Assembly (NCBI GenBank): GCA_025174535.1
Contig: JALBUN010000011.1
Span: 124,001 to 188,000 of the forward strand
Length of the DNA: 64,000 nt
Direction: 5' to 3'
Source: Cantharellus purpuraceus
Taxonomy: Eukaryota > Basidiomycota > Agaricomycetes > Cantharellales > Hydnaceae
Made by a program: the position numbers and the translations under genes. Each line of letters begins with the position of its first letter. Positions within the stretch are counted from its first letter, which is position 1. Shown in pieces: positions 1-64,000 of this stretch. The notes under the pieces are model-generated. The model searched no databases, was not told where the DNA came from, and was given only the letters and a program-made list of their open reading frames with translations.

Positions 1-590
1 TCCTCGAATGCTAGGGAACTGCATCCCGCCAGTCAGATAGCTGTATTAAACAGTGACGCGAGCACCCACGACAGAATTGATCTCCTTCAATTTTGCTGTA
101 ACATCACTCAGGAGGCTTTTCGCCCCCTTCTCAGAATGTGTCAGCGCAAACGAAGCGAGTGAGTTTGATGGTAACAACATGGACCTTTGTTGACATACCA
201 CAGGCAGTGACCCTCGCCATGCAGATCAGTCTCGGTGACCTCGGGGCAATCACCGGTAAGTGTTACCGGTAAGTGTTTCGCTCGCGGCAGGCTTTTGTCA
301 TCATCAACGCACCACGCGATAGGCGCGCTCGTGTACCAGCCAACCCTTTCCGCACACAACTATCGGAAGCCTCATTTACGTCTATCCATGCATCTCTCGT
401 GCCCCCTCCTGCTGATTCATGCATACCTTTGTTATTGAAGATAATCCTGCTGGGTTACACAATGATCATAGTATTAACAACATGTGCACTCCGGACACTC
501 ATGTCCAGAGAAAACACCCTTTGTGATGCTGTTCATGTCAGACTGGCAATCTTTGAAGCTTCCAAGTCCTGGCAGCATTACCTTGAAGGA
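1..590. other. No supported gene
   Basis: I see no gene here. The open frames on both strands are short and have no recognisable domain. A 13-bp direct duplication of the motif accggtaagtgtt occurs near 250-277. The stretch ends where retroelement sequence shared with 21,010-21,510 begins. Confidence 0.4.
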
Positions 591-1609
591 TTGTTTTGGA
601 ACTGTGAACTTCAACCTAAACTGTGGTGTTAATCACAATCTAAGCTTAGCCTGAGGATGTATGACCTTTCAAGGCTAGCAATAAGCTTGAAACTATTTTA
701 ACAGAGAACCCAATTAAGAAATTATACTCCAGTGAACAATCACAATCAATGTTGCCACAAGAAGTGAAGCAATAGAGATTTATGCTTGTCACATGTAGTT
801 CATGCTTTACTGCTGATGCAATGTAAAGTCAAAGATGGACAGGTGTTCAAGGGTTCAGATACTTCAAAGGGGGAAGTAACCTAGTGCCTTAGTACTGCGG
901 GTTGAGTGGATTAAAGCTAACAATAATCCCTTCAACGTAAAAAGATAGATATGCACTTGAACACTTCCTTCTGAACAAGCGTATTCACTGTACATGTTTA
1001 TCTGTGATAGAATCAACAGTCAAGGGATATTAATCTCATCTGAAAGAGGTGAGTTAATAGACTGTTGTTATGACTATATTCATTAACGCCCAGATCCCTG
1101 TCCAATCCACTCAGATCCCTGCACATATGAAATCTATACTCCATTTGGAAACCGCCACATCTCCATCTACCTGTCCAATTGTCACTGCTGATTCTGCCCA
1201 GCTGCCTCTGGTTCCGATTGATGCTGATGAACCTGGACATCCATCCCTGTCAGACTCAGACATCCTCATGTAAGGCTGTTGGCCTCGGAGACCCATCACT
1301 AGAGTAATTATTATTAGATTTCAAATATGTATTTAAGTTGCCTGACTGGGGACTTCATTCCCCAGTTTGAATATCAAATCACACCTAGTTCCTAAGTCCG
1401 ATCCTAACTCTCCAAGTTGTACTCCGTCTCTGAAATCTTGGACACCAGTATTAGTGAGGGCGCAGCACATAAGCTGAAGCCAAGTCCGTTCTGACCCCCA
1501 CAACATACCCAACTCCTTCTCTGACTCCGACCAAACCTCTGAACCAATCTCTGACCCAATCTCCAACCCCCAATCAGACCTAGTGCGTAACAACTGTGTT
1601 GTTGATTTA
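591..1609 (+). mobile_element. Copia-like retroelement fragment split by a solo LTR
   Basis: About 490 bp of this stretch is an inverted copy of 21,010-21,510. The copy at 21 kb continues into a Copia-like gag coding region, so this is the same element in the opposite orientation. Point changes and the absence of a long open frame show that it is dead. A complete LTR-A interrupts it at 1066-1592; the copy at 21 kb lacks the LTR and so serves as the empty site. The fragment ends near 1609, where LTR-A sequence takes over. Confidence 0.7.
1061..1597 (+). mobile_element. Solo LTR-A with target-site duplication ACTGT
   Basis: The LTR runs 1066-1592 (527 bp), begins TGTTATGACTA and ends TAACA. 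It is flanked by the 5-bp direct repeat ACTGT at 1061-1065 and 1593-1597. The length equals that of the 3' LTR at 16444-16970. The inverted copy of the host sequence near 21,035 has a single ACTGT and no LTR, which confirms insertion. No internal sequence remains, as expected from LTR-LTR recombination of a full Ty3/gypsy element. Confidence 0.93.
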
Positions 1610-1666
1610 CCTCTGACCCAACCTCCAACCCAATCTCCGACCCCCAATCAGACCTAGTGTGTAACA
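1610..1666 (+). mobile_element. LTR-A fragment (3' end only)
   Basis: These ~57 bp match the last bases of LTR-A in plus orientation, up to the terminal TAACA. They are fused directly to a minus-strand LTR-A. No target duplication is seen, so this looks like a recombination junction rather than a clean insertion. Confidence 0.7.
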
Positions 1667-2104
1667 GGGTCAGAACAGGACTTGGCTTCAGCTTATGTGC
1701 TGCGCCCTCACTAATACCGGTGTCTGAGATTTTGGAGGCAGAGTACGACTTAGAGAGTTAGGATCAGACTTAGGAACTAGGCGTGATTCAAACTGGGGAA
1801 TGAACTCCCCAGTCGGGCAACTTAAATACATATTTGAAATCTAATAATAATTACTCTGGTGATGGGTCTCCGAGGCCGATGGCCTTACATGAGTATGTCC
1901 AAGTCTGACAGGGACGGATGTCCGGGTTCCTATGGTGATGCTGATGCATCAATTGGAACCAGAGACGGATGGGCGGAATCGGCGGTGACAATCAGACAGG
2001 TAGATGGAGACGTGGCAGTTTCCAAATGGAGTATAGATTTCATATGCGTGGGGATCTGAGTGGATCGGACAGGGATCTGGGCGTTAATGAATATAGTCAT
2101 AATA
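1667..2104 (-). mobile_element. LTR-A, 3' LTR of minus-strand chromovirus copy 1
   Basis: This is the reverse complement of LTR-A. It lacks the outermost bases at its 3' side, where it is fused to the inverted fragment at 1610-1666. Its 5' end reads TATTATG instead of TGTTATG, a C/T change in the terminal inverted repeat. It is preceded in the element by the purine-rich tract ggagagatac, the likely plus-strand primer. That tract is also present before the 3' LTR at 16444. Confidence 0.85.
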
Positions 2105-2206
2105 GTATCTCTCCATTTAAGGCCGAGCCCCTGAGGCCTCATGTCCGTGGATTGAATAGGTGAGATGGTTGGGTGCAGTCGGAGTTATACTGGGGGTCTG
2201 GAGACA

Positions 2207-2214
2207 TATAAAAG
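2207..2214 (+). promoter_or_regulatory. TATA box of the antisense gene, copy 1
   Basis: A consensus TATAAAAG lies 29 bases before the paired ATGs at 2243/2246 of the antisense gene. The same element stands at the same place in copy 2 (16334-16341, minus). An in-frame ATG at 2222 is probably too close to the TATA to lie within the transcript. Confidence 0.6.
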
Positions 2215-2242
2215 GAGGGGCATGATTGAGGTCTTATCCTCA

Positions 2243-3756
2243 ATGATGTCAAACCCTTTGGCAAGCATGAGCGTGGCGGAGCTTGAGCAGTTGCTCTTGG
2301 CCTGACAGAAGGAAGAGGAAGAGGAGTGAAGATGGAAAGAGGAGGAAGCGAAAGCTGAGGTCAAGGAGCTTGCGGCCACGATGGAGGCCCTGAGACTGAA
2401 GGAAGTGGAGGAGCAGGCGCACGAGCTAGAAGCCGCCATAGAGGTGGAGGAGGAGGTGACTGGGGCAGGGGCGACCAGCCACCCAAGAAGTCTGAGTGTG
2501 CCAATACAGGCAGGGACCCCTGAGGTTGCCATCATCTCCATTACGCAGACAGAGTCAACCTGTCCGACAACTGTCCTTATGGGGGACTTGCCGTTATGTC
2601 TGCGGTCACAGCTGTTATTTGCGGTGGGTGCAGCTGAGGAAGATGAAGCGGCGGAGGTGGAGAGGGCGGAGGTGGAGAGGGCGGAGGTGGAGAGGGCAGA
2701 GGTGGAAGCAGATCCTGATGCCAATATGGAGCTCGATGCAAATGCAGAGCCCGAGGCGGGTGTGGATGTTGGGACGGATGCAGAGCTGGATCTGACCTCA
2801 AATTGTTACAAGGAGATGGCTTGGGTAGCCACAGTTGAGGCTTGCAAAAGAGCAGAGCTTTATGCTGCTACCACCAAGAAGAATCTTGACATCGTGGTCT
2901 TTTCATTGAAGGCGCACCTGAGTGCTGATACGGAGAAGTGGGAGGCGGATCAGAGGGACATATGGTGCAAGGTAGAGAGTTGCGTGTTGGTGATCTGTAA
3001 GAAGGAGCTGTATGTTGCTAGGTTGGCAATCTAGCTTCGCAAGTGTGAGATGGAGAAGGTGGTGGTAGAATAGCAGGACAAGGAGGAGGAGAGGGAACAC
3101 TTGGAGGTGGCATCGAGAAGGAGCGGACCACCCAAGGCTCTGGCTCCAGCGGAGCCATTCGGCAGGCCTGGTGTAACTTGTGACATGGGCGTGGAGTGTG
3201 TGTGGCCTACCAGCCCAACTTGCCGCCTTTGGTCCTGTGATCATTGTTGGGGTTGGAAAGGAGGGTGTAGGATTGATGGAAAGTTTGATCCCTGAAGTCG
3301 GAGCATCAAGCCCCGACTAGTGGTACAAGGAGGGGCAGAGAAAGAAAGAGAAGGTCGTCCGACCAAAAGGCGGTGATGGAAACAGGTGCTGTGGCAGCTG
3401 GGGGTAGCGGTGTGGGGTCGGAAGGGGCAATGACCGGTGCAGGTATGGGGTGCGTCTCTGCACCCAATAGTACCGTGGGCCAGCTTATCCGGCTGGTTAA
3501 CCTGCAGTTGGAGCACCTCCGGTGGATGGAGGGGTTACTAGTGGACTTGGTGAAGACAATGAAACAGAAGGAGGTTCTGGAGGGTCAGCAGATGGCTGAG
3601 TTACATCGGCTGCAGAAGTTCATGGCCCCTTTGGACGAGGATTTGGACATGGGGGATGAGAAAGGTTGGGTGTCGGATGTAGAGAGTGATGATGAGTCGG
3701 AGACGGAGCCTGAGGTAGATAAGGGGAAGGAAAAAGGAAACGCATGTATAACATAA
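2243..3756 (+). pseudogene. Antisense accessory gene of the chromovirus, copy 1 (broken)
   Basis: This coding region lies opposite to pol, between the pol 3' end and the 3' LTR, and is homologous to 14626-16305 minus. It encodes a short charged N-terminus, an acidic segment holding about four AEVER repeats (2651-2707), a conserved helical middle region, a Cys-rich block (about 3175-3275), a predicted coiled coil and an acidic Ser/Glu-rich tail. Several in-frame stops break it, for example just after the N-terminal segment and after GKFDP. A small deletion removed the second cysteine of the cluster. Many changes from copy 2 look like CpG decay. No function is assigned in any family I know; a DNA-binding regulator is an inference from the Cys pattern in copy 2. 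Confidence 0.7.
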
Positions 3757-3911
3757 AAAAATGAAAATGAAAATGATTATAATCTTTTGGAGCAGACAAA
3801 AATGAGGCAGAGTGATATTCCTTCAGAGTTTTTTGTCAAACTTGTAATTTCCCTTGTGACTTGTAAATAAATGATGATGCAAAATAATAGAATTAGCATT
3901 AGTAATGGAAC

Positions 3912-6900
3912 TTAAGGATTCATAAGAGGGCCAGGTTTGTCTGGATAAGCAGAGTGAAAGTCAGAGACGGATTTGGATGCATGATCAAGTTTGGACGTGG
4001 AGATCCATGAGGACTCTTCGTCGGTGCCTTCGTATCCAGTCCATTTGACTAAGTACTGGAGCTTGCACTTGTATCGACAGTCGATCTTCGAGTCCAGGAT
4101 CTCAGATATCTCATATTCATTATCTCCTTCAATGATGATCGGGGGTGGTGGAGGTTGCATGCAACCAGAGATCTCGTTTGTAGTAGCAGGTTCGAGCATT
4201 GATATATGGAAGACCAGATGAACTGCTTGGAAGTGGTCAGGGAGGCAGAGGGTGAAGGACCTGCTGCCTGCGCGAGCAATGACCTCATAAGGACCTAAGT
4301 ATTTCTTGGAGAGTTTCTTCAATGGATGGGTGGTCTGGAAGTGTTCAGCCTTAACAAATACTTTGTCTCCAATTTGCAGGTCCGGAGCTGGAATGCAGCA
4401 TCAGTCTGTGGAGACTTGGTATTGTTTCTGAGCATTGGAGATGGTTTTTTGGAGATGTTGGTGTAGTTGATTGAGGTCGGTTACAAATTGGTGGGCTTTG
4501 GTGGAGGCGAGTTCCTTCTCAGGGTGGACAGAGATGTTTGGATGATAGCCTTTATTAGCAAAGAATGGAGAGATGCCAGTAGTCGCGTTTGGAGTGTTGT
4601 TGTAGGCAAACTCTGCGATCAGAAGTAGGTCAGCCCAGTTGTCCTGTTGATAGTTACAATAGACTCAGAGATATTGTTCCAGGGACTGATTCATTCATTC
4701 CGTTTGTCTGTCTCCTTCAGGATGGTATCCAGAGGTGAAATGAAGCTTCATGTCAAGAGCCTTTCCTAATGTGCGGAAGAAGGAGGAGATGAACTCTGAG
4801 CCCCGATTGGATGTGACATGCGATGGGACTCTGTGTTTAGAGAATACGTGGAGAATGAACAATTTAGCTAGTGAGGTGGAGGTGATGGTGTCATGCATCA
4901 GAATGAATAGTGACTGTTTAGTGAACCTGTCAACAATCACAAGTATGGTGCATTGGAATGAATAGTGACTGTTTAGTGAACCTGTCAACAATCACAAGTA
5001 TGGTGTCGTATCCGAGCGATGGGGGGAGCTTCTCTATGAAAATCCATGGAGATGGAGTTCCATGGTTGCTTTGGGATTAGAAGTTGCTTAAGCATTCCGT
5101 AGGGTTTGTGCTTTTGCGATTTTGAGTGCATACACATGGTGCAGGAGTTACAGTAGTGTTGAATGTATTCTTGCATTTTTGGCCATATGTAGTCTCATTG
5201 GATTAATCCTAGTGTGCAATTTTGCCCAAAATGGCTGGAGATCAGGTGATCATGATAATACTGCAAAACTCAGAGTTGGAGACCGTTGGTGTTGGGGACG
5301 TATATCTGGTTGTTGTGTCGGAGGTGTCCTTCGGGGTCAAGTGACCACTTTGGATCGGAAGGGTTGTCCAAGTGTTTAACTGCAATAGGATCAGATCAGA
5401 GTGATGAGTGGATGTCGGAGCGGAGTTGGTTGATGTCCATAATGGTGACAGCTCAGAGGGTGGGAGTCATGAGGGTGGATGCTCGTAGGGACAATGCCAG
5501 CTGCTCATTAGTAAACACAGGATGAAAGTTGTGTGGGTTTACGGTGGCATAGTTGCTACTCCCCTCTTTAGGGTAGATGTCCCAGCATCTAGTTAACGCA
5601 TCAGGCTTTGCTCTGAGTCGGCCTGGACAGAAACGGATAATGAGATTGAACTGAGATAAGTATTTGGACCATCGGACTTGTCTTCGCATGAGTAATTTCA
5701 TTGTGGAGAAGTATTCCAAGTTTTTGTGGTCAGTTATGACATCCACTGGCTCGGAGGGGCCTTCGAGGTAGTGTCTCCATATCCAGAAGGCTTCATATAT
5801 GGCAAGGAGCTCTTTGTCATGGACATCATAATTCAGTTCAGGGGGCATAAGTGTACATGAGTGAAAAGCGATCGGATGGACTTGTCCATCGTCCAGAGAG
5901 ATGATGGAGAGGATCGTGGCAAGTGCATAGTTGGAGGCATTGGTTTCTAATAGGATAGGCACATCTGGAACCCAATGAGTCAGTATCGGAGCGGAAGTAA
6001 AGGCCTTTTTCAAGGTCTCAAAATTCTGTCTACATTCGTCAGTGAAATTCCATTGGGTACCCTTCCTAGTAAGTCAGGTGAGCAGAATGGTGATATCGGA
6101 GTAGCCATAAATGAAGTGGCAGTAGAAGTTGGCGAATCCCAGGAAGGACTGTACGTCTTTGACTTTCCGTGGTTCCAGCCATTCCTGTATGGCTTTGATT
6201 TTGTCATTGGACATTGTCAGTCCTGCCAGGGAGAGGATATAGCCTAGATACTCAACCGAGTCAGAGTGGAATTTGCATTTGTCAGCATGGGCAAAAAGGC
6301 CATGTTTTTGGAGATGTTGGAGTACCTCTTGGACATGTGTCCGATGTTCTTCTTCATTGTCTGAATATACCAAAATGTTGTCTAAGTAAACGAGGATGGT
6401 CACATCGAGAAGGTCGGCAAAGGTATCATTCATGAACCTCTGGAACATGGCTGGAGCATTGGTTAGTCCGAAGGGCATAACACACCATTTGAAAGATCCA
6501 TATTGAGTGCGGAAGGTTGTTTTCAACTCGTCGCCTTCTCGGATGCAGACTAGATGGTAGGCATGTTGGAGATCTATTTTGGAGTAGATCTTAGCTTTTA
6601 GAGGACTCTTGAGTAGGTCTGTGGTGCGGGGTATTGGGTATTGGTCTTTCTTTGTAATCTTGTTAAGTCCATGGAAGTCGATGCATAGATGGAGTGATCC
6701 ATCCTTTTTGCGGACAAATAGGACCAGAGCCCCATGGGGAGATAAGGATGGGCAGATGAAGCCCGTGGCCAAGTTCTCGTCTATGAATGTCCGGAGAGCC
6801 AGTAGCTCTTTTTGTGATAGCGAGTAGATAGGGCCAAGTGGAGGGGTGGAGTTGTCATCCAACTCAATCTTGAGATTGTATGGTCGGTGTTCTGCTAGGG

Positions 6901-7862
6901 AGTCGGCTTTAGACTTGCTGAACATGTTGGTGAACTCATGATACTCCTTAAGGACCATAGATAGGTCTGGTGGAGTTGATCAGGTGGAACGAGCGGTGAG
7001 GAATATTGGATTGGAGAGGTGAACCTGGAATGTGTGAGAGCCATCCAGTTTGCTTAATCTGGCGGGGACCATAGCATCCACCATCGATATAAATGGAGGG
7101 GTAGACAGAGTATCTATCGGAGTGGAGTCAGTGGAGGCGGAAGATAGTTTTGCACCTAAAGTTGCTGGTGACGTCGGGGATGACACAGCCTGTACTGGAG
7201 AACGGAATGTGATATGGCCCAATGCCCAGTCAATCAACAGATTGTAGCGGGTGAGCCAATTATGTCCAAGAACCACAGAACAACTGGAGTCAAGTGGAGT
7301 AACATAGAATGTAAGGTTCTGGATTTCTCTGACAGAAAAACAGATAGACAGATCTATAGCTCGTGAAATAACAGCATTAGTAGTGCCATCAAATAATCAG
7401 AGCAATATCAGAGTTATGGTGTATGTATGTAGTTCATGTAAATTGGAAAAAGAGGAATCGAGGAAACAGTGAGTAGAACTGGAGTCAATTAATGCTTGGA
7501 TAGTGGTATCGGGGATGGAGTCGGAGTAGATGCAGAGGGTAAGGGAGTCAGAATGGGAAAGAGTGGATGCATTCAGGTGGACCTTGTTTGTCGTACAGGG
7601 AGTACCAATGCAGCCCTCAGCCCATATGGAGGCTATAGGACTGCTTATTATTTTTTTTGGTCTGTTGCTTTAGCGTTGGACTTGTCCATTGTGGCATTGG
7701 CAGCATGGCCCTTTGCCTTTGCTGCAGACAAGGTTGCCTTGTTGCAATCCTTAGCTTGGTGGCCAGGTTTTCTGCAGAACAGGCAGAGGTTGTTGTCCAT
7801 GCGGCGCTGGTGTTCCTGCTGGGTAAGTTTTCCATCCTTCCCCAGCTTGGTGGAGAGGTCCA
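3912..7862 (-). pseudogene. gag-pol remnant of chromovirus copy 1
   Basis: Domains in order on the minus strand: CCHC knuckle ([14 protein letters not shown]), a pepsin-type protease region, reverse transcriptase (6958-6074), RNase H (6013-5453), integrase (5176-4695) and chromodomain (about 4150-3930). The RT active-site box reads YLDN instead of YLDD. The RNase H motif reads ETNASNYA where copy 2 has ETDASDYA. The integrase has TSNRGSEF where Asp is expected. All three are G-to-A changes in a CpG context. A 55-bp tandem duplication at 4896-5005 shifts the integrase frame, so the polyprotein cannot be functional. Confidence 0.9.
4896..5005. repeat. 55-bp tandem duplication inside the integrase region
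   Basis: Two adjacent 55-bp units (4896-4950 and 4951-5005) differ only in their first six bases. Copy 2 has a single unit at the matching place near 13,440-13,490. Because 55 is not a multiple of three, the duplication breaks the integrase reading frame. Confidence 0.9.
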
Positions 7863-8162
7863 GAGCCGTCAGCCTCAGAGACCCATCACCGGAGTAATTA
7901 TTATTAGATTTCAAATATGTATTTAAGTTGCCCGACTGGGGACTTCAGTTCGAATATTGAATCACGCCTAGCTCCTAAGTCTGATCCTAACTCTCTAAGT
8001 CGTACTCTGTCTCCGAAGTCTTGGACACCAGTATTAGTGAGGGTGCAGCACATAAGCTGAAGCCAAGTCCGTTCCAACCCTCACGACATACTCCGACTCC
8101 AACCCAACCTCCAACCCGACCTCCGATCCAATCTCCGACCCAATCGGACCTAGTGTGTAACA
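7863..8162 (+). mobile_element. LTR-A, truncated 5' LTR of chromovirus copy 2
   Basis: This stretch matches the last ~300 bp of the 3' LTR at 16444-16970 and ends in GTGTGTAACA. The first ~220 bp are missing, and the break abuts gag of copy 1. A small hairpin present in the other copies (gggga...tcccc) is lost here by a short deletion. I see no match to a standard tRNA primer site just after 8162. Confidence 0.88.
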
Positions 8163-8194
8163 GTATATTCAAACTGCCATACTCACTCCTACCA

Positions 8195-9856
8195 ATGCCA
8201 CAATCCACCGCCAATTCTGAACGCGCCTGAATCGTCGAGGTACCCGCCCCCAGCATCGACACCATCCCCGAGGTCGTCGAAGAACCGACGGACCACATAG
8301 AGGCTGTCAATGAAGAAGACAACACCCCGCCCTCTCCAAATCTGGCGCAAGCCATCTCCCTGCTTGCTAGCAGCATCCGTAACCCACAAGCCCCTAAGTC
8401 CCGGACCAAGGCCCGAGAACCCGACCCATTCGATGGCTCCAATCCGTGCAAGCTCCAGCCATTCTTGGCGCAATGCCGGTTGAATTTCCGCGATCGCCCC
8501 AACGCATTCACATCCGATCGGGCGAAGGTTACCTTCGCCATGTCCTATCTCAAGGGCACCACACTGGACTACTTTGAGCCAGCACTCATGGACGACTCCA
8601 ATGACCTGATATGGTCAGAGGACTACTCCGACTTCATCTCCGAGCTTCGGACCAATTTTGGTTCGTACAACCCCGAAGCCGATGCCAAGAATGAACTTGA
8701 TTGACTTTGGATGAAGTAAAATCACAAAATTGCAAAATACATTGTGAGTTTCCAGCAGCTAGCTCCAAAAGTCCAATGGGGCAATGCCGCACTCCGACGC
8801 CAATTTTACGTTGGACTCCCATCCCGCATCAAGGACGAGATATCACGTGTCGGTAAGCCGGATAGTTTGGCTACCCTCCGCAAGCTCACCCAATCCATCG
8901 ATGCCCGTTATTGGGAACATCAATCTGAGGTCTCCCGCGAAAATTCGGCTAACAACAAATCGGACAAATCATCGGACAAGACCCCACAGTCCAACAAGGG
9001 GTCCAATAAGCAGGCCACTGCCAACTCAGGCCAGAAATCAAACACTGGTAACACTGCCGCTTCCAGTTCCGGTCAGAACAACGCCGGCACCAGCAATAAC
9101 TCCGGAGCTTGCAAGAGTACTCTGGACCTCTCCACCAAGCTGGGAAAGGACGGGAAACTTACCCAGCAGGAATGCCAGCGCTGCATGGACAACAACCTCT
9201 GTCTGTTCTGCGGAAAGCCTGGTCACCAAGCCAAGGATTGCAACAAGGCAACCTCGTCCGCAGCAAAGGCGAAGGGCCACGCCGCCAATGCCACAACGGA
9301 CAAGTCCGACACTAAAGCGATGGACCAAAAAAAAATAGTAAGCAGTCCTATAGCCTCCGTATGGGCTGAGGGCTGCATTGGTACTCCCCGTATGACAGAC
9401 GAGGTCCGCCTGAACGCATCTGCTCTTTCCCACTCCGACTCCCTTACCCTCCTCGTCCACTCCGACTCCATTCCCAATACCGCTATTCAAGCATTAATTG
9501 ACTCCAGTTCTACTCACTGTTTCCTCGATTCCTCTTTTTCCAATTTACATAAACTCCATACATACACCATAACTCCGATACCACTCCGATTATTTGATGG
9601 CACTACTAATGCTGTTATTTCACGAGCTATAGATTTGTCTATCCGTTTTTCTGTCAGAGAAATCCAGAACCTTACATTCTATGTTACTCCACTTGACTCC
9701 AGCTGTTCTGTGGTTCTTGGCCATAACTGGCTCACCTGCTACAATCCATTGATTGACTGGGCATTTGGCCATATCACATTCCGTTCTCCAGTACAGGCTG
9801 TGTCATCCCCGACGTCACCAGCAACTATAGGTGCAAAATTATCTTCCGCCTCCGCT
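8195..9856 (+). pseudogene. gag and protease region of chromovirus copy 2
   Basis: The ATG at 8195 opens a gag frame that has a TGA at codon 12 (probably a former CGA), then stays open to 8701. A disrupted stretch follows, then an open frame from 8744. Near 9,200-9,240 it has the nucleocapsid CCHC knuckle [14 protein letters not shown]. Downstream is a retropepsin-like segment with [11 protein letters not shown] in place of the usual DSG/DTG-containing box. An unrelated solo LTR cuts the frame after AKLSSASA at 9856. In the intact element gag would package RNA and the protease would cleave the polyprotein. Confidence 0.85.
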
Positions 9857-10329
9857 TGTATGGGAACTGGTTTTCCCTTAAAAAGATCTTGTTTAAAGTC
9901 CTGAAACTGTACAATTCCACTTGATGGCCTTAAAATATCAGCATATATCTGCTGCTTTCTCTTGATTCAGGGCCATTCAAATATTCTCTATTTTTTCATA
10001 TTTTTTTGGGAATTTTCCATCCAGAAATGAGTCTACAAACTTATTGTTCTGCTGGGCGAAGTTTTGGGACCCATATGGACCCACAAACCTTCGCAGATGT
10101 CAGCAGCCTCAAAGTCAGCCGGAGTCACCCGGACAACTGACTCATTTTCGATCACATGACTCATTTCAATCTCCGACTCAATCTGGTCACCACTGCCAGT
10201 AAATCCTCAATATCTTCACAACCACTGCACCTCCTGACTCCATTTTCAGTGGAGAGTTCAATAGAAGCCATGCCTACCCATAGCTGTGCTAATCAGCCTG
10301 GGAAACGAAGTATTGACCGAGTTATTTGA

Positions 10330-10480
10330 GTAATGGTGACTCATGCAATGACTCCTGCCATGACTCATGCTATGACTCCTTCCATGACTCATACCATGAC
10401 TCCTGTGATTACTCATACTATGACTCCTGCTCTGAGTCACACTATGACTCCATCCATGACTCATGCCATGAGTCAGAGCA
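10330..10480. repeat. Array of TGACTC/TGAGTCA motifs in LTR-B
   Basis: About nine TGACTC hexamers, alternately followed by AT and CT or CA, and two TGAGTCA heptamers occur at roughly 12-16 bp spacing. They resemble binding sites of Gcn4/AP-1-type bZIP factors. The array lies about 130-280 bp upstream of the LTR-B TATA box, where an upstream activating region would be expected. More scattered copies occur near 10,130-10,165. Confidence 0.8.
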
Positions 10481-10606
10481 AATCCAAGCAGCTCATTGGC
10501 TAGGAAACTTCCACCCCCTTCTCACATATTCCACTAGCTTCCAGTAGTTTCCATCTATTAATAGGTAGAAGTTTCCAGTAGTATTAGTCAGCTCCTGTAG
10601 ATACAA

Positions 10607-10614
10607 TATAAAAG
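10607..10614 (+). promoter_or_regulatory. TATA box of LTR-B
   Basis: The sequence TATAAAAG is followed within ~25 bp by a candidate start region and an AATAAA-like motif (gaaataaataacc). This is the usual U3/R layout of an LTR promoter. Confidence 0.55.
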
Positions 10615-11315
10615 GAGCCCATTCTGCCTCTGAAATAAATAACCATTTCTACCCCATCATTTGCACATCAGTGTGACTAGAGTGACATACAGTGTCATCC
10701 TCTATATCTCAGTAACTGTTGATTGTCCAGTTCAAGGGTCACATACAGTTGTGTAACTGTATTCGATTGCACTCCAAGTAGTGATTGTCCTGCTTTGGGC
10801 GTGAGTGTAGTATCTACCTCTCGTGACTACGAATCTACAGGGTGAGATTGTCTGTCAATAGTCCTGCCATTAGTGCTCTTGTTTAAGTTACTAGTGTGTA
10901 CTGCCTTTGCAGAGCATTAGAATCTTGAACTCGTGTGAAGCAGTTGCTAGACTACTTCACACATTGCTGTTACCCGCTTCAGAGTGTCACTGGTTGGACG
11001 GTCGGATTCATCCACCTACTTCCTCTAGCCTCTAAGTGCATTCCCCTCTTTTTGGAATATCTGGACCCCTAAGCGTCCGTGAACTCTAGACTCTGGAAGT
11101 CTTATTCATTCCCTACTGCTAAGAAACGTATTACCTTCCTGCGTATCGTCTGCATTGACCATTACAACGGATTGTAACCAAAGTACAAACGTTAAATCGT
11201 TTCTGGAGTTGTGCTGCAGTAGGATTTGATATTCTTCTCAGCTGTTCATTCACGGAATTGTGGTGATTTAGAGTTTGCCCTAACACCATAATTTTGTGGG
11301 TTCCAAAACACCGCT

Positions 11316-14300
11316 GACCCCGCTCCGATAGATACTCCGTCTACCCCTCCGTTTATATCGATGGTGGACGCTATGGTCTTTGCCAGACTAAGCAAGCTGG
11401 GCGGTTCTCACACATTCCAGGTCCACCTCTCCGACCTGATGTTCCTTGCCGCTCGTTCTGCCCGATCCACTCCACCAGACCTATCTATGGTTCCTCAGGA
11501 GTATCATGAGTTCGCCAACGTGTTCAGCAAGTCTAAAGCTGACTCCCTAGCAGAACACCGACCATATGATCTCAAGATCGAACTGGATGACAACTCCACC
11601 CCTCCACTTGGCCCTATCTACTCGCTATCACAAAAAGAGCTACTGGCTCTCCGGACATTCATAGACGAGAACTTGGCCACGGGCTTCATCTGCCCATCCC
11701 TATCTCCTCATGGAGCTCCGGTCCTATTTGTCTGCAAAAAGGACAGATCACTCCGTCTATGCATCGACTTCCGTGGGCTCAACAAGATCACCAAGAAAGA
11801 CCAATACCCAATACCCCGCACCGCAGACCTACTCAAGAGTCCTCGAAAGGCTAAGATCTACTCCAAAATAGATCTCCGACACGCCTACCATCTAGTCTGC
11901 ATCCGAGAAGGCAACGAATGGAAAACGACCTTCTGCACACGATATGGATCTTTCGAGTGGTGTGTCATGCCCTTTGGACTAACCAATGCTCTGGCCGCCT
12001 TCCAGAGGTTCATGAATGATACCTTCGCCGACCTCCTCGACATGACTGTCCTCATTTACTTAGATGACATTCTGGTATATTCGGACAATGAAGAAGAACA
12101 TCGGACACATGTCTGAGAGGTACTCCGACATCTCCAAAAGCATGGCCTCTTCGCCCGCGCTAACAAATGTGAATTCCACTCCGACTCGGTCAAATACCTA
12201 GGCTATATCCTCTCCCCAGCAGGATTAACAATGTCCGACGACAAAATCAAAGCCATACAGGAATGGCCAGAACCCCAGAAAGTCAAGGACGTACAGTCCT
12301 TCCTCAGGTTTGCCAACTTCTACCGCCACTTTATTCACGGCTACTCCAATATCACTGTTCCGCTCACCCGACTCACTAGGAAGGGTATCCAATGGAATTT
12401 CACTGACGAATGTAGACAGAGTTTTGAGACCTTGAAAAAGGCCTTTACTTCTGCTCCGATACTGACTCATTGGGTTCCAGACATTCCCATCCTTTTAGAG
12501 ACCGATGCCTCCGACTATGCACTTGCCGCAATCCTGTCCATCATCTCTCCAGACGACAGACAAGTCCACCCAATTGCTTTTCACTCGCATACATTTACGC
12601 CCCCCGAACTGAACTATGACATCCATGACAAAGAGCTCCTTGCCATATATGAAGCCTTCCGGATATGGAGACACTACCTTGAAGGTCCCTCCGATCTGGT
12701 GGACATCATAACTGACCACAAGAACTTGGAATACTTCTCCACAACGAAACTGCTCACCCGGAGACAGGTCCGATGGTCCAAATACCTATCTCAGTTCAAT
12801 CTCATTATCCATTTCCATCCAGGTCGACTTGGAGCAAAGCCTGACGTGCTAACTAGACACTGGGACGTCTACCCTAAAGAGGGGAATAGCGACTATGCCA
12901 CTGTAAACCCCACAACTTTCGTCCTGTGTTTACTAACGAGCAGCTGGCATCGTCCCTACGAGCATCCACCCTCATGACTCCCACTCTCCAAGCTGTCACC
13001 ATTATGGACATCAACCAACTCCATTCCGACATCTGCTCATCACTCCAATCCGATCCTGTTGCAGTTAAACACTTGGACAACCCTTCCGATCCAAAATGGT
13101 CACTTGACCCCGAAGGACACCTCCGACACAACAACTGGATATACGTCCCCGATGCCAATGGCCTCCAACTCCGAGTTTTGCAGTATTATCATGATCACCC
13201 GATCTCCAGCCACTTCGGGCAAAATCGCACACAAGGATTAATCCGACGAGACTATGTATGGCCAAAAATGCGGGAATACATTCAACACTACTGTAACTCC
13301 TGCACCATGTGTATGCGCTCAAAATCGCAAAGGCACAAACCCTATGGAACGCTCAAACAACTTCCGATCCTGGAGCAACCATGGAACTCCATCTCCATGG
13401 ACTTCATAGAGAAGCTCCCCCCATCGCTCGGATATGACACCATACTCATGATTGTTGACAGGTTCACCAAACAGTCACTATTCATTCCAACGCATGACAC
13501 CATCACCTCCGCCTCGCTAGCTAAATTGTTCGTTCTCCACGTATTCTCTAAACATGGAGTCCCGTCGCATGTCACATCCAATTGGGGTTCGGAGTTCGTG
13601 TCCTCCTTCTTCCGCACATTAGGAAAGGCTCTCAACATGAAGCTCCATTTCACCTCCAGATACCACCCTGAAGGAGACGGACAAACGGAACAAATGAATC
13701 AGTCACTGGAACAATATCTCCGAATCTATTGTAACTATCAACAAGACAACTGGGCTGATCTACTTCCAATCGCAGAGTTTGCCTACAACAACGCTCCAAA
13801 TGCGACTACCGGCATCTCTCCATTCTTTGCTAATAAAGGCTACCATCTGAACATCTCCGTCCACCCTGAGAAAGAACTTGCCTCCACCAAAGCCCGCCAA
13901 TTCATAACCGACCTCGATCAACTACACCAACATCTCTGAGAGACCATCTCTGATGCCCAGAAACAATATCAAGTCTCCGCAGACCGACGCTGCATCCCGG
14001 CTCTGGACCTGCAAATCAGAGACAAAGTATTCGTTAAGGCCGAACACTTCCAGACCACCCATCCATCGAAGAAACTCTCCGAGAAATACTTAGGTCCTTA
14101 TGAGGTCATTGCTTGCGCAGGCAGCAGGTCTTTCACCCTCCACCTCCCAGACCACTTCCAAGCAGTTCATCCAGTCTTCCATATATCAATGCTCGAACCT
14201 GCTACCACGAACGAGATCTCCAGTCGCACGCAACCTCCACCTCCCCTGATCATCATCGAAGGAGATAATGAATATGAGATATCCGAGATCCTGGACTCGA

Positions 14301-14476
14301 AGATCGACCGTCGATACAAGTGCAAGCTCCAGTACTTAGTCAAATGGACTGGATATGAAGGCACCGATGAAGAGTCTTCATGGATCTCCACATCCGAACT
14401 CGATCATGCATCTGAATCCATCTCCGATTTTCACTCCGCTTATCCAGGCAAACCTGGCCCTCTTATGAATCTTTAA
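11316..14476 (+). pseudogene. pol of chromovirus copy 2 (RT, RNase H, integrase, chromodomain)
   Basis: Reverse transcriptase spans about 11,500-12,350 and keeps the catalytic box YLDD ([11 protein letters not shown]). RNase H follows with TDASDYA and the ELNYDIHDKELLAI region. The integrase has its zinc-binding N-terminus (CNSCTMC) near 13,290-13,310 and a core starting SMDFIEKLP, but the second catalytic Asp reads Asn in TSNWGSEF. The chromodomain is at about 14,270-14,440 (LQYLVKWTGYEG...ESSWI). Breaks are a TGA at 12,114, a frameshift near 12,907 and a TGA at 13,937; both stops are CGA-to-TGA type. The polyprotein ends at TAA 14474-14476. Confidence 0.92.
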
Positions 14477-14625
14477 GTTCCATTACTAATGCTAATTCTA
14501 TTATTTCGCATCACCATTTTATTACAAGTCAAGGGAAATTACCAGCCTGCTCAAAAAGCTCCGAAGGAATCACTCCGCCTCATTCTTTCTCCGTTCCGAA
14601 ATTTATAATCATTTTCATTTTTATT

Positions 14626-16305
14626 TTATACATTGCATTTCCTTTTCCCCTTTCCCTTATCTACCTCAGGCTCCGTCTCCGACTCCTCATCACTCTCTAC
14701 ATCCGACACCCAATCCTTCTCATCTCCCATGTCCGAATCCTCGTCCAACAGGGCCATGAATTTCTGCAACCGACGTAACTCGGCTGTCTGATGACCCTCC
14801 AGAACCTCCTTCCATTTCATCGTCCTCACCAAGTCTACCAACAACCCCTCCGTCCGCCGAAGGTGCTCCGACTGTAGGTTAACCAGCCGGATAAGCTGGC
14901 CCACAGTGCTATTGGGCGCCGAAACGCACCCCGTACCTGCACCGGTTGTCGCCCCTTCCGATCCAATGCTGCTACCCCCGGCTGCCACAGCACCCGTCTC
15001 CGTCCGCCTCTTTTTGGTCAGACGACCCTCCGATTCCTTCTCTGCCCCTCCTTGTACCACTAATCGGGGCTTGATGCTCCGACTCCAGGGATCAAACTTC
15101 CCATTGATCCTACACCCTCCTTTCCGACCCCGACAACGATCGCAGGACCAAAGTCAGCAAGTCGGGCCGGTAGGCCACACGCACTCCACACCCGCATCAC
15201 GACATAAGTCGCAAGTTACACTGGGTCTGCCAAATGGCTCTGTTGGAGCCAGAGCCTTGGGTGGTCCGCCCCTTCTCGCTGCGGCCTCCAAGCGTTCCCT
15301 CTCCTCCTCCTTGTCCTGCTGTTCTGCCGCCACCTTCTCCATCTCACGCTTCCGAAGCTGGATCACCGACCTTGTGACATGCAGCTCCTTCTTACAGGTC
15401 GCCAACACGTGACTCTCCACCTTGCACCATATGACCCTCCGATCTGCCTCTCGCTTCTCTGTATCAGCACTCAGGTACACCTTCAGGGAAAAGACCGCGA
15501 CGTCGAGGTTCTTCTTAGTGGTAGCAGCATAGAGCTCCGCTCTTTTGTGAGCCTCGACCGCAGCTACCCAAGCCATCTCCTCATAAGAATTCGAAGTAGG
15601 ATCCAGCTCTGCATCCATCCCAACATCCATGCCTGCCTCGGGCTCCACAGTTGCATTGAGCTCCACATTGGCATTGGGATCCGCTTCCACCTCCGCCCTC
15701 TCCGTCTCCGCCGCATCATCTTCCTCAGCTGCCCCTAACTCAAATAAGGGCCGTGCCCACAGACGTAACGGCGAGTCCTCCGCAGTGACAATCCTCGAAT
15801 GAGTCGCCTCCGTCCATGTAACGGAGATGATGGTGACTTCCGGGGTCCCTGGCTGTATTGGCACACTCGGACTTCCTGGGTGGCTGGTTTCCCCTGCCCC
15901 GGTCACCTCCTCCTCTACCTCCATGGCCACCTCTAACTTGTGTGCCTGCTCCTCCACTTCTTTCAGTCTCGCAGCCTCCATCGCTGCCGCAAGTTCCTTC
16001 ACCATGCAGGCCCTCTCGGCCTTCACTTCCTCCTCTTTCCTTCTCCGTTCTGTTTTCACCGCCTCTTTCCGTTGCTGCTCCTCCTCCTCCTTCCATCTCT
16101 GTCCCGCCTCCTCCTCCTCCTTCCGTCTCCGTGCTGCCTCCTCCTCCTCCTTCCATCTCCGTTCCACCTCCTCCTCCTCCTTCCGTCTCCGTTCTGCTTC
16201 CTCCTCCTCTTTCCATTTCCGCTCCTCTTCCTCTTCCTTCCGTCAGGCCAAGAGCAACTGCTCCAGCTCGGCCACGCTCATGCTTGCCAAAGGGTTTGAC
16301 ATCAT
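14626..16305 (-). pseudogene. Antisense accessory gene of the chromovirus, copy 2 (Zn2Cys6-like)
   Basis: Read on the minus strand from paired ATGs at 16305/16302, just downstream of a TATA box. The product would have a charged N-terminus of about seven R/W-KEEEE repeats (coiled coil), an acidic middle, and a helical segment rich in Lys/Glu/Arg. A six-cysteine block with spacing C-X2-C-X6-C-X12-C-X2-C-X6-C follows (about 15,213-15,121), then a Leu-rich coiled coil (VGQLIRLVNLQ onward) and an acidic tail ending KRKCNV. The spacing fits fungal binuclear zinc clusters, though an extra Cys lies in the loop and the first half is less basic than usual. Two in-frame TGA codons, one near the N-terminus (shared with copy 1) and one inside the Cys block (15154-15156), break this copy. 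It is convergent with pol, with 149 bp between stop codons. Confidence 0.72.
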
Positions 16306-16333
16306 TGAGGATAAGACCTCAATCATGCCCCTC

Positions 16334-16341
16334 CTTTTATA
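16334..16341 (-). promoter_or_regulatory. TATA box of the antisense gene, copy 2
   Basis: On the minus strand TATAAAAG stands 28 bases before the ATG pair of the antisense gene, as in copy 1. It lies inside the element, between the purine tract and the coding region, so the antisense gene does not depend on the LTR promoter. Confidence 0.6.
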
Positions 16342-16443
16342 TGTCTCCAGACCCCCAGTATAACTCCGACCACACCCAATCGTCTCACCTATTCAATCCA
16401 CGGACATGAGGCCTCAGGGGCTCGGCCTTAAACGGAGAGATAC

Positions 16444-16970
16444 TGTTATGACTATATTCATTAACGCCCAGATCCCCATCAGATCCCCTCAGATCCCCAC
16501 GCACATGAAATCTATACTCCATTTGGAAACCGCTACGTCTCCATTTACCTGTCCGATTGTCACCGCCAATTCCGCCCATCCATCTCCAGTTCCGATTGAT
16601 GCATCAGCATCACCATAGGAACCCAGACATCCATCCCCGTCAGACTCGGACATACTCATGTAAGGCCGTCGGCCTCGGAGACCCATCACCAGAGTAATTA
16701 TTATTAGATTTCAAATATGTATTTAAGTTGCCCGACTGGGGACTTCATTCCCCAGTTTGAATATTGAATCACGCCTAGCTCCTAAGTCCGATCCTAACTC
16801 TCTAAGTCGTACTCTGTCTCTGAAATCTCAGACACCGGTATTAGTGAGGGTGCAGCACATAAGCTGAAGCCAAGTCCGTTCTGACCCCCACGACATACTC
16901 CGACTCCAACCCGACCTCCAACCCGACCTCCGATCCAATCTCCGACCCCAATCGGACCTAGTGCGTAACA
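16444..16970 (+). mobile_element. LTR-A, 3' LTR of chromovirus copy 2
   Basis: This 527-bp LTR begins TGTTATGACTA directly after the purine tract AACGGAGAGATAC and ends GTGCGTAACA. It is the reference copy for LTR-A. A TATTTAAG-like motif and a small hairpin (ctgggga...ttccccag) lie near 16,710-16,760. No target duplication can be tested because the 5' LTR is truncated. The right flank is Copia-like sequence. Confidence 0.9.
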
Positions 16971-17343
16971 TCTACATCCATCCTAGCGACCATCTGCTTC
17001 TGCTTCACCAGCTTTACTGTGTTCATATTCATGTGGCTGAAGATTTGGTGCCACTCGTCCCAGGTACATGTATTCTTGGCCAGGTATGCGTGATCCAACT
17101 CATTTTTAGCACAGACGTTCATGTGATATAGGCGGCCTTCCTTGGCCCCTTCAGCCAGTATGGTGCCATCAGGTGCCTTAATTACAGTGTGTGAATCTTT
17201 GAAGAGAACAGCAAAGGCAGCATCCATGATCCATGATATGGATATGAGGTTGTGGGAGGCACTAGGTGTGTGCAGTACGTTGCGAAGGGTTATTGGGTAT
17301 GTCCTGCCATTGACATTTGATAGCAGGTGAACAGTGCCCTTCT
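16971..17343 (-). pseudogene. Copia-like fragment, GAG-pre-integrase region
   Basis: The minus-strand frame reads through KGTVHLLSNVNG, ISWIMDAAF and EGRLYHMNV to TWDEWHQIFSHMN. This is the pattern of the GAG-pre-integrase domain of Ty1/Copia polyproteins, including the conserved W-H-x-x-x-x-H-x-N core. Both ends are cut, by LTR-A on the left and LTR-B on the right, so only a piece of the polyprotein remains. Confidence 0.75.
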
Positions 17344-18271
17344 TGTTTTGGAACCCGCAAAATTATGGTGTTAGGGAAAACTCTAAATCACCACAATTCC
17401 GTGAATGAACAGCTGAGAAGAATATCAAACCCTGCTGCAGCACAACTCCAGAAACAATTTAATGTTTGTACTTTGGTTACAATCCTTTGTATTGGTCAAT
17501 GCAGACTATACGCAGAAAAGTAATACATTTCTTAGCAGCAAGAAATGAATAAGACTTCCAGAGTCTAGAGTTCACGGACGCTTAGGGGTCCAGACATTCC
17601 AAAAAGAGGGGAATGCACTTAGAAGCTAGAGGAAGTAGGTGGATGAATCCAACCGTCCAACCAGTGACACTCTGAAGCAGGTAACAGCAATGTGTGAAGT
17701 AGTCTAGCAACTTGTTACACACTAGGTCTGAATTGGGGTTGGAGATTGGGTTGGAGATTGGGTTGGAGATTTGGTTGGAGTTGGAGAAGGAGTCAGTTAC
17801 ATCGTGGGGGTCAGAATGGACTTGGCTTCAGCTTATGTGCTGCGCCCTCACTAATACTGGTGTCTGAGATTTTGGAGGCAGAGTACGACTTAGAGAGTTG
17901 GGATTGGACTTAGGAACTAGATGTGATTCAATATTCGAACTGGGGAATGAAGTCCCCAGTTGGGCAACTTAAATACATATTGGAAATCTAATAATAATTA
18001 CTCCGGTGATGGGTCTCCAAGGCCAACGGCCTTACATGAGTATGTCCGAGTCCGACAGGGATGGATGTCCAGGTTCCTATGCTGATGCTGATGCATCAAT
18101 CGGAACAGGAGACGGATGGGCAGAATCAGCAGTGACAATCAGACAGGTAGATGGAGACGTGGCGGTTTCCAAATGGAGTATAGATTTCATACATGCAGGG
18201 ACCTGAGTGGATCAGATGGGGATCTGGGCGTTAATGAATATAGTCATAACACAACTTTCACATGAGTTCAA
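17344..18271 (-). mobile_element. LTR-B fragment, interrupted by LTR-A
   Basis: Starting at TGTTTTGGAACCC, this is the reverse complement of the last ~390 bp of LTR-B (compare 10,920-11,310). It is interrupted by a complete LTR-A at 17713-18251 and continues only a few bases beyond. Then LTR-C sequence begins near 18,272. The order of events is LTR-B first, then LTR-A into it. Confidence 0.8.
17708..18256 (-). mobile_element. Solo LTR-A with target-site duplication CAACT
   Basis: A minus-oriented LTR-A (17713-18251, 539 bp) starts TGTTACACACTAGG and ends TAGTCATAACA. It is flanked by CAACT at 17708-17712 and 18252-18256. The LTR-B copy at about 10,945 shows the uninterrupted target. It is slightly longer than the reference because of extra ttggagattggg-type units near its 3' side. 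Confidence 0.92.
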
Positions 18272-18671
18272 GTTTCAACTTTGATTGACTCTCAGAGAAG
18301 CCAGAAGTTATTATATTACAAGCGCAGCAGGCTCTAATATTAATCAAACTTGGAGAAGAGGTTAATACAGAGTAACTGATTAGTAATTAACACACTACAA
18401 GCCCACTTGGAGCAGTAACTTGAAGTGTATTAATTGTTATTCATTGATCAAGAACCTCACACGTGTAATTGAGACTCTGAGGTTAGTCAAATTATCACAT
18501 ATCGGGCTATTGGTTATAATCAAGAATCTTGCACGTTTAATTGAGACTCTGAGGTTAGTCAGGTTAATATGTACTAGGCTATTGATTGGTCAAGAATACT
18601 GCACATTTAATTGAGACTCTAAGGTTAGTCAGGTTAATACGTACTTTGCTATTGATCAGTTGGTTCAATTG
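18272..18671 (+). mobile_element. LTR-C fragment (downstream half)
   Basis: About 390 bp match 20,692-21,015 closely, starting at tttgattgactct and ending at ggttcaattg. The second copy carries a TATA box upstream, so this part is probably the R/U5 half of an unidentified LTR. It contains near-identical internal repeats of a ~60-bp unit (tcaagaa...ctgaggttagtca). The right end is cut by LTR-A. Confidence 0.6.
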
Positions 18672-19145
18672 AGGTTGGGTCGGAGTCGGAGTACATCGTG
18701 GGAGTTGGAACAGACTTGGCTTCAGCTTATGTGCTGCGCCCTCACTAATACCAGTGTCCAAGATTTCAGAGACAGAGTATGACTTAGAGAGTTAGGATCA
18801 GACTTAGGAACTAGGCGTGATTTGATATTCAAACTGGGGAATGAACTCCCCAGTCGGGCAACTTAAATACATATTTGAAATCTAATAATAATTACTCTGG
18901 TGATGAGTCTCCGAGGCCGACAGCCTTACATGAGTATGTCCGAGTCCGACGGGGACGGATGTCCAGGTTCCTATGGTGATGCTGATGCATCAATCGGAAC
19001 CGGAGACAGATGGGCGGAATCGGCGGTGACAATCGGACAGGTAAATGGAGATGTAGCGGTTTCTAAATGGAGTATAGATTTCATGTGCACAGGGATCTGA
19101 GTGGATCGGACGGGGATCTGGACGTTAATGAATATAGTCATAACA
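18672..19145 (-). mobile_element. LTR-A, minus orientation, end-truncated
   Basis: Almost complete reverse complement of LTR-A ending in TAGTCATAACA at 19145. The first ~40 bases at its 3' side are missing, where it meets LTR-C. It is joined head-on to a plus-strand LTR-A end, mirroring the arrangement at 1610-2104. Confidence 0.82.
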
Positions 19146-19239
19146 GACCCCCACAATGTACATGACTCCGACTCCGACTCCGACTCCAACCAAACCTCCG
19201 ACCCAATCTCAGACCTTCAATCAGACCTAGTGTGTAACA
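19146..19239 (+). mobile_element. LTR-A fragment (3' end only)
   Basis: This ~94-bp piece starts gacccccacaatgtac and ends GTGTGTAACA, matching the terminal part of LTR-A in plus orientation. It directly follows the inverted LTR at 18672-19145 with no target duplication. Confidence 0.75.
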
Positions 19240-19480
19240 GTCAGCCATGGAGCTTGTCTCTACATACTTCTGAGTATATAGTTCTTCAAAGTAGTAGTGG
19301 ACATCTATCTGCTGCTGATTGGTCACATACATGTCATGCCACATGTCCCACATCTGCTTTGAAGTTTGGGCCCTTTGAAACATGCAGCCATTGAGAACTC
19401 TCAGTGGTGCCCTTCATGAGACCCTGAGCTGCATGAACATGTGTTACATCCTGTAACACCAAGTCCAAACTCCAGACCTC
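19240..19480 (-). pseudogene. Copia-type gag fragment
   Basis: The minus-strand frame contains SKGPNFKADVGH and, in an adjacent frame, WHDMYVTNQQQIDVHYYFEELYTQ. This resembles the UBN2-type gag of Copia elements, which commonly has a W-x-x-L-x-x-x-Y core followed by an L/F-x-E-L segment. A frameshift separates the two parts. It is a relic with undefined ends. Confidence 0.5.
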
Positions 19481-19495
19481 CATCTTCTTCTTCTC

Positions 19496-19620
19496 CATCC
19501 CCATCAACTCCACCTCCATCAACTCCACCCCCATCAACTCCACCCCCATCAACTCCACCCCATCAACTCCACCTCCATCAACTCCACCTCCATCAACTCC
19601 ACCTCCATCAACTCCAAACT
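19496..19620. repeat. 15-bp minisatellite (ccatcaactccacct)
   Basis: About eight copies of a 15-bp unit run in tandem with minor variation, one unit being 14 bp. Read on the minus strand it would encode GVELM or GGVDG repeats, depending on the frame. It is probably slippage-generated expansion inside retroelement sequence. Confidence 0.88.
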
Positions 19621-20342
19621 CCATTATTGTTCTCTTTATAAGTAGTTTCTTCTTATGGGTTACAACAAACCTTCTTTTATATTGTTTAGTTTCAGTTCAG
19701 ACTTGGGTCCAAACTCCAAACTCCTTTCCATGTTGTACCCCATATCCATCTTATTGTCTTGTTGTTTTAGTTTCAGCATTCAATTCTCCACATACTTATA
19801 TAGGCTACTCTCTGTCTATTACAGTAGTTTGTATATCGACTAAGATTTGCCCCATTAACTTCTTGGTTGCTAGCTTCTTGACAAGTACCTTCTTGACAAG
19901 TTGAACTCCGGATCCCTGATCCAACTCCATACTCTGAACTCCAAAATATTGGACCAATGAACCAAGGGAGTGCAACACACAAGTTGAAGCCAAGTCCACT
20001 CAATCCAACTCAATAGTATTGCTCCCACTCTGTCTCCGGTTGAACTGGAACAGTAAAGCCTCATCTCCCTCTTTCCTAGCAGCCAAACTCCAGCCCTTTC
20101 CCATTGAACCCTGAGTTGTCCCAGAGCTTAACATCATGCAGCAACCAGTCCATGTGTTCCTTCCATTCAAGCTTCCATTCTGCAGTAGCCACCTTTGTGC
20201 TGGATTGCTGGAGTATATGAAGTTCTAAACTACTTCAAATAAGGACTATTATTTAGTAGTTCAAAGGTATTTCAAATGTTCTAATGAATGTACTTATATT
20301 TTGCATTTTTGTATATTTGAGCCCACAAGTATACACAATGGG
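19621..20342. other. AT-rich retroelement remnant without clear borders
   Basis: No intact gene is present. The stretch near 19,960-20,000 shares a block with the 3' half of LTR-A (gtgcaacac...gttgaagccaagtcc), suggesting a distantly related LTR. A minus-strand frame around 20,070-20,200 (TAEWKLEWKEHMDWLLHD) looks like a piece of a retroelement gag but matches no family I can name. Confidence 0.4.
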
Positions 20343-21015
20343 TTGGTTGCTGATATAATATGTCATGTGACTTCAAAGAGCACTCACATGCAAGCGAATG
20401 ACATGTATATTACATAAGCAGCAGAGTTCATGCACTTCAGCCAAAAGCAGTCACAGAAGGTTCTGACACCTTCCTGGACCTTCCACAAGGTTCTCTGGCC
20501 TTCTCTTTCCTTCTAGGGGATATTCTCTAATTAGTTACATAAGCTAGATAGCCCATGTATATAAAAGGGGCTGCAACAGCAGTGCAATAAAGAATATCTT
20601 TTTACCACACACACACAGCAGTGTCCACTCAAGCATTGAGTAATCATCACATAAGCAGCACACTTATATCAGCTACTCTTAAGGTATATTAGCTTTGATT
20701 GACTCTTGGAGAAGCCAGAAGTTATTATATTACAAGCGCAGCAGGCTCTAATATTAATCAAACTTGGAGAAGAGGTTAATACAGAGTAACTGATTAGTAA
20801 TTAACACACTACAAGCCCACTTGGAGCAGTAACTTGAAGTGTATTAATTGTTATTCATTGATCAAGAACCTTGCACATTTAATTGAGACTCTGAGGTTAG
20901 TCAGGTTAATATGTACTAGGCTATTGGTTGGTCAAGAATACTGCATGTTTAATTGAGACTCTGAGGTTAGTCAGGTTAATATGTACTTTGCTATTGATTG
21001 GTTGGTTCAATTGTG
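20343..21015 (+). mobile_element. LTR-C copy with TATA box
   Basis: The second half repeats 18,272-18,671. Upstream lies TATAAAAG at 20560-20567, followed by gcaataaagaat, the normal U3-R order of an LTR. The exact 5' border is not resolved; tgatataatatgtcatgtg near 20,352 is one candidate. The right border near 21,015 abuts the inverted Copia-like fragment. Confidence 0.5.
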
Positions 21016-21723
21016 GGCATTTCAATAAATCAACACCACAGTCTATTAACTCACCTCTTTGAGATGAGATTAATATCCCTTGACTGTTGATTCTATCATG
21101 GATAAGACATGTACCATGAATACACTTGTTCAGAAGGAAGTGTTCAAGTGCATATCTTTTTACGTTGAAGGGATTATTGTTGGCTTTAATCCACTCAACC
21201 CGCAGTCCTAAGGCACTAGGTTACTTTCCCCTTTGAAGCACCTGAACCCTTGAATGCCTGTCAATCTTGACTTTACATTGCATCAGCAGTAAAGCATGAA
21301 CTACATGTGGCCAGCATAAAAATCTCTATTGCTTCACTTCCTGTGGCAACATTGATTGTGTTTGTTTACTGGAGTATAATTTCTTAATGGGTTCTCCATT
21401 AAAATAGTTTCCAGCTTATTGCTAGCCTTGAAAGGTCATACATCCTCAGGCTAAGCTTAGATTGTGATTAACACCACAGTTTAGGTTGAAGTTCATGGTT
21501 CCAAAACATGGATGGTGCTTCTGGACAAGTCTCCATACCATTCTATCAGCCAAAGGTAGCAAGACTGCAGTGCAGCTTGCATGTGCTTGGCCCAGAGCAA
21601 GTAGTTCTGGCCATTGAGCTTTGGAAATTTGAAGGGCTGAACCCTCATATGGCATATAAGTAGGTGATGAAGGTTTTTACTATGAAGTGACTCACCCTCA
21701 ATATGGATGTCAGGGTGAGTCAT
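21010..21723 (-). pseudogene. Copia-like gag fragment
   Basis: A minus-strand frame begins with HLLICHMRVQPFKFPKLNGQ and continues NYLLWAKHMQAALQSCYLW. This is the typical start of a basidiomycete Copia gag (F-x-x-L-x-G-x-N-Y-x-x-W). After about 90 codons the frame is lost, but sequence similarity to 591-1609 (inverted) goes on to 21,010. No zinc knuckle or protease is visible. Confidence 0.65.
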
Positions 21724-22271
21724 ATTCTCTTGACCCCCCTATCAGCACAGCCTGTCAGGGTGCATCTCCCCTATTTCATTGCCCCTATCATTGCCCCTAT
21801 CACTTCCCCTATCCTTCCCCCCTATTATTCCCCTCTCTTGGTTCTCCTATCCATCTCCATCATTTAGTATAAAGACTCACCTTGGTGCAGTGTGATCCCC
21901 TCAGCTTGATCTCTGAGGATATCTGCTGTACCAGGTAAGTCCCATGTATTTATCAGAAACAGCTGTATAGACTGAGGATATCTGCTGTACCAGCTGGCAT
22001 TATCTCTTATCGGCTCTCATCTATTGAGTATCTTGTTGTTGTGGCCTCATCATCAGCATCGCCCTCACAGTGGATGCATATGGATCTGCAGTTTGGCAGG
22101 ATACAAAAATTTCTTTCCAGCACCTGCTGGAGTTCACACCTTTATCCATGAACTCCAGGTATGCATATTGTTATAGTCTGTATATCTCTAATCTAATATT
22201 AACACCTTTATCTGTGAACTCCAGCTGTAGACTCAAGGTCCAGCTCACCACCTGAACCTACTAGTTGTTAG
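21707..22271 (+). mobile_element. Putative Copia LTR (LTR-D)
   Basis: The segment has a TATAAA at 21868-21873 and is followed by ggttatgggccc. After it, from about 22,293, comes the same gag leader (cttcatcatctacttatatgccatatgagggttca) that stands inverted at 21,640-21,690. So LTR-like sequence lies between two divergent gag starts. The candidate start is TGTCAGGGTGAG; the end near tagttgtta is degenerate. The borders are uncertain. Confidence 0.45.
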
Positions 22272-22540
22272 GTTATGGGCCCTGCAGTAAAAACCTTCAT
22301 CATCTACTTATATGCCATATGAGGGTTCAACCTGTAATTACCAAAGCTTTAGCTTTGGTTTCATATATGAGGCCATTTCTTTTCATATGCAGCCATTTTT
22401 TTTTGGCAGTTTGTGAAATGTGCTTTGCTCCCGAGATCATGTGCTTCAGGGTGCAAACAATGTACATAGTTGCCCAATTACCAAACCTTTAGCTTTGGTT
22501 TTGTATTATTGGGTTCACTATCCTGACTAACCCTCAGATC
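22272..22540 (+). mobile_element. Leader and truncated gag start of a Copia-like element
   Basis: It contains the leader described for LTR-D and the codons for MRVQP, after which similarity to the gag at 21.6 kb stops. Two copies of a taccaaa-ctttagctttggttt motif occur (about 22,338 and 22,482). Nothing else is recognisable. Confidence 0.4.
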
Positions 22541-23021
22541 CTTACAGGAGGCATTGAGGGAGAAATCAACCAATGCAGCAGGCCAAGGACATGTTTGCTC
22601 TGGCTGTCATGAAAGGTGAGACAGCTCTTAGACTTGCTCAAGGTTTCCAATTCATATTATGACCTGCATTGTGGGACCAACCCTCATTCCCAGGAGGGTC
22701 ATAATCTTTTTTGTCAATCAAGGTCTTTTGCAGTAGATGAGGAAATTCAGCCAAAACCCATTAGTGCTTCTGAAATGCTTCAGACACCTTTCCTGCCTGT
22801 ATTTAAGCATGGAATTAACAAGGTTGAGAGTTTTATGTATGTTGGATTGCATCAGCAGCAAGGCTGTTTGATTACAAATGCCTTGTTTTGCCAAAGCTTG
22901 GGGATGGATACACAGAGTCTCCACATTATTCAAGTCTCCTGCCTAGAGAAGCTAGGTTGGAATAGGTGTGTCCTTAGCCTATGTTTTCTCTTTGGTGCCT
23001 GCTTCCATCATTGTCTATTAC

Positions 23022-24056
23022 ATGGGTGTTACGCACTAGGTCTGATTGGGGGTCAGAGATTGGGTCAGAGTCGGGGTGGGAATTGGGGTGCATTGTGGAG
23101 GTCAGAATGGACTTTGGCTTCAGCTTATGTGCTGCACCCTCACTACTACCAGTGTCCAAGATTTCAGAGATGGAGTACGACTGTTACACACTAGGTCTGA
23201 TTTGGGGTCGGAGATTGGATCAGAGTCGGAGTACGTCGTGGGGGTCGGAACGGACTTGGCTTCAGCTTATGTGCTGCACCCTCACTAATACCGGTGTCTG
23301 AGATTTCGGAGATGGAGTACGACTTAGAGAGTTAGGATCGGACTTAGGAGCTAGGCGTGATTCAATATTCAAACTGGGGAATGAAGTCCCCAGTCGGGCA
23401 ACTTAAATACATATTTGAAATCTAATAATAATTACTCTGGTGATGGGTCTCCGAGGCCGACAGCCTTATGTGAGTATGTCCGAGTCCGACGGGGATGGAT
23501 GTCCGGGTTCCTATGGTGATGCTGATGCATCAATCGGAACCGGAGACAGATGGGCGGAATTGGCGGTGACAATCAGACAGGTAAATGGAGACGTAGCGGT
23601 TTCCAAATGGAGTATAGATTTCATATGCGCGGGGATCTGAGGGGATCGGACGGGGATCTGGGCGTTAATGAATATAGTCATAACAACGACTTAGATAGTT
23701 AGGATCAGACTTAGGAGCTAGGCGTGATTCAATATTCAAACTGGGGAATGAAGTCCCCAGTCGGGCAACTTAAATACATATTTGAAATCTAATAATAATT
23801 ACTCCAGTGATGGGTCTCCGAGGCTGACGGCCTTATGTGAGTATGTCCGAGTCCGATGGGGATGGATGTCTGGGTTCCTATGGTGATGCTGATGCATCAA
23901 TTGGAACCGGAGATGGATGGGTGAGATCGGCGGTGACAATCAGACAAATATTGGAGACGTGATGGTTTCTATAAGGAGTATAGATTTCATGTGCATGGGG
24001 ATCTGAGTGGATCAGATGGGGATCTGGGTGTTAATGAATATAGTCATAACAATGGG
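23022..24056 (-). mobile_element. Outer solo LTR-A, target duplication ATGGG, split by a second LTR-A
   Basis: The outer LTR begins TGTTACGCACTAGG at 23027 and ends TAGTCATAACA at 24051, with ATGGG at 23022-23026 and 24052-24056. A second LTR sits inside it at 23182-23685. Without the insert it is about 516 bp. It is more decayed than the inner copy; for example, the antisense 66-codon frame found in other copies has a stop here. Confidence 0.93.
23177..23690 (-). mobile_element. Inner solo LTR-A, target duplication ACGAC
   Basis: A minus-oriented LTR-A (23182-23685, 504 bp) begins TGTTACACACTAGG and ends CATAACA. It is bracketed by ACGAC at 23177-23181 and 23686-23690. It is inserted in an older copy of the same LTR, which gives a clear relative age. 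Confidence 0.94.
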
Positions 24057-24640
24057 CCATCTTGTTGCTGAAGCAGCCACAAGGGTGGGTGTGTAAACTT
24101 CACCTTTCATGAACAATGTTGTTCAATTCAGTTCTTGCAGATAAATAAGACATTGAGGATGCTTGGAGGATGACAGGGGAACCCCATATTTGAGCTACAT
24201 CCCCTTTGAACCTCAATAGTTTGCAAACCACATATGTGCTATATGGGGACTAGGAATTTGAGCAAAGAAACAAGGCAACAGGCCAAGCTATTAGCAGAGG
24301 CCATAGGCAGGTATATGACTCTGAGACAACTTCACAGTAGGCTTGTCCTTCATGTCAGATTTGATGTCAGCTATCACATAGGTTTGAATATGGACAGCAT
24401 TGTGATGGCTGTCTGACAGTCACTTGGTTTCATCACATGGATCAAGCCCAGGTTTCAGGCCAATGGAGGATCAAATGCAGAGGATTTGGCTCTCCAGAAT
24501 ATTCAGGTCAGTGTAAATGGGTGCACATCACTAGGGCTTTTGAGCAGTCCTGATTAAGGATAGTTCTTGCATACATGTTTGCCTGAAGATGTACTTGTGT
24601 AATTAGCATGCCTAAGAATTTGTGTAATCATGTCAGATTA

Positions 24641-25046
24641 TGAGTTTGCAACAGAATGCTCAAAGCTTTGGTGACCGCCGCGGCAGTCGGTCATCCCCCC
24701 TTCATGTTTGGTCAGAGGTAGTATTGTACTCCGTCTCCGGTCGAGACCGGCTCCTTACACTAAGCCTCGTTAATCAGCCCCGTTGCATGCGCTCTAATTC
24801 GCAAGCTCATTCGGCGCTACAACATACAATATCTTTAGATCTACCACGCTTAATAGGTGCCAAGTTCGGTGTATGCCGAGCTGTCGTTCCCACGGCGTGG
24901 AGGGTTTTGAGCGGTAGGTTTAAAGCCAAGTTTTGTGCATTCAATCCGGCTCAGTAGCTATCATTACCCTACACCAGCAATCAAGACTCCAGGACCCTAA
25001 CTCTTACTGAGCCTGTAGCTCGACTTCCCTTGCTATCGCTTACCCT
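24641..25046. other. Start of unique sequence; promoter region of the APH-like gene
   Basis: Repeat families stop here and CpG dinucleotides become frequent again. No gene is seen. The stretch should contain the promoter of the gene starting at 25047, but no TATA box stands out. Confidence 0.4.
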
Positions 25047-26444
25047 ATGAATGAATCGATATCAAGCGAAGAACTATGGAATGCCACCAATGTCGATATG
25101 GCAGCATTGCAAGTCATTGTCTCTTCTCATTTCCATGCCGAATCTCGGAATTACATCCGTCTGGATGGCGGCGCATATGCACGTGCCTTCCTCTTCTCCC
25201 TAGACAATAATATGCAAGTCGTCGCACGTGTGGTCCTACCAGTTCGCGAATCGTTGAAAACAGAAGCCGAGGTGGTGACGATGGAGCTTGTGCGAGGTAG
25301 GATCACTGCTGTGGTCTGCGTTGTTGCTTATTCTTTTCATATAGCTCGCAGCAGCATTCCTGTTCCACAGGTCTACTTGTATTGCAACACACCACATAAT
25401 CCTGTGCGAGCCGAGTGGATACTAATGCAATACATGCCAGGCATCCGTCTAGGTGATTGTCTCGAAAACATGACCGACGCACAGAAGCTTCGTACTGGCA
25501 TGGACCTGGCTGAAATAATGTTTTCTTTGTTCCAAATTACGTCACCACAGTGTGGGAGCCTTCTTCGTCATGGTCATCAAGATGATCATGGTATTCAGTA
25601 TCGCACTCTTAGGTATCCTATCCACAGCCCTGCAGTTACACTAGGTCATAATAGCTCAAACCCACCTGCTGCTGCTCCCATAGGGAATTTCCGCATTGGT
25701 CCCATAAACGATATCACCTTTCTTGACTACCCTCGACAACTTTCTCCTGAGTTATGTGGTCCATTAGACACCGAACGCGAATGGATGGAGGCTTTTGCTT
25801 TCTTGGGGAAGCCTCCAACCCGGAGAGGGAGCAAACCGGAACTTTGGGCTTTCGAAAAGGCGCTTGAAATCTACGACATTGTAGTACGGCTCTACCAAAA
25901 TTCTTCTTACTCCACCTTCAAAGAGAGTGGGATATTTCATCTCGCTCATGGTGACTTGAGTAATTATAACATATTGATCGACCCAGACACTGGGGCTATC
26001 ACTGGCCTCATTGATTGGGAGATGGCTGGCTTTCGTCCAGCGTGGCTAGCTGCCGTTGGTGGCGGCTGGTTCAACGATGACTCGGAGCGTTTCTTTATGT
26101 CAGATCATCAAAGTGCTCATGGTAATCATGAAGACGAGACACCCGCTGATGCGTTAACCCGAGCTCGGTTCCGGTTGCGATTGGCCGCGTTGGACGAGAC
26201 ACTGTTCCGTCATTATCTCCAAGGATTAGAGCTCAGAGCATTCTTCTATGCTTGCTGCAACGAGTGTACTGGGAATACAGAAATATGGCTAGAAAAGTAC
26301 CACGACAATGAATGGTCGGTTCAGCAGAGGGGTCCATTTCCTTTTGTTTTTATGGCATGGATACGCGAGAAGCTTGACTTGGAGAAGAGGTTCGTGGTGC
26401 AAACACTCCAATTTGCAGTAGGAGGTACTAAATATGACTTTTAG
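25047..26444 (+). CDS. APH-family phosphotransferase-like protein (protein kinase-like fold)
   Basis: The predicted protein is about 450-465 residues. It has an N-terminal lobe (LDGGAYARAFLFSL, then VVARVVLP with likely ATP-contacting residues), a hinge-like segment WILMQYMPG, the catalytic loop HGDLSNYNILID and the metal-binding LIDWEMAGFRPAW. These are the Brenner-type motifs of aminoglycoside phosphotransferase/choline kinase-like proteins, a large family in Agaricomycetes whose substrates are mostly unknown. A 48-nt segment at 25297-25344 has GT...AG ends and a length divisible by three. Removing it gives a better join, ELVRARSSIPVPQVY, so it is probably an intron. The gene sits directly at the edge of the transposon block. 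It should not be read as an antibiotic-resistance gene. Confidence 0.85.
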   Translation: MNESISSEELWNATNVDMAALQVIVSSHFHAESRNYIRLDGGAYARAFLFSLDNNMQVVARVVLPVRESLKTEAEVVTMELVRGRITAVVCVVAYSFHIARSSIPVPQVYLYCNTPHNPVRAEWILMQYMPGIRLGDCLENMTDAQKLRTGMDLAEIMFSLFQITSPQCGSLLRHGHQDDHGIQYRTLRYPIHSPAVTLGHNSSNPPAAAPIGNFRIGPINDITFLDYPRQLSPELCGPLDTEREWMEAFAFLGKPPTRRGSKPELWAFEKALEIYDIVVRLYQNSSYSTFKESGIFHLAHGDLSNYNILIDPDTGAITGLIDWEMAGFRPAWLAAVGGGWFNDDSERFFMSDHQSAHGNHEDETPADALTRARFRLRLAALDETLFRHYLQGLELRAFFYACCNECTGNTEIWLEKYHDNEWSVQQRGPFPFVFMAWIREKLDLEKRFVVQTLQFAVGGTKYDF

Positions 26445-27070
26445 TTTGGCTGTCGCATCGACAACTGCGGGTGCCTCAGTCAAGCCGCCTCCTCCTGACT
26501 AAGAAATATCTAATGATATACCCTATTGCTCGGATGGCCGCTATCTCCGTGGCAGTGGTGAGAAGTGGTATCGCATTGAGGGTGTGGTTAGCATTGAAGT
26601 TGTGATAGGCACGAGAATGTAGACACTGAAGACGAAGGAATTGTCAGTTTCCTTATCCCATGCTTCAATATGCTGCTTAAGTTGTGACGGAGGCTCAAGA
26701 TCAAATAAATCCCTCCCAGGCTGCAAAGCCTTCTCAAGAGTCACATCTGGCAGATTATCGCAACCACGTTGTATTCTCAAGCAGCTAAGCGAGTTACAAC
26801 ATGAATTACAAAAGTTAGAATATCTTCGTTGACTTCCGCTGTAAGAGAGCATAGCGACCTAACAAAAGGCAAAAGTAATGAAGAGTACAGGGCATAGAGG
26901 AAAAGGAAGGGGAGAGCTGAATGGGGAAGTATCTATATTGTGAGAGGGAGATAGCGAGGATGTTGCGACAATGACATGAAAATTGCATCGCGATCAAAAT
27001 CGTCCCCAACCCGACGTGTATTTTTATTTTTTTTCCTGTGAACTTGGGTCAGCGCGGGGAAGTGTCACAT
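26445..27070. other. Intergenic, nothing recognised
   Basis: Short open frames only, with no domain. The region holds the 3' end of the APH-like gene and the 3' side of the small ORF on the other strand. Confidence 0.4.
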
Positions 27071-27274
27071 TCACACAAGCGGACGTACAGTGTTGCGACA
27101 TTTCTCAAGTTTGCCGTTTCTTAAAACGACCATTTCGCAATGTTTCCCTTGGAAGACCTTTGACGAGGGATGGGAGATATCACTGCCTTCGCAGCTCCAA
27201 TAATGGGCGGTGCACTGTGTTTTGGATTCTTTGCAGCCCAAGTAGGAGCAATGATGTGTGGCTGACTTGGCCAT
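27071..27274 (-). CDS. Small Cys-rich ORF, 67 residues, unrecognised
   Basis: The ORF starts at ATG 27274 (MAKSATHHC) and has six cysteines, in CSYLGC, QCTAHYWSC, KHC and EKC. It has no signal peptide, so it is not an obvious secreted effector. A 26-nt segment with GT...AG ends in the middle is too short for an intron. It may be a small zinc-binding protein, an exon of a larger gene or a chance ORF. The only support is its cysteine pattern and position. Confidence 0.25.
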   Translation of the reverse strand: MAKSATHHCSYLGCKESKTQCTAHYWSCEGSDISHPSSKVFQGKHCEMVVLRNGKLEKCRNTVRPLV

Positions 27275-29941
27275 AGTAGTAGAGTGTAAGGGAAGAGATG
27301 AACTGGTGGGGGGTTGGTAGACTCGTATTCTGGAGCGGCAGTTGTGTAGTGACGGAAAGTGAGGTGAACATGAGGGTTTTAAGGAGAGCATTTGCCTTCC
27401 CACAGCTGTCAGCACGATGTAACCACCGCGTCTTCGCTACCTAAGGTCCCAGCTCTCCTCGGACATAGTAGGATTGAATGGCCTCGCGAGACCAGTGAGC
27501 TGACAACTTCTCCGCAACCGCGACCCCAAACATAGATGGATGATGCACAGGGGGGTTCAGAATCCGTAAGGCTGGACTCGCGTACCCAATATGGCGGTAG
27601 GAAGCAGGAATGATATGCAAGTATTTATTCCTCACCTTCTGATGAACCCTTGTCAAGCAAGCCCACGATACCAAACCTCTGGATTGATGAGCCATAATCA
27701 CGTTTGGCACTATTGCAAGTGTTCTCCCCTCCCTAGCGTTAATATTAGAAGCTTAGCAAGGTCGCGTTAGATCCAAAGAATGCATTACAACAGTTTGAAG
27801 CACGCTCCAAGACAACATGCTGCGTTTCCGGAGGAAAGCCGTGGAACGACAGAAATGGGCCAGACAGCGGTAAGATGCACGGCGATGTGACAAGAACTGT
27901 TTAAAGAGAAAGGAGAAGGAGAAAGGAAAAAAATAGACTTGACACATGTTTAAGTGCAAGTGATTGAACCTGAGGTAGAATGCGGCAAAAACACTTGAAA
28001 GCAAGCGGCAAAGCAAAAGAAGCTTTGCTGTTTATGTAACTGGTGGTTAGAGCCGTATTTCGTCCTTCTTATCCAGAAAATAATCACCATGCTGCCAGGA
28101 CATTCAGTTCGAGCTCGGCGCTCATCTATGTTACGTCAGCATACGGTCTCAGCTTAAAAGTGGGTACCCATTCATGCACATGATTAATCCACCCCCCAAG
28201 TGCGTGGGCTATTCTTTTGTGTTTCAATCGACCCAGTGCTTCAACTGCTATGACCCTGCAAGAAGAGGTCAGTGCTGAGCACTACCGTCTTATTTAGTTC
28301 GAAGTCACGGCAATGTCCATTATGGCCGAATGCAATGTGCACAAAGGAATACTGGGTCAAAGAAGTACCCCGATTGATAATCCAGTCTCTTGATTCAATG
28401 TGTTTGTAAAGGTTGAGAGGCGACGCGATACCATCACGGTATGCGACGTCCGGAGAACGCGACAATCACACTCTCCTCAACACATAGCCTCACCGCATTT
28501 GCCTCAGCCTCTGTAGTTGGCTCTCCCCCAAAATCCGAGTCGAGTCTGTTCACCTATCATATATTATCACTTCGTCTCTTTCCAACCTCGCGTTTCTGCC
28601 TCTTCCCTTCTTCACCCCTCGCGCTCAAAGTCACAAAACTTCCGACCGCTCGTCTATATTGTACACCCGCCTTTCCATCTATCTGAGGACGGCCTGGAGT
28701 TCTTTTTCTGGTCGCGCGAGAGCGGTGGCGACGCAGTAGATCCTTGCTAGCCCCTCACGTGCGACCGACAGAGAAAGGAAATATTGTATCACGCTTCTGG
28801 TCCCGCGAGTGGTAAATCCAGGTCTTGCCACCGCCCTGACATGCTGTCAGCCGCCGTCTCTGTGTTTGTTGTCCACTGGAAGCACCCCCTATACTTGTGT
28901 GACCCTTGCTGGCCCGAGATGTGTGCGGTACAGATTCCAAGACCGACCCTAGCAGCCTTGTCGTCGGCTGCGGACAGTCACGGCTAGCTTATAGACGCAA
29001 CGAGCCGTACTATTAATTAGTGTGGAAGAAACGTTGTTCTATTTACGAACGCCCTTGGGACTGTTTCCGCCACCCCGTCGTATTACTTGGACAGGTTACA
29101 TTCCAACATTGCACGTGCGTTCCCTGCTTACATGCTAATTGGGCCCTAGCTTTGTAAATTACAAGTAAGGTCGAAGAAGTCGGACGTACGTAACGACCTG
29201 TGTTAGTTCATTTCAGGCCAAACCTCACCGGAACGAGGTCTTGGAAATACATCTAGATATCTACTGCTTCCATTTCACTATCCACATACTCTGGCACTGC
29301 GTCAAAACCTCTTTGGCTGCAATAGTAGGCAATGACCAATGCCAACTAGACATTCGCGTGAAGGCAGCATCTTGGGGAATTTCACGTAGTAAACTAGATG
29401 TTCGCGCCAAACCGGCCCGTTATCCCTGTGTATTTTGTAAATCATTTATCCCCTCGACACCAGATCCAAAGTCCTCGAGGCCGCGTGCGCATGTGCATCC
29501 GACTCGGCTGCTGGCAATGTGGACAGCAGCACTTGGTGCAGAGTGGCGAGTCTTGGATGCATGTAGTGTGGTCTAATTGGACAGTCGTCGCCGTAAGACA
29601 TGCATATCATCAACAGATGAGCAGTGGTGAATGTTACGGATGCCATCACGTGACATGATGACTGTTGTGCAGCTTGACGAGGAGGTAATTGAGGTCATAA
29701 GACTATCACGGATTTCTGGAAATGGTATGGGAGCGGTTTGGCAAACCCGAACGTTGGTTGGATTGAGCACACGACATGGAAGCTTGGAGCACTCTGATTG
29801 GCTGCTTGGAGCGCACGTTCCGCATGAACCTGCCTGACGGAGGCACACGACCCCCATTGCATTGCCCCTAACCAATATGTAAAAACCATCTAAAATCAAC
29901 TTTGTTTACTACACTTTCACCTCTTTTCCAGTACGCTCACT
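27275..29941. other. Long intergenic region upstream of the bHLH gene
   Basis: About 2.7 kb without a gene I can support. Frames at 27,441-27,710 (minus) and 28,441-28,750 (plus) show no domains. The region contains three CACGTG boxes and pyrimidine-rich tracts near 28,560-28,630. It ends in a probable 5' leader (ccaatatgtaaaaacc... to 29,941). Confidence 0.4.
29646..29653. promoter_or_regulatory. Palindromic E-box TCACGTGA upstream of the bHLH gene
   Basis: CACGTG at 29647-29652 lies about 290 bp before the bHLH start codon and is embedded in the 8-bp palindrome TCACGTGA. Further CACGTG boxes lie at 28756-28761 and 29112-29117. Class-B bHLH factors bind this hexamer, so autoregulation is possible. 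Confidence 0.5.
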
Positions 29942-31510
29942 ATGCCTGCAGCAACAGCAACAGATGCCCCTGACTTTGCTCATGCCCAGTACCAGCTGGG
30001 CATGGTCAATCCACCTCGCAGAGTAAAGCGGCTTCGCGAGATTGCACTGAGAGACCCATCGTCCTCAACCGCTAACATCATTCCGTCTATTTCGTCGTCG
30101 TCGTCGTCTCCTCCGCAGGCTGCTAGTCCCCCAGCATCGACCGCTGCGCCGCGCCGCAGGGGCCGCAAGCCCGCTGGCCCCATGTCCAAGAGCGCTAGAG
30201 AGCAACTGCGCAAGACCAACCATTCCGTCATAGAGAAGCGTCGTAGAGAGAAGATCAATGAGGCACTTGCGGCGCTGCGCGAGTTGGTGCCCCATGACCA
30301 ACAACAGGAAGGCGAGCGGAAGGAGGATAAAGAGTTCAAACTCGAGGTATTGGTGAGGACCGTGGAGTATTTAAGGGTCATGCTGGCCAAGGTCAAGAAT
30401 CTGGAGGGTGCCATGTGCCAGAAATGTGGCGGCGCATTGCAGGGGTCCGCAAACGCAGCAGAACCTTCGGAGGACGACCAGCCATCCAGGGCTGTAAAGA
30501 GGAAGCGAACGATGTACCATGAAGAGACCTCCGTGGAGGACCTTGATAACGAGTCTAGACACACCGACGCCGCGCTCTCTGTTCCCACGTATCCCAAATT
30601 CTCGACGGATTTACAGCCCCCTCAACGCCTCCCTTCCATCTCGTCGTGGATGGCCATGTATCCCCCTGTCAGCGGACCAAGTCCTCTCGCCAACTCCCAC
30701 GCATACCAGCTCCCCTCTCCGCCGCACACAGCACCCTTCGCACCCACTACCACCACATCTAGCGGGTTCCCTCCAAGACTCGTCCTCCCCTCGCCCATCG
30801 CCCCCAGTTCCCCCTCAGCCCCCATCCGATACAGGGGCCCAAACTCGAGTCATCAAGGAAGTAGCCCCTTACCAGAGCGCACTTCTTCGTCGGCATCTTT
30901 CGACTCCTTTACTACCCGCGACCGAGACGTCCCCGAGTTACCACTCGACACTCCCCTCAGATCCCCTGCCATCGACCATAGGCACATGCTCGTCGACCCC
31001 TCCCCACCCACATCCATGACGGTATCCAAATCCACACCCGCCACCGCACTGCCTCCCATCTCATCATTCCACACACCCAGCGAGACCTCCAGCGACGCCG
31101 ACGCGCATTGCAGGAGCCCAGTGTCGCCGTGGTCACGAGATGACCAGACCGCCGCGTCGCTATTGTTGCACATATCGTCGCGGCCGCGACATTCGCGAGC
31201 GGGCTCCTCTGGGTCTTGGTCTGAGCCCGGGTCTGAGCGTGGGCCGGTGTCTGGGAGTGCGAGTGCGAGTGCGAGCGAGTCGATTTCTGGGGGAGCAGCG
31301 CACCGGCAGATACCCAACTCACCACGGCCGCTACCGCCCCTGGTGCAGGAGCATCACTTGAAGACGGGTGCGGGTGCGAGAATGGGAGGAAGACCTGGCG
31401 CGCGCCGCGGTGGTGGGGCTTTGGAGGCGCACACTCCTAGTTCTGTCCTGGGAATGGGGGAAGGCTCAGGAGGGGTAGGGGGGGATGCCTCGACTAGGTC
31501 TAACATGTGA
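29942..31510 (+). CDS. Basic helix-loop-helix transcription factor (class B)
   Basis: This is a 522-residue intronless ORF starting at ATG 29942. After a Ser-rich N-terminus and a basic patch (APRRRGRKPAG) comes the bHLH domain at about residues 88-150: basic region NHSVIEKRRREKIN, helix 1 EALAALRELVP, an acidic loop, and helix 2 LVRTVEYLRVMLAKV. The His-Glu-Arg triad of the basic region (H, E at +4, R at +8) is that of factors binding CACGTG. A CxxC pair (MCQKCGG) follows helix 2. The rest is low-complexity Pro/Ser-rich sequence, probably disordered activation or regulatory regions. There is no SREBP-type Tyr in the basic region and no membrane segment. The specific orthologue is not clear. 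Confidence 0.9.
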   Translation: MPAATATDAPDFAHAQYQLGMVNPPRRVKRLREIALRDPSSSTANIIPSISSSSSSPPQAASPPASTAAPRRRGRKPAGPMSKSAREQLRKTNHSVIEKRRREKINEALAALRELVPHDQQQEGERKEDKEFKLEVLVRTVEYLRVMLAKVKNLEGAMCQKCGGALQGSANAAEPSEDDQPSRAVKRKRTMYHEETSVEDLDNESRHTDAALSVPTYPKFSTDLQPPQRLPSISSWMAMYPPVSGPSPLANSHAYQLPSPPHTAPFAPTTTTSSGFPPRLVLPSPIAPSSPSAPIRYRGPNSSHQGSSPLPERTSSSASFDSFTTRDRDVPELPLDTPLRSPAIDHRHMLVDPSPPTSMTVSKSTPATALPPISSFHTPSETSSDADAHCRSPVSPWSRDDQTAASLLLHISSRPRHSRAGSSGSWSEPGSERGPVSGSASASASESISGGAAHRQIPNSPRPLPPLVQEHHLKTGAGARMGGRPGARRGGGALEAHTPSSVLGMGEGSGGVGGDASTRSNM

Positions 31511-32486
31511 GGTAGACGGCCGACCCGACGCCATGTCAGTCAAACACGACCTTCTAGATGGAGGTGGTGTGGGTCATCATATTGGGTTTATAGCTGGTTT
31601 CTTTTTTTTTCACGAAATGGCATTGGAAAGAATGAAGGCGGATTGTCGCTGACGTTGTAATATTAACAGAGTGCGTGTCGGATGGCTTGAGGGAGTTAGA
31701 CATGTATTCCATTGGTCATTATCGTCGTTTTTCTTGTTGAAATTCTTTGTTTCTTTGTTTCTCTACGGGTGTACTTATGATGCAGTATTAGCCAGTGGTT
31801 CAGGGTATTTTTGGCAAACTGAACTGCGAGTTGCACCTATCAGGCACGGAATTGAGGTGCATTAATAATTATCGGCTCCAATTTTTGGGTGAGACGTTGA
31901 CGCTGTTGGTTCTCTACGCTTGTCGGTAGAAAGGTTATGAAGACCGTCCGGCGATCAGAGTATCCAAAGGTGATCACCACGGGGATCAAGAGTCGACAAA
32001 TTGAGAGGCGGCAAGTCAATGAATATCACTGAGTCCTTTCAGGCTGTGAACGGGATGGACGCCGTCAGGGGGTCTACTGACCCTATCCTGCCAACGTCAA
32101 CCGTCTCCTCAGGGCAGGATGATAGATAGTTACTTGGTTCAACTGATGTCCAGGTGGTATAATAATATGCTAATGAGGGAATCAGATCATGCCCAGATAT
32201 CTTCCTATGCTCCCAAATACCATAGAAGGACAGCGGCAGTGAAGGCTTGCTAAGAGATGTCTAGATGGATGATTCCACAGGGTCTATCCGGGTGATGCGG
32301 AAGACAATACCCAGGAGAAGGGAGAGCTCCCCAGACTCGAGGGGCGGCCGGTGATTTAGGGCTGCGGGCACGTCTTGTGGATTACCGCAGCGCTGATAAT
32401 CGCGAAATAATTGAAACACGCAAAGTCCTCATCTAGATAGAAAGTAAGGTCAGATGCCTCAACGACCCAAAGGACTCACTGACCCG
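31511..32486. other. Intergenic between convergent genes
   Basis: It holds the 3' ends of the bHLH gene (plus) and the carrier-like gene (minus). I see no third gene. T-rich tracts near 31,600-31,750 may be part of the bHLH 3' untranslated region. Confidence 0.4.
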
Positions 32487-33727
32487 TCAAGACAGACCTG
32501 GCCCCAAATTCTCCCAGGCCAAAAATGCAACACCCCACGGACCCACCCGCCCCAGCATTCGCAGCCACGTGTTATTCGAAGCTGACAGCGAGGCCATCGG
32601 GTCGCGGAAAAAGGACAATAGTCCGTCTGTTAGGACTTTATTTGCCAGTACATGCCTGATGGAATGTCGGTGTCCCTCCTTGGTAGAAATATGGATACAC
32701 CGTCGAGCAACGTCAAAAGGACGGCAGACGAGCTCGTATGAAAGCCCAGCTAGTAGACCACCTGTGACAATTGCTGTGCTGTGGATGACGCGTGGTGCGT
32801 ACACCTTTGCGCCTGGTGCTGCCTGCATCGACAGCGTATTCGACACGCGCTCCGCTAGAGATCGTGCCCGCGCTGCCGCACGGCGTGAAATCTCAAATAT
32901 AGCAAAGAAAACGGCAAACCCTTTCATGAGTTGGTTCCACATGGAGCGACAGAGTTAGACTTGGCATGGATAGTCTGGATAAAAGAAATGCATATTTACC
33001 GCAGCTGTCCTTTGCCACGCCAAACCCAAGCCCATGCCACCCTCTTCCTGCCATTTCACGCACCTCTCTCACCCAATTTCTAACTTTTCGTACTTCGTCA
33101 CGATGCCTTGCTACCTGTCGGGATGACGATGGTGACAATGATTCCGCACCCGAAAAGACTTCTTTCCATGCCACAGACCAACTACCACGGAATCTGCCAC
33201 CCTCTAAAACTATTCGAACGTTTTCAGCGGGGGCGGCTGCCAAGGCCTGCACAGACCCCGCGCAACACCCGGAAGCAGCAGCAACTGTAATGGGAGGTAA
33301 TGACGGCACTCGAGAAATCAGTAGAGAAGAGATTTCTGAATACGTTGTCCATAGCACAGTTCCCAGGAGAGCGTTGACGATCACGGGTGGCAAAAAATGG
33401 CGTGGTATTACGATCCACTGCGGTCATAACTATATGAAGCAGTAGCAAATACGACAGGTTTTCTCACCCCCTTCTGCTTGATGAGTAGCGGTAAAGACTG
33501 TCCTCGTAGCGTATGCCAACCACTAATTTTTGACGGCCGAAAAAGACGGATTGGACGTGAAAAATATAAGGCGAGTGTTCTGCGACACGGTATGTATGCC
33601 GGACAATTACTAATCGGATTGCACGGTACGACGGTTGGCTTACATACCTTGAAGCCGTACTTGCCAGTGCAGCTTTATATCCAGCTGCTCGTGCTTCTTG
33701 AGAAGCAGAGCTTGAATCGGAGGACAT
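32487..33727 (-). CDS. Mitochondrial-carrier-like membrane protein
   Basis: Two exons are clear: 33393-33000 and 32920-32487, joined over a 79-nt intron to read KDSCGFAVFFAIFEISRR. They give hydrophobic segments (VNALLGTVLWTTYSE, AAASGCCAGSVQALAAAP, GLLAGLSYELV, GRVGPWGVAFLAWE) and one recognisable carrier signature, PFDVARR (the P-x-D-x-x-R/K element). The first exon is probably 33727-33648 (MSSDSSSASQEARAAGYKAAL...), but I could not find an in-frame splice from it to 33393, so the 5' structure is uncertain. Family members sit in the inner mitochondrial membrane and exchange metabolites. The substrate cannot be told, and the weak signatures suggest an atypical carrier. Confidence 0.65.
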
Positions 33728-34294
33728 ATTGCTCACGGCGTGCTTCGTCGTGAAAGTGCGGCGGGGTTTGAACTCTCCAGTGATGCATTGGGGTCGGTCG
33801 GCTAGTAATTACGTACTTGAAAATATAGGTGGAAGTCTTTCCGCTCTATTCATCGTACGTTTCCCTTGAACTTAACTGCATTGCCGCCAGGAAGATCGAA
33901 TCCACTTATCCCATTATCCCACTTGAACCGCAGTCATACCCCTTGTCCGTTTGGCACGACGCACTTCGTTCCGGCAACATCAAGATCGAATTGTCGTCTA
34001 GTCAACAGGGATGGTGGTAGTTGACGTAAGAGATAGATCCCTCAAGAGGTGTATCTCTGGTGAAGCTCATCCCATGGAGGCGAGGGAGCAGTCTTGCCTT
34101 GCCTCCTTGCTCTTTCCGTGGTGACAGAATCGTACGCATCGGTGGGCATTGTTGCATATAAATAGCTTATGCATAAATGAAGCTACATATCTACTTTCCA
34201 CATACATACAATATATCAACTTTCGCTTTCTCGTTGTTTTTTCAACAAACAATGCGAAGCTCCCAATTACCCCCCCTTCCTACAGAGCATTAAT

Positions 34295-35287
34295 CTACGC
34301 AGGCGTCAGCCTGGCAAATGCCTTCTTGACGCTAGGAAGCTCCTTAATCCGGTTGCTGTATGCTTCCAGGCGTGGGAACTTTGGACTTTCAGGATCGCTA
34401 TAGTCAAAGTAACGGACCCCTGCCGCCAAATAAATTAAATGATCAGTCAAAGCTGCTGATTGTGACGATTTACGAGCCACTCACAGGCGAATATGGCCAT
34501 ATCTGGTGAGGGAAAGGAGCCATATGAGTAAATTTAACACAGGATTGTGAGGGTCACGATGCATACTACATACCGGCTATAGTGAATCGCTTGAGCGCAA
34601 CCCAGTCACCCTCTCTCTCGAGCCGCTTCTCCAGGACGCCGTAGACCCTATACGTCTCGTTCTTGTACCGCTGGATCACAGAGGGGTCTAGATCTTTGAC
34701 AGGGTGATGGTTCTGGAACCAATTCCATTGACCTTGCATCGGCCCCAAGCCTGATACCTACGAGACATCCACCAACTACTTAAGTTCACCATCAAGACAC
34801 GCGGAATAAGGGTACGGACCTGGAAGATCAGCCACTCCCAGACTTGGGAGCGCTCCTCGAGCGTGACGCCGACAAATTTGCGTGTTGGGTCGAATCGCTC
34901 AGCGACGTACAGAAGGATTGCGCCTGATTCCCAAACAACACGGTCGTTGTTTGTGTGGTCGATGAGGGCGGGGACACGTCCATTACTAAGGGAATATATA
35001 TGAGAAGGATGTTGGAGGGGTATAAGTTTCGATACGATACTCACGGGTTGATCTCCAAAAAATCGGCGGCTTTGACACCATTCGGACCTTCGCCAAAGGC
35101 CTAAAGCGTCATCAATGCGTATGAGTATGGTCCAGGTGCATGATAATCCCAAGCTCATGTTGAAGACGCAAAGCACCCATACCTTTTCGACAATGGCATA
35201 CTCAATCCCAAGTTCCTCGAGGAGAATAGCGACCTTGGGCGGGTTCGGGGCTAGCCCATGCACGAAAAGAGTCACTTTCGGTGCCAT
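34295..35287 (-). CDS. Glutathione S-transferase, Ure2p-like (copy 1)
   Basis: Six exons (35287-35183, 35100-35045, 34985-34820, 34757-34574, 34502-34485, 34419-34295) give 217 residues, the usual GST length. The N-terminal thioredoxin-like half has GLAPNPPKVAILLEELG, the conserved NGRVPALID with its cis-Pro, and an ESGAILLYV motif for the glutathione gamma-glutamyl group. The C-terminal helical half holds KRFTIAGDMAIFAW with the structural Asp typical of GSTs, and ends KAFARLTPA. These cytosolic enzymes conjugate glutathione to electrophiles or act as peroxidases in detoxification. Exon 5 is only 18 nt. Exon lengths 1-5 are identical in copy 2. Confidence 0.93.
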
Positions 35288-36354
35288 CTCGGATTTGTAA
35301 AGATACTATGAAAGTTATCGAATGTGGGTGAAAAGAAGTGTTGGAGATCGACTAGCGCATGTACTACTGAATTTATACCTCCACACCACAATTGATTGCG
35401 TCAGACATCACTGCTTGCTGAGCTCTGCTGCGTATCGTTAGTAATGTTCTACGACGTAGCATAAGTTCTTCAGAAGGATTGGGTATCCATATCATCGCTT
35501 ATTCATTCCGTGAAATGTTGCTGAACAAGCAAATGAAAGTCCATGCCAAAGCAGCCACAGCCATCTCGGCTACGTAAAGATCTCCCTGTTCATCGGGCTA
35601 TGATATCCCAATCCACTCTGCAGGCTAGGTTTTCTTACCCCTTCCGTTTGCTGTGTATTGATGTCGATGTAGAGGCTGTAGCGTATGCCAATCGCTTAGT
35701 AATTATATTGATGGCTACCAGTGAAAGAAACAGATTGGAGGTGAAAAATATGACCAATGTATTCTGCGATGCATCTTGCACCGATTAATCAGAGGTCATA
35801 TTAATTCCCGAAGCTTGAAATTCTCGTCGTCGAAATGGGGCGAGGGTTTGAACTCTAAAAAGTGAGTACCTATGACATTACAAAATTAACGGGGCCACCC
35901 ACTTCCAGTTGCTTTCATTCCCGAGTCGCGAGAATCCGGTTCCCTTGGATAAATTCATTGTTTGGTATTAAGGTTCTATTAACATTTTCCAGACGTCCAA
36001 ACAGTCAGATAGGCAACTGTGAGTCAGACCCGACTCGGAGACTACCAGTGGGGCACGAATTCCACCCAGGTCCTTCCAAACTCTGCTGGATGTCTCCGGC
36101 TGAACTGTGTGTACGGAATGTTACATCTAGCTACAGTGGCTAACCGATTCAGTGTATTATGGGGGCTGAACGACGTGTTTCTCGCCTCCTTGGTCTTCCG
36201 TGATGGCATACCCGCAGACATGCCAGTGGGCATTTTTACGCATGGTTTGCTTTATGCGAATACTACACATGCACATATTATATATTCAACTGTCGCCCCC
36301 CGTTCACCCTCTCAAACAACGCCGTTAGGTTCTTGCTAGTTCTCCTTGCATTAA

Positions 36355-37323
36355 CTACGTCGCAGGCGCCAGCTTGGCAAATGCCTTCTTGACACTAGAG
36401 AGCTCCTTGATCTGGTTGTAGTATGCTTCCAGTTTAGGGAACTTTGGGTTTTCGGGAAAGTCGAAATAATAGATCCCTGTCGGGTGACGTATGGTTAATC
36501 AAATCTGTTGATTGTATTGCTTTAGTAGTTACTCACAGCCGTAGATTGCCATATCTAGCAAGAAAAAGGGGCCATGTGAGTAGAATTTGAATACAAAGCC
36601 AGACGGATACTACACACCGACTACAGTGAATCGCTTGAGCGCAACCCAGTCACCTTCTTGTTCGAGCCGCTTCTCCAGGACGCCGTAGACCCTATACGTC
36701 TCGTTCCTATACCGCTCGATCACAGAGGGGTCCAGATCCTTGACAGGGTGACGACTCCGGAACCAATTATATTGGCCTTGCATCGGTCCCAAGCCCGACA
36801 CCTACACCGGACACAAAATACAAATCACTGTTAGATTCAATAGCACGGCATGCGAATTAAACGGACGCACCTGGAAAATGAGCCACTCCCAGACCTGGGA
36901 GCGCTCCTCGAGCGTGACACCGACAAATTTGCCTGTGGGGTCGAACCGTTCAGCGAGATAGAGAAGGATTGCGCCAGATTCCCAAACAACATGGTCATTG
37001 TTCGTGTGGTCAATGATGGCGGGTACACGTCCATTACTGAGGGGATATATGAGAAGGGTGCATGTGTTTTTATGTGATACTCACGGATTGACCTCCAAGA
37101 AGTCGGCGGCTTTGACACCAGTCGGACCGTCGCCCATAACCTAAACGTGACATCGATGCGCGTGAGCGAGGACCAGCCGCACTATGTCCCAGGCTCATCC
37201 TGAGAAAATGAACCGTACCTTTTGGATGACGGCATACTCAACACCAAGCTCCTCGAGGAGAATAGCGATCTTGACCGGGTTCGGAGCGAGCCCCATTACG
37301 AAAAGAGTCACTTTTGGGGCCAT
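36355..37323 (-). CDS. Glutathione S-transferase, Ure2p-like (copy 2)
   Basis: Six exons (37323-37219, 37140-37085, 37036-36871, 36801-36618, 36554-36537, 36476-36355) give 216 residues. Exons 1-5 have the same lengths as in copy 1 (105, 56, 166, 184 and 18 nt). The same motifs are present (GLAPNPVKIAILLEELG, NGRVPAIID, ESGAILLYLAERF). The end is KAFAKLAPAT. Differences from copy 1 are spread over the protein and mostly conservative, consistent with a functional paralogue. The catalytic residue of this GST class cannot be assigned from sequence alone. Confidence 0.93.
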
Positions 37324-37930
37324 TTCAGATTGTGAGTATGATACTATGAACGATGTCGAGTGTGGATGATACAAGGGGAGTGTTGAAGATGGACCTATGC
37401 ACGTACTACTGCCACAGCTTTTATACCTCCACACCTCGATGGCGTCAACTCGTAAATCTGTAGATGGTTGGTAATGCTTCACGATATGGCATCAAGGATT
37501 GGCTATCATACTGAAGCTGATTCATCCGCGAGTGTTGATGAATCAGCAAATGAATGTCCATGTCAAGAAGTCAGAAGCCAAAGCCGCCACGGCCAATTAG
37601 ATGAAATGATTATGTAAGGGTCCCCATCGGGGTATGAATTTCTAGCTGTTTGCGGCGGGTCGACTTGGGATGCCTTTTCAGAAGCTCTCACCAGATGCCC
37701 GTCGAGTCCGAACTATCATCGTCTCCTTGCCCTTGATTGGAGTGACTTCATGTACGGTACCATACACCATACATATGATGTTTGCTGATCCTATTATTGT
37801 CTAGTTGTGCTTTACAAACGTCTAGTCTGGGGAGAGCCCCAAAGACGACTACCTGGACCAGATGTACATGGCCCTCTTATTTCGGTGAAGACTACAATAC
37901 CCAATCATCAAGTCGACCGCTCAACCACGG

Positions 37931-37957
37931 ACGAGGGTTCTTCAAAAGAACCCTCGT
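37931..37957. repeat. Perfect 12-bp hairpin
   Basis: The arms acgagggttctt and aagaaccctcgt are perfectly complementary around a 3-nt loop. It lies about 200 bp downstream of the MIC10 stop codon, possibly in its 3' untranslated region. A role is unknown. Confidence 0.7.
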
Positions 37958-38158
37958 GACCACAAAATACGCACCTTTGCAAGGTGAGAAACATGACGGA
38001 ACATGTACTGTCAATAATCATTTCTAGTGATTAGATGCAGTGAGGCTGATGTGCGTTTATACAGTGCTCGGAAGTGCATTCTTCCCGCCCCCCATTCTCG
38101 TCTCGTCCCGCATCGTTCCCGCTCTTACTCTATAACAACTCTACGAGTGCCTAGGGCG

Positions 38159-38689
38159 CTATTTTTGTTCTTCCCGGGATGGAAGGAGTCTTGCTCCTTG
38201 CAGTCGTGCAGGGTTAAATGAACGATCGCAGTCTGCATAGGCAGCGCCCAGACCGAAACCAGTGGAGAGGGAGATGGGCCATGTGCGTCCTGTAATGAAG
38301 GGACGTAACCAGAGAAACAAGTGTTAGCCCCAGGAGGCTCTGCGTGAGCGTGGTTGAGGGTTTGGAATGTGGACGTACGACGGAATAGAATAACAGACGC
38401 AACGACACCTACACCGAATCCTACACCGCTGCAAGGAGTTATAAGTCTAATATGAAAAGTGGAAGTCATGGGTGTGACTCTCAACACGCACGCTTTCACC
38501 AAGAGATCAGCCACTGTTTTGCAGGAAACCCACGCGTTAGCAAGGAAGCCTGGGTGTGAGTTCAGGCTTACGCACAGCAACGATCATACTGCCACGCGAG
38601 TCAGCGAGAAGCAAGGATGATGCATTGCCAAAGATGCTCACCTTCAGAGCCACAATGTTTTCACTAGAAGATGGTTTCGAACTCGACAT
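38159..38689 (-). CDS. MIC10: MICOS complex subunit MIC10
   Basis: Five small exons (38689-38642, 38588-38576, 38513-38492, 38428-38379, 38289-38159) encode 87 residues. The protein reads SSSENIVALKYDRCLADLLVK, then the glycine-rich hairpin segment GVGFGVGVVASVILFRR, RRTWPISLSTGFGLGAAYAD and a short tail. The two G-x-G-x-G-type membrane segments are diagnostic of MIC10, the inner-membrane protein that oligomerises to bend the membrane at crista junctions as part of MICOS. The length fits the family. Exon 2 is only 13 nt and exon 3 is 22 nt, so automatic prediction would easily miss this gene. Translation in all junction phases is consistent (264 nt including stop). Confidence 0.93.
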
Positions 38690-39708
38690 GCTCGGGTGAA
38701 ACCTCTTGGATACAATAAGCGCCCAACAAACAGGTATCAACATATTAACCGTGTGAAACACCATGTCCGGACCAAGCGCGGCCTCTGTGATGATATCCAT
38801 AGGCTGCCAAACAAGACTTTTTTTCCTGGAAACAAAAAACTAGCTTCAAAGAGTCAATATCTCAGCTGACTCAAGTGATCTCATAATGCCTATCCGCCCG
38901 TCGGGTGAAACAAACAATGAGTCTCTACAGTCATCTAAGGGTCTCGTACTCCTAGTGACACGACGACGGCCTCGCTCACTTGCCTTCCTACGGTATGTCC
39001 ACCCGACCAAGCACTTTTGAACCGCCGGGACCACTGCAAATCCGACATCCGCCCAACTACCGACCGAGCTACTAGAGCGTGGTCCAGTCCTCGGCGTTCT
39101 TACCAGGCCCTTAAATCATGTTTGCTCAGAGAAGGTCTCGCGAGGGCAATCAAGTCGCAGCGGGCATGTGATGAGTTCAAGATGCATCAAGCGCTGTTCA
39201 AACACAAATCTTCTTGACAAACAATGTTTCTGTCTGAAATGCGCGAATTTCAGAACTCCAAGATGTTTGCCGCGATTGGGGTACTGGAGAGACGCTGTAT
39301 CGATTTGACAAACAGATGCTCAAAGTTGTATGTAAATAGGTGGCTGGGGGCGCCATGAAGTTGGCTCACTGGGTCGCTGGGCAGATACAACGCTCGACCC
39401 TTGCTTTATCCTCGTTGGGCCTCCTTTCGCCTCATTGCCTCTTCAAGGATCCCCTTTCAACAACCACCCCTCCATTCACCCTTGGGTTTGCTTCACACTT
39501 GTAGGCAGCGACAAGCTGAAATGATAGCCCCACCTTTCAACCGTGTCCCTCATGCGCTATCCGGCCCTACCTCGTCCGCTTCGAACTTCCGGACACGAGG
39601 CTGCCCTCGCCGGCCTCATGGCGCCCTTTCCACCCCATATATTTGAACCATCAGATTGTTCATTCTTGCATGTGTTGCTTCTCCCCTACACCTTAGTCCC
39701 GTGCACTT
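38690..39708. other. Intergenic between divergent genes
   Basis: No gene is supported. The stretch must hold promoters for MIC10 (minus) and for the gene at 39709 (plus). Short frames such as 39,401-39,646 have no domain or homologous pattern. Confidence 0.4.
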
Positions 39709-40518
39709 ATGTCGAACAAATCTACCTACAAAGGAACGCCTCCAAAGTAAGCTATGCAGACAATTTTCTCTCCCCTGTTGTCCTATCGTGTATTGACTCT
39801 GCTCCCTTGAGGTATCTAAATGATTTCAGCAAGGCTCTAGCCTCTGAGGTCCGGATCCTTCTACAAGAGGTGGGGAAGTTGCGAGATGAGCGACGAGCCC
39901 TGCAATTGTGAGCATCATTCCGGACCACAGCCTCATCATGAAGCATGCTCACTGCTTGCAACGTCGTCTAGTGAGATCGCAGAGCTGATGGCTGTCAAGT
40001 CCAAGCATGGCGCAGGCGGAGAATATTCTCCAGATTGGAAACCTAAGGTGCGTTATTTTGGCAATACACTGGCTTTGCTATTGCAGCGTCCATCTGATCT
40101 CGCACATAACCCCCTCCCACGTCCCACATTCAACAGGAGCCACCTGCGCCAGCGCCTCCACCTGCAGCAGAAGAACCCGCACCCTCCGCACCGGCCAAAC
40201 CCGCCTGGCGTACGGTCCACCGCAAACCCGTCGCACACAAGAAAGAAGCTACAAAGTCGGTGCCAGCCGTCACATCCGCCCCGGCACCCGAACCAGCAAA
40301 GCCCGCTCCTTCTTGGTCTACTTGGAAACGTGCGTCCTTCATTGTCGCTCACGCTCACGCGCGAGCACATGTCAGCTGGCGTGACTCCACGCTAATCATA
40401 CCCTTTTGTTGATTCAGCGAATCCTCTACTAGCACCTACGCCAAAGGCTCCTGGCGCCACTGCACCACTACCGCCTGCACCCACGCCTGCACCCCGCCCG
40501 AATCTTTTCGGGGAGTAA
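39709..40518 (+). CDS. Unrecognised small protein, coiled coil plus Pro/Ala-rich tail
   Basis: Exons can be joined from ATG 39709 (MSNKSTYKGTPPK) through YLNDFSKALASEVRILLQEV and a segment ending EYSPDWKPK, then a Pro/Ala-rich part (EPPAPAPPPA, KPAWRTVHRKP), ending APRPNLFGE. Introns are short with good GT...AG ends, for example between RALQ and FEIAEL. The Leu/Glu-rich stretch DFSKALASEVRILLQEVGKL looks like a coiled coil. The tail is low complexity and basic-proline-rich. No family comes to mind; a scaffold or cytoskeletal adaptor would be a guess. It is convergent with PLC1 (gap about 430 bp). Confidence 0.6.
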
Positions 40519-40946
40519 AGCCTCTCACCACGCTGCTGTAAGGTTGCTGTCATGCAGGAGGATATTGCTCAGGAGTCCAAAGAACTGCGCCTGCGTACAT
40601 GATAGATCTTCCATGTTCTTCATTTATGTACCCGACTTCTTTGCCCTGACCACTTAGCTATGTGTCGTTGATCTCATGCTGTGAATGCTATATCATGTAT
40701 ATTGCCAAGAGCAGTATAAAAATGGCAAAGCCAGATTATATATGTTGGTGCGAATGGTCGAGTGGTATACTTAGGTATAGCAAATGAAAACGTAAGTACG
40801 GAAAAAGGAAGCCTGAGATTGAGGGGGTAAACAGCAGATCGGGACCGGAAGATTGGAGCTACAGGGATGTGTTTGCGAGTATAGATGCGATATATGGGCG
40901 ACATGATATTGGAAAGCTTGAAGCGGTGAGACAGAGGAGAGAGAGC

Positions 40947-43900
40947 TTAACTGCTAAAACGATGAGAAGCGGGAACAACATCCTGGACTTGGATCCGAAC
41001 AAAGAGTGTAGAGAACAGGTATTGCGAGAGCTGTTGATCATGGAGTGGTAAATGCCGGAAACCTATAAAATCATCATCGCACCCGATGACCAACGATGAG
41101 CCATGAGAAGCAAGACGAACCTTCTTCTAAACTGCCCAAAGATGAACAGTACACTGCGAGCGGAGGGCCATGCTCATCTCCGTCACCTTCCTTCACCTCA
41201 AACTTGACAAAGATGAGGTCCTTCATATCGCCTACACAGTCGAACGAAATTGACAAGGCCTCGTCCCAAACGGGGTTGAAGCCATTATTCTTCACAACCC
41301 CGGTACGACACGTAACGGTGCGAGCGGTTGAAGACGTGGCAGCGTTGGGACTCGCAGGCGGTGGCGCCGTAGATGTCTCAGATTGAAAGGGAGAATGAGT
41401 CCAGTCGGGGATAAGAACAGAGACCTCCACAAAAGGGTCCACAATGTGCTTGGTTAATATTTCGCGGCCTTCCTTGTCTTTCGCGCGTGGCAATTGCTGC
41501 GCCGAGATGATCTGGACCACATCAGTGTCAGCAACTCATTTAAAATAACAAGAGGAGAAGAGGTACGTACTGTGACATCAAGTGCGTATTCGGTACGCCT
41601 CGCGAGGAGAGTCTTGTCAGGGGAACGAAGCGCAAGGGGTTTGAGCACGTAACCCACGCGTCCATTGCGCTGGAACATGGCATGATTGATCATATACCCC
41701 AGGTCTAATACACAGGCATTTAGTGGAGGTCTCCCAAAGAAACCAAAACACACCAAACGTTTGCCAATTGATAGCCACGAGCTGTGCGCCAGCAGCCCAG
41801 TAGCGATGAGGGTCATAGTTGGATGAATTGAGCCTCAATCCTTTCGGATATATCCTAACGACGTGTGTTCGATTATGCTTGATCAAGTCCATCATGCTTT
41901 GCTTGAGAACCTTGTTCGCAGTCTTCTCCGAGAGCGAGAAGATGTGTTCGTTAGCGTAGTGTTCCTTCTTGTTGAACCCACGGCATTTCACGCCGACCGT
42001 GTACACGAGCAATGCCGCAAGAGCAACTGACATCTTGATCTTGGGGCGCTCAGGTTCGGTATTACTCAAGCGTCGAATGGCATTGCTAGGAGGTGTATAT
42101 CTGCGCACACGTTCGAAGACGTTACGAGCGCGGCTCAGGCTTTGCTCAAGTTCGACTGCAGCACAAGTCAGCACACCCAGAAACATTCGAAGCCGAGTCC
42201 GTACCTTTGAGTTCCTTAGACTCAACTGAGTCAAGACAATAGACACGTAAATGTGAGGAACAAAGATAGAAGGACTAGATATACCTTTAAGATGCTCCAT
42301 ATTTAAATGCTCAGAATCCGACATGGAGTTCTCATTGGACGAGCTCTCGGTGTCAAAGACCTGTGCCTTGTCCATTATAACCTGGGTCTCCTCCACGTAC
42401 AGGTTCTTTGCCTTGAGCAGGACACGACCCCTCAGCTCCTCGGGGGTTGGCAAAGTATCGGTCGATGCCCTGCCCTGCAGAGGTGCCGAGACAAGAGCAT
42501 CACCAAATGTGCTCCTCATAATTTCCGCAACCTGATCTTGTTGTGCAAGCGAGCAGTGGATCTCGGCGGAAATGATGATAGGGTACGGCGAGGTGACAAA
42601 AGCATATTTGGCGATGGCGACACAGACCTCGCGGAGAGAGACTTTGGAAGTAAGAGTCTTGCCGTGGAAAATCACCGGTCCAGAATCGCCGTCGTAGATA
42701 TCCACTGTGATTGGATGAGTCAACTGGACAGTGAGCAAAAAAAAAAAAAACACTTACATTCCACGCTTCGGCAGCTGTGCAGTAGGGCGCGGATGTAGCC
42801 CTCGATGGTACTCACTCCAACAAGTTGATGGCCAACAAGGTAAGTGTTATGCGAAGATGAAATATAGTAATCAGACAGTGGGCGAGTCATGTCGTGCCAG
42901 ACTTTAGCATGATGGTCAGTGAAAGGAGAGTTTTCAGCCGATAGAAGAAACGATGTAAACCCCTCGAGGGAGAGGGTGGCCCCAGATGGCTCCAAAGGCA
43001 GTGAGGTCTGGGGTTTCCGTGGAGATGGTGCAGGGGAGGGAGTTGAAGAAGCGAGCTGAGAGTCGCTTGTTGAGGCTTGCGACAGCATGTCATCAGTGCT
43101 GGGTAGTGGCAAGGACGTTAAGAAGCTCGCAGGTGAAGATGACAATGAGTCGGGGAGAGCCTTGCTGGCTGGAAGGGCGGGCGACTGTGGAGGAATTAAT
43201 GCGAATCGGTGAAAAAGCTTTTCCAATTCAGGCTCGCTGAGCTGGGACTGTGGAACATGTGAGTGCTAATGTTTCGAAGATGGAAGAGGCGAACCTTTTG
43301 ACTCTGGCGCATGAACCGCGTGAATGCATCAAAGTTAAACTCTCCCAGTCCTCGCACAGAGTTATAAAGGCGCTTGAGTTCGGGTCTTGCCTTGAGAAGT
43401 TTCACGAATCTCTGAAAGTCCTTGAAGTCGAGCCACCCTCTGTTGTGAATGTCAGCCTCCTATAAGATGTCATCAGTGTCAATAGTCGAGATAAGAAGCG
43501 TGGTTGTACCTTGAACCTCTGCTTGAGATCCGCCTCAGGAGCATGAACGTTCAACCGCAGGCAAAGCTTCTTGACCTCTGGCCAAGCAAGCTTCGCGTCA
43601 CCACGATCATCTGCGCTCTTCCAATAGAGTCTCTCCCACGCTTTCTGCCTTCGCTCCAGGTTTCCAACGCCGCTCATCAGTTCTTGTCGCAACGCATACA
43701 AGTGCCTCAATGTGACAAGCCATATGTGATATACATCGTCCGCTAGTGCGATGACATGCAGGTACTTGTACTTGCCCTCGACGAGATAAATGATTGTCAT
43801 CCATCGATCCTCAGCATCTGACGCGATCTTGAATTGTTCACGAAAGTTTCGCGCATCTGCACCGGCACGGATCTCCTTGATGCTTTCGATTGCGACTAGA

Positions 43901-44600
43901 TGGAGGGTTTATTTCAAAACTTCCCCAAGCGGCGAGGATAAGCATACATACTGATGCCTGATTTCTTGGATTCCCAGAGGATCTGTCCCTGATCAGGATC
44001 GAGTTTGAATACTCGGGTTTGCACTTTCTTCGCCGACACTTTGAGCATGGGCGTTCCATGAAGCAGCAACACCGGCACTTTGACCTCATCAGACGAAGGA
44101 TCTGAAGGAGCCGATAGTTGCGGTTCTACACTGTCCTGATCTAGGCTGGGAGGCTCATGGAGCTCGTGTAAGATGTGAGGCTCATGGTCGAATGAATGTC
44201 TGGAGACTGCTTCGTCCATCTGGGACGAGGGTGGACTGAGAGTATACGAAAAGAGAGGCCGAGTGGAGAGATGTTCAGAGTTGGCACGTCGATGGCCGAC
44301 AGCTTGCAGTGTGTGAACGGGTGCAGACTTGAGGCGGGGGGTGGTGGTGCTCCTAGACCGTGCAAGACCGAGACCCCTAGGCACGGAAGAGAGGGACTTT
44401 TTAATTGAAGCGCCGAAGCTGCCTTCACTGGCCTTGCGGCGATGTGAAGCTCGTGGTAAAGGGCCGAATACGTCGTCCTGCACTGCGAGGACGGGCTGAG
44501 CTATATTGCCGGTGAGCAAATTTGCCGCCTTGCGCAAGATGAGCCGGGGAAGTAGCCGCGGGCTCTCGGCGGTTGCCTTTGAGGGCTGGGTGGAAGACAT
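40947..44600 (-). CDS. PLC1: Phosphoinositide-specific phospholipase C
   Basis: A multi-exon gene starting at ATG 44600. Domains in order: a Ser/Arg-rich N-terminus, a PH-like region ([15 protein letters not shown] to [13 protein letters not shown]), EF-hand-like helices ([19 protein letters not shown] onward), the catalytic X half ([43 protein letters not shown]), the Y half ([41 protein letters not shown]) and a C2 domain ([26 protein letters not shown]). The two catalytic histidines (SSHN and IFHG) and the glutamate of AEIHCS are present. The last exon (41062-40947) reads [21 protein letters not shown]. The enzyme cleaves PIP2 to IP3 and diacylglycerol at the plasma membrane. The N-terminal half of the X region carries a Ser-rich insert ([10 protein letters not shown]...). 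Confidence 0.93.
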
Positions 44601-47359
44601 GAGAAGAGAAAGGAGGAGGGAAATGACTCCTACAATGCCAGGAGGTGCTCATCCTTTACTCTCACTTTTAAGTACACCACTGAGCGCCGTCACGTGTATG
44701 ACCTCGGGCGGCGGTTGGGACACGCTGCGGGGCTGAGTGAAAAGCTGGTATAATATCTCATTGCCAGGGTGATTCTACATAGTTACATGTGGAGCTCTCA
44801 CTCCGTTTCCTCTTTCTGAAAGATCCGCAGGCTGTGATTCTGTCAGCGCCATGTCAGCCACAGTCCAGGTGTCAGGTTCGTCCTTATCATCCCCAGACTT
44901 GGCTGCTTCTAACGCCAGGGCAAATTCAATCTTGGAAATAGAATCTCAAACCTCGTGTGGTCCCTTGCAGTCCCTTGTATCAAGGTGTCAGGGTCGCTGT
45001 CGGCGAGATTTGCCGAGACTGTGCAGGCGAAACCGAAATCCAAAATCCATTCATCGAGTCAGCTCAGAGTCACCACGGGCCAGCTAGTCTGCAAAAGTAC
45101 GCGTGCGGCTCCGAGCTTCAAGCTTGGATGTTCCTCTGCTTCCGGATGTCCCTGCACGAGACTTGCGGCCACAGTGACTGGGGAGTCCAATTGACACTTC
45201 AAGCTCTATGTCACCGGAGTGGAGGTGGAAGCGACGGACTGATGGTCAAGAAGCGGAAATTGCGGCGCAGATACCTGTATTGTGAATCGGCAGTAACCCA
45301 TTCCGTTCCTTCAAGTGTCCCCCAAAACAAGATGAGCGCTGGCTGTCAACCGGTGGCAGGAATAACATGGAGAAATTATCCTGTAACGTCAAGGTTGACC
45401 GCGCAGTCACAACCCCACTCGACATATCGTAACATCCCCTTCATGGATCACCGGTCAATCCTAATCGAGGACTGGCATCGTGGCTTGATGTGATTCAGGC
45501 ACGCAAGCTTCTAACCGCGAAGGAAGCCGATGACTCAACCACAAAGAACCTACTGACTGTTAATCCAGTGTATCGGGGATTGGTAGTCGTATGTCCTGTC
45601 TTGACCACCTCCGGTGGCCTTGCACACAATGGAAAGAAGTGCTTGGCCGAATGCTTTAAGACGACCCCAAATTACGACTCCACTGAGTTGTCAACGTGGA
45701 AGCAATGGAGGTGGCAACGTGTGAATGAAACGTGTTTTTGCATCGGAAGGTTCGTATTAGGCTGTACATGAAAAACGTACTGATACTGGTTGGGTGGCTC
45801 AACGCCGCCCTAGTCATTCTAAAGGACTAGCAATAAAGTGATTGGACTAGACAATAGTTGGTTGCTAGTCCTCCACCGGACATGATTGGAGGATAGGCAT
45901 CTTTATGATCACAACAGTTTGGAGCTGATTCGGAGGTAATTCGCGGAGTTACAACTTCCAACCCCCGGTGCTTGGGCACCGCTGTTATATTGTCACCTCG
46001 AGTTTACCTGTGCTCGCTTGATCACTAGGGGCGCTGTTTATCCCCATTGGAATATGGTAACAACACACACTGCTATAGCCTTTTATCTATAGGAGTTCGT
46101 GTCGTTTTCCACTATCGATGCCAATGCATCGCAAGCTTCCATACCTTTAATGCTACTTCGGAACCTCACATGAGCTCTTGGACCTGTTCTCTCCTGGCAC
46201 GCATCTATCTTGTGCCTCTTCACCTTGTTCCAAGTATTCCCAACCGGGACACATTGGCACTATCAATACTCCCTTTCATCTTTCACGACTTCGAATGGGG
46301 GCCGCAGCTTGGCTCGGCAAAAGTCTAACAAAAACATCCTGAGAAGAAATTTAATAGCGGCCCAAGTTGAGGGTATCCAACAATTCGAGGACGAGTGACA
46401 GTGGTGTCTCCGTGATCAAATAATATAGGCTCCTGTTGGAATGCTTCTTTTCGTATTAGGAATGTCTATTGCTCGTGCATGTGGCTTGGCTTTCTTGAAG
46501 CGCTTCGACATATAGCTCCATAAGCTCTCTGACTAACGTGGCCCTGACACGGCGTCCAATTTGGACTTCTGCTGCTAGACCATGACTTCGTCTAGTGGCT
46601 ATTCTCAGCGGGGTCGTCAGTTGACCCTCACGGTTACAGTTACTCCGGAAGTCCGAGCTGGACACGCTCATGCTGGAACTCTGCGACTGCATTGTGAGAT
46701 TACATTATCACCAGGTCCGTCACCCACGAGCCACCATTTCCATCGGAAGCAGAAGCTAGGAAGAATTGAATGCTAGTCAGGTTCCGGGGTGCTATTCTCT
46801 CTGCAGGTCCTGGCGACAGCATGCTTCGTGCTTTAATTCAACAGGAACGAGGAGACGAGGCAACCTCCAGCTTCAGCTCGTACTAGGTAGTTTTCTCTCA
46901 GCTAGGTCACGGGTCAAATATTGCTGTCCATTCTGCTGCAACACTTATTAGAGTCAAGGTATGGTCAGACGAGGGTGTTGCAATGTCCGTGCGTATTGTC
47001 CCTGAGTATATCATTAATTCTCCAAGACCTCATTAACAATCCTCTTCCGGGTATCATATGTGGTATGCAAGGATCGCTCTGACAACAAAATGTCAATCCC
47101 TGTGCCTTATATCTACTCACAGGGTCAAGGAACAATCCGCTGGAACGTCAACACTACCCCCGGAGGGGGCTATCGAGAGGCAGAGGTACCGGTCAATGTA
47201 ATGTCTCAATGACAGTAGTTGCAGTTCCAGGATGCCGGACAGGGAAGCAAACTCACACATGCAGGGTCTGTGATAACCACCAGGTACTACTGCTTCATGT
47301 TATACAAGGTCGCGCAAACAGCATTGGATGATACTCTTAGTTACAACTACAATAATGGC
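44601..47359. other. Long intergenic region, no supported gene
   Basis: About 2.7 kb between PLC1 (divergent) and the 3' end of ERT1. Frames at 44,851-45,493 and 45,490-45,771 are open but carry no domain, and the best ones start at non-ATG codons. Part of this must be the PLC1 promoter. I see no transposon sequence here. Confidence 0.4.
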
Positions 47360-49526
47360 TTAATGTCGAATGAAGTTGCCTACAATCATACTGGGGATTC
47401 CCCAGCTATCACGCCGTATAGTGAATGAGAAACAACAGTTGATCAATCCCTGTTCAGAGCTGGTCGACGTGACAAGTTGTTGCGCCCGTTTACTGCCATG
47501 CCCCGGTCGTAGCGCTATAGGAGAACTTTGAGCAGAAGCCGGGTTTGGGATCGATGTGATATTTGGCTTGTATCGAAGAACGCAGGACGTGAGCACGGCC
47601 TTTTGACCAGTATCAAATGCGACATGACCATATTTCTGAACCGAGGGAAGTGTTAGGATAAACGAACCATCTGTGACATCGTCGGTGGGTCCACAACACA
47701 CGTACCTCCCAATAATTTACCGCCGATTCTTCCGCCATCAACTCATAAATACACAATCGGCCCTGCAGACAACATCAACGTCGACAGCAGTTTGACAGGG
47801 AACCTTGTTGCTGACCTCACGAAGCATGTGGCCCTCCACGCCAACGAGCTCTGCAAACTCACGGTTGCCCTTGTATATCTCGCCTGTTCTTCTCCAAAGG
47901 CAAGCCGGTATTCCCATAGCCGAGAACACCCTGTCATAATCCAGCAATAAACGTTCAAATGCTTCCTCAATGAATACCAGATCCTGCTCGAGAGTCAGCC
48001 GATAAGTTTCAATAGATAACACGACACGTGCAATATCTGTCAGTGATTGTGCAATGGCCTAGACCATCATCAGAGATAGGTAGAATCCGGTCGGAGTGAA
48101 GTCCTTACCCTGAACTTTGGCCGTAAAACCGACAGCGGTCCCAATATCTGTTGCTTTGATTCTTGGGACATACTACCCCCACGCAGTTAGAATGGATCAG
48201 TAACAAAGGTGTAAAACGCATACTTGCGGTCCATCCATCTCGACAGCCGAGCATAGCCTTTTACATAATTGTAAGGTTTCAGAAGCCCTGCCTCGTATTT
48301 ACTATGAATGACTCTTGCAAGACGCTCGTCTCTTGATCCGGATTCCTGGTCGGCCGCCGTTAGCAGGAACTGCTCCGTCTTAGTTGCAGCGGGCAATAGA
48401 GGCGAGGCAGGTTCCTTTTCATGGTCTCGCGGAGACCGAGTACCCGACTGCTGGGCCACAGGCACTTGTTGATCATGGGTAGGTATCTGGGCCACCTGCA
48501 CCTGATTAGTATCAATCGGTGCACTTGGTTGTGGCTGCGGCTGCTGGGCAGCTTGGTTCGGAGATACGAGAGGCATCTCCGCCGGAGCAGGGGGGGGAAG
48601 GATATTAGGCGGGGCGCCGAAAAATGAGCGGTCATCCAGCGATTGCAGGAAGTCGCTATATAGACATCAATTAGCAACCAGTACCGCCAGCACACATACT
48701 TGGCCCATCTCACATTAAAACAGAGAATTCAGTTCCCGAGCTCTGTGAGGCATAGGAGAAGGAAGCTTGGGGCATGGTCGGCCAATTCGACACAGGCGTT
48801 TGGACGGGTAGGGGGTGCATATTGAAGGGCATGGCTTGTTCTGCGGATGCCGGTGAGAAAGCTAATGAGTAAAGGCTGGAATACTCGGACCTGGGGCAGG
48901 GAACGTGTCCTGAGGTGGCCCGGCACCAGTAATAGCTGGTGAATCGCGGGCCTCCTTGTGAGCACCCCCCGTGCTAGCTGATGGCGCTGGCTTCACTTCA
49001 TCGCGACACAAATGTCCGATCTCGCGTTTGATACTTCACCCAAGCTCAAAAATCAACTTGTGAAATCCAACACAGGAGCAGCGCGCGCCTCACCATCGTT
49101 GGCATGGCTTGGTGCTGAATTAAGCATTGGCTCAATAATAACTGTAAATACCGTGACTTACTCTTCCAGCATCACAGGTCATGTGCGATCGTCTGTGCGA
49201 GACGAACGAATCGTCGTGAGCGACACCATCACGCCGGAGAACCTAAAACACCACACGGACCGGCAGTAGACGCAGGCATGATCGACCTTCCTCCGCTTCG
49301 ACTTTTTCTTCCTTGCACCCTCATCATCATCCCCTCCGTCAACTTCGCCGTCCTTTTTCGTGCGTCGTTTGGCCCCTGTACCGGACCGACCAGAATTCTT
49401 TGCACTGTGAGCATCATCCTCATTGGAAGGATGGCCGCCAATATATGGCTGCCCCGGATGCGACGGGGAGCCATTAGCGTTCCTCGGTATTGCAGCTGGA
49501 GCAGCAGGCAGTATCCTGCGGTCCAT
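47360..49526 (-). CDS. ERT1: ERT1/AcuK-type transcription activator of gluconeogenesis
   Basis: The Zn2Cys6 cluster is spread over four exons: ACVYC-R (ending 49261), RSHMTCDAGR (49192-49162), a 14-nt microexon PCQRC (49107-49094) and IKREIGHLCRDE (from 49033). Downstream come a Gln/Pro-rich segment, GYARLSRWMD, a conserved stretch ILGPLSVLRPKFR-AIAQSLTDI, and the PAS domain (EEAFERLLLDYDRVF, GIPACLWRRTGEIYKGNREFAELVG, GRLCIYELMAEESAVNYWE, KYGHVAFDTGQKAVLTSCVL), ending CCFSFTIRRD...VGNFIRH. This order is diagnostic for ERT1/RDS2/AcuK, nuclear activators of gluconeogenic and non-fermentable carbon genes. The start at 49526 (MDRRILPAAP) is tentative and upstream coding exons are possible. A 48-nt insert before EQDLVFIEEAF may be a GC-AG intron. 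Confidence 0.93.
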
Positions 49527-49856
49527 TGGTGTCGCACAAAATGGGCTTGGCGGTGGATCAATCCACAGATGAGAGCATTTTCTCAGTGCATGTGGGGCCT
49601 TGTGTATATGTGTAAGTACGGAAACGTGACCCGTGACAATAAAGTTATCCCCGGAGCAAATCAAAGCCCGGATATTGACAATTCAAAAAGGCAAGACGTA
49701 CAAGTGTTGAGTAAATGAGCCAGGCTAAATGTTCTACAACACATGATAATTAATGGAAAAGCAAGCATTGAAGTGGCATGGACATTGCGGCGTGGTTTGT
49801 ACAGAGAAGGAAAATTTGAACGAGGGGCGCTACCAAGGATGTATAGCATCCATGCA

Positions 49857-52817
<2,961 letters not shown>

Positions 52818-53248
52818 CTCGACAGACAGGGGGAAAGTGAGGGGGGGAAATGGAGGGGGGTATATAAAGGAGGAGGGACGTGCAGGATATAATGAGATAT
52901 TATATTCATGCTCACCATTCAGCTGAGAGAGGCTGTCGGAGTTTCGGGCTCCGAGGATCCTCCGTGCGCGCTGCCTTCGCTCTGTGCCAATTTACAAGGA
53001 CTGCCGACTATGTTCCGTACGCACACCCAAAAGGATTGCAGTGGGAGCATCAAGCAACGCAATGGACATTACATTACTCCTACACGGGCAGTCTGGGCAC
53101 CAGAGATCATCATGTGAGATCTTTCTTTCGCATTTGGGAATACTGACCTTACCCTAATATGATAGATCCCACTCCTTCGCACGGTCTGGTTCCTCACCCG
53201 GGCTTTTAATACATACACCGTCGCAGTGACTTGTTCCTGACCTGCAAC

Positions 53249-54550
53249 ATGTCCTCTGTCAAGCCACTGGGTGTAGCAATGCTGGGTGCCGGCATTATTG
53301 TAACAGGAGGTAACTGTCCACCCCAATACCAGTCTCCCAGATCAGCTAACCGTCCCCGACCAAGCCCACCTCCCTTCACTCGCCCAACTCACGCAGTCGA
53401 CCCGCCTCGTTGCCATCTACTCGCACACCCTCAAGTCCGCAACTACCCTCGCCAATGTCGCCAAAACAACGCTGTCTCTCCCGTCCCCGCCGCCCGTATA
53501 TCATGATCAAGGCGGCAACGAGGGTGACTTGCACGCCCTTCTTGCACGCCCTGATGTTGATGCAGTCATCGTTGCCCTGCCTATAACGGTCCAGCCGGAG
53601 GTCATTCGCTCTGCCCTGTCTCAGGGGAAACACGTGCTCAGCGAGAAGCCCATGGCTCCCTCTGTTGCGGAGGGTCTGCAGCTCCTCGATGAATACGAAA
53701 GGCAGTGGAAAGGCAAGCTGATTTGGAGGGTAGCTGAGAACATCGAGGCAGAGCCAGTATATAGAAAAGTGGGAGAATTGGTGAAACAAGGCAGCATTGG
53801 CAAGGTGGTTTGGTGGAAGTTGGGTGCAGTAGGCAGATTGGACAAGGACAGCAAGTGGTACAAGACACCGTGGAGAACAGTGCCCGAGGTGCGATTGCTC
53901 TCCTTCCTCGTACACTGTTTCTGACGTTTCAACAGTACCAAGGTGGCTTTATGGTTAGTGAGATCGAATCTTCGCATGCATGCAGCGCTCATAAGAAAAT
54001 GCCATTAGCTTGATGGTGGCGTTGTAAGCACGTTGATAACCTAGTCATGAATGGTTCATGTATCATTGGTATCCAGCATTCCGCTGCGGCGCTGCGTACC
54101 GCACTTCCTTCGCACCCCATCTCCCTCTCAGCACATGTCTCCCTTGCTCTAACACACCTGGCTCCGACAGACACATTCACAGCAGTCTCATCCTCCTCAG
54201 ACGGCTCGCATGGACTCTTCGAGCTTTCCATGGGCGCCCCAATCGGCTCCTGCCGCGAGGATATGTTGAAGATCATCGGTAAGGACGGATGGATCGACGT
54301 CTACACAGCGGACTATCGTGCCGTCTTGCATACCACGACAAAGGAAGGGGAGAATGAACAGGTTTTTGAATTCAAGAGAGAGGGCTTTGCGAAAGAGCTT
54401 GAGTACTTTGTGGATGCTGTGAATGGCGGCAAGGGTGAGGGTATTGGCGATCCCAGAGAAGCGCTGAGAGACGTGGCGTTCATTGAGGCTGGGTTGAAGA
54501 GCAAGGGTGAAAAGGTCGACCTTGAGAGGTTGGTTAGGGAGGGCAAGTGA
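53249..54550 (+). CDS. Gfo/Idh/MocA-family NAD(P)-dependent oxidoreductase
   Basis: The ATG at 53249 gives MSSVKPLGVAMLGAGI, a Rossmann start (G-x-G-x-x type). After an intron come LVAIYSHT, DVDAVIVALPI and GKHVLSEKPMAPSV with the catalytic-site EKP motif, WRVAENIEAEPVY, then a tiny exon LDGGV (about 54,010) spliced to HSAAALRT. A beta-sheet substrate domain with FELSMGAPIG and GKDGWIDVY follows, ending DLERLVREGK. Length (about 370 residues) and order fit the family, close in style to yeast YMR315W-like proteins. Substrates are usually sugars or polyols; this one cannot be assigned. It is divergent from the GH1 gene (431 bp between starts), so a shared promoter region is possible. Confidence 0.9.
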
Positions 54551-54625
54551 TCTCTGTACAACTACGTAATGCCTAGTGGATGAGGTAAGCGCATCCGAAC
54601 ACCCGCGACACCTTCCCAATTTACC

Positions 54626-56524
54626 ATGGCACGCGCTACGGGTTCCAAACAACAGTCAGGCTCTGCTAAAAATATTGCAAAGACTAAGCCACGGAATCCA
54701 GCATTAAAGGTGAAGGAGAAAAAGACACAGGCAGATAAAGATGCCGATGATGGTGACACTGACGCGTTCAGCGGGGATGAGGGGGATGGATATGAAGCAT
54801 CTGAGACTGAAAGCGCAGAGGAGCTGGACAGCGACGCGTTGGATGAGGAAGACGACGCTGGAAAGAAGCGAAAGATGCCACAACGAAGTCCGAAGAAAAG
54901 GGGCGTGAAGAAACAGAGACGAAAGGTGGCGGATGAGGATGAAGAGGAGGAGTTGCCTGAAGGGTTGACTGTCGTGGGTGAGGTTGTTCATGCCCCCACT
55001 AAGGGACGAGGTGCCGTGTCTCTTACCCATGCTATGAGAGGTTTGTTGATAGTCTGCCTCATACCAGTCCCCCCTGGGCAGATCTCGCAGAATACTCTTG
55101 ATTTCTTGAAACAGCTAACCAAGCCAGAGTGTAATGACCGTGAATGGTGAGCCTCGAAAGGTCTTCTCTGGTCGAGCGGTCTTGCAACTGTTATGTTCTA
55201 GGTTTAGATTGCATGGTAAGTAATCTACCAAGTGATTCAGTTGTCCTGTGCCCTAAAAGTAACCACACCTCTCCCCTCTCCTCAAATGCAGAGCCCGTAT
55301 TCAGACAAGCGGAGAAGGCACGTAGCCCTCATTTTTCTTTGTTATCACATTTTTGACACCGCATTTGCCATAGGAATGGAAGGACTGGGTAGAAGCCTTC
55401 ACGCCTATGTTGTGTGAGGTCGACGACCAAATTCCTGAGTTGCCTGTTAAGGATGTCGTATATCGCATTTATCGCGATGTAAATATAATGCTGCTTCATC
55501 CGATCCCGGGACGTCATTAAAAGGTGATTCTTCACAGGTACGGTTCAGCAACGACAAGACGCCATACAAGCATGACTTTAGTGCGTCGTTTTCTCGCAGC
55601 GGTCGTAAAGGCATATTTGCCCATTGTGAGCGTCTATCTGTGTCATCTATTATTCAGAATACCCATCGTTATTGCCCGCTTTTGCGAATAGATCATATGT
55701 ACGTAATTTCTCCGCTTTGCGTTATAGACTATTCACCTGGCCGTTTGCCCCGGACTCGCAGTGCGGGTGGGTAACACTCTGCTTTTCCGCCGATGAAATT
55801 TCAAAGTCGTTCTGCAGTTTCGCCGGGAGGACGGAGTCTCGTCGCCGCAGGAGCATGGCAGCCCCACAAGGACGAATTGGCGATGCTGCGGTACGACACG
55901 GCCTCGTTTGACCATAAACCTCGGAGAACATTGACACTTTTGTACCCTCTGATACCTAATACTAGACGACACATCCTACGCAATTCATCTCGTCTTCGAA
56001 ATGTCATTTCTGACTCTGAATTCGTAAAGTTTTTCGGTACGCCATCGCCACACTCAAAGGGGGAGCGACAGAGCATCTTTGGACACGATGATGAGCTGAA
56101 GGTGGCACCCAAGGGCATTGACAAGACTCACAAGTCGGTGTCGCTATCTTTTGTTGATGTATGCTTGTTTCTTTAACCATTGTTCTTGGCATCTACTTTT
56201 TCAGGGACATTGACCTTCTGAAGCTCCGCTCGATAGTGGTAGTACATCGGTATGTGCATGCTCAAGCATTCGAAATGTCTGGATACACCCCTATTAATTT
56301 GTCTATTGGTCCTGTAGATTTCTCGATTCGGAGGTTATTGCTACCAATTTCAAGGAGAAGGTGGGCCAAGTAGTCAAAGTGATGAAGCCTTTAGTTCATT
56401 GGCAAGTTGACTCGGCCATTTCCCCTATGTATTTGCATTAATAGTCTATGACAGTTTAAACGACATGATGACTCTGCCGCCAGACGAAGACGATGAGCCG
56501 GAGAATGCCGAGGAAGACACCTAA
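54626..56524 (+). CDS. DUF2461-family protein with acidic/basic N-terminal extension
   Basis: The first exon (MARATGSKQQSGSAKN...) encodes about 130 residues rich in Lys, Asp and Glu, with nuclear-signal-like patches (KKRKMPQRSPKKRGVKK). The conserved domain is then assembled from short exons: TLDFLKQLTKPECNDREWF, EWKDWVEAFTPML, VVYRIYRDVRFSNDKTPYK, SFSRSGRKG, SPGGRSLVAAGAWQP, VISDSEFVKFFG, KTHKDIDLLKLRSIVV. RDVRFSNDKTPYK and the pattern around it identify DUF2461 (TIGR02453), a family of unknown biochemical function found in bacteria and fungi. The C-terminus is acidic (LPPDEDDEPENAEEDT). Exact junctions in the middle (55,620-55,820) are uncertain. Confidence 0.85.
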
Positions 56525-56844
56525 GCTCTTCTCAGATCCCAATTAGTCTGACCCATTCAGCCTGACCCTACTGTTATTTATCCTGACAATCATGATCCTT
56601 GCCTTGGTATGCGGAGACAGGCAATGCAGCGACCCTAATTCCCCGAGGATTGATCCAGACATTTATCCGCAACAACGCAACAGAGATTAAAGCCTTGTCT
56701 TCGACATTTAAAAGACTAAGTTTAGATGACATCTCATCCTCGTGTTTTCTACGTGAATGTGACAACGCTTCAAAAGTCGCGCACTAGTCTCGGAGAAATC
56801 GCTGCTGGCTGTGGGGCCAAGTGCCTCTCATTTAACGCAAAACA

Positions 56845-57300
56845 TCACGAGTTATCGCTACTCGATGTCGAATTCTGTTCTTTGTACTGATGTGCCCACT
56901 TACGACACCAGCCAGACAGGTAATATATGTCAGACACGGAAACGAGCTGCCAATACACGTCCACGAACCTGCATTGAAGGTATGGGCCTGTCGGGTTGAA
57001 TATACCTCCACTGCACAGATCGATGAGGCTAGCGCAACATTGTATCATCCGAGTCCTACACACCTCCTTTTTGGCACTCAATTGGAAGACGCTATAGGTC
57101 ACAAAAGCAATTCCGAGTCCAGTAATAATTGTGTTAGAGACCCAGTTCTTGGGCCGTGTCCACCATCCACCTAAGGACACACGTTTGAGTTGAGTAACAT
57201 GTATACAACATGAGACGTATACCTGATGGCGACCATACTTCTCGGGGGTAAGGATAACGACCACCACCTCCCTAACAATGCAAATCAGCAAGGTGATCAA
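56845..57300 (-). CDS. Possible small membrane protein, unrecognised
   Basis: On the minus strand, EKYGRHQ can be spliced over a 50-60-nt intron to GGWWTRPKNWVSNTIITGLGIAFVTYSVFQLSAKKE. This is a Trp-rich lead followed by one likely transmembrane helix and a charged end, then a GT donor. The pattern resembles small fungal mitochondrial membrane proteins, but I cannot name the family. Start codon, junction phase and C-terminus are unresolved. It would be divergent from PEX3. Confidence 0.35.
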   Translation of the reverse strand: MITLLICIVREVVVVILTPEKYGRHQVYVSCCIHVTQLKRVSLGGWWTRPKNWVSNTIITGLGIAFVTYSVFQLSAKKEVCRTRMIQCCASLIDLCSGGIFNPTGPYLQCRFVDVYWQLVSVSDIYYLSGWCRKWAHQYKEQNSTSSSDNS

Positions 57301-57454
57301 GCCTCAGAGCACCAGAATCACCATGGCGTGAAGCAGAATGTTGACGCCCGACGCCCACACGGCACCACAGGTTGCCTCACGCAGCACGAAATTCACGTGT
57401 TGTGATTATAAGGACCATTTCGCGCCGGGTGTGTCTCAGACCTGCCTGCACGTC

Positions 57455-59477
57455 ATGTTCGATAGCGTCCGAGGCTACCTGTATCAACGACGGAAAGGGT
57501 TGGCGACGGCTGCGGGCATTGTGGGGGGAATATATCTCGCTGGACGATATATTCTGGAGCGGCTGGAGGAAGTTCGGGAACAGGTTGTTCAGGAGACGAC
57601 TGCTCGCGAAAAGTAAGTCGGGCGTGCGATTGTGGCGGATTGTTTGTTCTCTTCTTGTGCTGATATTTCGTTCGCAATAGTTTGAGACGGCGGTTCCAGC
57701 AGAACCAACAAGACTGTACGTACACCGTTCTCGCACTCGTGCCGGCCCTTGGAGACCGGATTTTGGAGGAGATGAACGTGGAGAGCGTGACCTTCACACT
57801 GCAAATGCAGTCCAAGGCAGCAAAGTCTAGGTTGGAAGGGTCGACGACTTCTGGCATGAACACCTCTTCTATAAGTCTGAACACTGAGCCACCCAGCATC
57901 ACTTCAAGTGTCGAGCCCTACGTACCCCACAAGGAAGATCATGGCAGAGATGCTCAGCCACCATCCTCTCACGCAGAAGAGGGCGCACAGAACTGGGTTG
58001 AGCAGTTCACTGGACAGAGTTCTTCAGCAAGGGATGTGGAACATGCTGATCGTGACATTCCTGGCGACCGAGGCTCCCCCGCCTCTTCTTCAGGTGCTCA
58101 TCTATCAGATTCAGTCACCAGTGCTAGTGCTAGCTTAGTGAGCGGGAGTGATGGAGCCGTACGTATTCCCATGGATGATTCTGCGATTATCTAAAAATCA
58201 CGCAGATGCTGGAGTCTCTACACAGTGCCCAGTCAGAGTCCAGTGAATCTCAACATGGGGCCAGTGTAGAGAGACCCACAATGTCCACAAAGACCAAAGC
58301 TGAGCTATGGCGAGAAGTCAAAATTCTCAGTACGTCCTGCACATCCTTTAAATATTTGATGTCAATAATACTCTCGTTGTTTATAGCCTTTACACGGACA
58401 CTCACCATCCTATACTCTACCACCCTCTTGTCTCTTCTAACACACATTCAGCTTAATTTGCTTGGGCGGTACAAATATGTCCAATCTGTCCTTGATCTCG
58501 AACGAGAAGACAAGCTGCGAGAGCGACAATCATTTGAAGCCAGTGTGTCAGGTCTCTTCTGGGGAGATGGAGGCCTGGCCGGCGTTCTGGAAAGCATGGA
58601 GAACGACGATTCAAGAGACACACTGGGATTATTAGGTACCTCCCGCGCGAGTGGTACTGAGCGAAAATATCTCACCCTGAGCTGGTGGTTGGTACATGTT
58701 GGGTGGAGGGAAATCGGCGATCGTGCGCGGGCGGCCGTTGAAAGCGTCTTTGACGAGTTTGTTTTTCTACTATATATAAAAATCGGTCAGCTCATGTAGT
58801 TTACAGGGTATCTCTGAAAGCGAAAGTTGGAATGGAAGACCTCGAACGACTACTGAGAGATGTACGTCAACGCATCGAATTTGTCGATCCTCCATCTGCT
58901 CCCCGCGGAGAAGAGAACGGAGGTTCGTCGACACCTTCCTCGTCAAGTCGACGAATAAGGTTCGTTTCTCTTTCGTCCTTTCCCGTTGGTCACTCATGGG
59001 CTTGTCTTAGTTTCCTCCCATCTCTGATCCCTCCGACACCAGACACTCTTAAAGACGTGCTCGTTCAAGGGGGACTTCCACATGAGCTAACAAGCATCAA
59101 TGACCCGGTTTTTCTCAATCTTGTTGACGAAACACGCGTTTTCATCTCGTCCGCCGATTTTGGACGGACTCTCGAAACATGTCTCGACCACGCGACAAAT
59201 ACGCTATTGGACGGGCTCCGTCGGACGCTGTTCAGCGATAGTATATCAAGTGTCGATGCAGCAGGCGGTGAGAAAGTCAAGTTGGCCGGGTTGTTACCAG
59301 GTGTGGCGAGGTGGTGTCATTCAGCAGTCCATGGAACTCCCAACGAACTTGTTGAGGTCCGTCATTTGGCTCACCCAGCAACATTCACTAACAATTCTAT
59401 AGGGCCTTTCAGATGTCCGGGAACTTGCAGGTTTTTCAGCTATCATATATGCATCGTATACAGACACGTTTCGATAA
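57455..59477 (+). CDS. PEX3: Peroxin-3, peroxisomal membrane biogenesis factor
   Basis: Starts MFDSVRGYLYQRRKGLATAAGIVGGIYLAGRYILERL: a basic stretch and one membrane helix, the peroxisomal targeting and anchor region of PEX3. Then LRRRFQQNQQDCTYTVLALVP, TKAELWREVKIL, TRTLTILYSTTLLSLLTHIQLNLLGR (the strongly conserved core), LTLSWWLVHVGWREIGDRA, and the C-terminal helices SADFGRTLETCLDHATNTLLD and GLSDVRELAGFSAIIYASYTDTF. Between the N-terminal part and the core lies a Ser-rich, probably disordered insert of more than 100 residues (about 57,830-58,190). PEX3 docks PEX19 to insert peroxisomal membrane proteins and also takes part in pexophagy and inheritance. Several short introns. Confidence 0.94.
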
Positions 59478-60244
59478 TTTTACTGAAAAGGATACCCTCT
59501 CAGTCGGATCCCTTGGCACCCCTGACATACGTGTGAATTGAGCGACCATAGCCCAGCAGTTGCTCAATACTGCTGCATAGCAACGTCAACGTTGTCATTA
59601 CCTCTCAATCATACATGTCCTTCTTGAACGCCACCGTTTCATCAGGGCACGTTACATTGGGCGCCGCCGACCTACGACTTCGTTTGGAATAGTGTGCTGA
59701 CTCCGGTTTGGGAGTGTGGTTCATTTATTTGTACTCAAGTGTAGAGGGAAGTGGTTGTGGATTAATCTTGATTTGCATGATGGCATGTAAAATCTCGAAT
59801 TCTAGCATGCGATGATGTTCCGGACGCTGGAGAGTACGATGGATATGACTGTTGAAGCCTGTCAGAACCGCGTATGCATGACAGGCTTCGACAGTCACAA
59901 CCGGCGTACTCTCTAGCGTCCTGAACATCATCGTATTATGGAGGATGCTGCGCAACTGGAGGCGTACCCCAGACGCACCCACGAACACAACAGCGGCCCA
60001 GGCGCATCAGCAACTTGCAGGGGCCCTGGTCCTCTCCTTCAATTGAGGGGAGGACCACGGTTCCGTAAGCACCCTCGTCGCGTCGTGTGCAGTGATTGGC
60101 GCGTCCGATGATAGCTGTAGGGTTGTTTCTGTGTGACTAGAGGCTTCTGGTGAGTTCGCCGTAAGTAGTAGCAACGAACGGGGGAAAACTGGTCTATATC
60201 CTCTTTCCGTACATTCATTTATAGTTATCTAACGGAACGCTTAT
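59478..60244. other. Intergenic with a long hairpin
   Basis: No gene is supported. It contains the 124-bp inverted repeat listed separately and a second, shorter palindromic stretch at about 60,028-60,056 (ggtcctctcc...ggggaggacc). Confidence 0.5.
59810..59933. repeat. Long imperfect inverted repeat (hairpin)
   Basis: Two arms of about 54 bp (59810-59863 and 59880-59933) pair around a ~16-bp loop, with roughly eight to ten mismatches that would mostly form G-U or isolated bulges in RNA. It is the strongest inverted repeat I see outside the transposon block. It may be a small MITE-like relic or a hairpin-RNA source. No target duplication is evident. Confidence 0.85.
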
Positions 60245-62210
60245 CTAAGGTTGTGAAACCAAGGGAATAGGCGGTGGTGTGGAAAATATAATGTAAGAAC
60301 ATAAGAAGCAACAATTAAAACAATTAGCATGCCATCGGAATGTCAGGACGGCGAGCGGGTCATTTGAGTGGCATGTGAGCAGACTAGGGACCCTGTTCTC
60401 CGCATAAGGAGCAGAGCTCCCTTGCCCCTCTCCGGGACTCAAAATGTTGTCCATCTCCGGGCAACCTCCTGGCTCACCAGAGCTTAGTAGGACTAGACAG
60501 CGACATCCACGAGCGAGGTGATAGGAATGGTGATCTTTGACCGCGGGTAGTAAGGCCCAGTCAAAATCGACAGGGTTGAGATCAGGTGTCGGCCGCATTC
60601 TCATGTAAAAGTTGGTGAAAATCGGTGTCTCTCGGATCTGTAATACATTTCCGTTTGTGTATAATTCGGTGCCTGGTGGTAAAAGAATTAGTAAATCGAC
60701 ATGGTACACGCACGCACGGCCGTTCGTGCCAAACTGTCGCATCACCACCAAGCCCATCGCCACCCGAGCATAGACCACATGTCGGTTCGGGAAATATATA
60801 TCAGACGCTTTGGTTCCCTGGAGCCAGATGGTGGGGAGGGTGGAATCACACAACTGCCCGACATACTAGGAAGCGAGGCGGTTGGGCCGCGAGGGGAGGT
60901 TGACAGCAGAGATCTCCTGGACGATGTGGAACCCATTTTTGATGAGAAACCTGACTATATGGAGGAGGAGGCACAAGATGTCGAGGTAGAGCCGGTACCT
61001 GTAATCATATTGGCAGCCAGTTTTCGAGCTAGTTGCTTGGAACATTACAGGAATTATACACAAGTCAAAGAGCGGAAACGGGTAAAACCTCAGTTGTCAA
61101 TCGAAAAATTTCATGACTCTGCAGTGATTGTCCACATCATAGTACTGGTTTGCTGATGGTGGTGACCTGCCACATGACACTGCTTCTTGTAAAGGCCAAT
61201 CCCATACTCGTTCAATGTTCCACGACAGGTCCATGTGGTATTTGCGCCTCTCCACCTGTTTTAATGCATGCTTAACCATCTTGGCGGACACTCTCGAATT
61301 CATATGATCCCCCCCCGCAGGTCCATAACCTGCCGCTTGCCCCATGGTGAACCACCAAATATTGTTGTTCATATCACCATATTTGAACATGGCCAGGAGG
61401 TTGTCAGGTCCCAAGGCCAAAATATGAGATGTTGACCAATGCGTCGTTTCAATAGGCTTTCAGGTTTGACGGCATCACTCCCAAGGGCCGCGCTGCGCAT
61501 GGGTGATGATGTTTGTCAGTGGTCTTGAGCGAGGTCAATAATCCGTCCCTTCTATACGTGTTGGGAATCCAGAGATAGCCAGCATGGTGACCTAGGTTGA
61601 TAACCAAACTAGCCACTGCCTGAAGTGGAATAAGTTGGAGGAGGCTAAGTTATGACGCTGGATTCTTGGAGTCCATTGAAGAAACACACCTTTTGAGCCA
61701 GCTGTTCTGGGTGAAAATAAGAACCCAGAGTGCAATCCAAGGTGCCGCTGCCATTGCAGCGACCTCGCTCGCACACACGCAACATTCCTTGGTGCACAAT
61801 AGAATGGAAAAGAACGGCTGAAGGAAGAAGCAAAGAGAAAACATTTAGCGTTTGAGGACACATGTGGCAGACCACCTGGCCAGGGAAACGAGCCCAAGTC
61901 AACTGTTCGGTGAGCTAACTTGACACATCTGCACACGCCGAAAGATAGATGAGTTCCCTTGTAGTCGCTTTTAGGTCGATTACCTGAAGGTTCAGTGTCC
62001 CAATCCTGTAATCACGCCAAACGAGCCAGCTCGTGGTTTCTCCGTCGACGGATCGAGTACTTCCCGTGCCAACGTCTCCCCTGTTGTAAAGTCGAGCTGA
62101 TGCCTTGGCCACTACCATGCATGCATGGCACGGGGTCAGTGAGTGTGCTCGGATTGTACCATAGATATTCCCAGTACGGCTGACTTGCAAGATCGAGGTT
62201 GGTAACATAC
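60245..62210 (-). other. Possible spliced gene or gene pair, unrecognised
   Basis: Minus-strand open segments with good splice signals occur. One example is LVVMRQFGTNG, a 54-nt intron (GTGCGT...CTAAT...CCAG), then TELYTNGNVLQIRETPIFTNFYMRMRP (60,720-60,590). Upstream segments include LAMFKYGDMNNNIWWFTMG (61,390-61,330), LDCTLGSYFHPEQLAQK (61,740-61,690) and WLVWRDYRIGTLNLQ (62,035-61,985). They do not join into a protein I recognise. It could be one or two small genes or a pseudogene. Confidence 0.3.
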
Positions 62211-62369
62211 ATTATGCCATTATGGCAAGATCAATAGCCTAATTGAAGTCACGGGCTTGCCGATATATCGTGTCCAAAGCTCCAAATCAATCGGTTTATC
62301 GTTACCTATTCAATATAATAACTAGTAATACACACAATGTCCTCGTCAACATGAATTAAAACCATCCCG

Positions 62370-64000
62370 TCACACCAGTTCAAAACCCTCGTCCTCCCCA
62401 TCACCTCCCTTTGCATCCCGTGCTCCAGCGTCATCTTCGACCGCGACAGACGACGACGACGAATCAGGATACACGACATCAAACGACTCCATGGCCATCG
62501 CGGCATCGCGCGCTGCTGGACTGCCAGACGCAGGCGCAGACACAGGTGTGACGCCATGCTCATCAGCCTCAATCTCCCCTTCTGCCACCAATGACGGCAG
62601 CTCAGGTGGCGTAGCCCCCGAGTCCAACTGCGAGGATCCAGAAAGAGGACTCGGCGACGGAGCGGATGCGAAAGCCCGGGACGAACCACTGTCCTCCGAC
62701 GCCGCCGCCTCGCCGGCATCAGCAGCACTGTCCAGCCGAACTTGAACAGCTTCATCCTCGTCCTCGCGCCGAGTGTCCTCGGTCGTCACACCATGTCCCT
62801 GACGGTCAACGCCTTCTTCCTGAGCAGGCAAACGCCCCAAATCTCGATCGTCTTCCAACAGCGATGAAGTGTCCTCCCCGACCACATCCCGCACCGGCCA
62901 TTGAGAAGCCTGTCCATCATCACCCGCATCAATGACATCAGCGGGAACCGCTTCCTTGTGTTTGTTAATCATCTCCGCCCGAGAGGGGATTATGGTCGAA
63001 ACGTCCGTCAGCGCGTCAGAATCATGACACGACGCCAACTCCGAGTCCGATACCCGAGGCTCAGCGTCAGTGGTCGTAGCACCCCCACCCTGCACAGACA
63101 GGGTCACACCAGAAGATTGCGACACAGATCCACCCGCAGGCTGCGGGGGATCAATGATCGGCGTGGTAGTAGAAGTAGCGGGAGGCGTCGCCAGTGTCCG
63201 AGGTTCAGCGTCAATCATGGTAGCATCCCCGCCCTGCGCAAACACACCCGAACCTGGAGACCGAGCCCCGGATTGACCCGCACATTGTGGTGTATTAAGG
63301 ATCGGCACGGTGGTCGAAGACGTCACTAGAGCATCCGCGCCTTCGGAAGGCGTGACAGTGGCATTTTCCTTCTTCCCCCACACGGTCGCCACACGCCGTT
63401 CCACGGTGTCCAAAGCCTCCTCCACGAGCCGCACAAATGACCGTCTCTCCTCTCTTACACGCTGGCTCCCACGACTCGAAACGGCATCAGCGAGCGTAAG
63501 CAACTTCGTCAACTCGTGGATGTACGTATGCACAGCCGCATTGGCCGGGGTGAACAGCAGCGTCGGCGTCGTATCCATATTCTCCTCTTGGTCTTGCTCC
63601 TTGAACTCGAGATGCTCGGGGAAACTGAACGTGTCCCTCAAGAACTGGAACCGGGCCCGCAGTGTCGCAATGGTAGCCACAGCATCGTTCCGCGCGGCGG
63701 CATCTGCGGAGCGAGAACGCCATCGCTGTTGAATGGTGCGTGCGGCGCGGTCGCGTGCGAGGTGGTTGCGTGGGATCTCGGCCCGACGAATTAAGGGGAC
63801 GCGAGAGGTATGTGAAACGGGCGTGGTAGGAGGAACATTGCCCGCGGGGCGAGATTGTTGAGGCTCGCGGGCAGTTTGTGTCTACAGATATGAAGATATG
63901 TCAACGATATAGATATAATGGTGAGAATGGGGACATACCGCCGCCTCGAGAGCCGTCTCTAACTTCCTTAGAAAACAAGCACTGTCATCTGGCACATTTG
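62370..64000 (-). CDS. BAG-domain protein with IQ motif (5' end beyond window)
   Basis: The visible exons are 63999-63939 (NVPDDSACFLRKLETALEAA) and 63881-62370. The second has an IQ-like motif (ARTIQQRWRSRSADAAA), a short helix (FQFLRDTFSFPEHLEF) and the BAG domain (AAVHTYIHELTKLLTLADAV, VREERRSFVRLVEEALDTVERRV), roughly 63,560-63,400. This pairing of IQ and BAG is known from fungal and plant BAG proteins, which act as Hsp70 nucleotide-exchange co-chaperones. The remaining ~330 residues are low-complexity Ser/Ala/Asp-rich sequence ending DEGFELV. The start codon lies to the right of the window. Confidence 0.82.

Follow-up and report, generated by a model that had tools for sequence, protein, structure and literature searches.

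A chromovirus of Cantharellus purpuraceus carries a selected antisense gene with zinc-cluster-like cysteines

To our knowledge, antisense accessory genes of LTR retrotransposons are known while their function is not. The locus described here raises the question whether a long reading frame on the strand opposite to pol is a gene of its element, and what its protein might do. The window, i.e. the whole stretch of 64,000 nucleotides that was analyzed, is one part of the 40.15 Mb genome that we searched. A first-pass annotation of the window had described an antisense coding region between pol and the 3' LTR in both copies of the element that it contains. This observation is confirmed (16326-14626 on the minus strand in copy 2, 2222-3756 on the plus strand in copy 1), and its interpretation as a Zn2Cys6-like coiled-coil protein is partly supported. 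The relevant features are as follows.

7865..8162, plus strand: truncated 5' LTR of copy 2
8744..14476, plus strand: gag-pol of copy 2, broken, with an insertion at about 9857-11310; chromodomain in the terminal part of pol
14626..16326, minus strand: antisense accessory gene of copy 2, 567 codons including the stop, two in-frame TGA
16335..16341, minus strand: TATAAAA box of the copy 2 antisense gene, 8 bp before the first ATG
16021..16245, minus strand: E/R/K-rich N-terminal array, tandemly repeated (approximate bounds)
15112..15213, minus strand: six-cysteine cluster of copy 2, C-x2-C-x6-C-x12-C-x2-C-x6-C, TGA in the linker
14905..15111, minus strand: basic linker 3' of the cluster, KKRRTE, NLS-like by inspection
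14626..14901, minus strand: C-terminal leucine-rich segment and acidic tail (approximate bounds)
16444..16970, plus strand: 3' LTR of copy 2, ends TGTTATGAC...GTAACA (TGTTA...TAACA)
2222..3756, plus strand: decayed antisense gene of copy 1, which has lost part of the first half of the cluster

Copy 2, which lies on the plus strand, belongs to a Ty3 family with 527-bp LTRs; it has a chromovirus-type pol (stop codon at 14474-14476) and a purine-rich tract directly 5' of the 3' LTR. Reverse transcriptase, RNase H and integrase were identified in its pol, and a Tf2-1-like SH3 and a Chromo domain, scored on copy L002, lie at the pol end (Chromo E 2.6e-8). With these three enzymes and a C-terminal chromodomain the element is a Ty3 chromovirus, as had been annotated. 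A further copy, L050 (G000:C1:3311500-3320300), has LTRs at 296-834 and 7678-8205 and a pol end at 5691, and its antisense ORF between pol and the 3' LTR is open across 594 codons. This locus apparently consists of two tandem elements with one LTR in common; a self-match of 835 nt that contains both LTRs shows 97.2% identity with 10 mismatches. Compared with L050, the gag-pol region of copy 2 carries the insertion of about 1.45 kb at about 9857-11310, part of which matches 17344-17712 in inverted orientation. More LTR copies, probably solo or nested, are found in both orientations around both elements (16444-24051 and 1066-2104).

The antisense gene of copy 2 starts with an ATG at 16326 and ends with a stop at 14626-14628; the in-frame TGA codons lie at 16243-16245 and 15154-15156. 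It is convergent with pol, with 149 bp between both stop codons (147-149 bp across elements). The first-pass annotation had given the gene its own TATA box, and indeed the block from TATAAAA to ATG is kept in 30 of 31 copies. Since this box lies just 8 bp before the first ATG, translation would more likely start at a later one. The gene of copy 1 is more decayed than that of copy 2. Elsewhere in the genome, an antisense gene adjoins 39 of the 40 best-scoring pol ends (out of 569 pol-end candidates). For 24 of these the match beside the pol end was already listed; of the other 16, which were fetched, 15 had one, some of them partial, and L056 was the sole pol end among the 40 without an antisense match beside it. 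A DNA search with copy 2, in which the best 40 of 748 candidates were scored, gave at least 50 matches among those listed. In a protein search of the genome with the antisense protein the best 76 of 1297 candidates were scored. Openness of the frame in young copies had been put forward as decisive; what we find is that 32 of these 76 loci, which are undated and may hold frameshifts that this count does not exclude, are free of stops in the matched stretch. Of the 43 rows that begin at residue 1 or 2 and reach residue 560 or beyond, 14 are stop-free, frameshifts again not being excluded. The gene thus has the hallmarks of an aORF-3R: it lies opposite gag-pol between pol and the 3' LTR, and it is present in most copies (39 of the 40 best-scoring pol ends) with pol-like conservation in the codon test described below. 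A chance ORF is ruled out by its presence at these pol ends, by the TATA block and by the mostly synonymous shared changes. Likewise, a nested foreign insertion is unlikely, given the 39 pol ends and the same place in two families.

Codon-level selection was analyzed in 31 copies, namely copy 1 and the 30 sequences that match copy 2 best at the DNA level, copy 2 being one of them, and the real copy L007 served as background sequence for the codon counts. Across the whole aligned region of these copies transitions were found in 21.2% of CpG cells and in 1.3% of other cells. Without a CpA bias, these CpG transitions resemble methylation-driven decay rather than classical RIP. Because the copies decay mainly by CpG transitions, every column with a CpG in any copy was left out (773 of 3859). 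CpG decay as the source of the apparent conservation is thereby rejected, as the result stands without these columns. Changes common to at least two copies were taken as arising largely in active ancestors, and singletons mostly as post-insertion decay. The shared non-CpG substitutions in the antisense frame comprise 48 synonymous and 20 nonsynonymous changes and no stop, with 654, 2387 and 139 opportunities, respectively. This corresponds to a normalized N/S of 0.11 (p=2e-17), and the neutral evolution that had been named as a ground for discarding the gene was not found. Singletons gave an N/S of 0.48 (S=54, N=94, stop=3). For the 3' part of pol (the last ~450 codons) the values were 0.06 for shared and 0.43 for single changes, and the difference between the shared values of the antisense frame and of this pol part is not significant (p=0.29). 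Four wrong frames showed shared N/S values of 1.31, 2.69, 1.55 and 3.55. The antisense frame is hence under purifying selection similar to that on the 3' part of pol.

This constraint is unevenly distributed. In L007 numbering, the cysteine cluster (aa 378-411) has no nonsynonymous and one synonymous shared non-CpG change, and the basic linker (aa 412-480) none and 10, so that cluster and basic block together (aa 378-480) show 0 N against 11 S. The N-terminus (aa 1-30) has 0 N and 4 S and the segment 481-540 1 N and 7 S, while the constraint on the middle and the tail of the protein is looser than elsewhere.

From N- to C-terminus the antisense protein consists of a short start region MSNPLASMSVAELEQ, an array rich in E, R and K and an acidic middle part; then come the cluster, the basic KKRRTE stretch, a segment rich in leucine and an acidic tail, the last as annotated before. 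Two coiled-coil regions had also been claimed, and this did not hold up. The N-terminal array, which is coded by a 30-bp tandem repeat (period 30 in copy L007), shows no heptad signal (shuffle p=0.24, copy L007) and looks more like a charged single helix. Heptads were also absent from segments 256-345 (p=0.97) and 118-150 (p=0.45) of the same copy, and just the C-terminal segment gave a weak, suggestive signal (p=0.07, copy L007). The cluster has the form CDLC-x6-C-x12-CDRC-x6-C, and its annotated spacing C-X2-C-X6-C-X12-C-X2-C-X6-C proved exact. Of the 31 copies, 28 retain all six cysteines in the CX2CX6C...CX2CX6C arrangement of Zn2Cys6 domains (taken singly, the cysteines occur in 30, 30, 31, 30, 31 and 30 copies), and a loss of this spacing, which would have spoken against the gene, was thus not observed. 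CpG decay does not alter the amino acid at cysteine codons, and the six-cysteine count on its own therefore carries less weight than the codon test. Assignment to the Zn2Cys6 family is less clear. The whole protein matched no Pfam family up to E 10, and Zn_clus (PF00172) reached 14.1 and 18.5 bits on cut-out cluster pieces, below the curated cut-off of 21; single halves alone gave no Pfam match. The cysteine pattern of Zn2Cys6 domains is conserved here, and the profile cut-off of the family is not reached. With a cluster below the cut-off and no homologue found, a Zn2Cys6 regulator is what we infer here. The basic half comes second in this cluster; the first half matches Zn_clus positions 20-37 in one piece and the second half positions 1-13 in another. 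On these sub-threshold matches, the halves would tentatively be swapped relative to the canonical domain.

Further chromoviruses were sought in the genome by chromodomain searches, in each of which the best 150 candidates were scored. Eight related places were fetched, and seven of them represent one sister family, whose chromodomain end is 69-79% identical in DNA to that of the first family over 89-162 bp. In this sister family an antisense gene also lies directly past pol, convergent and in the same place. Its loci are L071-L076 and L078-L098 (in L075, for example, the antisense stretch lies near 900-1340 of the pol-sense orientation); L077 holds a tandem repeat only and was excluded. The sister protein begins with MPSAEEL..., followed by an EKKKAEEEKR stretch and CDTCIKRDDVCEWA. 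Between CDTCIKRDDVCEWA and TGKSHSCLTCQSNQLKCEVKGS lies a stretch of 50-65 nt of the form GTGAGT...CTGAT...TAG, and past TGKSHSCLTCQSNQLKCEVKGS the protein continues with a basic part around KHRWTRA, a stretch that looks helical and the acidic tail DDERWWSWEEID...EESE. When the flanks are joined at GT and AG, they yield a cluster C-x2-C-x6-C-x10-C-x2-C-x6-C. We therefore predict that the sister gene carries a GT-AG intron within the cluster linker. The length of this putative intron varies by steps that would break the frame if the stretch were coding. Of 27 sister copies, 21 have an intact first half, 23 an intact second half and 19 both; the acceptor stands next to second-half DNA in 25 of the 27, and a donor GT[GA]AGT was found in 23 of these 25. 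An acceptor was accepted only beside second-half-like DNA and a donor was sought only 45-66 nt upstream, and such restrictive windows favor the intron model in the count of second halves and in the range of lengths. A spliceosomal intron can survive retrotransposition in an antisense gene, since the genomic RNA does not contain it in splice orientation and only the antisense mRNA loses it by splicing.

Exon 1 of the sister gene has a shared N/S of 0.18 (wrong frames 1.36 and 0.90). For exon 2, once stretches that align poorly are masked, the value is 0.33, against 0.55 and 0.95 in the wrong frames, the former of these being low as well; unmasked it is 0.50 against 0.56 and 0.90 (23 of 26 copies). 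The codon background, L088, is frameshifted late in exon 2. Zn_clus gave 10.8 bits in one sister copy and nothing in another, the sister second half matches the second half of the profile below threshold, and both halves lack the R/K-rich loop found in Zn2Cys6 domains that bind DNA. An hhalign comparison of the two families' proteins reached E 0.02 and a probability of 2.3% over the second cluster half only, and 1 of 100 column shuffles attained the same score. With sequence similarity this weak, common origin rests on position, layout and cluster. We hold only tentatively, and at somewhat less than even confidence, that both diverged families inherited from a common ancestor an antisense gene encoding a DNA-binding protein of zinc-cluster type, with the halves swapped in one of them, that this protein acts as the element's own trans-regulator or anti-silencing factor, and that the intron of the gene is kept by virtue of the antisense orientation. 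A third chromovirus family has no antisense ORF of at least 110 aa within ~3.2 kb from the chromodomain on in L067 and L068, the two usable loci of three fetched (L069 has a copy of the first family beside it). Its loci (L067-L069) have several long open pol frames of ~1342 aa and are perhaps young; L070 resembles, by eye, a host chromodomain-helicase gene.

Taken together, a selected antisense gene with zinc-cluster-like cysteines suggests an element that produces a DNA-binding regulator of its own. We propose, with confidence that stands about evenly balanced, that the frame represents a true accessory gene in a chromovirus of basidiomycete type, and that this gene probably encodes a nuclear DNA-binding protein acting in trans on the element's own DNA. 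We infer its transcription, to which the TATA box and the predicted sister intron point indirectly, its splicing and translation as well as zinc and DNA binding, nuclear location and a regulatory or anti-silencing role of the protein. A TATA promoter that belongs to the element and lies immediately inward of the 3' LTR would drive the antisense mRNA, which would be spliced in the sister family. Binding would be through a binuclear zinc cluster, made up of two C-x2-C-x6-C halves, with the basic KKRR segment behind it; a short C-terminal helix may dimerize the protein, and acidic stretches may contact the transcription or chromatin machinery. Its most likely role would be to act in trans on the LTR or 3' region, regulating transcription or countering silencing. 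The excess of CpG transitions (21% vs 1.3%) fits cytosine methylation of the copies, which suggests a use for anti-silencing, and such a role is an attractive prediction from the CpG decay. The cluster could instead bind protein or RNA, or be just structural.

Among the alternatives, a selected accessory factor in another step is possible, if doubtful. The protein might bind element RNA or cDNA or the integrase-chromodomain complex, and serve nuclear import or integration targeting. By inspection, the KKRR motif, the charged array and the cysteine cluster would suit an import factor or nucleic-acid chaperone equally well, pol-like selection also agrees with this reading, and such roles are raised in passages of a review of plant antisense ORFs (PMC7264820). 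However, the antisense gene is apparently transcribed apart from gag-pol, so that its product would meet the integrase complex in trans, and a separate TATA promoter would fit a nuclear regulatory protein better than an import or integration factor.

Capture of a host zinc-cluster gene by the element, an ancient transduction included, appears unlikely. The host genome does offer a source, with 19 Zn_clus matches above the cut-off, at least two of them in overlapping loci. In one host locus, represented by the overlapping L046 and L049, several Zn2Cys6-like clusters lie within 3 kb. By inspection, however, the basic half comes first in those 8 of the 19 host loci where the pattern recognized a cluster, and two diverged families have the antisense gene in the same position. 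Nor did a collection of 5.8 billion proteins yield a relative in a word-based search, which needs shared words and is not exhaustive: for the antisense protein there was no homologue at E<=0.001 among the 7993 candidates sharing most words, and for the cluster region none at E<=1 among 121 candidates. A control search with pol gave 2775 matches in the same collection. Trametes, Paxillus, Pisolithus and Armillaria were among the 120 matches listed, and hence fungal elements are represented there; from these named pol relatives, both families look basidiomycete. In viral contigs 22 stretches fit the word pattern, none of them a relative, and a PDB search returned nothing meaningful.

It is very improbable that the antisense transcript itself matters, through dsRNA or interference, and that the protein is incidental. 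Convergent genes 147-149 bp apart could yield overlapping RNAs, and this option is raised for plant elements in parts of the same review (PMC7264820), but codon-level purifying selection and the absence of shared stops point to the protein. Finally, we reject a mirror artefact, i.e. a frame that is open solely through an opposite sense-strand gene: sense ORFs of 150-350 aa do lie opposite in many copies, and the mirror reverse frame, whose third positions coincide, has an N/S of 0.29, the lone low value among the wrong frames, yet in a direct 2x2 test of shared changes those synonymous in the own frame and nonsynonymous in the mirror frame occurred at 15 of 188 opportunities and the reverse at 1 of 354 (p=1e-6), and the majority states contain 3 stops in the mirror frame and none in the own frame.

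How does this gene compare with known systems? A DNA-binding regulator, our preferred reading, would resemble fungal Zn(2)-Cys(6) binuclear cluster transcription factors (PF00172), which likewise have two C-x2-C-x6-C halves, R/K in one half and a basic linker thereafter, whereas the antisense cluster scores below the Pfam cut-off and has its halves tentatively in swapped order. Zhao et al. reportedly described in 2011 the element Boty, or BcGypsy1, of Botrytis cinerea with an antisense gene termed brtn. In the portions of the descriptions at hand, Boty of Botrytis carries brtn (PMC7264820, PMC8365987, PMC4227169), and like the present element it is a chromodomain-bearing Ty3 element from a fungus, with an extra gene in antisense orientation listed among the ORFs between pol and the 3' LTR (PMC7264820, PMC4227169). 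As far as these citing descriptions go, from which alone the likeness is known, brtn is the nearest precedent; its host, in contrast, is an ascomycete. The first-pass annotation had pointed to antisense ORFs of plant elements, which are indeed known, and brtn extends them beyond plants. Excerpts on these elements describe an antisense ORF of Grande with its own promoter and a nuclear protein, and tandem repeats in the antisense-ORF region of Retand (both PMC11963269, PMC7264820). The aORFs of Retand, RIRE2 and Grande (TRP28, gene23) belong to plant elements, Retand being a non-chromovirus, and they are of the TRP28 type, not zinc clusters; a Pfam scan up to E 10 gave no TRP28 match in the protein of our first family. 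In the open-access literature, surveyed mostly by listing, we found no fungal retrotransposon with an antisense zinc-cluster gene. An "add. ORF" of unknown function appears in a figure legend (PMC2864245, legend text), and the words antisense, ORF and zinc are absent from a paper on Laccaria elements (PMC3411680). New here are the zinc-cluster type, the pol-like codon selection, the predicted intron and the arrangement common to two families. With a recognizable cysteine-cluster type, this selection, an own promoter and a predicted intron in the sister family, the question of function becomes directly testable. HBZ of HTLV-1 is a bZIP protein and not a zinc cluster. It is likewise a nuclear protein encoded antisense in a retroelement, an analogy only, as the two are unrelated, and it is named as an antisense-encoded protein in PMC11963269. 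If the protein described here is a self-regulator, evolution would have given fungal retrotransposons something similar to the antisense regulators found in certain retroviruses.
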